DNA from: Eretmocerus hayati
Lineage: Eukaryota; Arthropoda; Insecta; Hymenoptera; Aphelinidae
Assembly (NCBI GenBank): GCA_029851415.1
Contig: CM056743.1
Span: 12,764,727 to 12,828,726 of the forward strand
DNA: 64,000 bases
Reading direction: 5' to 3'
Positions within the stretch are counted from its first letter, which is position 1, and every line of letters begins with the position of its first letter. Position numbers and translations under genes: made by a program. The notes beneath the pieces were generated by a model. The model had not been told where the DNA came from. It ran no database searches and saw only the letters and a program-made list of their open reading frames with translations. Positions 1 to 64,000 of the stretch are shown piece after piece.

Positions 1-1396
1 ACTTAAACAGCCATCGTGTGAACGGAATCTCACCTCAAAACTCAAACGCGACGTGCATACTACAACTATAAGTCCCATCAAGATCTGTACAGGCAATATA
101 ATATAAGGGTGCGGCGGATGGTTAGTTAGGGGCGGATTCCATCGCATTTTTCCCTTGGCCACTTGGCTTATATTATAGACATTTATACATTTAAAAGCGC
201 AGGGAGTGAAAAGAACTAGGGGCGCAGGTGCACTATTGTGATTCACTTCGAGGGGATGCGGAGTCACTTGTCGAAACGCTGCACACCTGGACGCACCTGA
301 CCCATCGACTCGACGGCATCGTGCCTTGTATCGTATTATTATTACATACATAGGCACGCGTTGCAGCCAGCACAATATATAATAGTGAGCCGACTCATTC
401 ACGCAAGTGAGGCCCCTCCGCAGCAGGTTGCATGTATTGTATTATGTATCATGGAGCTGCGAGACCCGAATTCCCGAACCCCGAGACCCTGAGCCCATTG
501 TTGTGACCTCGTATATTTTTCCACACCCTCATATGGTAAATCTCCTTAGTTATAAGAGGCTCATTCATTCATTGCACTTACCACGGTACTCACTGTTTTC
601 TGGCATTTTCTGAGTGCGTGCACTCAGAAAATTGGACCCAGGTACTGAACTACATTGTAGTTAATAGACAGTTTGCTGTATGATCATTTTACACTTTTGC
701 TAGCTGCCTGATTCGTGTCTGATTGATAGGTTCAAGATATTTTGATTGACCCCGATTGTCGAAAAGACGAGGAAAAGATCGACATTTTCATTATCAAAAG
801 TAACGCGCTCAGGCTATTCAACTTTTTAGCCAAAAATCCTTCGTTCTAAGCGTGCCAGAGTGGTTATGTCATGCCCAATTACACGAACGCTTGAATGAGT
901 AACGAATACTATGAGGTATGTGAGTCCAAATCCGAATAAATCAATATTCCAAAAAATCTCGATGGTCCATAATTTTGATTCTACGAATATTCAAAGAAAT
1001 GTTCCAAGAGTTTTCAAAAAAAAATTTTTATGTAACTCCGTGCGTAAAACTGTGTGTAAACTTAACTTTTTATGCATGATACCCGTGCCAAAAGTGATGC
1101 GTAAAAGCATTCTCGCACAGTTCCAAATCCCATCCGTGCGAGAATATGACATTACTGCACGATTAAGCGTGCGAGAAAGTAACTTTCGCACTATGTTTCT
1201 AGGAGAATCAGATCAGTACAATAATGAATTGATCACAATTCTGATAAGAATTTGAAAACTTGTAACAATCTATCAGTTAGTCAATTTTTATCGATATATC
1301 TTGCAGAATTACTTTTCGCAGCAGCGAATCAACGTGAATAGCGTGATAATGATTCTGTCAAAGGTGATCGATTCGTAAATGACATTGCTGCACAGT
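1..1396. other. Intergenic, no gene recognised
   Basis: No open frame here has a recognisable protein or convincing splice signals. The DNA is unique-looking and AT-rich. The one structure seen is a 23-base palindrome at 1169-1191 (GTGCGAGAAAGT/AACTTTCGCAC), a motif that returns inside the large palindrome at 2690-2932. Confidence 0.5.
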
Positions 1397-1640
1397 TGTG
1401 TAATAGTACATTACGCGTCGAGTGCTGGAAACATTTTTTCCTTCGGGAAACCGAGCTGGACGTGGGCGATGGCACCGTCCAGCTTGGTTTTCCCGAAGGA
1501 AAAATGTTTCCGCACGAGACGCGTATGCAGTTTTATACGTCTGTACGCAGAAACAGCTTGTTTCCAGGCCTCCTCGCGCAGCGAGGAGGCCTAGAAACCT
1601 AGAAACACGCTGTTTCTACGTATGGACGTATAAAATTTTA
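1397..1640. repeat. Hairpin-rich repeat, long copy
   Basis: This segment is made of nested hairpins. An outer imperfect palindrome pairs ACGCGTCGAGTGCTGGAAAC (1411 on) with GTTTCCGCACGAGACGCGT near 1507-1525. Inside it is a strong stem built from CCTTCGGGAAACCGAGCTGG and its complement (about 1440-1498). A second stem-loop follows around 1535-1635, with a GGCCTCCTCGCGCAGCGAGGAGGCC core. A shorter version of the same repeat lies at 7017-7110 and lacks both inner stems. Repetition and palindromy identify it as a non-coding mobile or MITE-like repeat; open frames crossing it are by-products of the palindrome. Family unknown. Confidence 0.65.
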
Positions 1641-2689
1641 AATTTAATTTTTCAGATGGAGGCCTAATAATTTTTTTAGATACAATTCTGTCATTCAATA
1701 GATCATTGACAACTAGATGATCCAAATTGAATGAGCAGGACTCAATGAATTATCATTAGAATTGACCATTGGTGCTAGAGAATATATTCGAGAATCACTC
1801 GTAAGATGAACATGTTTTGTTGATATTCTCTAGATATGTTTCTGTCATTCAACAGATGATAGGCAACTAGATGATCAAATCAGAATGAACAGGAGCTCAA
1901 TATTTTTATAAAAATTGACAATTGGTTATGGAGAATGAATCCCATGATCACACGTAAGATAGAAAATTTTTTGTTTATATTCTCTAGATGAATTGAATTC
2001 AAAAAATTTAAATTGGTTCATAACAATATGAGGAGATTGATTCTTAAACTAGGTCAAAATGATTCCATGCATTTTGTATTGTAGTTGATATTCATGAAAA
2101 ATGTGCTGTTCATTTAATTTGAGCCAATATACTCACAAAAGTATATTTTATGAGTATTTGTGATTTCAATTCAATAGAATCTACTCATTCCAAAGTTTTA
2201 TTACTGAGTTTTTTTTAAAACCTGAATTTCATCAAACAGAATTAGAAATTTCCAGAAATTGAGAATTTTTTTCAATTTGTGCAGCATCGTAATGTACTGG
2301 ATGGCAAGTTCGTTTTTTCATACATCTTTCAGGCGTTTTTTCAGTCGGGGGGCTCCGCCCCCCGAACCCCCCGGCGGGGGCTGCCACCCCTGGACCCCGC
2401 TCTCCTCCCCCTCCGACGCCACCCCCTTACCCCCTGATTCGCCTTGATGTACCAGATCAATAATGGTTAATATAGTGCGTCTTGAGTACTAGTCGAAATT
2501 TTGCAGTCCATTCATAATGATCAGGAACTATTTGTCAATCAATGTGATTAAAATTTCAAAAGATTTATCAACGGAATAGAATCGTCTATGGATTGAATAG
2601 AAGACAGAATTTCAAAAAACAATTCTAATGATCTTGTCGGCTAATGCCTTCAAATACCGTGGAGGCACAGTTTTCCGCACGGGTTACAT
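1641..2689. other. Intergenic with a GC-rich island
   Basis: AT-rich DNA without a recognisable gene. The exception is a sharp GC-rich block at 2345-2444, which starts with a perfect stem (CGGGGGGCTCCGCCCCCCG) and continues as a C-rich tract. The block looks foreign to its surroundings, but I see no gene or named element in it. Confidence 0.5.
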
Positions 2690-2932
2690 AAAATAGTATA
2701 AGCAATACGGGTGGGAAGTTCCCGCACTCGTCGCCGGAACCGTGCGAGAAAGTAACATTCTCGCACTTTTTCCACATTCTCGCACGGATATTATGTTGTT
2801 CTCGCTTGGCGAGAACAACATAATGACCATGCGAGAAAATGGAATCGTGCGAGAATGTTACTTTCTCGCACTCTTCCCGGCCACTCGTGCGGGAATCCTC
2901 TTTCCCACCCTGATTGCTTAATGTACTATTTT
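2690..2932. repeat. 243-base palindromic (fold-back) element
   Basis: The two halves are inverted copies centred near 2811. The left arm (AAATAGTATAAGCAATACGG, then GTGGGAAG) is matched by the right arm reading back from 2932. The tip of the stem is ATTATGTTGTTCTCGC / GCGAGAACAACATAAT. Within each arm there is a smaller palindrome, GTGCGAGAAAGTAAC...CTCGCAC, at 2742-2766 and 2847-2871. Length and structure fit a fold-back MITE. I see no clear target-site duplication. Confidence 0.7.
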
Positions 2933-4960
2933 TAATCTGAAATGGGCTCATACCGTTCTAATTTGGACCTCTGGAAACGTGCATATCTGAATCCACTTGA
3001 GGACAGGCATTCATTCAGTCCATCTTCAAAAACAGTTACTAACGTGTCACTGAAAACTACTGACCCATCTTAATTCTAGGTTGACTGATGTCTAGCTAGA
3101 TTATTCTATGCTTGTATAGCAAATGACGAAATTCTTTCAGACAACAAGGTTATACAAAATCAAGATTGATTCTTGAAGAGTAGACCAATAAAATCAATCT
3201 AATTCCTCACCAGGATCATATATTACAAAAAGCTTTGAGTAATTATGAACGAAGTGACTCAATTCATATTCATTGGGGATTATGGTCATGGTTGGTCAGG
3301 AATCAATGCAAACTTGATAAAATATTTGTGAAACAAGCATTCAAGGCCTGATTCAAGAACACTCTAATTCCAAGCTGACCCCACGTATGAAGGTTCTGCA
3401 TTTTGCTGACCAATCTGAAAGCCGGAGTCCACGAAGAGACTCCGTGTCAGTTTTCCCAGGAGTTACCTTTCATAAATCACTCATTCAAAAAGGAGCAAGG
3501 AACAGTGGAAAATGGCTCATAGAATTTGTATCACAATAGAACTCACACATAAATTTGTGCATATAGTGATTGGTCAAATGTGGCGTGTACAGACGAATCG
3601 AATATCACAGGAACTTTGGGAATTTGAGACTCGTGTAATAAGATAAGCATGCATGGTGATAATTCCACCCCAAACATGTCACGGACCATTTTTGGGTTTG
3701 TCCATAATTTTCTCAAATAGAACATCCTGCATCAGTCCTTTGAAAAGATTTGAAAGACCAGCCTGATTTGAACGTGTCAGTTCGTCAGTTCACGTTGCAA
3801 GCTAGAAAAATGTGTATGATGAGCTCTTTTCGAGGTATACGTGGGAGTATGCAGGAACTGCATGAACGGTGCCTCGGTCAGTGAACCATGTACTTGGTAT
3901 ATGTATGTACAGTCAAAAGGGGTGGCGTGCTGTTACGGGTTTTGTCCACACAAACTACTCGCTATTCCGATGAAAGCTTCACTCTTGCTCCATTCATGTG
4001 TTGAATGAATGAGCCACTAATCAAAGGAACTTTGAATTCTTTTAAAAGATTTTTTTCTACGCAAGTCACTATAGCTTTCAAGTCCCATTGGATATTACAT
4101 TTTCTGTTCGACGTGTAAAAAATAGCCTAGCTGTCGGATGAATGGGATGAGCAAAATGATTTTTAATAACAGAATCAAATCACAAATCCATGATTTTTCA
4201 AGCACATAAGTACAGGCCCAATGAATGTTCTTGCTGCATGATATTGAAGACTCTTGCCAATAAGTTATTTGGATGTAACAGCCAGATTCAGATGATTTTG
4301 GTTCCTATTGGTTATTAAGATGCAAAAAAGAAGTAAAAAAAAAAATTGTGTTATTTTAACTTCGATCCGGTAGATCGATTGAAATCCAGAAAGTGGTGCA
4401 TCTGCCCAGAAGCCGAAATCATGTCCTTCAGTTATTTGATCCCAAATGTTGAAATTCTCAATGAAAATTCTGTTCCGGAAAAGTTTTGGAAAAGAAGAGC
4501 CAAGAAAATTTGAACACAGTCTTGGGATGAGGCACAAAATGTACTTCCGCAATCTTAAGCTGGGTAATGGGCGAATCGCCTTTACTCGACTTATTTGTCG
4601 AGTCAAATCTAGAATAATAGCTAAATAATGTATTGAAAGAATATTCTGTTCACTTTCAGTCTATTACACGCTGGGCTCACCGATTAAAAATAACTCAAAC
4701 CATAGAATCCAGTCCAATAGAAAAAAAATTAGTGCGTCGACAGAGAACGCGCGAAAGATGACGGAGTCATCGTGAGTTCACAACTCCTTAGATTGAGTTT
4801 CCCAGCGGAAACTATACTTATCATAGACTAGTTCACCAGAAATATATTCGACTGTAGTGCAGAGCCTTGCAGCTTCATCTATATAATCAGGAGTGGACAC
4901 AATATTTCCATGGTTTTATTTCGAAAACTACTCTTTCCAACTCAAGATTCTCACTCAACA
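2933..4960. other. Intergenic, no gene recognised
   Basis: AT-rich sequence with only short open frames that have no recognisable motifs and no consistent splice context. No strong repeat structure was seen apart from homopolymer runs such as the A tract near 4336. Confidence 0.45.
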
Positions 4961-6754
4961 ATTGGGCGGCTCCGGATCAGAACGGTATAAGTCCATTTTT
5001 TCCATTTCTGGAAAATGCGCCTCAAAGTTTTTGTGATATGGAAAATTCGAGTTATCATCTGAAGTGAATATTCTCATTCTACCGTGTAGTGAGTGTGTTT
5101 TCATCTCACCTTTCGCGTGGGGCGTATTGATTTTCAATTTTTTACACTTTTTACATCTCATTTTGCAATAAAAAATGGACTTATACCGTTCTGATCCGGA
5201 AAATTTCTCAACTTTTTTTCCGGATCAGAACGGTATAAGTCCACCATTTCTGAAAAAAATTCACATTTAATATTTTAGATCGGGAGAAGTAGTTAATATG
5301 ATGAATTTTCACCGTTTGAAGTAGAAAAATGTCGAGAAACTATGAGTTTCCACCCTTGAGATCAAGAAACGTTAAAAAAACCACGGACTTATGCCGATTT
5401 GAGCGAGGAAAAAGGTGGAAAAAATTTTCCAGATCAGAACGGTATAAATTGAGAATTCTTTGGATTTTTAATGACTGTCCTCGACTTTTTCTCGCAGTAA
5501 ACAAAATTCCTCTCTAATTTAGGATGACTTTTATAAAATCTCATTGACAGTCGAGACTGTTCTTCGCAAAGAGATCTCATTCAGGATATCGTGACTAAGG
5601 ATATATTTCCAACATTGAGGTCAACAAGCGTCTATTTGGAAATCCAGTTAAGGAAAGTTTACTCAAGCGGCCCGGTGCGAAGTATAGTTTTTGGGGATCA
5701 CATAGCACGCAGCTTTACGTCATGTATTCAGAGTCAATTTAAGGTTGTATAGGAAAAATCGCAATGCAGAGACTTTAATCGACCAGAGAATCCAAACGAT
5801 GAATTGGGACTGATCCCCACTCAACAAACAGAATTGTTGATCAACCGTAGAATGAGGTTAAGATTAGTTGCAGATATCTCAATTGTGGAAGGCTATCTTA
5901 ATCTACGAGATTTGACCAAATGACGTTCACTTGTACCGAGTGGCGGGGAGATCGAACCGAAGGCCGGATGACTGTTAATGAAAAGAACCCCAGTTGATGG
6001 ATCACAACCATTCATAGTGAAATTGTAACCGAAATTCTGTAATGAAGCTATAGTCTTTCTCTACCATTGGCATTGTTCCTAAGGAGGAAGTGCATAGCTT
6101 AGTTGAGTTCGGCGTATCATGGACGTAGTTGATTTTTCTCTAGAGAAGATGCCTGAAAACATGGAGCAAAATCAAATTTCTTTGCAAGCTCAGTGCCGAT
6201 CGCTCTCACAACTACGCTTTTGGAACCATCACTAAGAAATTCGGCTCTTTCAATGACGATAAGAGATAAGAAAATGAGACTTCAGGGCTTCTAGAGAAAG
6301 ATCCCAGGCCCATGGGAGTACTGACCCGAGGTTGTTTATCTTCATAGGACTCCCCTGTGTCCAAACGCGTGAAAGAGAAGTGAGCGGTTTTCGGCCCACC
6401 TTTTTCGAAACCACGGGATGCAATCATTTGGACAACATAACAAACCCTACTTTTAGTTTCTGAGAGTAGCTATGACTTCTAACTATGCATAAAAGCACGA
6501 AAAATGAACGTGGAAGACCCAAAAGCGATATTATTGAGCGAGAACATGGACTTATACCGTTCTGATCCGGAAAAAAGTCGAAACTTTTTTCGGGACAAAA
6601 ACGGTCGTGTCGCTTGTGATGCCTCAAAATGCATTTCTACTTCCGGAGTTGCGCATACATGTTTTCACATGTATTTTCTATCGTTTCCCGTCAAAAACTC
6701 AATTTTCACCAAAATGGACTTATACCGTTCTGATCCGGAACCGCCCAATTGGGA
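4961..6754. mobile_element. Non-autonomous element cluster sharing a 25-base terminal motif
   Basis: The outer ends match as inverted repeats of about 40 bases. The left end reads ATTGGGCGGCTCCGGATCAG at 4961 and the right end finishes ...CGGAACCGCCCAATTGGGAA near 6754. The core motif TGGACTTATACCGTTCTGAT(CCGGA) occurs at 4971-4995 (-), 5176-5200 (+), 5219-5243 (-), 5428-5447 (-, degenerate), 6547-6571 (+) and 6715-6739 (+). The 5176/5219 pair forms a tight hairpin. This arrangement suggests one element with MITE copies of the same family nested inside. No transposase frame is visible. The family assignment is open. Confidence 0.6.
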
Positions 6755-7016
6755 AAGCCGTGCGACGTATTGAAATTGTGGACAAACGTAACCCGACAGG
6801 ATATTGAAGCTGGGATATGAGACAAAATTTCATCTTACATTTGGATATTGTGGGCAAGAAAATGTCTCGATCGTGATTCTATCAGAGATCTGAGAATTGC
6901 GCTTATTTCACCTGTTTTATTATACGCTTATTGATCGTTCACTAATGTGAACCTCCGATCATAACAAAGACAAACCTTCTCCTCGAAAACTACAAGAATC
7001 TCGGAAATGGAATCAC
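6755..7016. other. Intergenic, nothing seen
   Basis: A short AT-rich stretch between two repeat units, with no gene or repeat recognised. Confidence 0.4.
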
Positions 7017-7110
7017 CTGGAAATAGTACATTACGCGTCGAGTGCTGGAAAAATGTTTCCGCACGAGACGCGTATGCAGTTTTATTTCTACGCCGAGGAC
7101 GTATAAATAT
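7017..7110. repeat. Hairpin-rich repeat, short copy
   Basis: This aligns with 1400-1640. It starts AATAGTACATTACGCGTCGA, continues GTGCTGGAAAAATGTTTCCG, then CACGAGACGCGTATGCAG, and ends near GGACGTATAAAT. The two inner stems of the long copy are missing cleanly. The first junction falls at a GGAAA direct repeat that flanks the stem in the long copy. A 12-base C/A-rich run follows at about 7123. Confidence 0.65.
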
Positions 7111-7418
7111 AATCCGTATTTACCCCCCCCCCCACCCAAGTAAGGATAAGAGCGAGAAAGGCCTGATAAGTACCACCATTTTCCGAGTTTCAGGAGCATA
7201 ATCGCGCATTACTGTATATGAGCAGTTCTGCGTAAACTTGCCCGAAACAGACTCGAAAATGGACGAAAGGCAAAAGTGAAGTTCTAGGCCCACAAGGGAG
7301 GTTTTTTCACTACTAATCTCATCTAGATGGAGGATCAAAAGTCAAACAAATTGGGAGTTAGAAAAATTTTTCGCGTGTTAAATCCCATAAGAACTCAGCT
7401 CGATATCGTTATTTCGCT

Positions 7419-7969
7419 ACGGAAATGACAGGTACGGAAATGACATTTCGTGTTTGATCCGTGAATACGGATCGGAGAGTTTACGAATCGCTTATTCCGC
7501 TTAGCACGGTCTTTAGCACACCAAATACTTGCGATTATCGATATTTTAAGCTTGTTGCGAGATGCGTACGGAAATGACACTCTTATTTACCGCGGCATTT
7601 TTTCGAAGAAGAGCACGCCGCCACTTCTCGGAAGTGAAGCGATGGATGTTTATACCGCAGCCGTTTGATAGTTTGAAGCAAGAGGATCAAAATGTGCCCA
7701 TGAGCGAACGCTTACAAGTTGATAGACGCTCTCACGCACCACATATTGTCAAAACAGTGATTTTGGCGCAAATTCGGAGACATAATGTACTTACACACAG
7801 CGTTGAACGGGTAAACAACCTACTTGCGACTTCTAACCTATGAAAACAAGTTCAAAATATACCCAAATTTGATGTCTTTTTGTGGCGGAATCGTTTAGGA
7901 GTCGTAAATCTTCATACCGTTCCCTTGAACGACGAATTTTGGGGTGCGGACATGGTACGGAAATGACAT
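7419..7969. repeat. Dispersed 'TACGGAAATGACA' direct repeats
   Basis: The motif TACGGAAATGACA occurs four times in the same orientation: twice in tandem at about 7418-7447, once near 7566 and once near 7955. The spacing is irregular and the copies are direct, not inverted. They may mark ends or insertions of one repeat type. No protein is recognised between them. Confidence 0.45.
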
Positions 7970-10640
7970 TTTGACCCCTAATTCGCAATTTTCGACCCTT
8001 AAACCTCAAGACAGGTCTAATATGACTTTTTGCTAAGAAAGAGCACAAAATAATACACGAGAAACGTGTTTTACACAATCGATTGAGAACGCGTAGACGC
8101 CGCAATGAGCCGAGACACAGTAAGGGCAAGTTTCCACGGAACTGGTTATATACTTTTCACAAATGTGTAATGCACAGGCATTGCGAATATCATAAAAAAT
8201 GTCGATGAACGAATTGTTGCGATTTGCCTCGAAATTTCGGGCATTCGAACATTTTTACGAACATTGCACGATGGGAGTGGTAAACTTTGCTTGCGACTTA
8301 CGGGAATGCATATGAGCAACACAGAGGGCGACATAGAAGGTCAAATAGGAGTTATATTATAACATCTACTATGCACGACTTAATTTTATGTATATATAGA
8401 ATATTAGGTAGCACACGATCGAGCACCAACACAAACAAATGCTTCGTCGTACACAACGACAGCAGTGCGGGTACGAGCATGCATGCAGTCGATGTATAGG
8501 TATAGCGCAGCGCCGTAGCGGCGCCTGCGCATAACGTACCAAACGGAAACTCGTCCTAAGCGCGTGTCCACATGGATTCTCAAGCATGGATTCACTCACC
8601 GCGGCGAAAGATGACTCCGTCATCAATAAAAAGTCGAAAAAGTTCAGAATAGGGTAGTAGTCTGGGCCTTCACCAATAAAAAAGTATTCAAAAAATGTAT
8701 CCAAATCTCCAGCCAGATCAAGATCATCACCTGACGCGGTGACAATAATCACAAAGATTTTTCGAGTCGCGGCTGGTGCATCAGTCTACCTCGAAAGGAG
8801 GCCGCATCAGAAGAGGGCATATCTCCCAACAAACTCATAGACTCGAATAGCCACTATACGTACTCGACGTTCTAGCTGTGTTATATATACTTTATACCGT
8901 TAATCGAGCTTCCGGCTAGCCATTGCCTGCAATCCATTCTAACCCGATCCCACCCCACGAAGAGTGAGTAAACGAACGCGCCCATATTATCTTATGCTCT
9001 CTCATATATATATATATAGTCGAGACTCGAGAGGAGAGGATGCGTGCAGGCCTACTTTCGCCGCGGGTTCGACCATCCGACAAAACTTGAACTCGTTGGG
9101 TTATATTATGGACATAGAAGCTTCCCTTCTATTCCTGAGGATGTGATGCATCGAAATAGATTTTAGAGAGTAAGGGGGCTGGACGAATCTCTAGCGGGAT
9201 ATATAACGAGAGAGACGTACTCGATCGCGACCCCAATGGATGATTCCGAAGCGGACGCGACGCCGCGCGCCTGGAGATTGAGAATCTTACCTATTATGGA
9301 CCGTCAGACAGATTCCGAGTCTCAACTTTCGAAATGAGGCTCTGATGAAACGAAAGCTGGCTGGGGTGCAACCTGGATGTTTTGTTTTTTTTGGACCGTT
9401 GGTATTTTATTGGAGAAAATCAGGTCGCGGGCTTGTCGAGATTGTCGTTGTAGGGGTGGGAGCAATTTTTGAGATATGCATGGGCTACATGAGCTTGAGA
9501 CAAATTCACAGACAGACTGAGATTTTACCTATCGAAATCATCTTTAAAGACACAATTTTCAAAGGATATTAGTACTGATGGAAAAATTTTTTTTTCTCCA
9601 AGTGCAAAGTTTCTGGAATCCCTGATTGTTAGAGTCGTGAATTTGTGCCTTACATCAAGATGACGACGCTGCACATAGTCTTTATGTGATTAGCTCAAGC
9701 TTTCTTGTGACGACCTTTTGCGTCAACCATAGAGACATCGTTTTTACCTTTCAAAATATGTAACATGTGTGTGAATGGGATATAATGCCAAAATCTGTAA
9801 CAAAACCGTCTTGTACAAAGTGTTTTAAATGGTACACGTGAATCATGTGCAATGTTTGTCACGTTGGAAAGCGCGTCAATTGAGATTTTCAAAATATTCA
9901 ATTTTTCATGAATCTTTTTTGAAAATTACAAATCGAATATTTTCAAGTGTCAAATGCGATCTCTGGTCATAAATTCTCGTGATTAAGCTCTTATTTTGAT
10001 TTTTCGAGGAGTCATGTCACTTCCTTGCTAGATCAAGCTCCTGGAAGTGGTTAATGGAACAAAAGTGGAAAGAAGCATTTTCTATGAGGTCAGTCTACAC
10101 GGCCAAATTTCATAGACTCAACTCAATCATTCGCGAGACCATCACTTTGCTTCGTAAAACTTACTATGAACTCGATGCATCTGTATTGCATAAATCTTTA
10201 TTCTCTTTCAAAAGCTATCTCCGTCATGAAGAAAAAAATCATGCCCCTGGGCGTTTCCCAACTAAGTCACTTGACAAACAAAATCAAAGTTAGCAGCTTC
10301 AGATCTTGAAAATTCCTGGGGAGAACTTTTGGTACCCTGCGACTAATTGAGATAATGATATAGCTAATGGTCAACCATTCAAGAGAAACGGTCAGCATGG
10401 GATGAAGATGAAATTGTCAGTGATGACATTTTGTTGTTTCTGAAAAATAATTTCACTAAAATCTTGAGCTGAGAGGTGCTTTATTGCAACCAACCCTCTG
10501 GTCAGTGTAAACATTCGAAAACCTATTTCGTAATTGATGTACAGGTTGAGTTATACCTCCAATCTCGCCGACAAAATCAGACGTTCTGGGCTCACTTTTT
10601 GAAGTTCACGATGATGAGACTTTGATTGAGCACATTTCAG
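7970..10640. other. Intergenic, no gene supported; CpG-richer patch
   Basis: Around 8370-9330 the DNA is richer in CpG and holds TA-alternating runs (for example near 9006-9018), which can accompany promoters or untranslated exons. A possible lone exon on the minus strand (8730-8600) has an acceptor-like and a donor-like edge and encodes an acidic, aromatic-rich 43-residue stretch, but nothing connects it to a gene. The rest is AT-rich and featureless. Confidence 0.35.
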
Positions 10641-10726
10641 AAAAATGCCCGATAAAATCACGGCGTTGAGCGTGTCTCCCCTAATTTTCCTTCACTCAGC
10701 GGTGTAATTTTATCGGGCATTTTTTT
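10641..10726. repeat. 86-base hairpin with ATGCCCGATAAAAT arms
   Basis: AAAAATGCCCGATAAAATCA (10641-10660) is repeated inverted as TGTAATTTTATCGGGCATTT (about 10703-10722). The loop between is about 45 bases and carries a smaller inner pairing (CGTTGAGCG / CACTCAGCGG). It is a short MITE or a stable RNA-like hairpin. There is no evidence of expression. Confidence 0.5.
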
Positions 10727-11511
10727 ACAATGCGGAATTCTTCGTTGACAATCCGTCATTATTCGCTTGAATCAAAACGTCTTCAAAATAAGACAGTTTC
10801 TGAAATCTGGATGACCCCACAGTGCGCCCAATTATCGAACAAGAACATTAAAATTCACAAAGATGATCGCAACAGGGTTATTGATGCTTGGCCTGTTTTC
10901 AATATTTCGTCACCAAAAAATGAATACGACACGCAGCTACGTGACCCAAACCTTGTAAAGACTCCCACGATAACAATAAACAGGGTATTAGTCATTACAT
11001 GCATGTCTGATTTACATATATGTACATGCAAGGGTGTGAGGTAAAATTTCCCAGGACTCCCCCTCACACCATCGTATTATCTGCATATCGTCACTCAATA
11101 AGCGGGGGAGTATAACGTCTGTCCACGGAACCTTGTATATGTATGTATGACCATTTATAATATTAACCCCAAGTGTGTGGGAATGTCTCTGCGTGATCTC
11201 TGATGGTCGCGCTACAATTCGAGGGCTTTCGAATCGTGGAATTTGGGGCGCGGTGGTACACACACTTAACACATACATAACTAAAGTCACTTCGTCTCCT
11301 GGTATGGATGGCGTGGCGGGAAAATCAAGTCGAGGGGCAAGTCAAGAGCAACAAGAAAGACAGAGTGAGAGTTGAAGTATATAGAAAGAGAGTAAGGTCG
11401 AGCAATGCGTGAGGCATATCAGGAGATCCTCTTCTTCTTTCTCAACATCAAGAGAAAGGGTCGTACTATCTGTCTCGTGTTCAACTCGGGGCGGCATCAG
11501 CTAGGCGTCGC
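10727..11511. other. Intergenic, nothing recognised
   Basis: Short open frames only, without recognisable domains. The composition becomes richer in GC toward the microsatellite block that follows. Confidence 0.4.
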
Positions 11512-11517
11512 CGACGA

Positions 11518-11549
<32 letters not shown>

Positions 11550-11770
11550 ATGCATGCGAGTTCAACGACCGCGAAAAAGCTTCGTCGAGTCGCAAGTCGA
11601 AGTATTATACGCGCGCGGGGGCGTCGTCTCCGGCCTCCCCTTTTTACTGATGCGCCCCCACCTCCTCCTCCTCTTCTTCTTCCTCCTCCCTTTGCCTGGC
11701 TCATATATATAATACTCTTCAGCTACTCCTCGGCTCGTCGTCGTCGTCGTCGTCATCGTCGTCGGGTCCT
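11512..11770. repeat. Two trinucleotide microsatellites, (CGA)n and (GTC)n
   Basis: A (CGA)n run occupies about 11512-11550 and a (GTC/TCG)n run about 11734-11764. They sit in a CpG-rich, pyrimidine-rich patch. Long open frames of poly-D, poly-V or poly-R here are artefacts of the repeats. The patch could be the promoter or leader of a gene whose coding part I do not see. Confidence 0.6.
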
Positions 11771-11931
11771 TGCCCTCTGAATACTTACGACCCTCTAACT
11801 CGACTCTTGACTTGCGCGAGGGCTTATTTTTCTACGCCAATCTGACTTATATTTTCTGCGATATCTAAACTTTTATGCCGATCACAGGAAAGTGCAATCG
11901 CTGAACTTCCCTCAAATTTTTTTTTTTCGCG

Positions 11932-12665
11932 TATGTTATATTGAAATATGAGAAAATGAAAGGTTTGGATCGACCCCGATCCATTTTTGTAATTCCCGAA
12001 GGATCTCTAGGAATTTTTCCATTTTTCAAGTTTGCGCGGACAAGAAATCACCGAGAAAATTGTGTTCGTAATGATAAATCGGTACTAAATTTACTTAGAC
12101 TGGCTAATCTTAACGAAATTTGGTTCAAGACCTTTAAAATCCACTTTTTAGATTTGCAAAACTTCGATCTGAAGCTATTTTTTGAGCAAAATACAGAGCT
12201 TCTTGGATCGCTTGCAAAACATCAAGGCCAAAATTGGAGAGTACCCAACATGCCCCCGCCCCCATGTAGTTATCTCGAAAGAGAGTCCAGGACGACTTTT
12301 TTACCACCCAAAACTGTGTTAATCGCGTCAAATTAGGACGAACATCAAGTTTAGGACCGGCGAAAAGCTCCAAATGCGGTTGCACATCGACAAAAACGAT
12401 TTTAAGCACGTACTTTATTGCAGATTTACATTGTTCTAAATGATGGGGGCAAGTTGGGTACACCCTTTTGTAAACTCTGAAAAATCACTTTTTGGAAAAA
12501 TTGAGATAGCTCGGGCCCAGTCCATCAAAATGAAACGTAATCTTTCTCATTTTGATGGTCTTGCGACACGCTGTAAGTCTGAGCTAGGGTAACTTAAAAA
12601 ATGTTGAGATAGACCAGAGCTGTTGAAAAAATGGCTCATTGAGGGCAAGTTTGGTACACTCATGT
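11932..12665 (+). repeat. Diverged dispersed repeat, copy A
   Basis: This is colinear but diverged with 14088-15000. Both begin near TTGAAATATGAGAAAA..TTTGGA.CGACC and share TTGCAAAACTT, GAGCAAAATAC, TAGTTATCTCGAAA and GGACCGGCGAAAAGCTCCAA in that order. ACCCAACATGCCCC at about 12244 is mirrored by GGGGCAAGTTGGGTACACCC at about 12445, so the unit also has internal inverted sub-repeats. It is non-coding and probably a non-autonomous transposon relic. Confidence 0.6.
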
Positions 12666-13994
12666 TATTTAAATTCAATTTAAATGCCTATAGCGAGTTC
12701 AAAAAATTAAATCGATCGACCCTCGTACACGTAAAACAGAACGGATGCACTCAGGATAGCGAGCAGGATGATGAAGTGAAGCGCCCCTATGGGCACCGAT
12801 GCTATTATTATCTACAGGCCATCACAGGGGCGGCAAAGGCTCGTCTCGTGCATGAGTTTCGACTGACTTTCTGTGACTATACATATGTATATTACTCTGC
12901 TCATTGTCAAATCGACGATACAATACGCCACGAGTGACGATATTTTGAATTTCAGATTAACCCCTGTTGAAGCGAGCATATTCTTGAATGTTTTCCAAAT
13001 GAGCTGTATAATTTTCCATACATAGCTCGATTCGAATGAATGACTTTAAGCGTATTAGAACTCATCGGAGTTGCATAGAAATGAAATTGAGGATATATTA
13101 TAGACCGGACGTTGCGCTGGCAGCGATGAAAAAAAAAGTTGAGAACGAATCGAGCCGCGCAGATAGCCAAGAGTCCAAGTTTTTCACGATAGACATTCTG
13201 TGGCCGTGTTAATTTCCATTCGATGACCATAGATTCTACTCAGATCCATCAAACATTTTACAGGATTATGTGATGATAAGATCGAGGAAAAACTTAAATC
13301 CTTTCAGCGGAATAGTGGAGAAACATCATAAAACTTGATGAAAATTCCCACGACACTATCTGAAAAATCATGTGATACGAATGGTCAATGTTCGTGTTTG
13401 TTCAGTAATCGCACCAAATAATCAGTTGGACGCCCATGATTTTGTTTGGGCACCGATCTTATCTTTCGTCTTTTCCCCCCTCGCACTCATCATTTTCTTT
13501 ACCCATATGACCGCATGGTCGTCCGTCTCCGAATTTGACTATCATGTTCTTACCATTGTTATCTTATTTCCAGAATTTTATTTTTTCAGAAGCAATTTGA
13601 AATGATTGAACAATTTTTCATGTCAAACGCTGATTGTTTAAAAAAATTGGCCCCCTCCTGACCTCATTATTGAGATTTGAACTCGTTCTACCATTTCAGT
13701 TTATTCTTGAGCGATGAACGATAGACGAGAGTTATATTTTCAACCACTCGAATAGAATTTCGGTTGAATTTCTCTCAAACGCGCTTTCCCAGAGCTAATT
13801 GTTTCTAGGAAAACTATTTTCAGAAAATTTTTCCAAAGTTTTATCCGAGTCCCCTTGTGTTATTTAGCTATGAATATCAAAATGAAAATGGATTCGATTG
13901 CACCATTTATTTGAGAGAAAACAGCAACTATTATTATACGCACCAAGTACGTGATGTGGCGTCATCGGTATTCCTTGAAAAGTTATGATAAAGT
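12666..13994. other. Intergenic, nothing recognised
   Basis: A spacer between the two repeat copies, with short open frames only and no gene recognised. Confidence 0.4.
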
Positions 13995-15003
13995 AAGTAT
14001 ACCCAACATGCCCCTTGTACCCAACAAGCCCCCATATGCTCATCTAAGAACTGGACACTCGTTTTTACTGTATTTAGTTTTTTTTCCACGGTTGTTACGT
14101 TGAAATATGAGAAAATTAATGATTTGGACCGACCCCTGACGTTTTCTGTGTCTCCCAGAAAATAGTGAGTTTTTGCATTTTTCGTGTCTACACACTTTAG
14201 GAAATCGCCCAACATAGGTAATTGCGTTTAGCAAAACCGGAACCCAAAATGTTTGGTTCGACCAATCTTAACGTATGTTAGCGCACTCGAATCCTTTTAT
14301 TCAAAATCTTCAAATTCCTTTTTTTGGGGTTGCAAAACTTGGATTGGGAGCGATTTTATGAGCAAAATACCGAGACTATTCGCAAAAATTAGTGTGTAAA
14401 CCCAACGTGCCTTTTATCTAGTTATCTCGAAAAGGAGTGTGATTATACGACTTTTTGACCACTAAGAATGTGCTTACTTCGTCCCAATATGTCAGAAATA
14501 GTGCTTTGGACCGGCGAAAAGCTCCAAGAGAGGTCGTACGCCGATAAAAAATATTTCATGCACTTTATCGACGAGTTAAATCGTTTTTTTTGGAAAAAAT
14601 TAAGACACCCCGACTCTACTTAATCAAAATCAGACGTATTTGAGCTTATTCCAAAGGTCTTGAGACATTACATGCTTCAATATAAGCTAACATCAAGGCT
14701 AAAGAACATTGGAAAATGTTGAGGTAGACCAGAATTGTTGAGAAAATGACTAAATGGGCGGGGGTGGGTGGTACACCTTCGCGTTGGACCTTTTCGCGAA
14801 CTCGCAAAAAACCACTTCCTGGGAAAGTTGTGATAACTCGGCTCTGGTTGGTGAAATTCATACTCATCTACTTTAGCTCATTTTAAAGTTCACAAAACAA
14901 GCTTCAAAATGAAATCAGGTACGTTGAAAAATATGGACGTGGACCAAAACTATTAGCAAAACGGCTTCAAGGGGGGGGGGCATGTTGACTACACTGACCT
15001 TAT
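13995..15003 (+). repeat. Diverged dispersed repeat, copy B
   Basis: This is the second copy of the repeat at 11932-12665, in the same orientation. It starts earlier, with two ACCCAACAnGCCCC motifs at about 14000 and 14020, has another near 14400, and ends with the inverted form (G run, then GCATGTTGACTACACT) at about 14970-14995. Divergence from copy A by small indels and substitutions is considerable, so both copies are old. Confidence 0.6.
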
Positions 15004-17582
15004 TATAAACAGTCTCATTAATCCGCGCTCATTTATGCATTTTCTGTTCGTTTGTAATCCTGCGATCCAGAAAAATATCTCGAAGTATAATTTTGTCGTC
15101 GAATCGTTTCTTTTCTACTCATTTTAAAAAAGGTATAAGGGCTTTGTTGCTGTTTATCTACTCCTAGCTCCTTCAAATCGGCTGCTAGCCTTCTAATTAG
15201 TTGACAGTCTTGGCATTTAGTAGTATCCAGAATTTTCACTCACGGAAAGTTTTTTACATTTGACTACTCCAACGAGGTTGACTGCAACCTCTTATAAATC
15301 ATATCCTTGTAGAAATTATACATGGGAAAAATGAGACTGAAAAATCCTTATTATCAGAAAATTTCATCGTTAATTTTTTTCTGAGAGAAAAAATTTTGGA
15401 ACTGCTTTTACCTTGAAAATAGTGTAATCAATAAATCATCCCCAAAAGTATTTTGATATTTGCATTATTCGACGTTCCATCAATTCGAGTAAGTACTATA
15501 AAGCATGAATGGTGAGTGTATTCAATAGAATTAAGAAAAGAATCTAAAAACTCAAACAGAATACACATGCGGGAATCATATATACATGCGGGTGGATTCG
15601 ATTGAAGCTTTCGTATAAGAAATGAGCGTCATCAAAACGAAAATCGTGAGTAAGCCAAGCACGTATGATGAAGGAAGTACAGGCTTCACCCTCGTAATAT
15701 ATATCGTGAATAAAAGAAAGACAAAAAAAGGGGAAGGGTGAAAGAGAACGGGGAACTGCCCTTGCATCCGTACCGTGTAAACGCACAATCAACGATTTAC
15801 TTACAACGAGGGGAGCGCTCCCTGATATCAAATCCCGGATGTCGTGACTCTTTGACTCCTCCGGGCGCGTCTGCATTTCCTGTCTTTCTATAATACCTAC
15901 CACCATGACTGAGCCATGCTCTTTTTGTACCCTGACGTTTTCGACTCGAATTAGCCGACTAAAAACCCCTCGATTCAACTCATCGCACCTTAAAAAAAAA
16001 AAAAAAAAAGAATAAAAAATGAAAACAATGCCTATAACCCATCACAATCTACAATGAGCACCGATGACTGCATTATATTACTACTACCAAAAAGTCTAAC
16101 AGAAGAATAGTTGTATTGAAAATATTTTGCGAAATTGCAGTAGCAGTGCTTTCCTAACTCACGTCCGAAAAAGTTTTGTGTTTTTGAGAGATAGCCATGA
16201 TATTATTTTCAATTTCCCAATAATTTTGTACTTTCATCAGTGGGTCTTGAATAAGAAATTCAATGATTTCCTCGGGATGCGTCATGATTTTATCTGAGGT
16301 CTTATCAAAAGTAATCACAATCTTTTCAGTGCAATAAATCGTCTATTCATCGGCACATTTTTTGCATCCTTCAATTTTGAAGACCGATTTTTCCAGTCTG
16401 AATATATTCGCTTCAATTCATTGTGCACATCTCCATAGAGCTATGCCTCAATGTTTCCTGTCTTTGAAGGAATATCAATGGATTGACCCTAGAAAAAAGA
16501 TCTCATCATCGAACGAGATAGAAAAGGTTGAGATCTAATGAGTGACCCGAGTTATTTTCTCATCTAAACATCATATAAATTTGCATAACTTATTTCGAAA
16601 ATCAAGAAAACTTTTGGGGGAGGAGTAGACTCATTAGGTTGTATGTGGCTACTTTTTGTCAAGCTTTTTGTTGGATCCCCCAAGTTGAAAAAACTGTACA
16701 CAATTTTTTTCACGCGTATAAGTATAAAAAAATCTCACAAAGGATATTTATGGAAAATTGTCCATGTGATGCGCATTTGAAAATAAGCAACGTTCTATCC
16801 TGTTTTACTAACCATCCATCGAAAAACTTGTAACACGGGTAAAGTGATCACACGCTACATTGAGGTTTTATTTTTTACGAATGCCTCACAATCAGGGACT
16901 AGAATGAAAAAATCAACCCTAATATGCTTGACTATCGGATGAATACTTCTATGAGCGAGTAGTTTTCGAAATTTCTTGTGTATCAGGAAAAAAAATATCT
17001 TTGAGCAGCTCATGTTTCAGATACTGGATGATGTCTTTTTCTCTGAAGCTAAACCGTATCGACTCTGATAGAGATGAGTTAAATATATCTTGGAGAAATT
17101 ATTTTTTCGCGTTGAGGGGATAAAAGAGGATTTCACCTTCCTGGATGGGGCATTTTACATTTCAAAGTGGAGTCGAGAATGATAAGAAACCAAAAAAGGG
17201 TGGTTTGTACTTTTCGAGTCAAAATGCACATCCCACAGCTTTGGATTGGGATCACTTCCCGACTCACATGATATGTAAAAGCCATTCTTACCCTCATATC
17301 AAGAGAGTCTTGTTGTCAGTATGAAGTTTCCATCAGATTCAAATCAACTTGGATCCGAAAACATTCATGAGAATCAATTTATCCTTCAATTTTCACATCT
17401 CTCATGAAGACGGGTGAGCATTCCCGTGCAGAAACTAGTTTCAAGATATTCAAATTGATACATCATATTCACAATTGGCTCTTGCAAATATTACGAATTG
17501 AAATTGTTATCAGCGTTCGCCAATGGCATTTATCTACCAAAAGTTTGGAGGCGAAACAGCATAGAGATGTGGGTAGCTGAAT
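15004..17582. other. Intergenic, no gene supported
   Basis: A minus-strand open frame of 144 codons (15978-15544) has no recognisable motif and weak composition, and I do not call it. A 17-base A run lies near 15992. Otherwise the DNA is AT-rich and featureless. Confidence 0.4.
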
Positions 17583-17726
17583 ATATCGATGGGCCAGAGT
17601 AAAAAGGAACTATCTGAAAATTTTTTGGTTAAACGGAACAATCTTGTATTATATATTCAAAAGAAGATAGTTCCGTTTAACCAGGAATTTTCAGGATAGT
17701 CCCTTTTTACTCTGGGCCATCGATAT
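17583..17726. mobile_element. 144-base MITE, near-perfect palindrome
   Basis: ATATCGATGGGCCAGAGTAA at the left end is mirrored by TTACTCTGGGCCATCGATAT at the right end. The pairing continues inward through AACTATC.TGAAAATT and GGTTAAACGGAAC with few mismatches, leaving a small AT-rich loop. There is no coding potential. It is a typical fold-back MITE with arms of about 57 bases. Confidence 0.75.
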
Positions 17727-18174
17727 GATTAATTAACAAGGCTCCATCATTCAAAAATTTTCCTGTTGTAACCATACTGTGTGTACTTCATGATGCGACA
17801 GATTACTTGCGATTTCACATTACCGAGGTTATTGGCTCCATTTTCGAGAAAAAAATTCCTGAAAATTCGCCGTAAGTAATAATTTGATTACTGGACAGCA
17901 AAGAAGGGTCAAATAGTTGGGGTGCGCGCGATAAAGTATTATATAGTTCTAGAGACGAAATAAGGTGACACGCTTTTTTTTGTTCGCCCCAGATTGACTC
18001 TGCATCGAAGTTATGCCAATTTCCACTTTGCAGACGAAAATTGAAATTGGCACTCTGAAATTGGCGAAAACTCCACAACTTCGCTCCCAATAGGTCTTTT
18101 TGGTCGTTTGTGCGCAAATGAGTCATTTGCACAGTGTTTTTCGCTTTTCATTTGCTCACAGAAGATAAAAAAAC

Positions 18175-18306
18175 ATAGTATGATACTCGGGCGCAATGAT
18201 TTTCGCTTTCTCGTGACTATTTAGACCCTCGTCTGCGGCTCGGGCTTAAAAGAGTCACTTGGAGTGCGAAAACCATCGTTTGCGCCCTTGTATCATAATA
18301 TACTAT
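18175..18306 (-). mobile_element. MITE, copy 1 of a two-copy family
   Basis: The ends ATAGTATGATAC and GTATCATAATATACTAT are inverted repeats, with inner pairs GCGCAATGATTTTCGC and GCGAAAACCATCGTTTGCGC. The same sequence in the opposite orientation is at 57297-57464. It sits inside the left arm of the 17895-20995 element and splits the pairing there, so it inserted later. Confidence 0.65.
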
Positions 18307-19201
18307 TTGAGATGAACCTTTAGAGAGATTGTATCGAACACAACGTACTCTTTCAGAGAAAAACCCTATGGTGCTAAAAAGTTTGCATAAAATCGCAAAA
18401 AGCGACGATTTGATGAGAAATGAAAAGTGCGATTACTCAAAAACATGAATTTGTATCCTCTTGAAGATTTCTCTGAAAGTGCTTTGAGAGATGCCAAACA
18501 TGATGCAATTGGTCTGATAGGCGCTGAAAAATCGTGTATGGGGTGCTCGGAATTTTTTTCTGATAAAAAATTTGAACTGCCAAATAACTATTGTTGAAAT
18601 TTGGTAACAACTCTTATGGAAAGATCTATTCTTTTACCCGAGAGTGTCATGGTCTATCCTAAGATGATTAATTTCGGGAAATATTCCTCCCTTCAGTGAT
18701 TACAGTTCAATTTAGCGATAGGTCCCGAAATGAACCATATTGGGATAATTCCATGGGATTATGATGCTCTTGAGAGAGGAAATGAGATCCTGTCACGAGA
18801 GTTGTTGACAAATCTCAACAATAGTTTGGCATTTGAATTCTTTTATCCAGAAAAAAAGTTGTACCGTCACCCACGATTATTTAGCTCCCAACGGACCAAA
18901 TGCATCATATTTGGCATAGTCCATCAGAGTACCCTCAAAATGAGAAATTCAAGAGGATACGAATTTATGTTTTTGAGTAATCGCATTTTGCTTTCTCTAG
19001 AGAGAAAGCTTTGTTTTCGACACAGCAAATTTTTGATCAATTTTTCCATTCAACTCAATATTTTCTTCAACATAATTCATCTTATCACAAAAGTGCTTCA
19101 ACCATCTTATTCCTCTCGCCAAAATCTAACGATTGTAGATAACACTTTTCTCCTTATAATCCTCAAAAACCCCCCAGTGACTCATCTCTCCGGCCCTTTG
19201 T

Positions 19202-19203
19202 CT

Positions 19204-19239
<36 letters not shown>

Positions 19240-19247
19240 ATGTGTGT
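19202..19247. repeat. (TG)n microsatellite
   Basis: An almost uninterrupted TG dinucleotide run. It lies inside a 217-codon open frame (18730-19383) that reads through the repeat as alternating V and C. That frame is otherwise without recognisable features and is not called as a gene. Confidence 0.8.
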
Positions 19248-19479
19248 TGTTTTTTTTTTGCGTCACGCTTTCTCTTCTACACTCCACTTTATCGATTTTT
19301 GCTTTTCTACAAGTTGTAGAGAATCACTCAGAGATGAGACCAGTGATTTGTCTGGTCTCCTCTCCAAATCGAATCTGATTTAAAAATTTTTTAAGGTAAA
19401 ATCGCTGAAATTGTGTACTTTCATACTAAAATATCTCTTTCTAACTTCACCTTACCCCAATTTTGATTACCTAGGCTAT

Positions 19480-20490
19480 GGTTTTTTTTACTCAATCTAT
19501 CTTTTGGTTAATACCGAAATTCCATTCAAACTCCATCAACGTAAATTTTTATAAAAAAACCAAAATTTCCAACAAAAACAGCAATTTGAGCATGTTTAGA
19601 CCTTTTCTATCGAAATTCTGTTTTAACCAAATCACACGTTTTGCTAAAAAAACCTCACTTTAGGTAGCCCAAATCTCGATAACTGTTTTCCTCAAAAAAA
19701 TAACTCAAAATATACAAAAATATTTTTTCCAATATTCATACTTTCCTCATACCTCTCCTCTAAATTACTTTATTCAAATTTTACTCAACTAAGTTGATAC
19801 TTTTTCATCGTTCTAAATCGATTGGTTGATACCGAATTTTCTGAAAATCCGTTTTAATACATTCAAAATCCGATTTATTCCCGAAAAATCCAAATTTTTT
19901 CAAAATACTCGATTTTTATAATCCTTACACCAACTATATTAAAATTTGCCCTCAACCATACTACATATATTCCATGGAAAACCCTAGTTTAGGTCATCTG
20001 AATTCCCCTAAAAGACAATCTCCTTATAATAACTCAAAATATTAGAAGGAAATCGCATCTAAAATTCTTTTTCCGCTATTACCCACCCCCTAAACTAATA
20101 TATACAAATTTTACTCAACTAAGTTTATACTTTTTCATCGTTCTAAATCGATTAGTTGATACCGAATTTTTCAAAATCCTTTTAAATACATTCAAAATCC
20201 AATTTATTCCCGAAAAATCCAAATTTTTTTTGAAAAACTCCATTTTTATGATCTTCTCACCAACTGTATCAAAATTTTCCCTCAACCAGACTACATATCT
20301 TCCATGAAAAACCCCAGTTTAGGTCATCTTAATTCCCCTAAAAGTGAATCTCGTAATAATAACCCAAAATATTAGAAGAAAATTGCAGCTAAAATTCATT
20401 TTATCCTCATATCTCCCTCTACAATTAATCTATCCACCTTTTAATGGACTAGAGAGATACTTTTCCCTCATTCTACATCGATTGGTTGGA
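19480..20490 (+). repeat. About 330-base tandem repeat, roughly three units
   Basis: The landmark TTACTCAACTAAGTT(G/T)ATAC occurs at 19781 and 20111, with a degenerate third at 20441, so the period is 330 bases. A more diverged unit precedes it (GGTTAATACCGAA at about 19507). Each unit shares ATTCCCGAAAAATCCAAATT and GTTTAGGTCATCT. The plus strand is strongly pyrimidine-rich. It is a satellite-like array inside the 17895-20995 element. Confidence 0.7.
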
Positions 20491-21247
20491 TCCAATCATT
20501 GGATTGTGAGTGTGATATGAAATGCAATTAAATTAGATTAAAAAATATAACTATTTTGTAGGAATCCCAATCATCATTTTGGAATTTGATCAGTTTTGCA
20601 AATTTCTCATTAGTTTCAGTGAACCTCTTAAACTATTTCGCTAAGAGAAAGCATTCTGCTAATCTCATTTAGCAGCGTATTTTCATTTTTCATTGAATTT
20701 TCACTTTTTGCGATTTTATGCAAATTTTTGAGTACCATAGAGTTTTTCCTGTAAGAATACGTTATGTTTGATACAATCCACCAAGGATCATCTTGGACGA
20801 CCCATTAGGAGCGACGTCGTGTAGTTTTCACCAATTTCAGAATGGTAATTACAATTTTCGGTGGTTAACTGGAAATTTGCATAGCTTCGATGCAGAGTCG
20901 ATCTGTCCTAGACAAAAAACACTTGTTATCTCATTTTGTGTTGTTCGCCGCGGAGGGTAATAAATTTTTGACCGTTCTTTACTGAACGATCCGAGTCTCA
21001 GAACGGTTTCAACTGGAATAACCCTATGTGTGTGTACACTCGAGTCCCTTTACAGGGACAGGTACATACCAACTATGCCATGCATCCTCATCATATTCCA
21101 TTCGTTTTCTATTCCAAAGCCCAATGTACATAAATGATAAAAAAAAAAGAAAAAAAAATGTGTGCACTTGTGCGCGACATCGGAAGCTCCATACATTACA
21201 CGCACGCATGCCAGGTTCAAAAGCTGTCAGCTGTGTATATTAGCCGT

Positions 21248-21256
21248 AGGTTGAGA
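21248..21256 (+). repeat. Left target-site duplication AGGTTGAGA
   Basis: These nine bases directly precede the left terminal repeat and are repeated in the same orientation at 30099-30107, directly after the right terminal repeat. Including a further T it could be read as ten bases. Confidence 0.8.
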
Positions 21257-21549
21257 ACCATGGTATAGTGGGCAGAAAAATTTTGTTTAATTCATACAAT
21301 GTTCATATCAATCGATGGGGCATGAATTCCTCAGTCTCGGGATATGACTGATTTTAATTTCTCAACCTTCAATTTTCCAAAAACAGTGAATGAAGGTACC
21401 GTTGCGGTATGTCTGGCGAGGCTCGAGGGAGGTCTCCCCAAGTCCGATCTCCGGCTCAAATTATTCCTGAGAGTCCAAAACTAATTCCTCAACCCCTACT
21501 TGAGGACCAAACAATTTGTTTATTCTAAAAACCAAAGATTTATTGACAA

Positions 21550-21948
21550 TTACCCCCACCCCTCGTTGAGCGGAAAACACGCGATGGCGTAGGTCAAGTG
21601 CGCAACAAGGCGCGAATAATTTGAATGTTTGAATGTGACAACTTTACGGGAGAGGGGCTTGTGACTTGTCTGAAACTCATAAACAGTGTGCGTTTTGAGG
21701 CACAACCAGCTCACCCAGGGTGTTAAGATCCGATGATGGTCACCAGGAAATGAGACCCGGCCTCGACTTAGTGAATCGGCGTCCGGGCCTTGACAATTTA
21801 TTTTGGTGCATTTCAGAGGTGCGTTGCAGACGACGTGGAATTTATGGTCGCCCATGTGTGCACCAGGATGCACTGGGATGCACCGCAAAAGAGAAGTTTT
21901 CTTTAATGTAGTGCTCCAGGTTTCGGGATGGCTCTGGGACGACGGCAA
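21550..21948 (-). other. 132-codon open frame in the left terminal repeat
   Basis: The frame begins MPSSQSHPETWS and ends with a stop inside the arm. The right arm carries the same frame at 29407-29805 with identical translation. I do not recognise the product. It has several Cys and His residues (for example HKFHVVCNAPLKCTKINC) but no defined zinc-finger pattern. Preservation may reflect arm homogenisation alone. Confidence 0.25.
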
Positions 21949-22427
21949 TATCTAGGAAGCGGTGGCAGAACAAAATTTGTGGAAATAACCTCTAATTTGT
22001 ACGCTTGCAGTGAGGCTCAATTTCACGTGATGTGCGTTGAATTGTCATGTTTGATGCATTCAGAATTCTCAGATGCGATTCATGACTAGTTCCTGGATAT
22101 ATTACTCCACCCTGAAGAATGGAAACACTGGCACTGGATAGAAACCAAACAGCGGAGAGGACAATTCATTCTCGTTACTTTCAGTTAGTCAGAAAGTTAG
22201 AGATCATTTTATTGAGTCCACAGAATACTCATGTAGTTATTACTCTCATGAGTGCACTGCTGATATAAAAGCTTGATTCCTCAATGAGTGAGCAACAGTG
22301 TTTCGTGGAATTGTAATTGGTCGTTTCTGACTACACGTGTCAGTTTCGTACTACCTCATTGATGAAATACTGTCGAAGGGTGAATGAACTCCTTCAAGAA
22401 ACTTGCTGATTCGAGTTACAGAATGTT

Positions 22428-22985
22428 ATGGAATCAGCACCACACACAGGATCAATCTTTGTTGTGGTTTTCTATCAAATTAACGAGTTCTGCAATCATG
22501 TCTCACAGACATCAATTAGTCAGTCTGAGCATTTATTTGCAGCATCAGTAATATTTTTCATGAATGTATGCATGGGGAATTATGGGATACAGTCCATGTC
22601 AATTTCCACCTATTCATCTGCTTTGATCAGTTTCTAGAAACATGTCACACATTGAAATACTCAAAACTACTTGAACATCTTCACACTTTCAATGGCAAAT
22701 TTCCATTTCGAATGAAAACAGAAGGATTCAAAGGTTTCCGTGGTACTGGAGAGAGGCACTGGGCAGCAAATTTGACAGTATGGCATAGGTATCATAAGGT
22801 TATTGTTTCAATCAATGGAAGCTTACTCTATTTATCGAATGATTAGAGCAATGGTGCTTAAATTTTCCACTGAGGGCTCCATAATACATACTCAGTTGGG
22901 CATCGCTCTTATTCAACACCTAAGTAGGAATCTTCCTTTATTGTCAATGGAAGAGAAGCAAAAACTGAATCAAATGGCCCTCTAA
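22428..22985 (+). pseudogene. Broken coding remnant in the left terminal repeat
   Basis: Three overlapping short frames (22428-22637, 22568-22846, 22803-22985) read on in different phases, as if one longer coding region had been broken by frameshifts. The middle piece has protein-like composition (HTLKYSKLLEHLHTFNGKFP ...). The right arm holds the same pieces inverted (28927-28718 and 28787-28509); the third piece there is cut by an insertion at 28132. One G-to-E replacement separates the copies of the middle piece. The family is not recognised. Confidence 0.3.
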
Positions 22986-24070
22986 TGCTGGCCACTCCCA
23001 CAATTATTCAGATAAAAATTGTTAGAGGTAGAACACTTTTAGGGCTCCACCTGAGATTAATATTTTGAGAATCCAGAAAGAAACTTGGAAAAGGATCTGC
23101 TAGCGGATCTTACAAACTTTTATTTTATACACGGGTCTGTCGCATTTTGGTATTTCATCCAGCAAGTCAAATCAATTCGACTGAAGTATTATATTCCGAC
23201 AGCTATGTGCTTCTATCTTCCTCAGTTATCAAAGCTCACATCCCTTGATATGACGACCACGCGTTTTGATTTTTCCTCTTCTGAATACAAATCGGATTTT
23301 TAAAATGAAATAGCTGTTGAAGAGTCTTTCACCAATTTTCAATTGGAAAATTTCATGTAAAATGTAACGTAAGTATACCCCCCCCCCTTCACCCGACTCT
23401 GATTCTTCGATCATAGCTTCGGCCTCCTTCGAAATTTCAGATGGTACCACAGCCGTAAATTCATTTCAAGACCTCCGAAATGAGCTATAGTACTCACTAC
23501 TTTGATAAACCAGATCCAAGTTACCCCAATTTTCCCGAGTGATTTTGCGAGAGTTCATCATAAGGGAGTGCAAACCTGCGAATTCCCCGCGACATCCTTT
23601 TAAATAGTGCAAGTCGGGGTATGCCGCTGGTTCAACTAACTATTTCTTCCATGGTTTGACGCGATAAACATGTATCAGATCGGTAAACTTGAACGCGAAA
23701 GGATGTAGCGAGGATTGAAACGAGACTTATTGGCTCTTAGTTTTTAGAGCTAAATCAACTCTTGCAATGCTGTGCATTTTTTCAAAATAAACGTCATCTT
23801 TTAAAAATAGCTCCTAAAGAATCTTTCTTTATTTGTTGAAACAGTTTTGAATTGAAAATATCAGGATGCCACTGATTTCATAAAAATCACGATAAATTAA
23901 ATTTATTAGAATATTGTTCATTTGTTCAAATAGCTATCCCCGCCAATTTCACTATGCGTTCAGATGTCAGCTGGGTTGACAATTTCAATGAATTTTGAAC
24001 GTGACACGATTAATAATTTTTAAAATTAACTAGCGCTTGACGTCATCAACCAGTCCTTATCAGGGTTTTT

Positions 24071-24262
24071 AACGAAATCCATTTTCAATCGCGTTGAATT
24101 TCGTTGAGTCTCATTCGATGACCCATTTCATGACGAAATCCCACTCAAAAAATCATAATCGTCACAATATGATAATTATGATTTTTAGAGTGGGATTTCG
24201 TTATGAAATGGGTCATCAAATAGGACTCAACGAAATTCAACAAAATTGAAATGGACTTCGTT
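24071..24262. mobile_element. 192-base fold-back MITE inside the large element
   Basis: The arms begin AACGAAATCCATTTTCAAT and end ATTGAAATGGACTTCGTT. They pair almost throughout, including TGAATTTCGTTGAGTC and GATGACCCATTTCAT, around an AT-rich centre near 24165. Confidence 0.75.
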
Positions 24263-24710
24263 AGAAATGCTGGTCCTTATTGCGATGTCACGTCCGATTT
24301 TTGGGCAAAGAAGAGTATATATGTCAAGAAAATCGTTCGTAACTATCGCTCAAACATCGATCCTATAGCTATCCATGTCTTTACGCATTTACTTATTATT
24401 AGTCGGTAGATCAAGACATAAGGGCCCTGGTATGAATATTGTGTTAAGATGTCAACGATTCATGTAAATATTTTTCACCTCGATCGCGGGGTACGGTCAC
24501 ATTTCCAAGCGCCTTCGTTTCTTTCCAGAAGAAATTTGTTTCGTATCAGGTAATTGGATTAGTAGTGCACGGTAGTGTATTGCATCCAAAAACTCGATAA
24601 GGCGACTTAATCAATGTTAAATCCAAATGGAGGAAGACTGGCTTAACTGAAAACCGAAACTGAATTGAAACTGAGTAGTACGTTGGTAATCAATTGAGGG
24701 GCTGCGTTAA

Positions 24711-24905
24711 AAAAAGGGCGTAATGGTGGGTACGCACTTTTTCCGCCCTGTCACTCTTCGATTCCTCTGAGGGATGTCCTAACCATCCATGAAACCCGTT
24801 TTGATAATAAGTATTCACGTACCTCGAGATCTTGAAAAGGGCGTAAACGCCATTATGCCTTTTCTGCGATTTGACAAAAGGGCGTAACCGCCTTTACGCC
24901 CCTTT
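24711..24905. mobile_element. Short element with AAAAGGGCGTAA ends
   Basis: The left end reads AAAAAAAGGGCGTAATGG and the right end CCGCCTTTACGCCCCTTTG. Two further direct AAAAGGGCGTAAnCG copies lie at about 24836 and 24882. The ends are inverted. The internal pairing is patchy, so this is a weak call. Confidence 0.4.
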
Positions 24906-25027
24906 GTTCATAGAATTATTGGTGTGTCGATGGCTAATCTAATTTCCTCAGAATGTCTTTTGCCAAAATTGATCTGGAGCAGTTGAACCGTAGAAAGGAA
25001 AGCAAGGATGAAATTCTTAGGGAAAGT

Positions 25028-26080
25028 GCCTGGAAACTGGAGGCTAACTCGACGATCCACATTTGAATCCGTACGTCTCTGGTTCTACTGTATCGAATTG
25101 ACTTAAACAAGTGGTCATTTTGAAGCTGGTTAACCTATCCATTCAAACTACTTTCAATAACCAAAATCCGTGAACATGCCTAGGAAGTTCACATCGGTGA
25201 GACGAAATTACAGAGAATTGAACTATAACTCGTTCCATGTGAATTTTCTGCGCTGGCCCCAAAATCAGTTTCTAATAGGTGGCCGATCCAGTTACCTCCA
25301 AGATCACCACTTGCTGGACTCGATTTGATACAGTAGAACCAGAGATGTACGCATCCAATTCCAAATGTTAAAGCGACTTTCGAGCTAGCCCTCAACTTAT
25401 AATCTATCGATTCTGTAGCAAAATCGAGGTCGGCACGCATTTTTTTGCAATCGATTCGTCTTGACTCGCTGATTACTAATATCTAATTTTCGGCCCGAAA
25501 ATCCGGGTCAGTTTTTTTCATTAACAAAATACTACAATGAAAGCAAATATGCAGCCACTCGATTCATTATGTTATTTAAAATGAAAAAGTAGTCTAGATA
25601 ATTTCCTCTAAATAACCCATTATTTCTTATTTTCATCAACAATTGCAGAAGAAATAATGGGTTTAGGGGAAAGTGTCTGGAACACTTTTTCAATTTAAAT
25701 AACATAATAAACTGAGTGGCACATTTACTTGTAATAATTTGATTCATAATTCAAAGTTATGCCGAATTGTTATGAACGAAGTCGCTTTGTGCATCGGCAA
25801 ATGTAGATTTACATACAAACGTAGATTTACATAATCCATCGCCGCATAAATCATGTAAACGATGTCAAATGCAACATTTTTTTTACGTGAAATTTTCCTC
25901 TCCGACCAGAGCTTCTCTACTTGTGCGCAAAAAACCATAAATTTTGCAGTATTTTGTTAATAAAAAAAAACTGACCATCAGGATTTTCGGGCCGAAAATT
26001 AGATATTTGAAATTAGCGAGTCAAGACGAATCGATTGCAAAAAACTGCGTGCCGACCTCGAATTTGCTACAGAACCTATA
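25028..26080. repeat. Nested inverted repeats inside the large element
   Basis: Three sets of inverted arms are visible. The region 25042-25140 pairs with about 25265-25390, sharing TCTCTGGTTCTACTGTATC. The region 25410-25521 pairs with about 25965-26075, sharing CGATTCGTCTTGACTCGC and TAATTTTCGGGCCGAAAATC-type sequence. An inner pair at about 25565-25625 / 25640-25715 shares ACCCATTATTTCTT. This suggests fold-back elements inserted into one another. No gene is seen. Confidence 0.55.
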
Positions 26081-26280
26081 TGGCTGGCTGATAGATTATA
26101 TTACGAATTCTATAACTAGGAATTTTATTTTTCGTCCTACAGCTGCAATTCCAGCCCCATGCACTGCTCCGCGTCAACTTCGGCAAGAGATATATGTTTT
26201 CCGCGAAAAGCAGACCAGCTACTGATTTAAAAAGTAATTTCAAAGTCGTAAGACATAGCGCATGTGCTATTTTTCACGTA

Positions 26281-27285
26281 CCGTCAACCGGGGTAACTTT
26301 GGAACACGGGGGGTAACTTTGGAACAACCCATGAAAGAGTGGTTATCACGCACAGTTGGCTAGGCAAATGATCCTGAGGCCTTTTGCATTGGCGCGAGGG
26401 CCTTCATCAGGTATTAATCCGTTTGTAAGCTGACTTCTTCAGAAGTGCGTTTTCAACCCAACAAACAGTCTCTCGGAAAAAGTGGTGTGGTTCCGACTTT
26501 AGTAGGTCGAATTCGAAGTAGCTGCCCTGGGTAGCTGAGCTAGATTTCACTTGTCTGTACACATATCTGGACGAATCCAGTGTTACATTGGATTATTTTC
26601 ACGAAGTTTCAGTTTTGTAGAGTAAAAACTGACAAGTATAATGTATTTTTTTTTTTCAGAAACCGGGGTAACTTTGGAACACTTGTTCATGTACTCTCAA
26701 TTATTTCCCAAGATTCATATCATCCTCGAATCATATATACTCGAGTAGCCGTTGACGAGAGCTTCAAAATGAAACAAAGAACGTCTCATTTCGACCCATG
26801 GAAGCCAAGTTATGGCAGTTTTTGTCAGAAACCGACTGTGAAGGTATTTTCCTCCTCGAGAGTTAGCCGTGGTGCAGATAGTGAGGTATGCTGAAGGCGT
26901 CTATGCTCAATTATAGAGGTTCAATTCAACCAAATGGACCTTTTACAACAGGTCAATGGAAAGCTAAGACACTCAGTTTTCGATTACTGATGGTGAAAAT
27001 CGATTGTGTGACCTAGTTTATGAATTAATTGACGAATAAATAATGATAACAATTTCTGTTCCAAAGTTACCCCAGTCCGTGTCTAACTTTGGAACACGAC
27101 TTTCAGCGCTCATAGCTCCAACCAGAGATGTCCAAATGGACCTTACAAGTCCCGCAATCGAAAGCTGAAACTGTAAGCTTTCGATTGACCACAGATACGA
27201 TGCACTTCTGATGTAAGACGTACAAGTTTCGCGAGGTTGAAGAAAAAAAACGCGAATTTTGTTCCAAAGTTACCCCGGTTGACGG
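26281..27285. mobile_element. 1,005-base TA-flanked transposon (Tc1/mariner/pogo-like ends)
   Basis: The ends are inverted: CCGTCAACCGGGGTAACTTT at the left, and a right end that closes with ACCCCGGTTGACGG. A TA dinucleotide flanks both ends (26279-26280 and 27286-27287), the target of the Tc1/mariner superfamily. The motif GGGTAACTTTGGAACA is repeated subterminally at about 26311 and 26667, and inverted near 27058. No long transposase frame exists, so the element is non-autonomous. It lies inside the 8.84 kb element. Confidence 0.7.
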
Positions 27286-28131
27286 TATCTTCGTAATTAG
27301 CATCTTCTGCGAAAAGATGCTGATCACTGATACGAAATTTGCGTTTAAAACAACTTTATACGTGTATTTGAGCATTTATCAATCAAAATGATACTAAATA
27401 AAGTCGTTCCCGATGGATATGATCCTAGTGCAATTGCAAAGTTCTATATGAAGGAATTTTGTAAAGGAATAACGTCTTCTTCAAAGTTCCTTACGATTTT
27501 TCTGAGAATAAAAAGCCCCAAGGGCTCGAGGCGTAAGAATAGAGGCTGAAATTTCACATACAGGTGGCTCATCATCACCCAGATCGGAAAAGAAGGATAG
27601 AGAAATCAAATCATGCAACCAAGTATTCATAAGCAGATTTTGGATTTTTGAGTATTCCAGCCCGGAGGTGTTTAGAAAAGACGCGAATGGTTTCCACCAA
27701 AAGTTGGTCGATAGGTTTTCGAGCCACTCCTCAAATGATTTTGGTGAAATCAAAATCGGTCAAATCAGCAGTTCAAAGTTACGAACAAACTAGGGTAGCT
27801 CGGACTCAATCTCCGATTTTTAGGTGCAATTAATAAGAAACTCTATCTTTGACAATGCAAGAAAATTGTAGGAAATTCCTTATCTCAGTACACGGAAATA
27901 AAAAATTCGTTTGGAAACTTTTGAAAATTTACTTGGATGTACTGCATCATCAATTCCAAAAATTAATCTCAGCTGGAGCCCTAAAAGTGTTCTACCTCTA
28001 ACAATTTTTATCTGAATAATTGTGGGAGTGGCCAGCATTAGAGGGCCATTTGATTCAGTTTTTGCTTCTCTTCCATTGACAATAAAGGAAGATTCCTACT
28101 TAGGTGTTGAATAAGAGCGATGCCCAACTGA

Positions 28132-28460
28132 CAAGGGGAGGACCTGACCTTTGGATCACCAATCCTTTCCAAAATTTTTTTACAGTTTTGTGTCACCTAG
28201 AATATGAAGAATCCAGAGTAACTCCGTCAAATGGGCCTTCTGTCCAGAGCTACAAGCAGAAATGTTAGCGTTGCCAGTATATCTATATATATCACTTTTT
28301 AACATGGGCCTATATGGGCAATGTTAATGTCATGGGCTGTAACTTTGAACAGGAGGCCCATTTGACGGAGTAACTCTGGATTCTTCATATTCTAGGTACT
28401 ACTAAACTGTAAAAAAAGTTTGGAAAGGATTGGTGATCCAAAGGTCAGGTCCTCCCCTTG
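28132..28460. mobile_element. 329-base MITE inserted in the right terminal repeat
   Basis: The ends CAAGGGGAGGACCTGACC and GGTCAGGTCCTCCCCTTG are perfect inverted repeats, and arms of about 140 bases pair inward. It interrupts the right arm exactly: the left-arm equivalent (about 22889) is empty and has one TGA, whereas the insertion is flanked by TGA on both sides (28129-28131 and 28461-28463). The 3-base duplication is a direct reading from the filled and empty sites. Confidence 0.85.
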
Positions 28461-29406
28461 TGAGTATGTATTATGGAGCCCTCAGTGGAAAATTTAAGCA
28501 CCATTGCTCTAATCATTCGATAAATAGAGTAAGCTTCCATTGATTGAAACAATAACCTTATGATACCTATGCCATACTGTCAAATTTGCTGCCCAGTGCC
28601 TCTCTTCAGTACCACGGAAACCTTTGAATCCTTCTGTTTTCATTCGAAATGGAAATTTGCCATTGAAAGTGTGAAGATGTTCAAGTAGTTTTGAGTATTT
28701 CAATGTGTGACATGTTTCTAGAAACTGATCAAAGCAGATGAATAGGTGGAAATTGACATGGACTGTATCCCATAATTCCCCATGCATACATTCATGAAAA
28801 ATATTACTGATGCTGCAAATAAATGCTCAGACTGACTAATTGATGTCTGTGAGACATGATTGCAGAACTCGTTAATTTGATAGAAAACCACAACAAAGAT
28901 TGATCCTGTGTGTGGTGCTGATTCCATAACATTCTGTAACTTGGATCAGCAAGTTTCTTGAAGGAGTTCATTCACCCTTCGACAGTATTTCATCAATGAG
29001 GTAGTACGAAACTGACACGTGTAGTCAGAAACGACCAATTACAATTCCACGAAACACTGTTGCTCACTCATTGAGGAATCAAGCTTTTATATCAGCAGTG
29101 CACTCATGAGAGTAATAACTACATGAGTATTCTGTGGACTCAATAAAATGATCTCTAACTTTCTGACTAACTGAAAGTAACGAGAATGAATTGTCCTCTC
29201 CGCTGTTTGGTTTCTATCCAGTGCCAGTGTTTCCATTCTTCAGGGTGGAGTAATATATCCAGGAACTAGTCATGAATCGCATCTGAGAATTCTGAATGCA
29301 TCAAACATGACAATTCAACGCACATCACGTGAAATTGAGCCTCACTGCAAGCGTACAAATTAGAGGTTATTTCCACAAATTTTGTTCTGCCACCGCTTCC
29401 TAGATA

Positions 29407-29805
29407 TTGCCGTCGTCCCAGAGCCATCCCGAAACCTGGAGCACTACATTAAAGAAAACTTCTCTTTTGCGGTGCATCCCAGTGCATCCTGGTGCACACA
29501 TGGGCGACCATAAATTCCACGTCGTCTGCAACGCACCTCTGAAATGCACCAAAATAAATTGTCAAGGCCCGGACGCCGATTCACTAAGTCGAGGCCGGGT
29601 CTCATTTCCTGGTGACCATCATCGGATCTTAACACCCTGGGTGAGCTGGTTGTGCCTCAAAACGCACACTGTTTATGAGTTTCAGACAAGTCACAAGCCC
29701 CTCTCCCGTAAAGTTGTCACATTCAAACATTCAAATTATTCGCGCCTTGTTGCGCACTTGACCTACGCCATCGCGTGTTTTCCGCTCAACGAGGGGTGGG
29801 GGTAA
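29407..29805 (+). other. 132-codon open frame in the right terminal repeat
   Basis: This is the mirror copy of the frame at 21948-21550, with an identical translation. The product is not recognised. The frame is intact in both arms, whereas the neighbouring remnant is broken in both. Confidence 0.25.
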
Positions 29806-30098
29806 TTGTCAATAAATCTTTGGTTTTTAGAATAAACAAATTGTTTGGTCCTCAAGTAGGGGTTGAGGAATTAGTTTTGGACTCTCAGGAATAATTTGAG
29901 CCGGAGATCGGACTTGGGGAGACCTCCCTCGAGCCTCGCCAGACATACCGCAACGGTACCTTCATTCACTGTTTTTGGAAAATTGAAGGTTGAGAAATTA
30001 AAATCAGTCATATCCCGAGACTGAGGAATTCATGCCCTATCGATTGATATGAACATTGTATGAATTAAACAAAATTTTTCTGCCCACTATACCATGGT

Positions 30099-30107
30099 AG
30101 GTTGAGA
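30099..30107 (+). repeat. Right target-site duplication AGGTTGAGA
   Basis: This is a direct copy of 21248-21256, immediately outside the right terminal repeat. Confidence 0.8.
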
Positions 30108-33107
30108 GAGTCAGTCAGGAGAGAGATCGCGGGAGAGCGAATGCAATGTGTTGCGCGGGGCTCGGAAATACTTACACTCCTTATGGCTTGGCACACTTTC
30201 GTCGCTATCACCGCCACAGCGCAGGGCGCAAGTTCGTTGACCCCGTCCGGCCGCCCCCCGCTGATGCACGACGACGACCACGACACTCATTTTTTATATA
30301 CGCACACTATACACGCAAGTGCTTGCAATGCAAAAAAATCACCATGGAAAAGCTCAAGGTTTTTCGGATGCACCATATCTCGGAAACGATGCCGGAAATC
30401 TACAAGTCTCGGCATGGCGAACGATTCGAGCGTCAGAGCTTTGGTATATCCCTGATGCAAGCTCGATCCTCATCTCCCCGACGAGGAAATCGTGAGAATG
30501 TTTTGGTCTTTTTACCTCTGCAAAATTGAGCGCTGAGAATACTTCATGTCATGTATGCATCCTTGATGCAAGATGATGATTTGAAATTTTAAATTCCGCG
30601 GTCATATTACGAGCTTGAACTTCAAATTTTGATGTGATACTCATGTGTTTCAATCGAGTGTTTTTCAACATCAATTTCATCACATATTCATTCATCATAC
30701 AGAATAAATTGCTATTTGTCAAAGTATGATTTCCGATCATAACACTCTTAAAAATACTCACCGTAATCTTTAGAGAAAATTGATTGTGATAAATGTCATT
30801 CTAGTTCAGAGGCATAGAAATAAAGTATTCCCAACCCACAATCTTTCGTGCGTCACAGACTTTATTTTGGAATTCTAACATATCTTTGATACCTAAGGTG
30901 CATAGAAATGATGGATTTGTCTGATACAACTTGTCCAAGATGTGAAGTGATATCAGTCAAATTAAACCAAGTTCAGAGAGCAGTCTTGTATTCTAACTAG
31001 TACAGGCGTCCAGTTTCATAATAAAACAGTTAGTTGGAAAATGAAAGAAAAATGCAGTCCGTTTACGATATTTTTAAGAATTGTCCAGATGGGTTGAAAT
31101 GATTTCATATGTAACTGATGGCAAATGTTGCAAGTCCTACTCGCTGCAAATAAACGACTAGCGTTCGGTTCTACGAGAAAATGCACTGCACCTATTAAAA
31201 TGTACCCAAACAGTATTATCACGTTCGCTGCGAGGGCGGTTTTTGTAATTTTATTTCGGTCATGAACTGGACTCTCGTATTCCAAAACAAATCTGCCTGG
31301 ATGAGAGCAACGTTTTTTTGGCTCGTTTTTTATGCTGTAGGCAAAATAAATCACCTTAGAAGATTCTGTTTGAAAATATCTTCCGAGCTATTACATTAAG
31401 TCGGTAAAGATCCTGATTGAAAGACAAAAATTGCGGAACCCACCAGAGTGTGAATCCCACCACACCGAATAGTGTTAAATGTCAATACGCCGATCAGAAT
31501 CATTTATAACAAGCGCACGCATTCCAACAAGACCCTCGTATTGAAAAGCCTTGTCTAAAATACATTCATTGATGCTTCAGACTTGTCGACGTTCTATATG
31601 ACCGATCTCGGTCAACGAGTGCATACTTACTACCCCGCGTGCTGATTTTGCTATTCTGAATTCACTTTCATTAGATCGATCAACTCAATAATGATAAATT
31701 TGGCACAGGAAAATGAAATTCCAGAGTCAACATATAGTTCTCAAACTAAGTAAATCTCAGCATTGAACAGAAGAATATACATCGCACAGACCTGATGTCA
31801 GAAATCATTTCGGTACAAAAGTGCACAAAATAATAATATACCAAAACTGTTTCAATTGTAAATCGTGGAAATAGCGTATTAATTGTGCTTGGAAAATTTC
31901 GTGAATGTTGTTAGTTAGTTATTGGAGCAGCTTCCAAAAAAGCTCGAACTCCCGAAGTCGAGTCTTTTTTTAGGAAATTTCATAGTATAACGTGATTCAA
32001 TCGTCTACTTCGTGTTATTTTCTCATAACAGTGTGTTTCATCCCACATCCATCAGAATCCTTTCAGAATAAGCATAATCCTTGCAGAATAAGCTTATTTC
32101 TGTGGAGTACGGCTTTTCCAAACCCTTTTCGCTCTAATAACGATGTTCAATTTTCGCCTCTACAGCGCCATCTTCTAGCTCTTTAGTGTTCTTGATCCCC
32201 CTTCTCCTTCTCTTTGCGCCACTTGCGCCTTACGTGTGGTGTGGCATATTATGGTCTTGGAAAATTTTGTTTAAGAAAATTTAGTCAACATTTTGGAAAA
32301 GGAGCAATGATGACTGCTACTCATTCTACCCTCAAAAGTGTAATCGGGACTGCTCGATTTATCAATTTTCATGTAAATTTATTCATTCCATTTGTGATAA
32401 CACACACAAGCTGTAACTTGATAAAAATACTGACCATGTTGAGTTTCGTCATTCGTTAGCTCTTGACTTTTAATTGATAAACGATAATTTTTCATGAGCC
32501 ATCAGATTCAAAAATCCTTATCTACAGGGTCCCTAGAAACTTTGAAGCTTCATAGGGACCCTATATGCGCCCAGTCCACAGTCGATTCCGGAAATTATTT
32601 CTCATTTGCGAAAAAATTCAAGAATGCATGGGATCAAATAATTCAGAGAAGACCAGCAGTCTGATAAGTGCTTGAAAAAATCGTCGAACATTTTCGACCC
32701 CATACAAAGATACCGCGATCAATCGCTGCACCTGCTTCGACGCTCACACGTTTACAGCCGGTTTGATAAATTTTTTACGGAAAAATGAAGTAGGAGCAAT
32801 AGATATCATCAGCGGTTTTATAATGAGCAAATATTACTTTATCATTTGCATCTTTTACAAGGTGAACCAAATCAATTTCGACTCACGATTTTCAATGGGG
32901 CACCCACCCAGTGCACTGGATGTAAGTGGATGCATACTGGATGACATTTGGTAGTGGTAGAGGTTAGGAATCGTCGGAGTCGTCAGGAGTCGTTTTTGAG
33001 ATTGCGTCTGATTTGACGTGTAAGAAGTATCACCTCGTGTAATCCATGAGTTATAGATCGTGGAGCAATCTACTCATTGAGAGAGAAAAGAAAATAACAG
33101 ATTTGTT
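30108..33107. other. Intergenic, no gene supported
   Basis: The first 200 bases (30108-30300) are CpG-rich and contain GAC repeats, like the promoter-type patches elsewhere. The large element appears to have landed at its edge. Further on there is a compact hairpin at 32525-32562 (AGGGTCCCTA ... TAGGGACCCT). Open frames are short and unconvincing. Confidence 0.4.
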
Positions 33108-33624
33108 ATTCGAGATGCGTGGCGACAGCCACGCCGCCCTATCGGGCTCTGCCGCAAGCTGTCTCGGTGCCAACAGCTGATCGGTTCGAAATGGTTTACC
33201 GCAGCGCGGGCTAGCGCGGACCCGGCAGTACGTACACGAGGCTAAGTTATTACATAAAAATTATGAATAATAGCAATATTGAATGTCTTACCTAGTAAAT
33301 TTCAGTGATTTGGCGACTTATGGAGGGTCGGGTATGCGGAATGTGTACATTATATGATCCGGATCCGCCACCTCATATTCAGTAGTGCATCTCCGCATAC
33401 CCGACCCTCCATATGTCGCCAAATCATTGAAATTCACCAGGTAAGACATTCAATATTGTTATTATTCATAATTTTGATGTAAAAACTCAGCCTCGTAGAA
33501 ACACTGCCGGGTCTGCATCAGCCCGCGCTGCGGTAAACCATTTTGAACCGATCAGCTGTTGGCACCGAGACAGCTTGCGGCTGAATCCGATAGGGCGGCG
33601 TGGCTGTCGCCACGCACCTCGAAT
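33108..33624. mobile_element. 517-base fold-back element with ~240-base arms
   Basis: ATTCGAG at 33108 is mirrored by CTCGAAT ending at 33624. The arms pair through GTGGCGACAGCCACGCCGCC, CCAACAGCTGATCGGTTC and GGAGGGTCGGGTATGCGGA, leaving a loop of about 40 bases around 33365. Arm similarity is high but includes substitutions and small indels. It is GC-rich compared with its surroundings. It lies about 450 bases upstream of the GLG1 start codon. A target duplication is not clear. Confidence 0.75.
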
Positions 33625-34070
33625 TGCTCTAAACTTACTTGTGACTTGTGACGTCGGAGAAGAGTTTCTTGTACGCCATTCACTTACACATCAGGGAGTT
33701 ATCGGCTCATCACTGATCACCAAGACTCAAACACAGGAAAATGATTCTTCGCGATGATTGCGAGTGACAGAAGGTAGTATGATAATATCTGCAAAAGGTC
33801 AGAACTCACACTTGAGTCTTTCTTGTGATTCAGAGGAACGACACACTCGAAAAACATTGCGACCGGCTGTCACAACGTCCGCCACGAACACTATTTCGAT
33901 GAGCTGAATTTGATCATCGTACTTCAACGTCAGGATTATTCCCGGCGAGCAGTCATCTTCAAACATCAACAGTGATGCCCGAACGGGATCCCAATACGAT
34001 CACCAGCTGATCTCGTGGATCTGCAACTGAGATTGATTGGAAGGCCGTATCCGGCTCCGGAACGGCAGCA
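33625..34070 (+). promoter_or_regulatory. Presumed promoter and 5' leader of GLG1
   Basis: This is non-repetitive DNA between the fold-back element and the GLG1 start codon. It is expected to hold the transcription start and leader. I see no TATA box or initiator that I would defend, so the call rests on position. Confidence 0.4.
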
Positions 34071-37000
34071 ATGATGGCACAAACTCCGCGTCTTCTGCTG
34101 CTGTTGTTGATGTTGATATGCTCAAGTTCAGAAAGATATTCCGTTTTTTGTTCGGATATTGAACAAAAAACAACTCTCAACAATTCTGAACTGGACCGCG
34201 TCAAACGTGAGAACAGAGCCTATCCCAAAACTGGAGCAAGCGATAATGATGTAGATGAGTCTCACCAGCTCAGTCTGTTTGCCCAACTGCAGCCTGACAG
34301 CTGCCGACACAAGCTGCAATCCATGTGCAATGTGCAATTTGACAAAAACACAGATGATCTCTTTTACCTCAAGTGTTTCCAAACGTTCAAGGTGAGTTTT
34401 TTTTCTTTTCTATGTGGATATTTATGTAGTTTACTACTGTACTCACAATAATTGAGTAACATGTGAATGCTGAAGCTCTTGCAATCATTCCATTCGTACA
34501 TAACAATCTTATTTTCCTGCTAAAATCTGATTGTAATGTTCCTGTGTTGCAGCCTAATGAAATCTCTTTGATCGAGGACCAATGTCAACATTCAATCTTC
34601 AAGTACATTGAGGAGATGACAAACATTGATAATATACGCAAGATTGTCAGAAAAGAGTGCGGCCATACAGTAGATGCTTTGGCTTGTCCTTATGATTCCT
34701 CTATGACTTTTTTGTCATGCCTGCTGAAAAAGAGCGAGAGCATAGCAGATTTAAAGTGTTCTGATTACATCCAATGGCTTAACTGGATTGTCAACGACTT
34801 CAAGATCATTGACACATCTTTCATACCCGAATGCCGTAATGATGTCAATAAATTCCAGTGTGGCAGAATACAGCCATACAGAGATATACTCCAGGGACAA
34901 ACTCTAGCTTGCCTGCAACAGCAAATCCATAAATTGGAAGCAAGCTGCAGGAAACAGATACTCAAAGTTACAGAGGTTCAAGCTGATAACATCAAGTTAG
35001 ATAGACAGTTAGATCTTGCCTGTTCACTAGATCACATGAAATTTTGTCCAAATTTGCGTCCTGGCAGTGGTCAAGTTTATAAATGTTTGATGGACCATAA
35101 GTTGGATCGAGCCATGACAAGAGCATGCCAAGACCAGTTGATGAGGAGAGAAAAATTGATTGCATCGGATTACAAAGCAAGTCGTGGTTTGGCAAGAGCC
35201 TGTAAAGAAGATATCAAGATCTATCGATGTAGGAAGAATGTTTCAGATGATAGGGATATCAGACTTGCCCAAATCTTACTTTGTTTGGAATCAGCTGTCA
35301 ATAATGGTAGCAAAGTAGATGGCCAGTGCAAGGTGGAAATGTTTGATCATCGCAAAATATTGATGGAAGACTACAGACTCTCACCCGAGATTGTCAGTAG
35401 CTGTGCCACAGATATTCAAACATTCTGCAATAATTTAGAAGTTGGTGGTTCTACAATACATTGTTTGATGGAGTACACTCGGGTGAAGAAAAGGAAAAAG
35501 AATAGAGTGTCTGTAGTATGTCAAAGAGCTGTGAGTATTGATTGCATTATTTTTTTAATTATTCCAAGTTTATTAGCAATCATTAAGTTAAAGCGAATAT
35601 TTTTCCACAGTTAGAGGATCTAATTAAGGAAACAGATGCTGGTGAAGATTGGAGAGTTGATCCAGTCTTGAGGGAAGCATGTCAATCAGTGGTAGATGTT
35701 GCATGCCGAGGTGTAAGTACTAAAATAATGTCGAAGTTTATAATTGTATCCTTCTATATCAAATGGTCAATTTCATTGCTCAGGTTCAAGGAGGCAATGC
35801 TAGAGTCATATCTTGCTTAATGGATAATTTGGAGAATGATCGTATGACGGAATCGTGTGAAACTGCGCTTATTCAGATTCAGTATTTTATAGCCAGGGAC
35901 TACAAGCTTGATCCTCAATTGTACAGAGCTTGCAGGATAGATGCAGTGCAATTTTGCCATGCTCAGGATGCATGGGCTAGCAATGGCATGCAAATGGATG
36001 TTGAGAGAGGCCCACTAGTGCTTCCTTGTCTGTACAGAATTGCAAATCATCCTCAAGCCAATATGACGGTAAATTCATACATAACTGAGATTATAATTCA
36101 TCGTACATGTGTGTTCATCAAGAAAATTTCCAATTTTAGCTCAAGAGAGACTGCTTGGATCAAATCAGGAGGGTGATGAGACAAAGAGCAATAACAGTAG
36201 ATCTTCAACCTGAAATAGAAGAAGTGTGTCTTGATGACTTGGCTTCGTTTTGTTCCTCTAGGTTTGGTAAAGGAGAGGAAATTTCATGCTTACAAGACAA
36301 ACTAGATAGGTAATGCATTTGTAGCTACTACTTCTTCAACTTACCGATTCAATAATTTTAATATGTGTATTCATAGTCTGAGCATGAATTGTAAGGCAGC
36401 TGTAGGAAATCTAACTGAACAACAGGCTGAAAGAGTCGAACTCAATCCTGTAATTTCAATCGCTTGCCGTCATATCATGGAAAAACATTGTGAGGTATGT
36501 CAATTATGTCCCATAAATTTACCGAGAAAATCATTTGGCTAATTTTTGTTATTGTTGCAATTTAGGAAGTGATAAAGTATGGCAAAGATGAAGGAGATAT
36601 GATGGAATGCCTGATTGAGCACAAAAATGATTTGGATACTCGTTCTGATTATAAATGCAGAGCAGCTATTGAACATTTCCAATTATTGTCCTTGAAAGAT
36701 TATCATTTTACTTTTAAATTCAAAGAAGCTTGTCGCCCAATGGTTTCTAGGTGGTGTCGTAAGTGAGTACTCCTTTCCTTTATGATTAGATTATTTAGAC
36801 TCGTTAGCTAATTTTTCAATTGATGTTGAAAGGTCCAAAACGAAAGTTGAAGTTATCGGGTGCTTGAGTGATATTGTGCAGAAAGATATATTGCAAGACT
36901 CTCAGCACAAAATCACTAGAGAGTGTAGACAGCAACTTAGAGCTCAATTGTATCAACAACGAGAAAACATAAAATTTGATCCAAAATTGAGCAAATTATG

Positions 37001-40000
37001 TGCATATGAGGTGAAACAGTACTGTTCCAACATTGAACCTGGAAACTCTCAGGTTTGTAGAAGTCCAGTTTTTTGATGATTACTCTTGTTAACTTTTTGT
37101 TTGATAATGGTGTTCTCACTTCTTTTGGTTGTCTTTGTGTTGTAGATCTTAGAATGTTTAGCATTGAATAAACCTAAACTGGGTGAAGAATGCCACGCGC
37201 AAGTATTCCGAGTTAGAAAACAAGAATTTCAGGATAGTTCGAGTGACTACGCTTTACTGAATGCTTGCAATTCCATGCTCAAACAGTTCTGCAATGAGGA
37301 GCCCCAGTCTAACGCGTTGAATTGTTTGAAAAAACATAAGAATGTATCCATGTTTGATGAGAAATGTAAGACTTTTGTTGTAAATAGAATGGCTGAACAG
37401 AATACAGACTACAGGTTTAATCCAGCTCTACAGACAGATTGTTCTGTGGACATTAACAGACATTGTAAAAATGTGGGTAAACAATCATGAAAATCAAGTC
37501 TGATTTAGATCAACGGTTGAAAACGCTATAATTTCTATTTTAGGTAATTCAGGATGAACCACGAAGCAAGGAGTTAGAAGGCAAAGTCATCAAATGTCTC
37601 AAAATCAAGTTTAAAGAATCCAAACTCCTTGACAGATGCAAGAATCAATTGGAGACTATTCTGAGAGAAGCAGCTTTGAATTACCATCTAGACCCTCTTA
37701 TCATGTCAATGTGTTCAGAAGAGGTAAGTCATACTCCTTTCTAAATATTACTGAATCACATTTTTCATCAACTTTCCAAAAATGAACTCAGAATTGAAAT
37801 TCTAATCATTTCATTTGCCACTATCTTTAGATTTATAAATTATGTGATGCTGATGAAAGTTCCCCGGGCAAGGTTGAAGAGTGCTTGAAAACCCAATTTA
37901 CCGCGGATAACAAAGAAATGAAGGAAGCTTGCCGTATGCAAGTAGCTGAGATGATTGAGGAAACTAAAGCAGATATAAATATTGATCCTCTTCTGCAAGA
38001 AGCATGCTCTGTTGACATCGCTAAATACTGTAATCTTGTACAGCAAGGATCGGGAAGACGTGAGTCTCAAATCCGGCCGAGATTATTCCAATATTGGTGT
38101 ACTTGAATGTAAACTACTTCAAGTTGATGGCAAATAATTCTTTTCAGATATCAAATGCTTGCAAAACGTGTTACAAACAGAAAAAATGTCTCTCCAGCCA
38201 GATTGCTATAAAATGTTCACTGGAAGAATCGAAATGTTCAAGAATGCAGATAAGAAGGTAAGTTATTCATTTGATGACTCTTTTTTAATGACACAGGGTG
38301 TCTACAGGGAAAAACTCCGTGAAAAAGTCGGGAATTCATCGGGAATCTCTCATGGTCGGGGAAAACTTGGGAAAACATCGGGAATTTTGGATAAATGAAA
38401 AAAAGCCGGGAATTTTAGATTCTCACCCTCGGATCAGGTAGATTGTAAAGAACTGATAATCAGAACAGGATTTTGGGCAATTTTGGGTCTGGAATGATTG
38501 TTCTAAAGATTTTCTTGTGTATATTTTTTGGTAAGAACCGAGCCCGTAGCCAGATTGACCCCCACCCACCTCAAGATTTTTTAATTGCAAAAAGTGATTT
38601 TCTCATTTTCCTTTGGTGGCGCAAGGTTGAAGTGTCCCGAGTGTTGTCTTGAAACTATAGTTTCCTACGTATTTTGACCTGCTGAATACGAGGACAGTAG
38701 TTTCTGAGAGCTAGAGTGCCATTCAAAACGAGTGCCAAACTGATTCTTCCACTTGCTATCAAGAAAATTCTACTGTTTCTGCAAACAGTCTCGACATATC
38801 CAGGTAATTGATCAGCAACGTTCTTTCCCAGCTAGCAAAAACGCATTTTTTGGTTTTTGAAAGAATCAGTTCTTTGCGATTCCAAAAAAATCTGGCTTCT
38901 GGGAGCAAAACAGCCTGTGCACTCGGTTTCTACGTCAAAAAATATGCGAGGAGATTATGTTTTGGTGAATGTTCATATGACTATACAAAGAGTATTCCAG
39001 AACATGTCTAAACAAGCGCATTCAAAAGGCGTGGATAACATTGAGAGTCATCTCTTCTAATCGTAATCCAAGCATTTTGCATACTCTTCCAACAAGTTCG
39101 GAAAGTATTCCTTGTAGTCTAGTCGACATACCATTCCGACCCCAAAATTTTATTAACCACTGTTATTGTTTTCGAACTGTCTTCATAAAACGCATTTTTA
39201 AAGTATCAATCCCTCAGTTTTCACCCATAGGTGTAAATTTTGGCAGGTATTAGTAAGATGCATCTAGAATAAATGATTTTGATAGTCTTCTCTAAAATGA
39301 AGAACGTTCAAGTTCATTTAGAAGGGTTGTTCCCTCTTCCATATTAGTCATTTCAGAACATTTCAGCCAGAGGCGTCACCAGGGGGGTCTGGGAAAAATC
39401 CCAAAAAATTGTTTTCCATTAATACTATGTTTAAAAAGTACAAAAAATTTTTTTTGGGATTTTCCGAAGCCCTCCACGGGCCCTAGGGCCCACAGGAGGT
39501 CTATTTTAGGCCCTTTTTTGGCCTATTTGTGGAAAGTCATAGCTAGCACGACTAGACTCAATCTTTTTGATTGATTCCGGACTATTTTTTTTTTTTTTTT
39601 TTTTCCAAAAGTGCTAGTCTTAATAAAGAAAATGCGCCCAAGTACGTAAAAAAACATTGAGTCCAGTCGGAGCTATGATTTTCCAGAAATAGGCCAAAAA
39701 AGGGCCTAAAATGGACCTTCTGTGGGCCCTAGGGCCCGTGGAGGGCTTCGGAAAAATCCCCAAAAAAATTTTGTATACTTTTCAAACATAGTATTAATGG
39801 AAAAAAATTTTTTAGGATTTTTCCCAGACTCCCCTGGTGACGCCTCTGGCTGAAATGCTCCGAAATGACTCATATACATAACGAATTAGTCGGTAATTTC
39901 CGAAAATATCTGGGAAAAAGCCGGGAATTCATCGGGAATTTTTCGAACTCCCTTTTGTAGACATCCTGGTCTGACACTAATAAATATTGAGGATCTGAAT

Positions 40001-41706
40001 GTCTTGCTCGGATGCATGACACCTCTCTACACATAGTAAACTGTGGGAATAGACAACACTAACTATCATCGCGAGATTAAAAAGTCCACGTTCTCAAAAA
40101 CATTACATTTTTCCTGATTAGACTAATAAATAGATCTACCTTATTTTTAACGATTTAAGGTCATGGGTGAGGGCAAAATTTTAATTTTGTTGTCTTCTGG
40201 GTCCGAAAACTTAAAACTCTCCCGTTAATGAGAGCGACAATCGATCCCAGAAGGGAACTGAAAACGCGTCACGATGAACTTTGCCTTCAGTAACTTTCAC
40301 GGCGTGAAGAAAGAATTAGAAAAAATTTAGTATCACAACCTTGATTCACGAGCTCATATCCCATTTCTGACGCATCCTTTGACGGTGTACTGCTGAGGTG
40401 AAAATGTTTGTCTGAATTGCCACGGCAAACTGATAGCATAGCTTAGCTATGTCAAGCTCTGAGATGACTCTAATTCCAACAAATGGAAGGCGGGGTTGAT
40501 TTTTGTTTCTTCTTGCGTAAGAGTTAGCCAATTAGACGATTTCCCACTTCGTCGTGCTACATGTTGGATTGTTGAATTTCTACTGGAATATCACTCGAAT
40601 TTTGGAGAATTCCTTCGGAGATTCGAGTTTCTCCAAGTTATTTGATTTATGGATAGTGCTATTTTAGAAACGGCAGCGGTTTTGAAATGTGAGCAATGAT
40701 AATTGATTCAACTGCAATTTCTGATTGGTTCACGTTCGCGATGATACATTAGACTCAACTCACAGACTCTAATAAAATAATGAGAGATAACTTACGTTAA
40801 GTGGCCAGAGATCAGTTGTAATCCATGCTATAAATAAGTGTAAAATATCTTATTTTTCAATTTTTGAAATTCTGATTGCTTGTATCTCGAGAACAATCAC
40901 TTCTCTAAAGATATTCTGTGGATTTCGAAAAATTTTGCAGGTGGATTTTGAAAAAAAAAGTTTCTGTGGAATTTCGAGAGAAACCTTAGGGTTACACTTG
41001 TAGTGTGAGAATTTTTGAAGCTGTTCCATTTTTTCCATCTACTACTTGGTAAAATCGGAAAATTTTCAGCTTTGATATCGATACGATGAAATTGTGTCAC
41101 TCTTGCGCAATTAATGTCAATTTTCGTATGCAATTTACCGAGCCAAAGCGAGAGCAATTTTTTCAAGCCAGTCGAATATTGTGTTCTTGCCGTCTAGCAT
41201 TCACACGTGTTTTTGCGTGTGAGCAACTTTTACACGGAAGCTACAATTATCTACACAAAGTGAGCTTCGAAATGCGGATCAGGAAATTATTAGCGCCCTT
41301 GCCCGCCGTGTTGAAGATATTTTATTTGTACCTGGCTAACTTGAGTAATTTCGATACAAAAGACTTACAGCCCTCACTTCTCTCGGAACTAAAAACTGGC
41401 CATTGATGCCACACTACCCACGCCCAAAGTGCGAAATATAATATTGCGTAAGCGTTGTCGGATTGTAATGATTCAACCATTCATTCAATTATTAATGATA
41501 GACATTGAAATATACAGTTGTTGATTCATTTAAAACTTCAGCTTGCTGCACCAGAAACTTGGGAGGAGCTTTATGCATCAGTCAATCGTTCACCAGCTAG
41601 AAGATACTTTTTACTTATTGCATTTACTGTGATTGGATTTATATTTATTGCCGGAATATCATGTGGTCGCGTATCGCGACGTACAATGTTGATGAAGAAC
41701 AAGTAG
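34071..41706 (+). CDS. GLG1: Golgi apparatus protein 1 (cysteine-rich FGF receptor / ESL-1)
   Basis: This is a type I membrane glycoprotein of the Golgi, known in vertebrates to bind FGFs and E-selectin and to affect TGF-beta processing. Coding exons by splice signals and phase are 34071-34391, 34553-35530, 35611-35712, 35784-36068, 36140-36309, 36377-36494, 36566-36762, 36833-37052, 37146-37472, 37544-37723, 37831-38059, 38148-38257 and 41542-41706. Together they give 1133 aa, close to the human protein (about 1180). Residues 1 to about 25 are a Leu-rich signal peptide. The lumenal part is a run of GLG1 cysteine-rich repeats, each with the C...D...FC...G..(V)..CL pattern. Sequons include NVSD, NGSK and NLTE. 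One membrane span lies at about residues 1101-1121, followed by a short basic tail (RVSRRTMLMKNK). The donor of exon 9 is GTGGGT. The last intron (3.28 kb) holds transposons. Confidence 0.95.
38294..39968. mobile_element. hAT-like element in the last GLG1 intron
   Basis: The ends are inverted: CAGGGTGTCTACAGGGAAAA at the left and, read from the right end inward, CAGGATGTCTACAAAAGGG. Subterminal GGGAATTCATCGGGAAT repeats occur near both ends, as in hAT-type elements with CAGGGTGTCTAC ends. The flanking 8-mers TAATGACA and GTCTGACA agree at five of eight positions, so a decayed 8-base duplication is possible. No transposase frame is seen. It contains the fold-back element at 39345-39870. Confidence 0.6.
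39345..39870. mobile_element. 526-base fold-back element nested in the intronic element
   Basis: The arms of about 240 bases are nearly perfect inverted copies. They share CATTTCAGCCAGAGGCGTCA, CTGGGAAAAATCC, ACATAGTATTAATGGAAA-type sequence and GGGCCCTAGGGCCC. The centre is a T run near 39586-39604. CATAT flanks both sides (39340-39344 and 39871-39875), a possible 5-base duplication. There is no coding capacity. Confidence 0.75.
39969..41541 (+). other. Remainder of the last GLG1 intron
   Basis: This is intronic sequence between the transposon and the terminal exon. Open frames such as 41086-41406 have no recognisable features. No further exon is expected, because exons 12 and 13 join in phase and in order compared with the family. 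Confidence 0.6.
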
Positions 41707-43653
41707 TTCATATTGGACATTTTGTAAAACAGAAGCAGAATTTTTTTTAGATCTACGCGACAAATCCTTTCTTGACAATGAGATTCACTGACTAAGTCTG
41801 AGAATAGTTTTGTATTGTTTTATGTGAAAGCTCAGTAGTAACTGCATATAGAACCAGTATCCATCAGGATAAGCTTAATTGATTCTGTCTTGATGGCTTA
41901 TTAGTCATTAATTCAAATTTCTCAATGATATTCGAGGCGTGATTCATCATTTCAGGGATTTTAAAACTCATGAGTTGATACTATGTCTTCAATCATTTCT
42001 TTTTTCATCATTATCAGAGTTTATATGAAAATGTTGATGAATAATACAATTAACATTATCAAAGAGTGATATGTATGAGTTTTATATGTATGTGTATAAT
42101 AGGAAAATTTCTATAAGTGCAGTAAAAAAATTGATGTAAGTGAGTATAATAGTAATGTAGGCATTTCCGTTATTCTGGGGGCCCGTGGAATGTGACGTGA
42201 ACACATCAGTGAAACTGTAGCGAATGATGAGTGAGTCGACAGTATGCAGTCATCTAAAGTCGTCACTTATTTGTGAATTGAAACAGCAGATCTACTATAC
42301 ACATAATAATCGATACGATATAAGCCTGATATTGGCAATCTATCGTGTTTTTTGTATCGCCAGAAATTTTTCAGATTCGTTCCAGATTTTTTTGATGCAT
42401 CACAAGAGAATAATCAGTCTCCAACTATGTGTTGAAGTAACATCAATCTCCAGCTGGTTTCAAAATTTTCAGAGTGCAAGTAGAATCGCCTCAATTACTA
42501 ATATTTCTGACACTAATAACTCAGTATGTATCTTGATCTTGTCTAAGACATTTAAACGATGCGAGATTCTTATCAGACCATTTGAAGTTCAAATCGCGTT
42601 TGCAAAAAATAATGACTGCATATTCACGTTAACGTTAACGGTCTAATAAATCAGTAAATTATATGATGAAGAATAAAAATACGGCCATCGTGGTCAGAAA
42701 ACTTTTATATGAACCTAAATTAGGCAATGAAGCAACATAGATATCAATGTCGAACGTCTGACCGTCGTTCTTCAATTTTACAATATGGTTTATTGATCAA
42801 CGAGAGTTTCAAAGGCCCTCAATGAATAATCACAGTAGTTTATAGAATGTTGATAAATATAAGCTCACATAGCTTTTGTATAAAAAATGAACTTGTGATA
42901 CAAATTATGTAGAGTGTTGAATTACCATGTAAGACACATGTAACAACCCCAAGATCTATAGTTTGAGTAAATTTTTACATGTGAAATTTTTTTTCTCGAT
43001 TTATACGAAAAGTTGTACTGAACCATGTATAATAACCGAAACAAGGCACAAAATTGTTCTACTCCTACAGTTTTGCAAAACTCGCAACGGGATTTGAGCT
43101 TTATTTTTATGTATATTGCTTATTCTTGAATCCTCATATGGAGTATTGTATTTGATAGAACATCAATTTTGGACTCAAGCCATTGTCAAAATTTGTGATA
43201 CAAAATAATCTCAATAAACTGTTGTACTTTCATACCACTCGCAAAGAAAATCTCAAAAGCTCGTCAACGTCTGCTCGGTACAGGCTGCTCCCCCTCCCCA
43301 CCCACGTAATTGCGGTTCCCTTTCCCTCACGTGCGGCATTTCTCTCCATTTGTAGGGTTTCAGCCTCCGTATTCGCGACTTGATTCAGGATTTTCGGAAT
43401 AACTGAGATTTTGTATCGTTATTCCCCGATGGAATCGCCCCGCCGTTCGTTCGAATTGGGCATTCCAGAACAACTGTAAGCATCGAATCGAGCGAATGTT
43501 CAGACATTATTCACTATAGAGATGAAATCAAAACTGAATTTGATATCAAAGTTATGGCTCCAAACGGGAAAATTATTTCGTCAATCAGGAAATGAGACGA
43601 AAAAGTAAGAAGCCTCTCAAGAAAATTGAAAGTATCAACTCATTCACTCACAA
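41707..43653. other. GLG1 3' region and intergenic DNA
   Basis: The beginning should be the GLG1 3' untranslated region. AATAAA hexamers occur at 42672 and 43213, either of which could be the poly(A) signal; I cannot choose between them. No other gene is recognised. Confidence 0.4.
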
Positions 43654-44127
43654 TGTCCACTTTAACTTCTCCGAGTGAGATTTTCCACTCGGATTCCGAG
43701 TGAAAGTCCATCTCACTCATTAAAGTGTCAGATATCAGAAAATCAAAAATCTCACTCGGAAGTTCTAGTGAGATTTCACTCGCACGCAAGAGTGAGACGC
43801 TCAAAGAGAATCACAAATATATCGAAATAATTATGCCACTGCCGGTGAAGCGAATTTTTTCCTTCTTTTTCAACCTTCGGATAATCAATAATAATTCATC
43901 AATTCTATAGCCCCCCACGTACCTATTGATTAAATCAAAATATTCAGTTTCAGCTAAATAACATTCGAATTCACTCGGATTCCCTAAGTGAAAAATCTCA
44001 CTCTTTTTCCTGAGTGAAATTCCCTCGGTACCGAGTTGCCACGATTTCACTCGGAACTCCGAGTGAGGACTCACTCTTTCCAAGTGAAATCTCACTCGGA
44101 AAAGTTGAGAGAGCAGTATAATGGACA
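43654..44127. mobile_element. 474-base MITE rich in CACTCGGA / TCCGAGTG motifs
   Basis: TGTCCACTTTAACTTCTCCG at the left end is mirrored by CGGAAAAGTTGAG...TGGACA at the right end. About ten copies of CACTCGG or its complement lie in the two arms (for example TTCCGAGTGA and TCACTCGGA) in alternating orientation. The middle, about 43790-43960, is AT-rich. Palindromic ends and sub-repeats fit a non-autonomous element. Confidence 0.6.
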
Positions 44128-44261
44128 AATTTTTTTTTATTGAGTTCCAATAATCGGTACTCATTCTTTTTCAATACATCAGAAAAAGCTGGAAAAATCC
44201 TCACACATCTCTATTGATATGACGAATCAATAAATCCATAGGCCGAAGCCAAATATTTGAT

Positions 44262-45014
44262 TGTGTGCACGGTGCTAGGGAGAGGACGACAGGTTGAAAA
44301 AAATTGTCACCAAAAACTGAACACGTGGTCATTGAGTACTATGCCCAAGGATCAAAATCTCGTTTCAACCGGAATGGAGCAATAATTCCCTTTTTTGAAA
44401 TGCGAGCTTGATTCGTATCTCTACGTGTTATTCAAATGGAGCTGTTTCAACACTTTTACTTGTCAAGACCAACAGCTCGCAAAGCTCATAACTCAAACGT
44501 ATCCCAAATTCCAACTATTTTCAGCGTACTTTAGCTCATTCTAAAATCTTCAAAATGATTTGAAATGAGTTTGATTTCAACAAACTATATAGAGTCGAGG
44601 AACCTCATTCTGAATCGATACCCGAGATTTCCTGTTCTAACGATTTGAGACTTTTCGAGCTCCTAACTCCTGAATAGCTCAAGTCTACTGTGTTGAATTA
44701 AAGCTCACATTAGATCATTTTGAAGGTGTTTGAATAAGCTTCAAAATAAATTGAAGTACGTAGGGAAATATTGAGTATCATTGAAGTTATGGGCTTTGGG
44801 AGCCGTTATAGTCTCGATAAGTATGTTGCTCAAAAAAGCTCCATTTGATTAGCACGTGAAAATACGAATCAAGCTCGCATTTCAAAAAAAAGGAATTGCT
44901 CCATTTCGGTCGAAATGGGATTCTGATCCTTGGGCATTGTACTAAATCACTACGTGTTCAGTTTTTGGTGACAATTTTGTTCAACCTATCGTCCTTTCCC
45001 GAGCACCGTGTGTG
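44262..45014. mobile_element. 753-base fold-back element, copy 1 of a two-copy family
   Basis: The left arm begins TGTGTGCACGGTGCT and the right arm ends AGCACCGTGTGTG. Pairing continues through GTCACCAAAAACTGAACACG, then through TGCCCAAGGATCA and GGAGCAAT, for about 170 bases. The same terminal motif and arm order are found in the larger element at 56043-57166. Confidence 0.7.
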
Positions 45015-47687
45015 GGAGAAAAAAGTTGAAAACCAAAAAATTTTGGAAATTTTAATTTTGTGGTTCTCCATCCCATTTGCTTCAAAATAACGTAATTAGA
45101 TCGTTAGAGCTACGTTCCCAAGTGCCTAAAGCTCCCGGCAGTGGATGGGTTGAATTTACTGGATTCTGAAGTTACCATGACTTCTTATCGAGAGATGTAT
45201 AGCCATCGGGAACTCCGCCCGTCGAGCTCAATGAAAGTCACAGAATATTCCGGTTAAAATCAAGATTTACTCGAGATAGATCTATCACTCAATTTTACAA
45301 AGAATTTAGAGAAATTTCGGACTATCTTTTGAGCTATCGTGATTTCTTCTGCAGATTTATCCCTATTCACAGGAATCTTTGAATGATTTCTAAATGATGG
45401 CCTTTCATGGTTTTCAGCACCTTTTTTGGCATTGAAGTACGGAACCCCCAAATTATTCCATAAGCACAAGGTCCCCGTATTCGCGACATCTCTTATGTTC
45501 GCGCATCAACAGCGGCGGATATGGAGAACTGACAGTATATTTATTTCTATTTTTTTTTGTCCTCGAATGAGTTACTTCCAACCCTCTCTCTTTACCTATC
45601 CAATACGACACAAAATGACCTGGGTGTTGAACATGATTTCCAACGTACAGAAAGAGCTCTGCTTTTTTGCGATTCCGGTTAAGCAGTAGTTTTTGATTAG
45701 GATGGCAAGGAGTTTATGTTCAAAATTACATTGGCGGTTTGAAAACGTCTAGTTTCAAGTTTCTCCTCATACTTTCTCAACATGCAATCGTACTTTTCAA
45801 CTTCTTGAGCAGTCCTGTTCTTGAGTTTAGTAGAGAAATTCTCATACAGAGAGACAAAATTAATGCAGAAAAAGCTATTTCGTGGTGTCAACTTGAGAGC
45901 GTTAATCTTTTTGAAAAATTGAACCTGTACCAATGCGAAATAATTTCAATGTTTGTTAGCTCGTTTTTTCGGTTTTAGAGTAATAATCTATACAAGTTAA
46001 GCTGATGTCGAGTTAAGTTGAGAAATATTGAGATGGGGCCAATAAAATATGAACAAGATTAAAAAGATGAGCGCAAATAAAGCTCACTTGCCACATTATA
46101 CATTCCGATACGAGAGTGGTATATGAGCATTTTCGATCCATTCCGAAGACAAAGAATGAGATTCTTCCTACGTATCAAGAGCAGAAATTATCCTGCACAA
46201 TTATATGAATTTTCAATTATTTTTCGCAAACGTTCGAACTTTTATGGTGCTTTTTGCATAATACATTGGACTTGGAGTTCGTGAAAGGGTTATCATTCCG
46301 TTGCTCGTTGGAAAATCCAATGTTTAATTATGTCATTAATTGATGCTCAATTCAGTAAAGAACAATATTTTCTTGAAAATGACTGCAATGTGCAAAATTT
46401 TTAAAGTAATATTTCGTGTTCAAGTTACAAACTTGAGAAAATTGTTCGACTGAATTTCTCGAATTGGAAACGATGGGGCGCGGATTACGAGGGGTACGGG
46501 GGGCAAAAATGGCATGGTATGCAGCAGAAAACATACGCCATTTTAACTTGATGATCAAATGGCGCTACGCTACCCGTGCGCGTGTAGGTGTTGCCTTGGG
46601 CTGGAAATATATGTGTAATGTAATTCCTTTGATGGAGTTTGTTGCTGATGAGACGAGAGAAGAATAATCAAAGAAGAGAGAGTTACTTCAAATCGTGGAG
46701 CTGTTGTCATTGTCACGCACTTGTGATGTATGTAATACATAGCAGTTGTGTAAAGTAAAGTGAGAGTGTGGTGCCAATGCAGACTATTCTATTTCCTGGA
46801 GATCTTAAAATTCTGGGATATAGGCTCATCTTGGCGACTCAAGTCAGTTACAAATCCAAGAATTCGGTTCAAATATCTCGTGATCTTAGTGAATAATTCG
46901 CGTGTGAGTGCTATACCTATTATAAAACCAGTGTCCAGATTTGGAGGTTGTGTGATGCTTTGCTCGAGGTATTAGCTTTATGCATGCCCCCGGGCTTTGC
47001 TCGCGCTGCTACTTTTTACTGTTGCTGCAACAATATATACCTAACGGGAGGAGTGGTGCATCAGTGCATTGTCAACATTCCTCGAGGGCAGGACTCTTTT
47101 TCTGTCGCGCGTGTCACATCAATTATAACTATTGGATTCTAAATTAAACAGATAATTTACTGCCCTCGATTACTAGTTAACACGATGACCAACAATAATA
47201 ATTGATCATCACCTATATAGAAGACAGGTGTATCATCAACTTCTGGAGCTTCATCATCATCATCATCTATCATCATCCATCAGCAGCAGCTCAGTTAACG
47301 CCCCCACCACATGATGAAGCATCAAGAATATCTTACGATCGTTCGTCTATTCTTCCAGACGACGATGACGATGACAACGACAACGACGATTATGTCAATG
47401 ACGACAATTACCGTGGCTAGCTAGCCCTTTTATAATAAATAATATCATACATATTTGTTATAATAGCAGACGTCGTATCGTTGAACGGCTCATATGTGGA
47501 TCCCGGTTAGTTTACACCATCAGCTTTTAGCTCGCCCGTTTTGTAAAGCCAGAAGCAGCATCTTCGGGTACAATTACCCGATCAGCAGCAGCCACGTACG
47601 CCCGCCACCGCCGCCACCTTCACCGTCGTCGTCGTCGTCGTCGTCGCCGGCCCATCAGCCATCATCAGCAGCAGCGCCAATGTTTAA
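45015..47687 (+). other. Intergenic DNA and presumed 5' region of the CTD phosphatase
   Basis: From about 46,450 on the DNA is CpG-richer and loaded with trinucleotide runs: ATC repeats near 47253-47282, GAC/GAT near 47360-47405 and GTC repeats at about 47625-47646. This probably covers the promoter and leader of the phosphatase gene. A long open frame (47494-47826) overlaps the true start in another phase. Confidence 0.45.
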
Positions 47688-50600
47688 ATGGACGCATCGT
47701 CCATCATCACCCAAGTGTCTCGCGATGACGAGCTCGCACCAGGATCACAATTTAGCGGTAACGAGAAAGGTAAATACCTATACTATATTAGTATACTGCT
47801 TTCCATCACTATACCATCCCACGTGAGAGACACCCTGCATACCTAATTCCTTAGTCTATTTTGCTCATCAGGCACCCAGCCTCGTCCGATCACACCTGTT
47901 GGTCCATATTTTTGACCTGTCTGCCTGTATCCTATGTAGTATTTGTTACTAAATTCATCAACATTCCGCGAAGCTCAATCATCTTTTGATATGTTCGATT
48001 CGCTGAATTGTTGCAATTATGTGTGATGTGCTATTTAGAAGAAGCAAATTGATACAAATCTTGTCGCATTACTCTGTGGGTGACTCTTAATTTTTTCTGT
48101 CTCATCAGAAGATCTTCAATTGATATTACTCTGGATCATTTTTGAGCTGAGGAATGTATCTCTCATCTTATTTGATACCCCATAGCGCCCAGCCTCACTA
48201 CAACATATTACCGTGTGCACTTGGAATTCGCATCAGTAGCATATAAGCGGACTCAAGATGCGCCAACCATACCCAGCTTGGTCAAGCTTTTTACGTCCAG
48301 CCTTGGGATGCTGCCGCCGCCTCGTTTCTCCTCTTTTACCTCGAGGTCCATCACACACGTCTATATAAACGGAAACGCATACATGCTCGCTCGTACTTTA
48401 TTCTCGAGCTGCTAATACGATTTACCTCCGTGATCTCCTACAAATACTCTCATAATCCACTCCTATCCTCTATTTCTCTCTCACACTATTATACTTCTAT
48501 GTTTCTTTGATACTTTGCACAATATAGATCTTCTAATTTCCCTCTCACATGCACACATCTCTCGTCCGCCTCGTCTGCTATATTAACACGAGTTTTTTCC
48601 ACTTCATCTGTGGTCTTCACGTTTCAATTAATATCATGTTCAATGACATTCACGCGAAACAAACCCTTATTGCTTTCATTACCTTGAAAATAAACGTTTC
48701 AAGCTATCCTCATGTTTTCTGTATCATCCGCTTCCAGAAATGATTTAATCGAGTGTTCATTCCCTTACTTTTTTGGAAAGAGGATGTCAAATCCTTGGGT
48801 TCCTTTTCAACCTGTACTTTTTACAATGCACAATATGCAAATCAGTAATACCCAATAAAGTCACATCCAGAACCACTAGATACTCGCCACAGTCGTCTCT
48901 TCCCAATAATCTTGTATCTCTCTCACATCGCTGATTTTTACAGATTGATCATGAAACAGTTTCCCTTACAATGGAAGAAAATTGCTGAAAATTCATCTCA
49001 TTTCAGTGACTAAAGTCAATGGTTATAATGGACAATCAAATTATTATGAGGACTAGAGCTTTCTTGGCCCAAATTTTCATTTCAGCAATTCAAAGTCTCA
49101 TGTGTGAGACAGATCTTTATTTTGACTCGTCAAACAAATGTGATCTAGATTCTTACGAGCTCTGCGGATATGTAAATACTCTGATGATTATTCCTTAGCC
49201 CTCTTTCGCATACAAACTTTGCTTTCAATTTATGAAATTTTCAGTCCAGTATTTGCAATCTACTTTGCTGGTAATATTCTAATCAATATTGTCACTTGAA
49301 ATCAATAGTTTCTGATTTGATACAAGATGTCCATTCACTATACTTGCTGTCTTCACTAGCTTTGAAATTTCGCCAAATTCTAAGGCAATGTTTATCATGT
49401 ATTTACTGTATAATGATGTTAACAAATGTTGTAAAATTTTCAGCACAATTACCAGGAGACAACGAGTCCAATGCCAATGGCTCAACTCAAAGCGAGAAGA
49501 AGTCAAGGAGCCAAGGCTTCTTGCGTTCACTCTTTTGCTGCTTGGGGCGAAACAGAAACAATACTTCGAAGAGTTCAAAAGCGAACTCTTATCAAACTGA
49601 ACGGAGAGAGGCGTTCTTCCGCGGCAGCCCATTACCACGCTCAGGCTCACCACGATTTTTACTGCCTCCCGTACGTCACCAGGATGTACACAAAAAGTGT
49701 ATGGTGATTGACTTGGATGAAACTTTGGTTCATAGCTCATTCAAACCGATCAATAATGCTGACTTTGTAGTGCCTGTAGAGATTGATGGCACAGTGCATC
49801 AGGTTTATGTCCTCAAGAGGCCTTATGTTGATGAATTTTTACAAAGAATGGGTGAACTATACGAGTGCGTCCTGTTTACAGCAAGCTTAGCGAAAGTAAG
49901 TCCAAAATTAATCGTACCCAATCTTACTTTAATTCGAGTTCAAGTTATTGAATAGTATGCAATCAGATATCCATTTTCATTTCTAAAAATGCGTATTATA
50001 ACTCAGAGTGGAGGAAAAAAAGATTAAGCCCCTCATTCATTAAACTCTTAGGAGTCGAAGTAAAATTTTGTAGCGTCATGCAATGAAGCATACTGTGCCC
50101 CCAAATTCTCTCCACAATCTTGAATAGAGCATATCATTTTCTTGTCGTATTAGTAATGTCATCTCCATGGTAATGTCAAAGTACAAGTTATGAAGATTAA
50201 TGTTATTACTCTGTGCTGTAGCTTAGCCTCAGGGCCTATTTTAGAATTTATTACTAGCTCTTGCTTCCCAATAAACCAAAACCACCAAAAGTTCTTTATT
50301 TGAAGAGAATTGAAAAAAACTCGGCTATTTTCATATACGTATGTGAATTTGTGACTTCCTATTCTTTCGTTGATAGTACATATGGTATAGAAAAAAGAAT
50401 TCCATTTACTTCGGTACCACAATATCACCGGATAACACTTACTTTTGGATCCACTCAAGTGTCTATTCTCATTCATAACTTTCGACTTCTATTCATGTTC
50501 GTCAATAATTAATCATATTCATTTATTCCTCAGTATGCTGATCCAGTTGCGGACCTCCTTGATCGATGGGGTGTATTCAGAGCAAGATTGTTCCGAGAAT

Positions 50601-51024
50601 CATGTGTATTTCATAGAGGCAACTATGTCAAAGATTTGAACAAATTAGGCAGGGATCTGCAACAAATAATAATTGTTGACAATAGCCCTGCCAGTTATAT
50701 CTTTCATCCTGATAATGCTGTGAGTATATTGATATCCTTCTTGAATTTCGAAATTGAAAGGCATTATTCACAACAAATTTATTTAACACTATCTGAAATG
50801 AATTCCAAGTTTGTAAATCACATTTTTATTTGCAGGTACCGGTAGCATCATGGTTTGATGACATGACAGACTCCGAGCTACTTGATCTTATACCATTCTT
50901 TGAGAAACTAAGTAGAGTGGATAATATCTATACAGTGCTGTGCAACAGTAATCACCCTTACAATCAAATTTCACAAAGTGGGAAGAATAGTAATCAGGAT
51001 TCAAGTTCCTTGGGTGCCTCCTAG
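47688..51024 (+). CDS. CTDSPL: Small CTD phosphatase (SCP, CTDSP1/CTDSPL group)
   Basis: This is a HAD-fold, Mg-dependent phosphatase that in animals removes Ser5 phosphate from the RNA polymerase II C-terminal domain and acts on SMADs and REST. Exons are 47688-47769, 49444-49895, 50534-50719 and 50836-51024, giving 302 aa. The start is fixed by the family N-terminus: [16 protein letters not shown] matches the vertebrate MD..(A/V)ITQ(I/V) opening, and an in-frame TAA lies directly before the ATG. Residues 53-60 (FLRSLFCC) match the conserved Cys pair linked to membrane targeting in vertebrate SCPs. The catalytic DLDET has Asp117 and Asp119. The FCP1 homology domain runs to about residue 285. 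The tail ([20 protein letters not shown]) is specific to this lineage. Which vertebrate paralogue it matches best is unresolved; insects usually have one copy. Confidence 0.93.
47770..49443 (+). other. Intron 1 of the CTD phosphatase gene
   Basis: This intron of 1,674 bases separates the short start exon from the exon with the catalytic motif. It begins GTAAAT and ends TTTTCAG. Phase is 1 on both sides (G | CA giving Ala28). No additional exon is recognised. Confidence 0.7.
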
Positions 51025-54000
51025 CCTCAACTCAAGCCTGACCAATACTTGGTCAGTTTGGTCAATGTGTATTACAAACTGAGATGGTTTTTTGAGGATC
51101 TACAAAAAAAAGCCCACAGGTGCTCTATTTTGTGTATTAGATCCAGAAGTGGAATTTCTTGGAATGTCCGACCATGAACAATCATAGGCATCTTCCGCAC
51201 TGACTGAAGAAACGTTCAGACCAGAAAGTAGAGCTGGTGGCCCCTATTTGATTGAGGTACTTAGTTGTCTTCATTCATCTTATTGTATGAGAAATTCTGC
51301 AAGCCTCTTAGGATCCCATAAGAAATTGATTCGCGAATTGAAATTTGTTTCAAATTTTTCGATTATAGTATACAAATAGGGCAGTTGAGTCTTACTAGAG
51401 CTCGGCTGGTTCGAGCTTGATAATAGTTGAAACTCGAGCAAAGCAATTTCAAGTTTTTCAAACGGGTGCACATAGTACTCTTCTCTCAACGTCTCCAAAA
51501 TGACCGAAGTCATTTTGTGCTTAGAAAAGGGAAAAAACAAGGGAAACTCATCCTGTTCAAGGGGTCTAGTGATTTCGGATCCAGTGTAAAGATTGATTGG
51601 ATGGAATATAATTTCTCAAATCGGTCAGATCAAGTCTATAATGGCTGATACTGGTGCAATTCATTAGTCCAACTTTTCAAATGATAATTTGAAGGAAGGT
51701 GATTCTAACCCTTTCGAAAATATTCCATTTATCATCACACATGATTACAAACACAGAAAAGTGTGACTGCTAACCCTTCTCGACTTACACGAAGAACTTG
51801 AGTAATATACAAAATTACTGATGCGAGATCTGTAGGGCACGAGAATGAATGCCCCCTTCGAAATATTCCGGTGGATATCAAATTCCGTGCCCCATAGCAG
51901 TTCGTCGAGCAAGGTGCATACGATACTCTACCTTTTGATATCTGAGTGACGAAACGCCAATTTTTTGTTCTGAGCAGAGAATAACTTGCAACACTATGCA
52001 GAATTGTTTTTTGTTCTATGTGCATAACATCTTTTTTGAGTAATGAAATAATGTAGGTGCTCCATATTTTAGAATGAGGAAAAAGAAGAGGTCGAATTTT
52101 AATTTCTGAAGACCTCGGCATTCGTGAGCGAACCTAGTGCGGGTTTTTTCGTGATCTTATTTTTTTGATGGATCATGGAAAAATTATTATCACTCAACGG
52201 CTTTTGTTTGATAGATATCCTGTCAGAAAGAACAAGTTGATGGATAGCCCTTGATTGACCAAACGGAATCCGTTCCAAAAGGTTACTGTAGATAACAAAG
52301 TATTGTCCATAAAAGATCGAAATATACCTTCGGAAAATCTCGAATCTAAACTTGTATCATTTTTTGAAATTTATTGAAAAATATACGGGCATTTGCAATC
52401 ATCTCGATACTTAACATCATTACAGATTACTCTTACGTCGAATTAGCACTCGATCAATTTTCCTGGTAGAGATTTACAACTTTTTCAAGTATTTTTTGAA
52501 ATCTTTTGGGGTGAAATGCAACTATAAGATTTTACTTGAGTTTGTTTTGAAATCATGTGATATGGCACCCGAGTAAATGATCTTTTTGCAGATAAAAAAC
52601 TGTCACTCGAACACCCGTAACGCGTAGACATTTGAGCTTGTTGACGAACTCGAAGAGAATGGAATCCTTGCTTTAGATAGCTACTTTTGAACTTCCTATT
52701 TGACATTTTGATAATTTGCTTTTACAACGTCTTGTGAGTGAGTATAGAAGATTGAACTTCTCCTGAAGGTTACCGTTATGTAGATATCCGTAATTTGAGA
52801 TCCAAAATTGTGATGATATACATTGTCAAAGCTGACTGAGAGTACATCGGTCAAACCCGGTTGTAGATTGATTGACCAAAAGGTCATATTTTAACACTAT
52901 CCAGAAGAGCTCAGAGTTTCTGCTTGTTTGTTACATCACATGATCTGAGTGTGCGCTGAAGAGTTGATATCTTTATTCATCTTATGGTATCAACTTTGAT
53001 TTTTCATGAGTAATAGTCAAGTTATCATATACTGTGCCAGCGATCTTATTTGTCTCAAAAAAAAAATTGTTTCTAATACTTGGACAGAGTGGTTCATCAG
53101 TCGAAGTGTTGACTAAAATTCCCGAGCAAACCCCTTCAGATATTGAAATAACCGTTAATATTGAAGTGCTATGCATTCGACTATCTGTGTCATCAGAACA
53201 AAAATTTGATACTGTGTTATACTTTGAAAGCTTTGAATAACTTATTCACTTGCCACATTTTACCATCTTGGTGTATTTCATAAGTTGAGGATTGAGCAAG
53301 TTCCTTGATTATTGATCTTTTTTGATGTTCTTGAACACTGACCAAAATGCCTGATAGCATCAGAAAATTTTGAGATTGGATCGTCCATCATAAATGGAGC
53401 AGTTTATATAACACAGCAGTTTCAGACAGTCTTACAGTGTTGTGAACGAATTTCATAATGCTTCCATGACAAATTTTACGAATATATCATTCAGAATCCA
53501 TGTAACTCTATCATCGAAACTTTAATGCACCGTGACCACACTCAAAATTGATGCGATGGATCATTCAAAGGTACGTTTTCAAATAAAGTGCTACAACTTG
53601 TGCGAAATTTGTACATATACTGTTCAAAATGATAAGACTTTGACCACCGCTCTCGATATTACATAATTCAAAAATTTTTTGTGCAGTAGGGCTCTTCAAT
53701 TAGTAAGACCTACATGAACTTTACGCTTTCCATTGTACATTTGTATATATATGTCAGTGTACCACTTTCTGGAAAATATGTTCAGATCAGTACTCTGAAT
53801 GAAGTCGCTCGACAAGATGAATAGATGAAATCTCCTTGTTTCTTGGATAAAGTGTCAGAGAATTGTGGATACAAAGAATTTGCTCGATTCCAATAGACTT
53901 ATGAAGCATTTTTTTAATGAATTGAATATATTATTATGACAAAGACCATGTTATAATGTACCCACTTGCTACACAAAAGAGTACTCCAAATTGTAATTGG

Positions 54001-56042
54001 AGAAACAAATTATTAATTTTTTTTACTGCAAATTTTCAACGAATTGATTTATTGATGCTCAACGTGTAAGAAATATATTTTAAGAAAATATAAAAATTGA
54101 TGGAGCGCCGACGAAGTGCTGCCGTTTGCGCAACGGTGCTTTTATATATGAAATAATTTATGAAAGAGTTGATGTAAGATATCATGGTAAAATAGAATAG
54201 ACCAAGGTTGGAATTTACAGTCTTGTTTTTATACCCATTATCAAAGCCTTATCACTCGAATTCGCTTCCACCGATTTCCTTGCCGTACGTCGTGCTTGTG
54301 TCAACTTACTTCAAGTGCACCTAATTTTTAAAAGCATACGTCATGAATTAATAAAATCGGTAGATGGGGAGCCGATTCATGAGGTGTAAAATAAGGAGTT
54401 GAATGAAAAGACATATATAAATTCCAGATCATAATTTTTATAAAGCGCAGCAAATCTCATCAGGCGAGGATGAACGCTATTCTGGCAAATAGTATGAGTA
54501 ATGTAATACGCAGCAGAACAAATCGAAATAAAAGTGAAACATTTGCCACATTTCGTATATGCAAATTACTTTCACTTTCGAAGAAATAATATTGACCACA
54601 CGCTACAACGCACTAAAATTCTTAAGATTAATCCACAATTTATACATGTGAGTACGAGTGTGTGTGAATTAAAATTTGCCGTCATTGAAATTGAATAGTG
54701 GACAAAAAATGACCAATACTAGCAGAACTATGATAGTCCCACACGCAAAGGAACCTTTGTGCCAACGCATTGGCACTGACTGTGAAATTCAGGAAATAAT
54801 CATTAAGTGGCTCAGCCTCTTTTATTATCGATCAAATGGACTTCATGTTACAAGGTAAAATCTTGAATGAATTCCTTTTCGACTCCAGTATCCCTCTCCA
54901 AGTTGAACCATTTATCTCAGCAACGAAGAATTTCAGTATCTTTGTTTCAAGAAAAAGTGCAATTTTCAGATGTAAGAGTGTTGTTCAATGTATTTCTCAA
55001 CACATGTCTTCAGAAAATTTGATGGGCTCTTGTTTTGGTCTCCCAAATATTGTCTGTATGCTTGCATATATATATACCTACATCATTGAGCATGTGACGT
55101 CCATATGGGATACAAAGGAGGAATTCAAACTTACCTATGAGCATTGGGTTAGTGGATAATCTTATCTATGATTTTAGGCACATCCTTCTTTATGAAAATG
55201 AAAAAAATACTCGTGACGTTTTCAGACGCGCAGGACGTTGCTTTGTGAGTGGTATGGCGTTTTTTGACCGAATGATATTTCGCGCGATGAATCAGTGTTG
55301 ATTAAAATTTCTTACTCTACTCGTCGATTAATTCTCGAAACTGATAGACAAGTAGAGAGCACACCAACTTAATCTGCATTGATAAGTAGGCTAAACTCGA
55401 ATATATAAGTATAATAAATGATCCGCCAATATAGTATACATGTATTACTATATAAAAGTGTACGGTCTTGAAGCAATATTTTTGAGTATAAAAATGAGAT
55501 ATTCTCAATTTGTGGACTAATATATTCAAAATTTGGAAATAAGCGATCCTGAAAATTGCATGAAAATCGTGAAAAATAGATCAAATTATCCAAGAAATCG
55601 TGAACCATTCTATGGTCTTGAAAAATAAAATAAATTGAGAGGCGAGAATAGATGTTTCACGACACCGGAGTTTATAAAAATTTTCATAATTTTTTACTAA
55701 TGATCGCCGTAATATTTTCATCCTCGGCCGATCAAGTTTGCAATGATGAGTATGATCGAGCAGGCGATTGAGAAAATTGTGTATAGTGATTCAAAATCTA
55801 AAAGTGTAATTAATGAATGAATGAGCTGTAGGTAGTGATGGGCCGCAATGTAGCGACAAGAATGAAAAACAAAGCTTAGAATGTGTGAGTGTGTGTAAGA
55901 AAATATTGTTATAAATGAATATATGCGTTTCAACTAATGCCCCTCCATTGTCCAGTTTGCTCTGTGATTCCGTGTTTAATAAAAGAATAATATATGTTTG
56001 ATAAATCTGATCTCATCTATTTATCAGAATATCCATTGACCT
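51025..56042. other. 3' region of the phosphatase gene and intergenic DNA
   Basis: AT-rich DNA with no recognisable gene. A long 3' untranslated region is plausible at the start. AATAAA occurs for example at 53582, but I cannot assign the poly(A) site. Many short open frames have no recognisable features. Confidence 0.4.
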
Positions 56043-57166
56043 GCACGGTGCTCGTGAAGCGGGCGAGTACCCGTCAAAAATTGCACAAATATCGGAGCAC
56101 GTGTAGTCATTTTCAGTTACTCCATACGAGTAGAGTCCCGTATGGAATCAGATTCGGAGCTGCTCGGTTCTTGAAATGCGTTTTTTTTAGCCGATGTGCG
56201 TTCCTTTCAAATTCGGCATAGTTTCTGCACTTTTCTGAATTTTTCTACGCAGTTCGGCTCATTTGAAAGTTGATGAAAGAATGTACAAAATATGATCAAG
56301 CAGGTCTAGTTCTATCCACTTCAAACCGAATGCGAGTGAAAACAGAGTTACCATTAAAAATTACAAGCAAATAAGTATTTTCACCGACAAGCATTTGGAA
56401 ACCGTCCAGCTGATGAATTTCTCAGTTCTCAGAGTTCTTCAACTCAGCTCGGACCATTTGAAAGATCACTAAAGAATCTGTAGAATCAAAATACAGAGCG
56501 CTTCATCTCGTCCATGGAAAACCGAAGGAACGCCTTCTGAACGCGTATCAGCAAAAACACCAGTTGGCTTGTAATTTTTAATTGTATCACTGCTATCGGA
56601 AGCATTCGGTTTTCTATTGGCGAGATGGGTCATGGGACGTTCTGTTTTTTTTATTTTACAGATTCTTGAGTAATCTTCCAAATGTGCCGAGCTGAGTTGA
56701 GAAACTCTGAGAACCGAGGAATTTATAAGCCGGACGGTTTCCAGACGCTTATATCGGTGAAAATACTGATTTGCTTGTAATTTTCAATGGTAACGCGCTG
56801 TTTTCACTCGCATTCTGTTCGAGGTTGAGAGAATCAGACCTGCTTGATTTCATTTTTTACATTCCGAGCTACATTCTGCCATCAACTTCCAAATGAGCCG
56901 AACTGCGTAGAAAAATGTAGAATAAGCTATATGCCGAATTTGAAAGGTCACATGTGCAAATCGGATAAAAAAAGGAGGCGCAGGTCATTAATCTCACAGC
57001 ACCATTTTTCAGCGCATTTCAAGAACAGAGCGCAGCTGCGGGACTAATTCCAACATGATTCTACTGATAATGCAGGAGTAGTAGGAAATGCGAGAGGAAA
57101 TGACTACATGCGCCGATTTTGGTGACATTTTCGGACGAAAATTCCCCCGCTTCCCAAGCACCGTAC
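56043..57166. mobile_element. 1.12 kb fold-back element, copy 2 of the GCACGGTGCT family
   Basis: The outer ends GCACGGTGCT (56043-56052) and AGCACCGTAC (57157-57166) are inverted, with paired AAGCGGG and GTAGTCATTT further in. An inner, longer fold-back runs 56183-56977. There TTTCAAATTCGGCATA pairs with TATGCCGAATTTGAAA, and ATCAAGCAGGTCT, TGCGAGTGAAAACAG and TTCTCAG(A)GTT pair likewise, around a centre near 56580. It shares its terminal motif and the ACGTG(T/G)(A/T)GTCATT segment with 44262-45014. No coding capacity is seen. Confidence 0.65.
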
Positions 57167-57296
57167 GCCTGGGTGACCACCAACAACTAGAAATTTTCTT
57201 TGAAGAAAATTCCCGAATTTTCCAGACCATCCTTGTCTATCCTGGAATTTTCAACCCCTCCTGAAATTTTTTTGATGCCTTATTGGCGTGCTTATA

Positions 57297-57464
57297 ATAT
57301 ATTATGATACAAGAGAGCAAACGAAGGTTTTCGCACTGTGAGTGACCTGCGAGCCGCAGGCATGGGTTTAAATAGTTTCGAGATGGCTAAAACATTTTTA
57401 CGGTGTATAAGACCGTATTTTCGAGCCATGGCAAAAACCATTGCGCCCGAGTCGTGTCATACTA
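57297..57464 (+). mobile_element. MITE, copy 2 of the 18.2 kb family
   Basis: ATATTATGATACAAG at the left and GTCATACTAT at the right are inverted. Inner matches to the reverse complement of 18175-18306 include GGTTTTCGCACT, GAGCCGCAG, GGGT(T/C)TAAATAGT and CATTGCGCCCGAGT. It lies about 360 bases upstream of the RNASEH2B start codon. Confidence 0.65.
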
Positions 57465-57677
57465 TCTTGTAATCTTTTGAAAGTAAATTGCACCATATTT
57501 GAAGCATTCCTGATTCAATTAATGATTGATGAACAATCAATGAACGCTGTTTTCTTTTATAGTAAAAATTTTACAAATTGCAAAATTTCTAAGGCTACTG
57601 AATTGTGTACGACAACTTTTCATCTTCGCGCGCCGCGCATTATTATCTGCGAGACAATGACAAATGCGTGGGTCAGG

Positions 57678-57688
57678 TTCCCGCCAAA
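57678..57688 (-). promoter_or_regulatory. E2F-type site upstream of RNASEH2B
   Basis: TTCCCGCCAAA on the plus strand reads TTTGGCGGGAA on the minus strand, a close match to the E2F consensus TTTSSCGC-type core. It lies about 140 bases before the start codon. Function is inferred from the match and the position only. Confidence 0.55.
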
Positions 57689-57825
57689 TTTCTCTTTGAA
57701 ACAGCACGGGAGAACGTGTTCTGCTATATATGTAAACAGAACTAAAAGGTGAAAAGTGGATCCTAAAAGGAGCTTACCGGTTTTCCTCTGTAGACAATTT
57801 AGAGCTTACCAAGTTTTCAAGTGAT

Positions 57826-59152
57826 ATGCCGCGGACAAGAAAATCACCGAAGAAAACGGCAATCGCCGAAAAGTCTGGAGCTGCAAATAATAGCAGCTGG
57901 GTCTTCATAATGAAAGGTTAAAATCTGCTCTGATCTCTGTCTGATTTAAATATAACTCATCAATATTGATATCAGTATCAATTTTGAAGTGCAATTCTCA
58001 CAAATTGCTTCTTCATTCTACACATCAGCTATTCCATTATCGGATGAAACTCTAGGTTTAATCAATTTAAATTTCTAGAGGGGAGTCTACACAGTAAAGA
58101 TGATGCGCATCCTGTTTTGGTAAAACTTAGACACCCTGCAACTAATCGAGCATCCATGTATGCCTTCAGTCCAGGAGATACAGATGTTCAAGAAGTTATT
58201 GCTTTCAAAGATGACAAAAGATCTTGGTTCGTGGATGATACTGTGAGGTCGAATGGAAAGATGTATTTCTCAACTCCAGTTGATCCATTATTTTTGATTT
58301 TACCATATTTACAAAAAGTATGCCCTTCTCAATGCAAGTATCTCTTATATCCACTCCTGAATCTTGGAATAATGAACATTTTTACTTCAAGTCAAAACAG
58401 ACAATGCCTCTTGATCAATGCTTGCATGATGAGGATTATCCTGAGACTTACAGACTTAGTACCTGTCAGAATGCAAAACTCTGTCTCATTGCTGATCAAA
58501 AAGGAAGTGACTCATTGAAAGCATTCAAGTATAATGAAGAAAAGACATTGAAGTGGTTGCAAAAAAAAGTAGAGAGAGTATCGGAAGTTGTAAAACAGAA
58601 AGGAGTTCATGTTTCTCAAGGTGCAATCAGTGCCAATTTTGTTAAAAGTATGAAAAATATGACTGGTACACAAGAAGGTAGAAAAATTTAGATTTATATC
58701 CACCACATATGATGAAATATATCTATCTCCGATATCTTCACATCTTTATACTCTTGTAGAATTTGCAGTATATGCCTATGGTATCATCTCACAATATCTT
58801 CCAAAAGAACTGTCTCAAAAGTTGCGAGTTCATATGAATTTGCCTGATGAATCAGAAACAAAAAAAAGAAAACCAAGCAGTCCCAATAAGGCTACTGATG
58901 AAAAAAAATCAAAAACAGAAATAAATCAAGAACCAACCCAAGATGAATATTTTGACACAATTTCAGCAGGAAAGGTTTGTAGTCTATATGGTAATTCTTC
59001 TCTTTCTCCTAGATCAATCCACAATTTTTTTCAACATTCTTCACTGTATTTTTCAGCCTGTTAAAGCTCCCACGTTAACTAAGAAAGATTTGGCAATGAA
59101 GAAAGCTGCTGCAGGGTCGAAGAGTATTACAAGTTTCTTCATGAAAAAATAG
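57826..59152 (+). CDS. RNASEH2B: Ribonuclease H2 subunit B
   Basis: This is a non-catalytic subunit of the nuclear RNase H2 complex (with the A and C subunits), which removes ribonucleotides and RNA-DNA hybrids from DNA. Exons are 57826-57916, 58079-58317, 58392-58677, 58760-58974 and 59057-59152, giving 308 aa against about 312 in human. Diagnostic stretches are FVDDTVRSNGKMYFSTPVDP (triple-barrel region), LPYLQK, EKTLKWLQKKV and YAYGIISQYLPKEL. The lysine-rich C-terminus ends KSITSFFMKK, a PIP-box-like PCNA-binding motif at about residues 299-305, comparable to MKSIDTFF in human. The third intron is only 74 bases; an AG nine bases further on (58401) would also keep phase and drop Ser-Lys-Gln. 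It is convergent with BYSL. Confidence 0.93.
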
Positions 59153-59985
59153 TCATGGTTGGTTTTTATTGTTGGATGGCAAAAAAAATGTGAAAGTTTT
59201 CAGTGATGTTTTGTACATATTTTTAAGATTTTTGGAGTCTTATAGAATAAGTCTCATTAGGGTGGTGCCATCAGACATTTTTAAGATGACTTATACTGAT
59301 ATGGCATTTCTGCTCATTTGCATATACAGTATTGATCTTCAAATTATGTTACTTGAATATGGAATATTACATTGATCTGGAATTATGAGAATTATATGAA
59401 GAGTGCATGTTTGAGCAATGCATATTCAAATTACAAATTATGGGTGATTTCTTAATTAGAGAATTTCTTGGCAGAAATATAATTTACTTTGATATTTTTC
59501 ATGTTTTCTGTTATTCGTTACACTTATATTTGAATTCAAGATCTTTGAAGAGAGGATTCTCTCAAAGCTTCAAAATTAAGTTTTCAATCAAGAATATCCT
59601 TGACATTATAAACAAATGAATATCCATAAAAAGAGGATTCCTTCCCGCTTCCGCGCAGCATATGCCACTTTCATACATAAAGAAGAGAATAACAGCAGAC
59701 AAAGTAAACCAAGTGAAAGGGAAACTTTGCTCCATGAGAATAAGTAATCAGTTCAGTGGGACACATATATCTTTATCAAAGATATCCAATAGATTCTGCA
59801 ATTTACATAGAAAATGAGTGATTTGGACCATAAAATCTATCTGAAGTTTCAAAAATAAAATTTTTTTTATGTAAGATAACACATTCCAATCATACTGGAA
59901 CATCCCTGAAAATAAATAAGTTGAGCTAGGTTTATAATTACCTACAGCTAGGTAAAGAACAAAAAGATTAGCTAAATTCTATCAA
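59153..59985. other. Intergenic between convergent RNASEH2B and BYSL
   Basis: This 833-base AT-rich stretch holds both 3' ends. AATAAA on the plus strand at 59854 could serve RNASEH2B. No clear poly(A) signal for BYSL on the minus strand was found. No other gene is seen. Confidence 0.45.
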
Positions 59986-61471
59986 CTATTCAATCATAGG
60001 TTCTTGTGTTGGTTCTGTCATAGCAACATCTCTGCATTGTGCATGCTGCAACTCCCTCCGAATTTCTGGAGAGAGCAGTGCATGTGATTTTTTCTTAATT
60101 AGAAGTAATAAAGCATCTCTATGTTCAGAGCAAAGTTCAGATTTGTATCTTTGAACAAAAGTTAGCAGAGCTTGATGCCATAAGACAGGCATATCTCGTT
60201 GATCCCTCTCAAACCTGGAAAGAAGATATTGGGTGTTCAATGTAATGTTAGATATCTGGTGCTACAATTTCTAGATAGGAAGCTATCAAATTTCCTACTC
60301 AAAATAGTTTGGGGTCATAGTAGTATTCCTTACCTCAAAAAATGAAATACCACACCATCTACAACTTTGTAAGGTAATGCATATTTTTTATCAAAAAGAA
60401 TTCTCAAAATGATACTGTTGGCTCCTGTGTAGTCCATCTCAGCAATTTTCAACATAGCTGCAGCAGAGTGTAAAACAGGAATAGAATTCTTGGCTAATAC
60501 AGATCCAATTATGACAGCTTCTCTAAGGGTACATGTTCCTGATTCAAGCAAAGGCAGAAGAAAACCTTTCATAAAACCACCTGGTTTGAACAAAGCTTTT
60601 CTTAATGCTTGGTACAAGTGGAAATTCAATCTTTTATATTCTACTATATCATCTCTGATTCGTGGCAACAAAACTAAACTGTAGAATCTTTCAACCATGT
60701 TTTCTTTCAGATTCGATGCAAATATCCTAGTTGCTTGATACATGGCAGCTGCAGTCCACTTGTTAGGGTCAGTTATGTGCAGTATTTGCTCCCAATTACG
60801 CAAAGTTGGGATGATTTTGAAAGCCTTAGGAAGTTTGCCACTTCTATATTTAGATAATACATCTCTGACTCCTTCATACATGGCTTGAACTCGTGGATCA
60901 ATCTCTTCCATATCAATATCCGAACAGCCATCAGAAAGCTCACTTTCCAATTCTGCTTTCTTATCTCTGAGTTTATCCATGATGACATTTGCCAGTGTTG
61001 GTAGAGGTTTGCCATCTCTATCCATAAACATCTGGATGGCTCTCTCATCTTCTTCATCCAATTGTATATCTTGATAGTATTCACTTCCGTCAAATTCCTC
61101 CTCTTCGCTTGAAACTTCATCATCGCTTAGGTCATTACCTAATTTTGTAATAGGCTTTTTGGGAACTCTCGGACGAGGTATTTCGCCTGCTTCTTCAGCG
61201 ATTTCTCGTTGTTGGCGTTGAGCTTGATGCAGAATTTTCTTGGCGAGTTTTGGATCTACGAACTAGATTAAAAATAATTAATAATTTTGATTAGAATCTG
61301 CTATTATCATCACACACGTGTGCTAACCTCTTCGTCTTCATCGCGGCGAAATCGTTTCTTATTTCGATTCTTCATTTTCACTGCTCCTGCTTGTTCGATC
61401 TGATCAGCAAGAGCTATTTTGGGTCGTTTGGTTTCATTTTTGGAAACCTTAATCTTTTTAGCTTTGCCCAT
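59986..61471 (-). CDS. BYSL: Bystin (40S ribosomal subunit biogenesis factor, Enp1)
   Basis: This is a nuclear/nucleolar factor needed for processing 18S pre-rRNA and exporting the small ribosomal subunit. In transcription order the exons are 61471-61328, 61262-60334 and 60214-59986, giving 433 aa against 437 in human. The start [18 protein letters not shown] is basic. Residues about 49-120 are acidic and Glu/Asp-rich. The bystin domain follows with [67 protein letters not shown] and [20 protein letters not shown], ending with [16 protein letters not shown] and [10 protein letters not shown]. Residues match the family nearly continuously. It is divergent from MCM7. Confidence 0.95.
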
Positions 61472-62117
61472 TATAATAAATGAAGAGTTCCTCTTTCACG
61501 TGTAACGAGCATTAAACAAGTATCAAAATATACGGCGGATTTGACATACGGCATGCGACATGCGTTCTGTCTTCTGCTACTTCTGCTTATACCTAATTAT
61601 CCGTCACCGGTCCTGCACGTATGTCAAGCACGGTCCTCACTCATCAGGCGCATAGCGAGTTTCTCAGATTACATATGTAGGGTAGTGATGTGGTATATTT
61701 ATAACAATTAAAGTAGGAGATCTTTCGAGGAAAATTTCAGGAATCTTGAAGCTTGTTTTGTGAGAAAGTATAATGATGTATAGCCTAGTCCATAATGTGG
61801 AAAATTTCGCTATCGCTAGACAATTTTCGATTCAAAAATTGAGCGCGATGGGAACTCGGGATTTTGAAACTACCGATATACCGGTTCCGCCAGTTCCGCG
61901 CTCCGCGCGCGCGCGTCTCCTCCGACTTTGGCGGGAAAACTCGCTGAAGCCACAGGTGAAAAAGCTGACGACCGCTCAAATAGCAAGTTGTTTTCATCTG
62001 ATCAAATAAATTAGGAATGCTCTTGGGTGTGGAGGATTAGTCTTCAAAGTGATCTCCAAGAACATCGTTGAGTTTAAGTTTTTCGTCAGTCGTTTTATAT
62101 TCATCAATAATCATCAC
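61472..62117. promoter_or_regulatory. Shared BYSL/MCM7 bidirectional promoter region
   Basis: The two start codons lie 646 bases apart in opposite directions, so both promoters must be here. The middle is CpG-rich (CGCTCCGCGCGCGCGCG near 61899). It holds the E2F-type site listed separately. An open frame at 61773-62009 has no recognisable protein and is taken as chance. Confidence 0.6.
61927..61939 (+). promoter_or_regulatory. E2F-type site upstream of MCM7
   Basis: TTTGGCGGGAAAA is a very good match to the E2F consensus TTTSSCGCGAAA/TTTGGCGGGAAA. It lies about 180 bases before the MCM7 start codon. MCM genes are classic E2F targets in animals. Occupancy is inferred, not seen. Confidence 0.7.
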
Positions 62118-63799
62118 CATGGCCCCAAAATTATCTCGGGACTATGATAAGGATAGAGGTAAGTTATACAAATAATAATCTTTACCACTTTATGAATGGC
62201 TCTTGGATGAACCAATGTGACTCTAATACCTACTCTAACTCACTTAGCAGTCTTTCAAAAATTGTTTTGGAATTGCTGCTTCAAATTTTGACAAGAATTT
62301 CTATGAGAATTATTCTTGTGGGCCTCGATTAAACACATTTATGTAAGCAATCCTTCTCTGAGAAATCTTGTGCTATTTTATATTCAATTCATTTCAGAGA
62401 CTCTTAAAACGTTTCTATGCGAGTACTCAAAAATGGACGATAAAACTGGCAATAAAGTGTTCAACTACAGGGATCAGTTGACAAAAATTGCTCACCGTGA
62501 GCTAGTATCATTGGTTATTGATTTAGAAGATCTTCGTGATTTCAATGAAGATCTTGCTGAATACATTTCTGTGAACACCCGCCGATATGTGAATTTATTA
62601 CTGGATGTGAGTATTTATTCATTAGGATATTTGATTAATCTTGCTCCAGATGAATATTCTCATTATCACACTCTTCTAATTGAAGTTGGTGAAAGACATC
62701 TTGCCTGATTTCAAAGAGAGAGCTGTGATTGAAAAGGATACTTTAGATGTGTACATAGAACATCGTTCTTTGTTGGCTGCCCGTAATCAACAACCCGGAG
62801 AGCAGAGAGATCCTCATCACAAATATCCTCCCGAACTTATGAGACGTTTGTGAGAAGCCAATCATTATCTCACACTTCAAATCATTCTCAGCCAATTTTC
62901 AGAAACTCAAATTTTCTTGCTCTATTTCAGTGAAGTATACTTCAAAAACTTCAATGATGCCAAGCAAATGTCTGTTAGAGATATCAGAGCCAGCAACATA
63001 GGACAGTTAGTCACTGTTCGGGGTATAGTCACAAGATGTACTGAAGTGAAACCTCTCATGGTTGTTGCAACTTATACATGCGACCAGTGTGGAGCTGAAA
63101 CTTATCAGATTGTTGCATCCATGAGTTTTATGCCTTTGAGAACTTGTGAAAGTGAAGATTGTCGTGTCAATAAATCAGGAGGAAGGCTATACCAGCAAAC
63201 TAAAGGATCAAAATTTGTCAAATTTCAAGAAGTAAAAATTCAGGAGCATGTAAGTGAATGTACCACTTATTGAGATATTCATTTTCACAACAAATTATTA
63301 TAATGAATTACCAAATTCTAGAGTGACCAAGTACCAGTAGGTCATATCCCAAGATCGCTCACTGTATATTGCCGGGGAGAGCTGACCAGGCAATGTCAAC
63401 CAGGGGACCATATCGTACTGACTGGCATCTATTTGCCCATATTGAAAACTGGTTTTAGTGCTAGAGAAACAGCTGGTCTTTTGAGTGATACATACTTGGA
63501 TGCTCATGTGAGAATATTGTCTTTGCATGTAGACTTCTGTTGTATCTGAATCATTTTCAAAATTCGAAATTTCTTCCACCAATCACAGCTTATTGAAAAC
63601 CTCAGCTTGACTCAAGATGAAAATACTCGTAATGAACTGTCAGAAGAAGAAATGGAAATAACTCAGGCACCTGACTTCTATTCCAAACTAGCAAGTTCAA
63701 TTGCTCCAGAAATATTTGGCATGGAAGATGTCAAAAAAGCTCTCTTACTACTCTTGGTTGGTGGTACAGACAAGAAAAAAGGAGATATCAAAATTAGAG
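62118..63799 (+). CDS. MCM7: DNA replication licensing factor MCM7, 5' part
   Basis: This is a subunit of the MCM2-7 replicative helicase. Exons are 62118-62157, 62398-62606, 62686-62849, 62931-63249, 63322-63507 and 63589-63799, which encode the first 376 residues; the gene runs off the window. The ATG has a strong context (ATCACCATGG). Family stretches in order are [90 protein letters not shown] and [20 protein letters not shown]. Cys188, Cys191, Cys210 and Cys215 form the N-terminal zinc site. The Walker A and later ATPase motifs lie beyond exon 6. The last exon ends in phase 1 before GTGAGT, and no following exon is visible up to 64000. Confidence 0.95.
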
Positions 63800-64000
63800 G
63801 TGAGTATGTAACGCCCTCCTCGCGACAATAAGGAATTAACACGATCTAGATAAATATATTCTTGAAGAATCCATACGCGATTATGCACGAAAAGTGAAGT
63901 TGAGAATGATGAACGTACACAAATCTAGGTCGTCTGCAAAAAATAGAAATCAATTATTTATATCGATCCCACAATGATTTAGATGAAAAAGCTGAAGATC
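63800..64000 (+). other. MCM7 intron 6, cut by the window end
   Basis: This begins GTGAGTATG and shows no acceptor leading into the expected GN(I/V)N(I/V)CLMGDPGVAKSQ exon. The remaining gene should lie immediately to the right. Confidence 0.7.

Follow-up and report, generated by a model that had tools for sequence, protein, structure and literature searches.

How can two inverted arms of 1.8 kb within one transposon be nearly identical, and what moves an element that seems to lack a transposase? Long, near-identical arms are usually taken as a sign of youth. Here, 15 distinct copies of the element allow youth to be separated from homogenisation, and both are seen. We consider it likely that this Eretmocerus hayati family consists of non-autonomous, MULE-like cut-and-paste elements, mobilised in trans by a transposase from another locus, whose arms grew from a core and are matched by conversion. 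In this model, the arms would start as a core terminal repeat of ~430 bp, inverted copying of inner DNA would lengthen them, and gene conversion between a copy's two arms, during repair or replication, would keep them matched. This family, new but of a familiar kind, documents conversion between arms with unusual clarity, and an aphelinid biocontrol wasp is found to carry a large, recently mobile element with no known enzyme.

An 8.8-kb element with long inverted arms

The window, a stretch of 64,000 bp (C3:12764727-12828726), derives from an E. hayati assembly of 692,130,109 bp in 17 contigs, which was built from PacBio HiFi reads (PMC10482854). A bystin exon is 100% identical to an E. hayati protein. 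The element itself measures 8842 bp (21257-30098) and lies between two copies of AGGTTGAGA that form a perfect 9-bp pair (21248..21256 and 30099..30107, both on the plus strand). This sequence also occurs in the window at 16525, 29987 and 56822, and reversed at 21360. Both ends begin ACC, and their tip, ACCATGGTATAGTGGGCAG, is present in the window only at 21257 (+) and 30098 (-), even when three mismatches are allowed (0.01 expected from shuffles). The window copy taken alone would also allow a duplication of 10 or 11 bases, since ACCATGGT is palindromic. A preliminary description of this DNA had proposed an element of about 8.84 kb with shared tips and a 9-base flanking repeat, all of which we confirmed in the sequence. 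An 18-base tip has no match in viral or GTDB contigs, and no RNA family reaches its gathering score in the window.

The left arm spans 1805 bp (21257..23061, plus strand) and aligns with a right arm in two parts, an outer one of 1638 bp (28461..30098, minus strand) and an inner one (27962..28131, minus strand). Four substitutions separate the arms over positions 1-1638 (at 61, 1155, 1157 and 1493); past an insert in the right arm, the match continues as far as position 1805, with a fifth substitution at 1794, after which similarity ends abruptly. The preliminary description had reported a handful of differences over 1805 positions, in agreement with these five, and did not mention the insert. 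The latter is a 329-bp palindrome (28132..28460) with TGA on both sides. Exactly this piece and one TGA are missing, and the target is intact, in five of the 17 other copies (L010, L016, L018, L020 and L023), which identifies the piece as a nested insertion. The window's remaining inverted pairs of 100 bp or more have 70-90% identity, in keeping with the earlier remark that the arms resemble each other more than those of neighbouring elements do. A search for tandem arrays in 21257-23068 found none, and a Pfam scan of 12 arm frames gave no match. A 105-aa arm frame has no protein relatives that we could find, and neither it nor a 133-aa arm frame has relatives in viral contigs.

Copies at many target sites indicate recent movement

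When the outer 153 bases were compared with the assembly, the best 40 of 107 candidate places were scored and proved to be 97-100% alike. The 19-base tip, with up to three mismatches, has 89 forward and 77 reverse matches genome-wide; a reversed control has 14 and 16. By this control, ~30 of the 166 tip matches are expected. Among 100 listed tips of the 166, 84 make 42 head-to-head pairs and 16 are unpaired; the pairs are spaced at 8.2-11.1 kb (32 pairs), at 3 kb or less (8 pairs), at 22.3 kb (one) and at 28.3 kb (one). We fetched 20 stretches of ~9-10 kb, of which 17 hold both ends and three (L021, L022 and L026) one end only. Together with the window copy (W), this gave an alignment of 18 full copies of 8.5-9.4 kb. 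We also read the inner parts of four further copies; over the stretches read, the larger pairs L046 and L047 and the smaller L048 and L049 carry the family's interior, modified by insertions or deletions. The remaining pairs at 8.2-11.1 kb are known by their tips alone.

Tested at nine bases, the flanking duplication is perfect in 17 of the 18 aligned full copies; in L011, two bases distinguish the flanks. Copies L024 and L025, which have sequence and duplication in common, are probably one insertion in a duplicated locus, leaving 16 different perfect target sites, with no clear consensus among their sequences. Further copies with 9-base duplications had been predicted from the window sequence, and they are indeed found, at different targets. 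W and L015 occupy different targets and show zero differences over 8842 bp, and the existence elsewhere of an identical copy shows that the element moved recently. Likewise, L013 and L014 lie on different contigs and differ by no substitution; both carry a G at one terminal base, and an element bearing that change has thus probably moved. Substitutions from W number 10-20 in 12 copies, 37 in L013 and L014, 58 in L009 and 90 in L010, and the interior tree of the copies is close to a star. The element is a real, recently copied transposon of the parasitoid wasp genome.

Relatives suggest arms grown from a core repeat

Seven shorter relatives (L039-L045, 123-2908 bp) were read, and all seven resemble W in their outer part only. 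Six of them, from 228 to 2908 bp long, align with W over outer pieces no longer than ~430 bp, the main ones being 82-93% alike; the 123-bp relative is barely more than two tips. A core terminal repeat of ~427-430 bp (21257..21683, plus strand) is common, in whole or in part, to the shorter relatives read and to both ends of a 28,293-bp relative on C1 (C1:84951734-84980026). The ~400-bp ends of this large relative are ~85% like the core and are flanked by a perfect 9-bp duplication, TCTCGTTCA. Among the shorter relatives, duplications of 9 bp are perfect in L040, L042 and L045, have one mismatch in L041 and L044 and are not clear in L039 and L043, so that the flanks of the eight relatives, including the 28.3-kb one, comprise four perfect duplications, two with one mismatch and two with none clear. 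The family forms a natural series from 123 bp to 28 kb, with repeats from the ~430-bp core to 1.8 kb, in which the lengthening of terminal repeats and the maintenance of their match can be studied.

The remainder of the arm (21684..23061, plus strand) is unmatched in the seven shorter relatives read. As these share at most ~430 bp of outer sequence, the arms of 1.8 kb give the impression of a core repeat that was extended inwards. L039 has arms of its own, 978 bp long, whose likeness to W is confined to the outer ~410-420 bp; since they differ from W further inwards, at least two subfamilies seem to have lengthened the ~430-bp core with different DNA. Arms of the Drosophila transposon Galileo are described as having lengthened by recruiting inner sequence, with the longest arms in non-autonomous copies (PMC3573991), and we infer that the arms studied here may likewise have been lengthened by recruited inner DNA. 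Galileo differs in its 7-bp duplications and in belonging to the P superfamily, as given in the same report. A CpG observed/expected of 0.20 in the inner arm, against 1.13 for the interior, is a hint that the inner arm might be a captured piece of a methylated gene, as in a Pack-MULE; the shift along the arm is unexceptional, however, being reached by 13 of 129 control windows.

The interior appears non-coding

The interior of ~4.9 kb (23062..27961) is carried by 17 other aligned full copies, and no transposase domain was found in it. A Pfam scan of 37 of the 38 interior-overlapping frames of at least 45 aa gave no match above cut-off, the sole match being to DUF7441 (E 0.11, below its cut-off). 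Given this result, and given that indels between copies are mostly not multiples of three, the interior appears to be non-coding; its earlier portrayal as transposase-free holds for the frames scanned. Two nested repeats travelled along with the interior. One is a 212-bp palindrome (24061..24272) with an 8-bp direct repeat, GTCCTTAT, and CAG ends, features for which we take it to be hAT-like. The other (26281..27285) has 26-bp perfect inverted ends starting CCGTCAACCGGGG and lies between TA dinucleotides.

MULE-like ends and the search for a mobilising transposase

MULEs are recognised by target duplications of 8-11 bp without fixed sequence, by terminal repeats of more than 100 bp and by ends shared among elements with different interiors. 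The duplications here are 9 bp in 17 of 18 copies and comprise 16 sequences, the repeats measure 1805 bp (core ~430 bp), and all seven short relatives read (123-2908 bp) share ends around different interiors. We tentatively place the family with the MULEs because of these 9-bp duplications, the long ends, the sharing of ends alone among relatives and the many MULE genes that the genome contains; in the comparisons described below, no transposase could be tied to the element's ends. One feature counts against it: most arthropod MULEs are described as having their first three bases conserved as G/C, and the terminal ACC is not all G/C (PMC13359780). The same source names E. hayati among species whose detected MULEs were mostly complete copies. 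Complete hymenopteran MULEs are given there as 2172-4113 bp with transposases of 334-475 aa, whereas our element has 8842 bp and none was found; their repeats of 126-514 bp span the length of the core, and the arms are longer.

The preliminary description had linked the element to Mutator-like and Foldback transposons and to no named family. The Mutator-like ends and duplication stand, and the tip was not found in the literature searched; Foldback (FB) was rejected by structure, since the arms lack short tandem repeats, an absence that holds for the window copy. In the P superfamily, the target duplication is 8 bp. Galileo and the P superfamily were rejected because the duplication here is 9 bp rather than 7-8 bp. 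Merlin, which is characterised by terminal GG and duplications of 8-9 bp (PMC8101967), was rejected because the ends are ACC.

Among described MULE-like elements, Muta1 of Aedes aegypti (Phantom/Muta, PMC5225508) is similar in its 8-9 bp duplications, long terminal repeats and end-sharing derivatives with varied interiors. Its palindromic terminal motif is given as 10 bp and imperfect, that of our element being 8 bp (ACCATGGT), and its terminal repeats as 145 bp compared with 1805 bp. Unlike the Muta1 group as described, the window copy has no subterminal tandem repeats in its arms, and no transposase was found with the element's ends. Tm1 of root-knot nematodes (PMC3169594) is comparable in its 9-bp duplications and mixture of Mutator and Foldback features, with MITE-like members beside transposase-encoding ones; it differs in having composite arms of short tandem repeats, whose mean similarity within an element is reported as 93.15%.

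An enzyme for the element might be expected among the MULE transposases of the genome, of which the best 150 of 253 candidates were scored; the open frame holding the match measures 394 aa in 17 of the 150 cases and 337 aa in 14. In the stretches fetched, the element's ends accompany neither the 394-399 aa MULE family (L029, L031-L036), nor a 710-aa match (L030), nor one copy of the 337-aa group (L037), nor a 572-aa gene (L038). Fetched copies of the 394-aa group (L031-L036) end in GTTGGGGTACGTTTTTTCTAATCC, a tip different from that of the element, with repeats of ~126 bp, and therefore form a separate family. In a comparison of 150 of 253 MULE (PF10551) matches with 100 of 166 tips, no match lies within 120 kb of a tip, the closest being at 121 kb. 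A partner element encoding a MULE transposase between the same ends had been anticipated: such transposases do occur in the genome, and none of the 150 scored of 253 candidates lies near one of the 100 listed tips.

The same element might instead be moved by a non-MULE transposase, such as that of Rehavkus, which has a PHD finger, or one of an undescribed type, with the 28.3-kb relative on C1 being or containing the autonomous form. Duplications of 9 bp are given for Rehavkus too (PMC6446971), no scored MULE match (150 of 253) is near the 100 listed tips, and the 28,293-bp relative has ~400-bp ends (~85% identity) and the perfect TCTCGTTCA duplication. However, we saw no sign of a transposase, whatever its class, within the element, MULE copies are many in the genome, and the large relative may simply hold nested insertions; none of the best 150 of 253 MULE matches falls inside it. 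We regard a non-MULE mobiliser as unlikely and favor mobilisation in trans by a MULE transposase.

Changes in both arms point to arm-to-arm conversion

Merging identical copies left 15 distinct ones for the analysis of arm variation, in which 52 of 1793 arm positions are variable. The minority state occupies both arms of every carrier at 20 sites, one arm only at 27 and a mixture at 5. Forty arm changes are private to a copy; 25 of them are in a single arm and 15 in both (eight in L010, three in L009, two in L011, one in L013/L014 and one in L017). A change arises in one arm, and one found in both has therefore been transferred from arm to arm. Since a single conversion tract can carry several sites, fewer events took place than the 15 of 40 would imply. 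Mean arm divergence is 0.187% within a copy (0.056-0.393), compared with 0.403% for same-side and 0.435% for opposite-side arms of different copies. In addition, a 161-bp unit (arm positions 637-797; 21893..22053, plus strand) is tandemly duplicated in some copies with one and the same junction: L023 has the duplication in both arms, L027 in its left arm alone and L021 in the single arm that could be seen. The likeness of the arms is thus due in part to changes copied from one arm onto the other. The two possibilities raised at the outset by the preliminary description, recent insertion and homogenised arms, both apply, as seen in the identical copies and in the 15 of 40 private changes shared by both arms.

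There are precedents for conversion between an element's terminal repeats. In a bacterial insertion sequence, the paired terminal inverted repeats are reported to become identical by recombining with each other (PMC3004938); there it was seen with inversion of the middle, whereas our case concerns a wasp element with 1.8-kb arms and draws on arm sequences only. For Tetris, a Foldback-like element of Drosophila virilis, it has been suggested that either unequal crossing over or gene conversion homogenises the repeats (PMC4079207). As described there, Tetris resembles our element in being apparently non-autonomous, with no mobilising transposase found, and has 8-10 bp duplications and terminal repeats of up to 1735 bp, the longest being close to the arm length here; its arms contain ~220-bp tandem arrays, in contrast to one 161-bp duplication seen in three copies. 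Among the papers listed from the literature searched, titles and the visible beginnings of abstracts make no other claim of terminal-repeat conversion for MULE-like elements.

A more speculative proposal, to which we assign a low probability, is that a coding-less 8.5-kb unit is amplified intact by an undescribed or non-MULE transposase, one arm being copied onto its partner every time the element transposes or is repaired. If true, arm matching would be an active part of the life cycle, not a sign of youth. That the arms are alike solely through recent insertion, with no conversion, is very improbable: the identity of W and L015 and the 25 of 40 private changes still confined to a single arm would be expected, but the 15 present in both arms of one copy would not, nor would the 161-bp duplication, whose single junction recurs in one arm or in both; independent identical changes hardly account for these. 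Misassembly or an inverted duplication other than a transposon would be an extremely improbable source, for although long palindromes are difficult to assemble and one pair of copies (L024, L025) has sequence and duplication in common, perfect 9-bp duplications flank copies at 16 different sites, the arms of W can be told apart by the insert and five substitutions, and the assembly is reported to be made from PacBio HiFi reads (PMC10482854).

Under the conversion that we favor, the distribution of changes along the arms may also be informative. Sites at which the minority state strictly occupies both arms make up 20 of 36 variable sites within positions 270-1539 and 0 of 16 nearer the edges (Fisher p 1e-4, hand count, with variable sites that are not independent). 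One edge site, 61, is mixed, with A/A in L028. The position of both-arm sites away from the edges, which is only suggestive, is what one would see if recombination depended on flanking homology at either side.

Relatives of the element and MULE families in the assembly

A 28.3-kb insertion in the E. hayati assembly (G000 C1:84951734-84980026) is flanked by a perfect 9-bp duplication, and its ends (L050 and L051) match the core repeat, the outer ~430 bp of the element's arms, at ~85%. Two full copies of the element, L024 (C1:61665598) and L025 (C1:60806915), lie 0.86 Mb apart with 0 substitutions between them and an identical target duplication; this pair reflects duplication either of the locus itself or of a piece of the assembly. 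Among the MULE transposase matches in E. hayati, at least 17 have an open frame of 394 aa and at least 14 one of 337 aa. Sixteen of the 17 have equal scores, and L031-L036, of a family other than the element's, are in this group. Both groups are probably recently active families.

Composition and surroundings of the element

The inner left arm (22487-23061) has a CpG observed/expected ratio of 0.20, against 1.13 in the element interior, and a TpG/CpA value of 1.39. The genic stretch at 58-61 kb is likewise CpG-poor (0.33). Old methylated sequence, or captured DNA, may account for this part of the arm.

The window also contains several host gene pieces: Cys-rich FGFR repeats (34011-36176; Golgi apparatus protein 1 by match names), with the 8842-bp element ~4 kb upstream, a NIF-type phosphatase (49275-49955), Ydr279_N of RNase H2 subunit B type (58048-58515), bystin (60330-61262) and MCM (62307-63273).

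Because the window holds five full palindromes (2690-2932, 17583-17726, 18415-18997, 33108-33624 and 39341-39875; ~140-580 bp, 70-87% self-complementary), the E. hayati genome appears rich in palindromic MITE-like elements. Two further palindromic elements have similar ends, one at 44268-45010 (CACGGTGCT..GGGA, with TGTG at either side) and one at 56045-57164 (ACGGTGCT..GGAAGCGGG).
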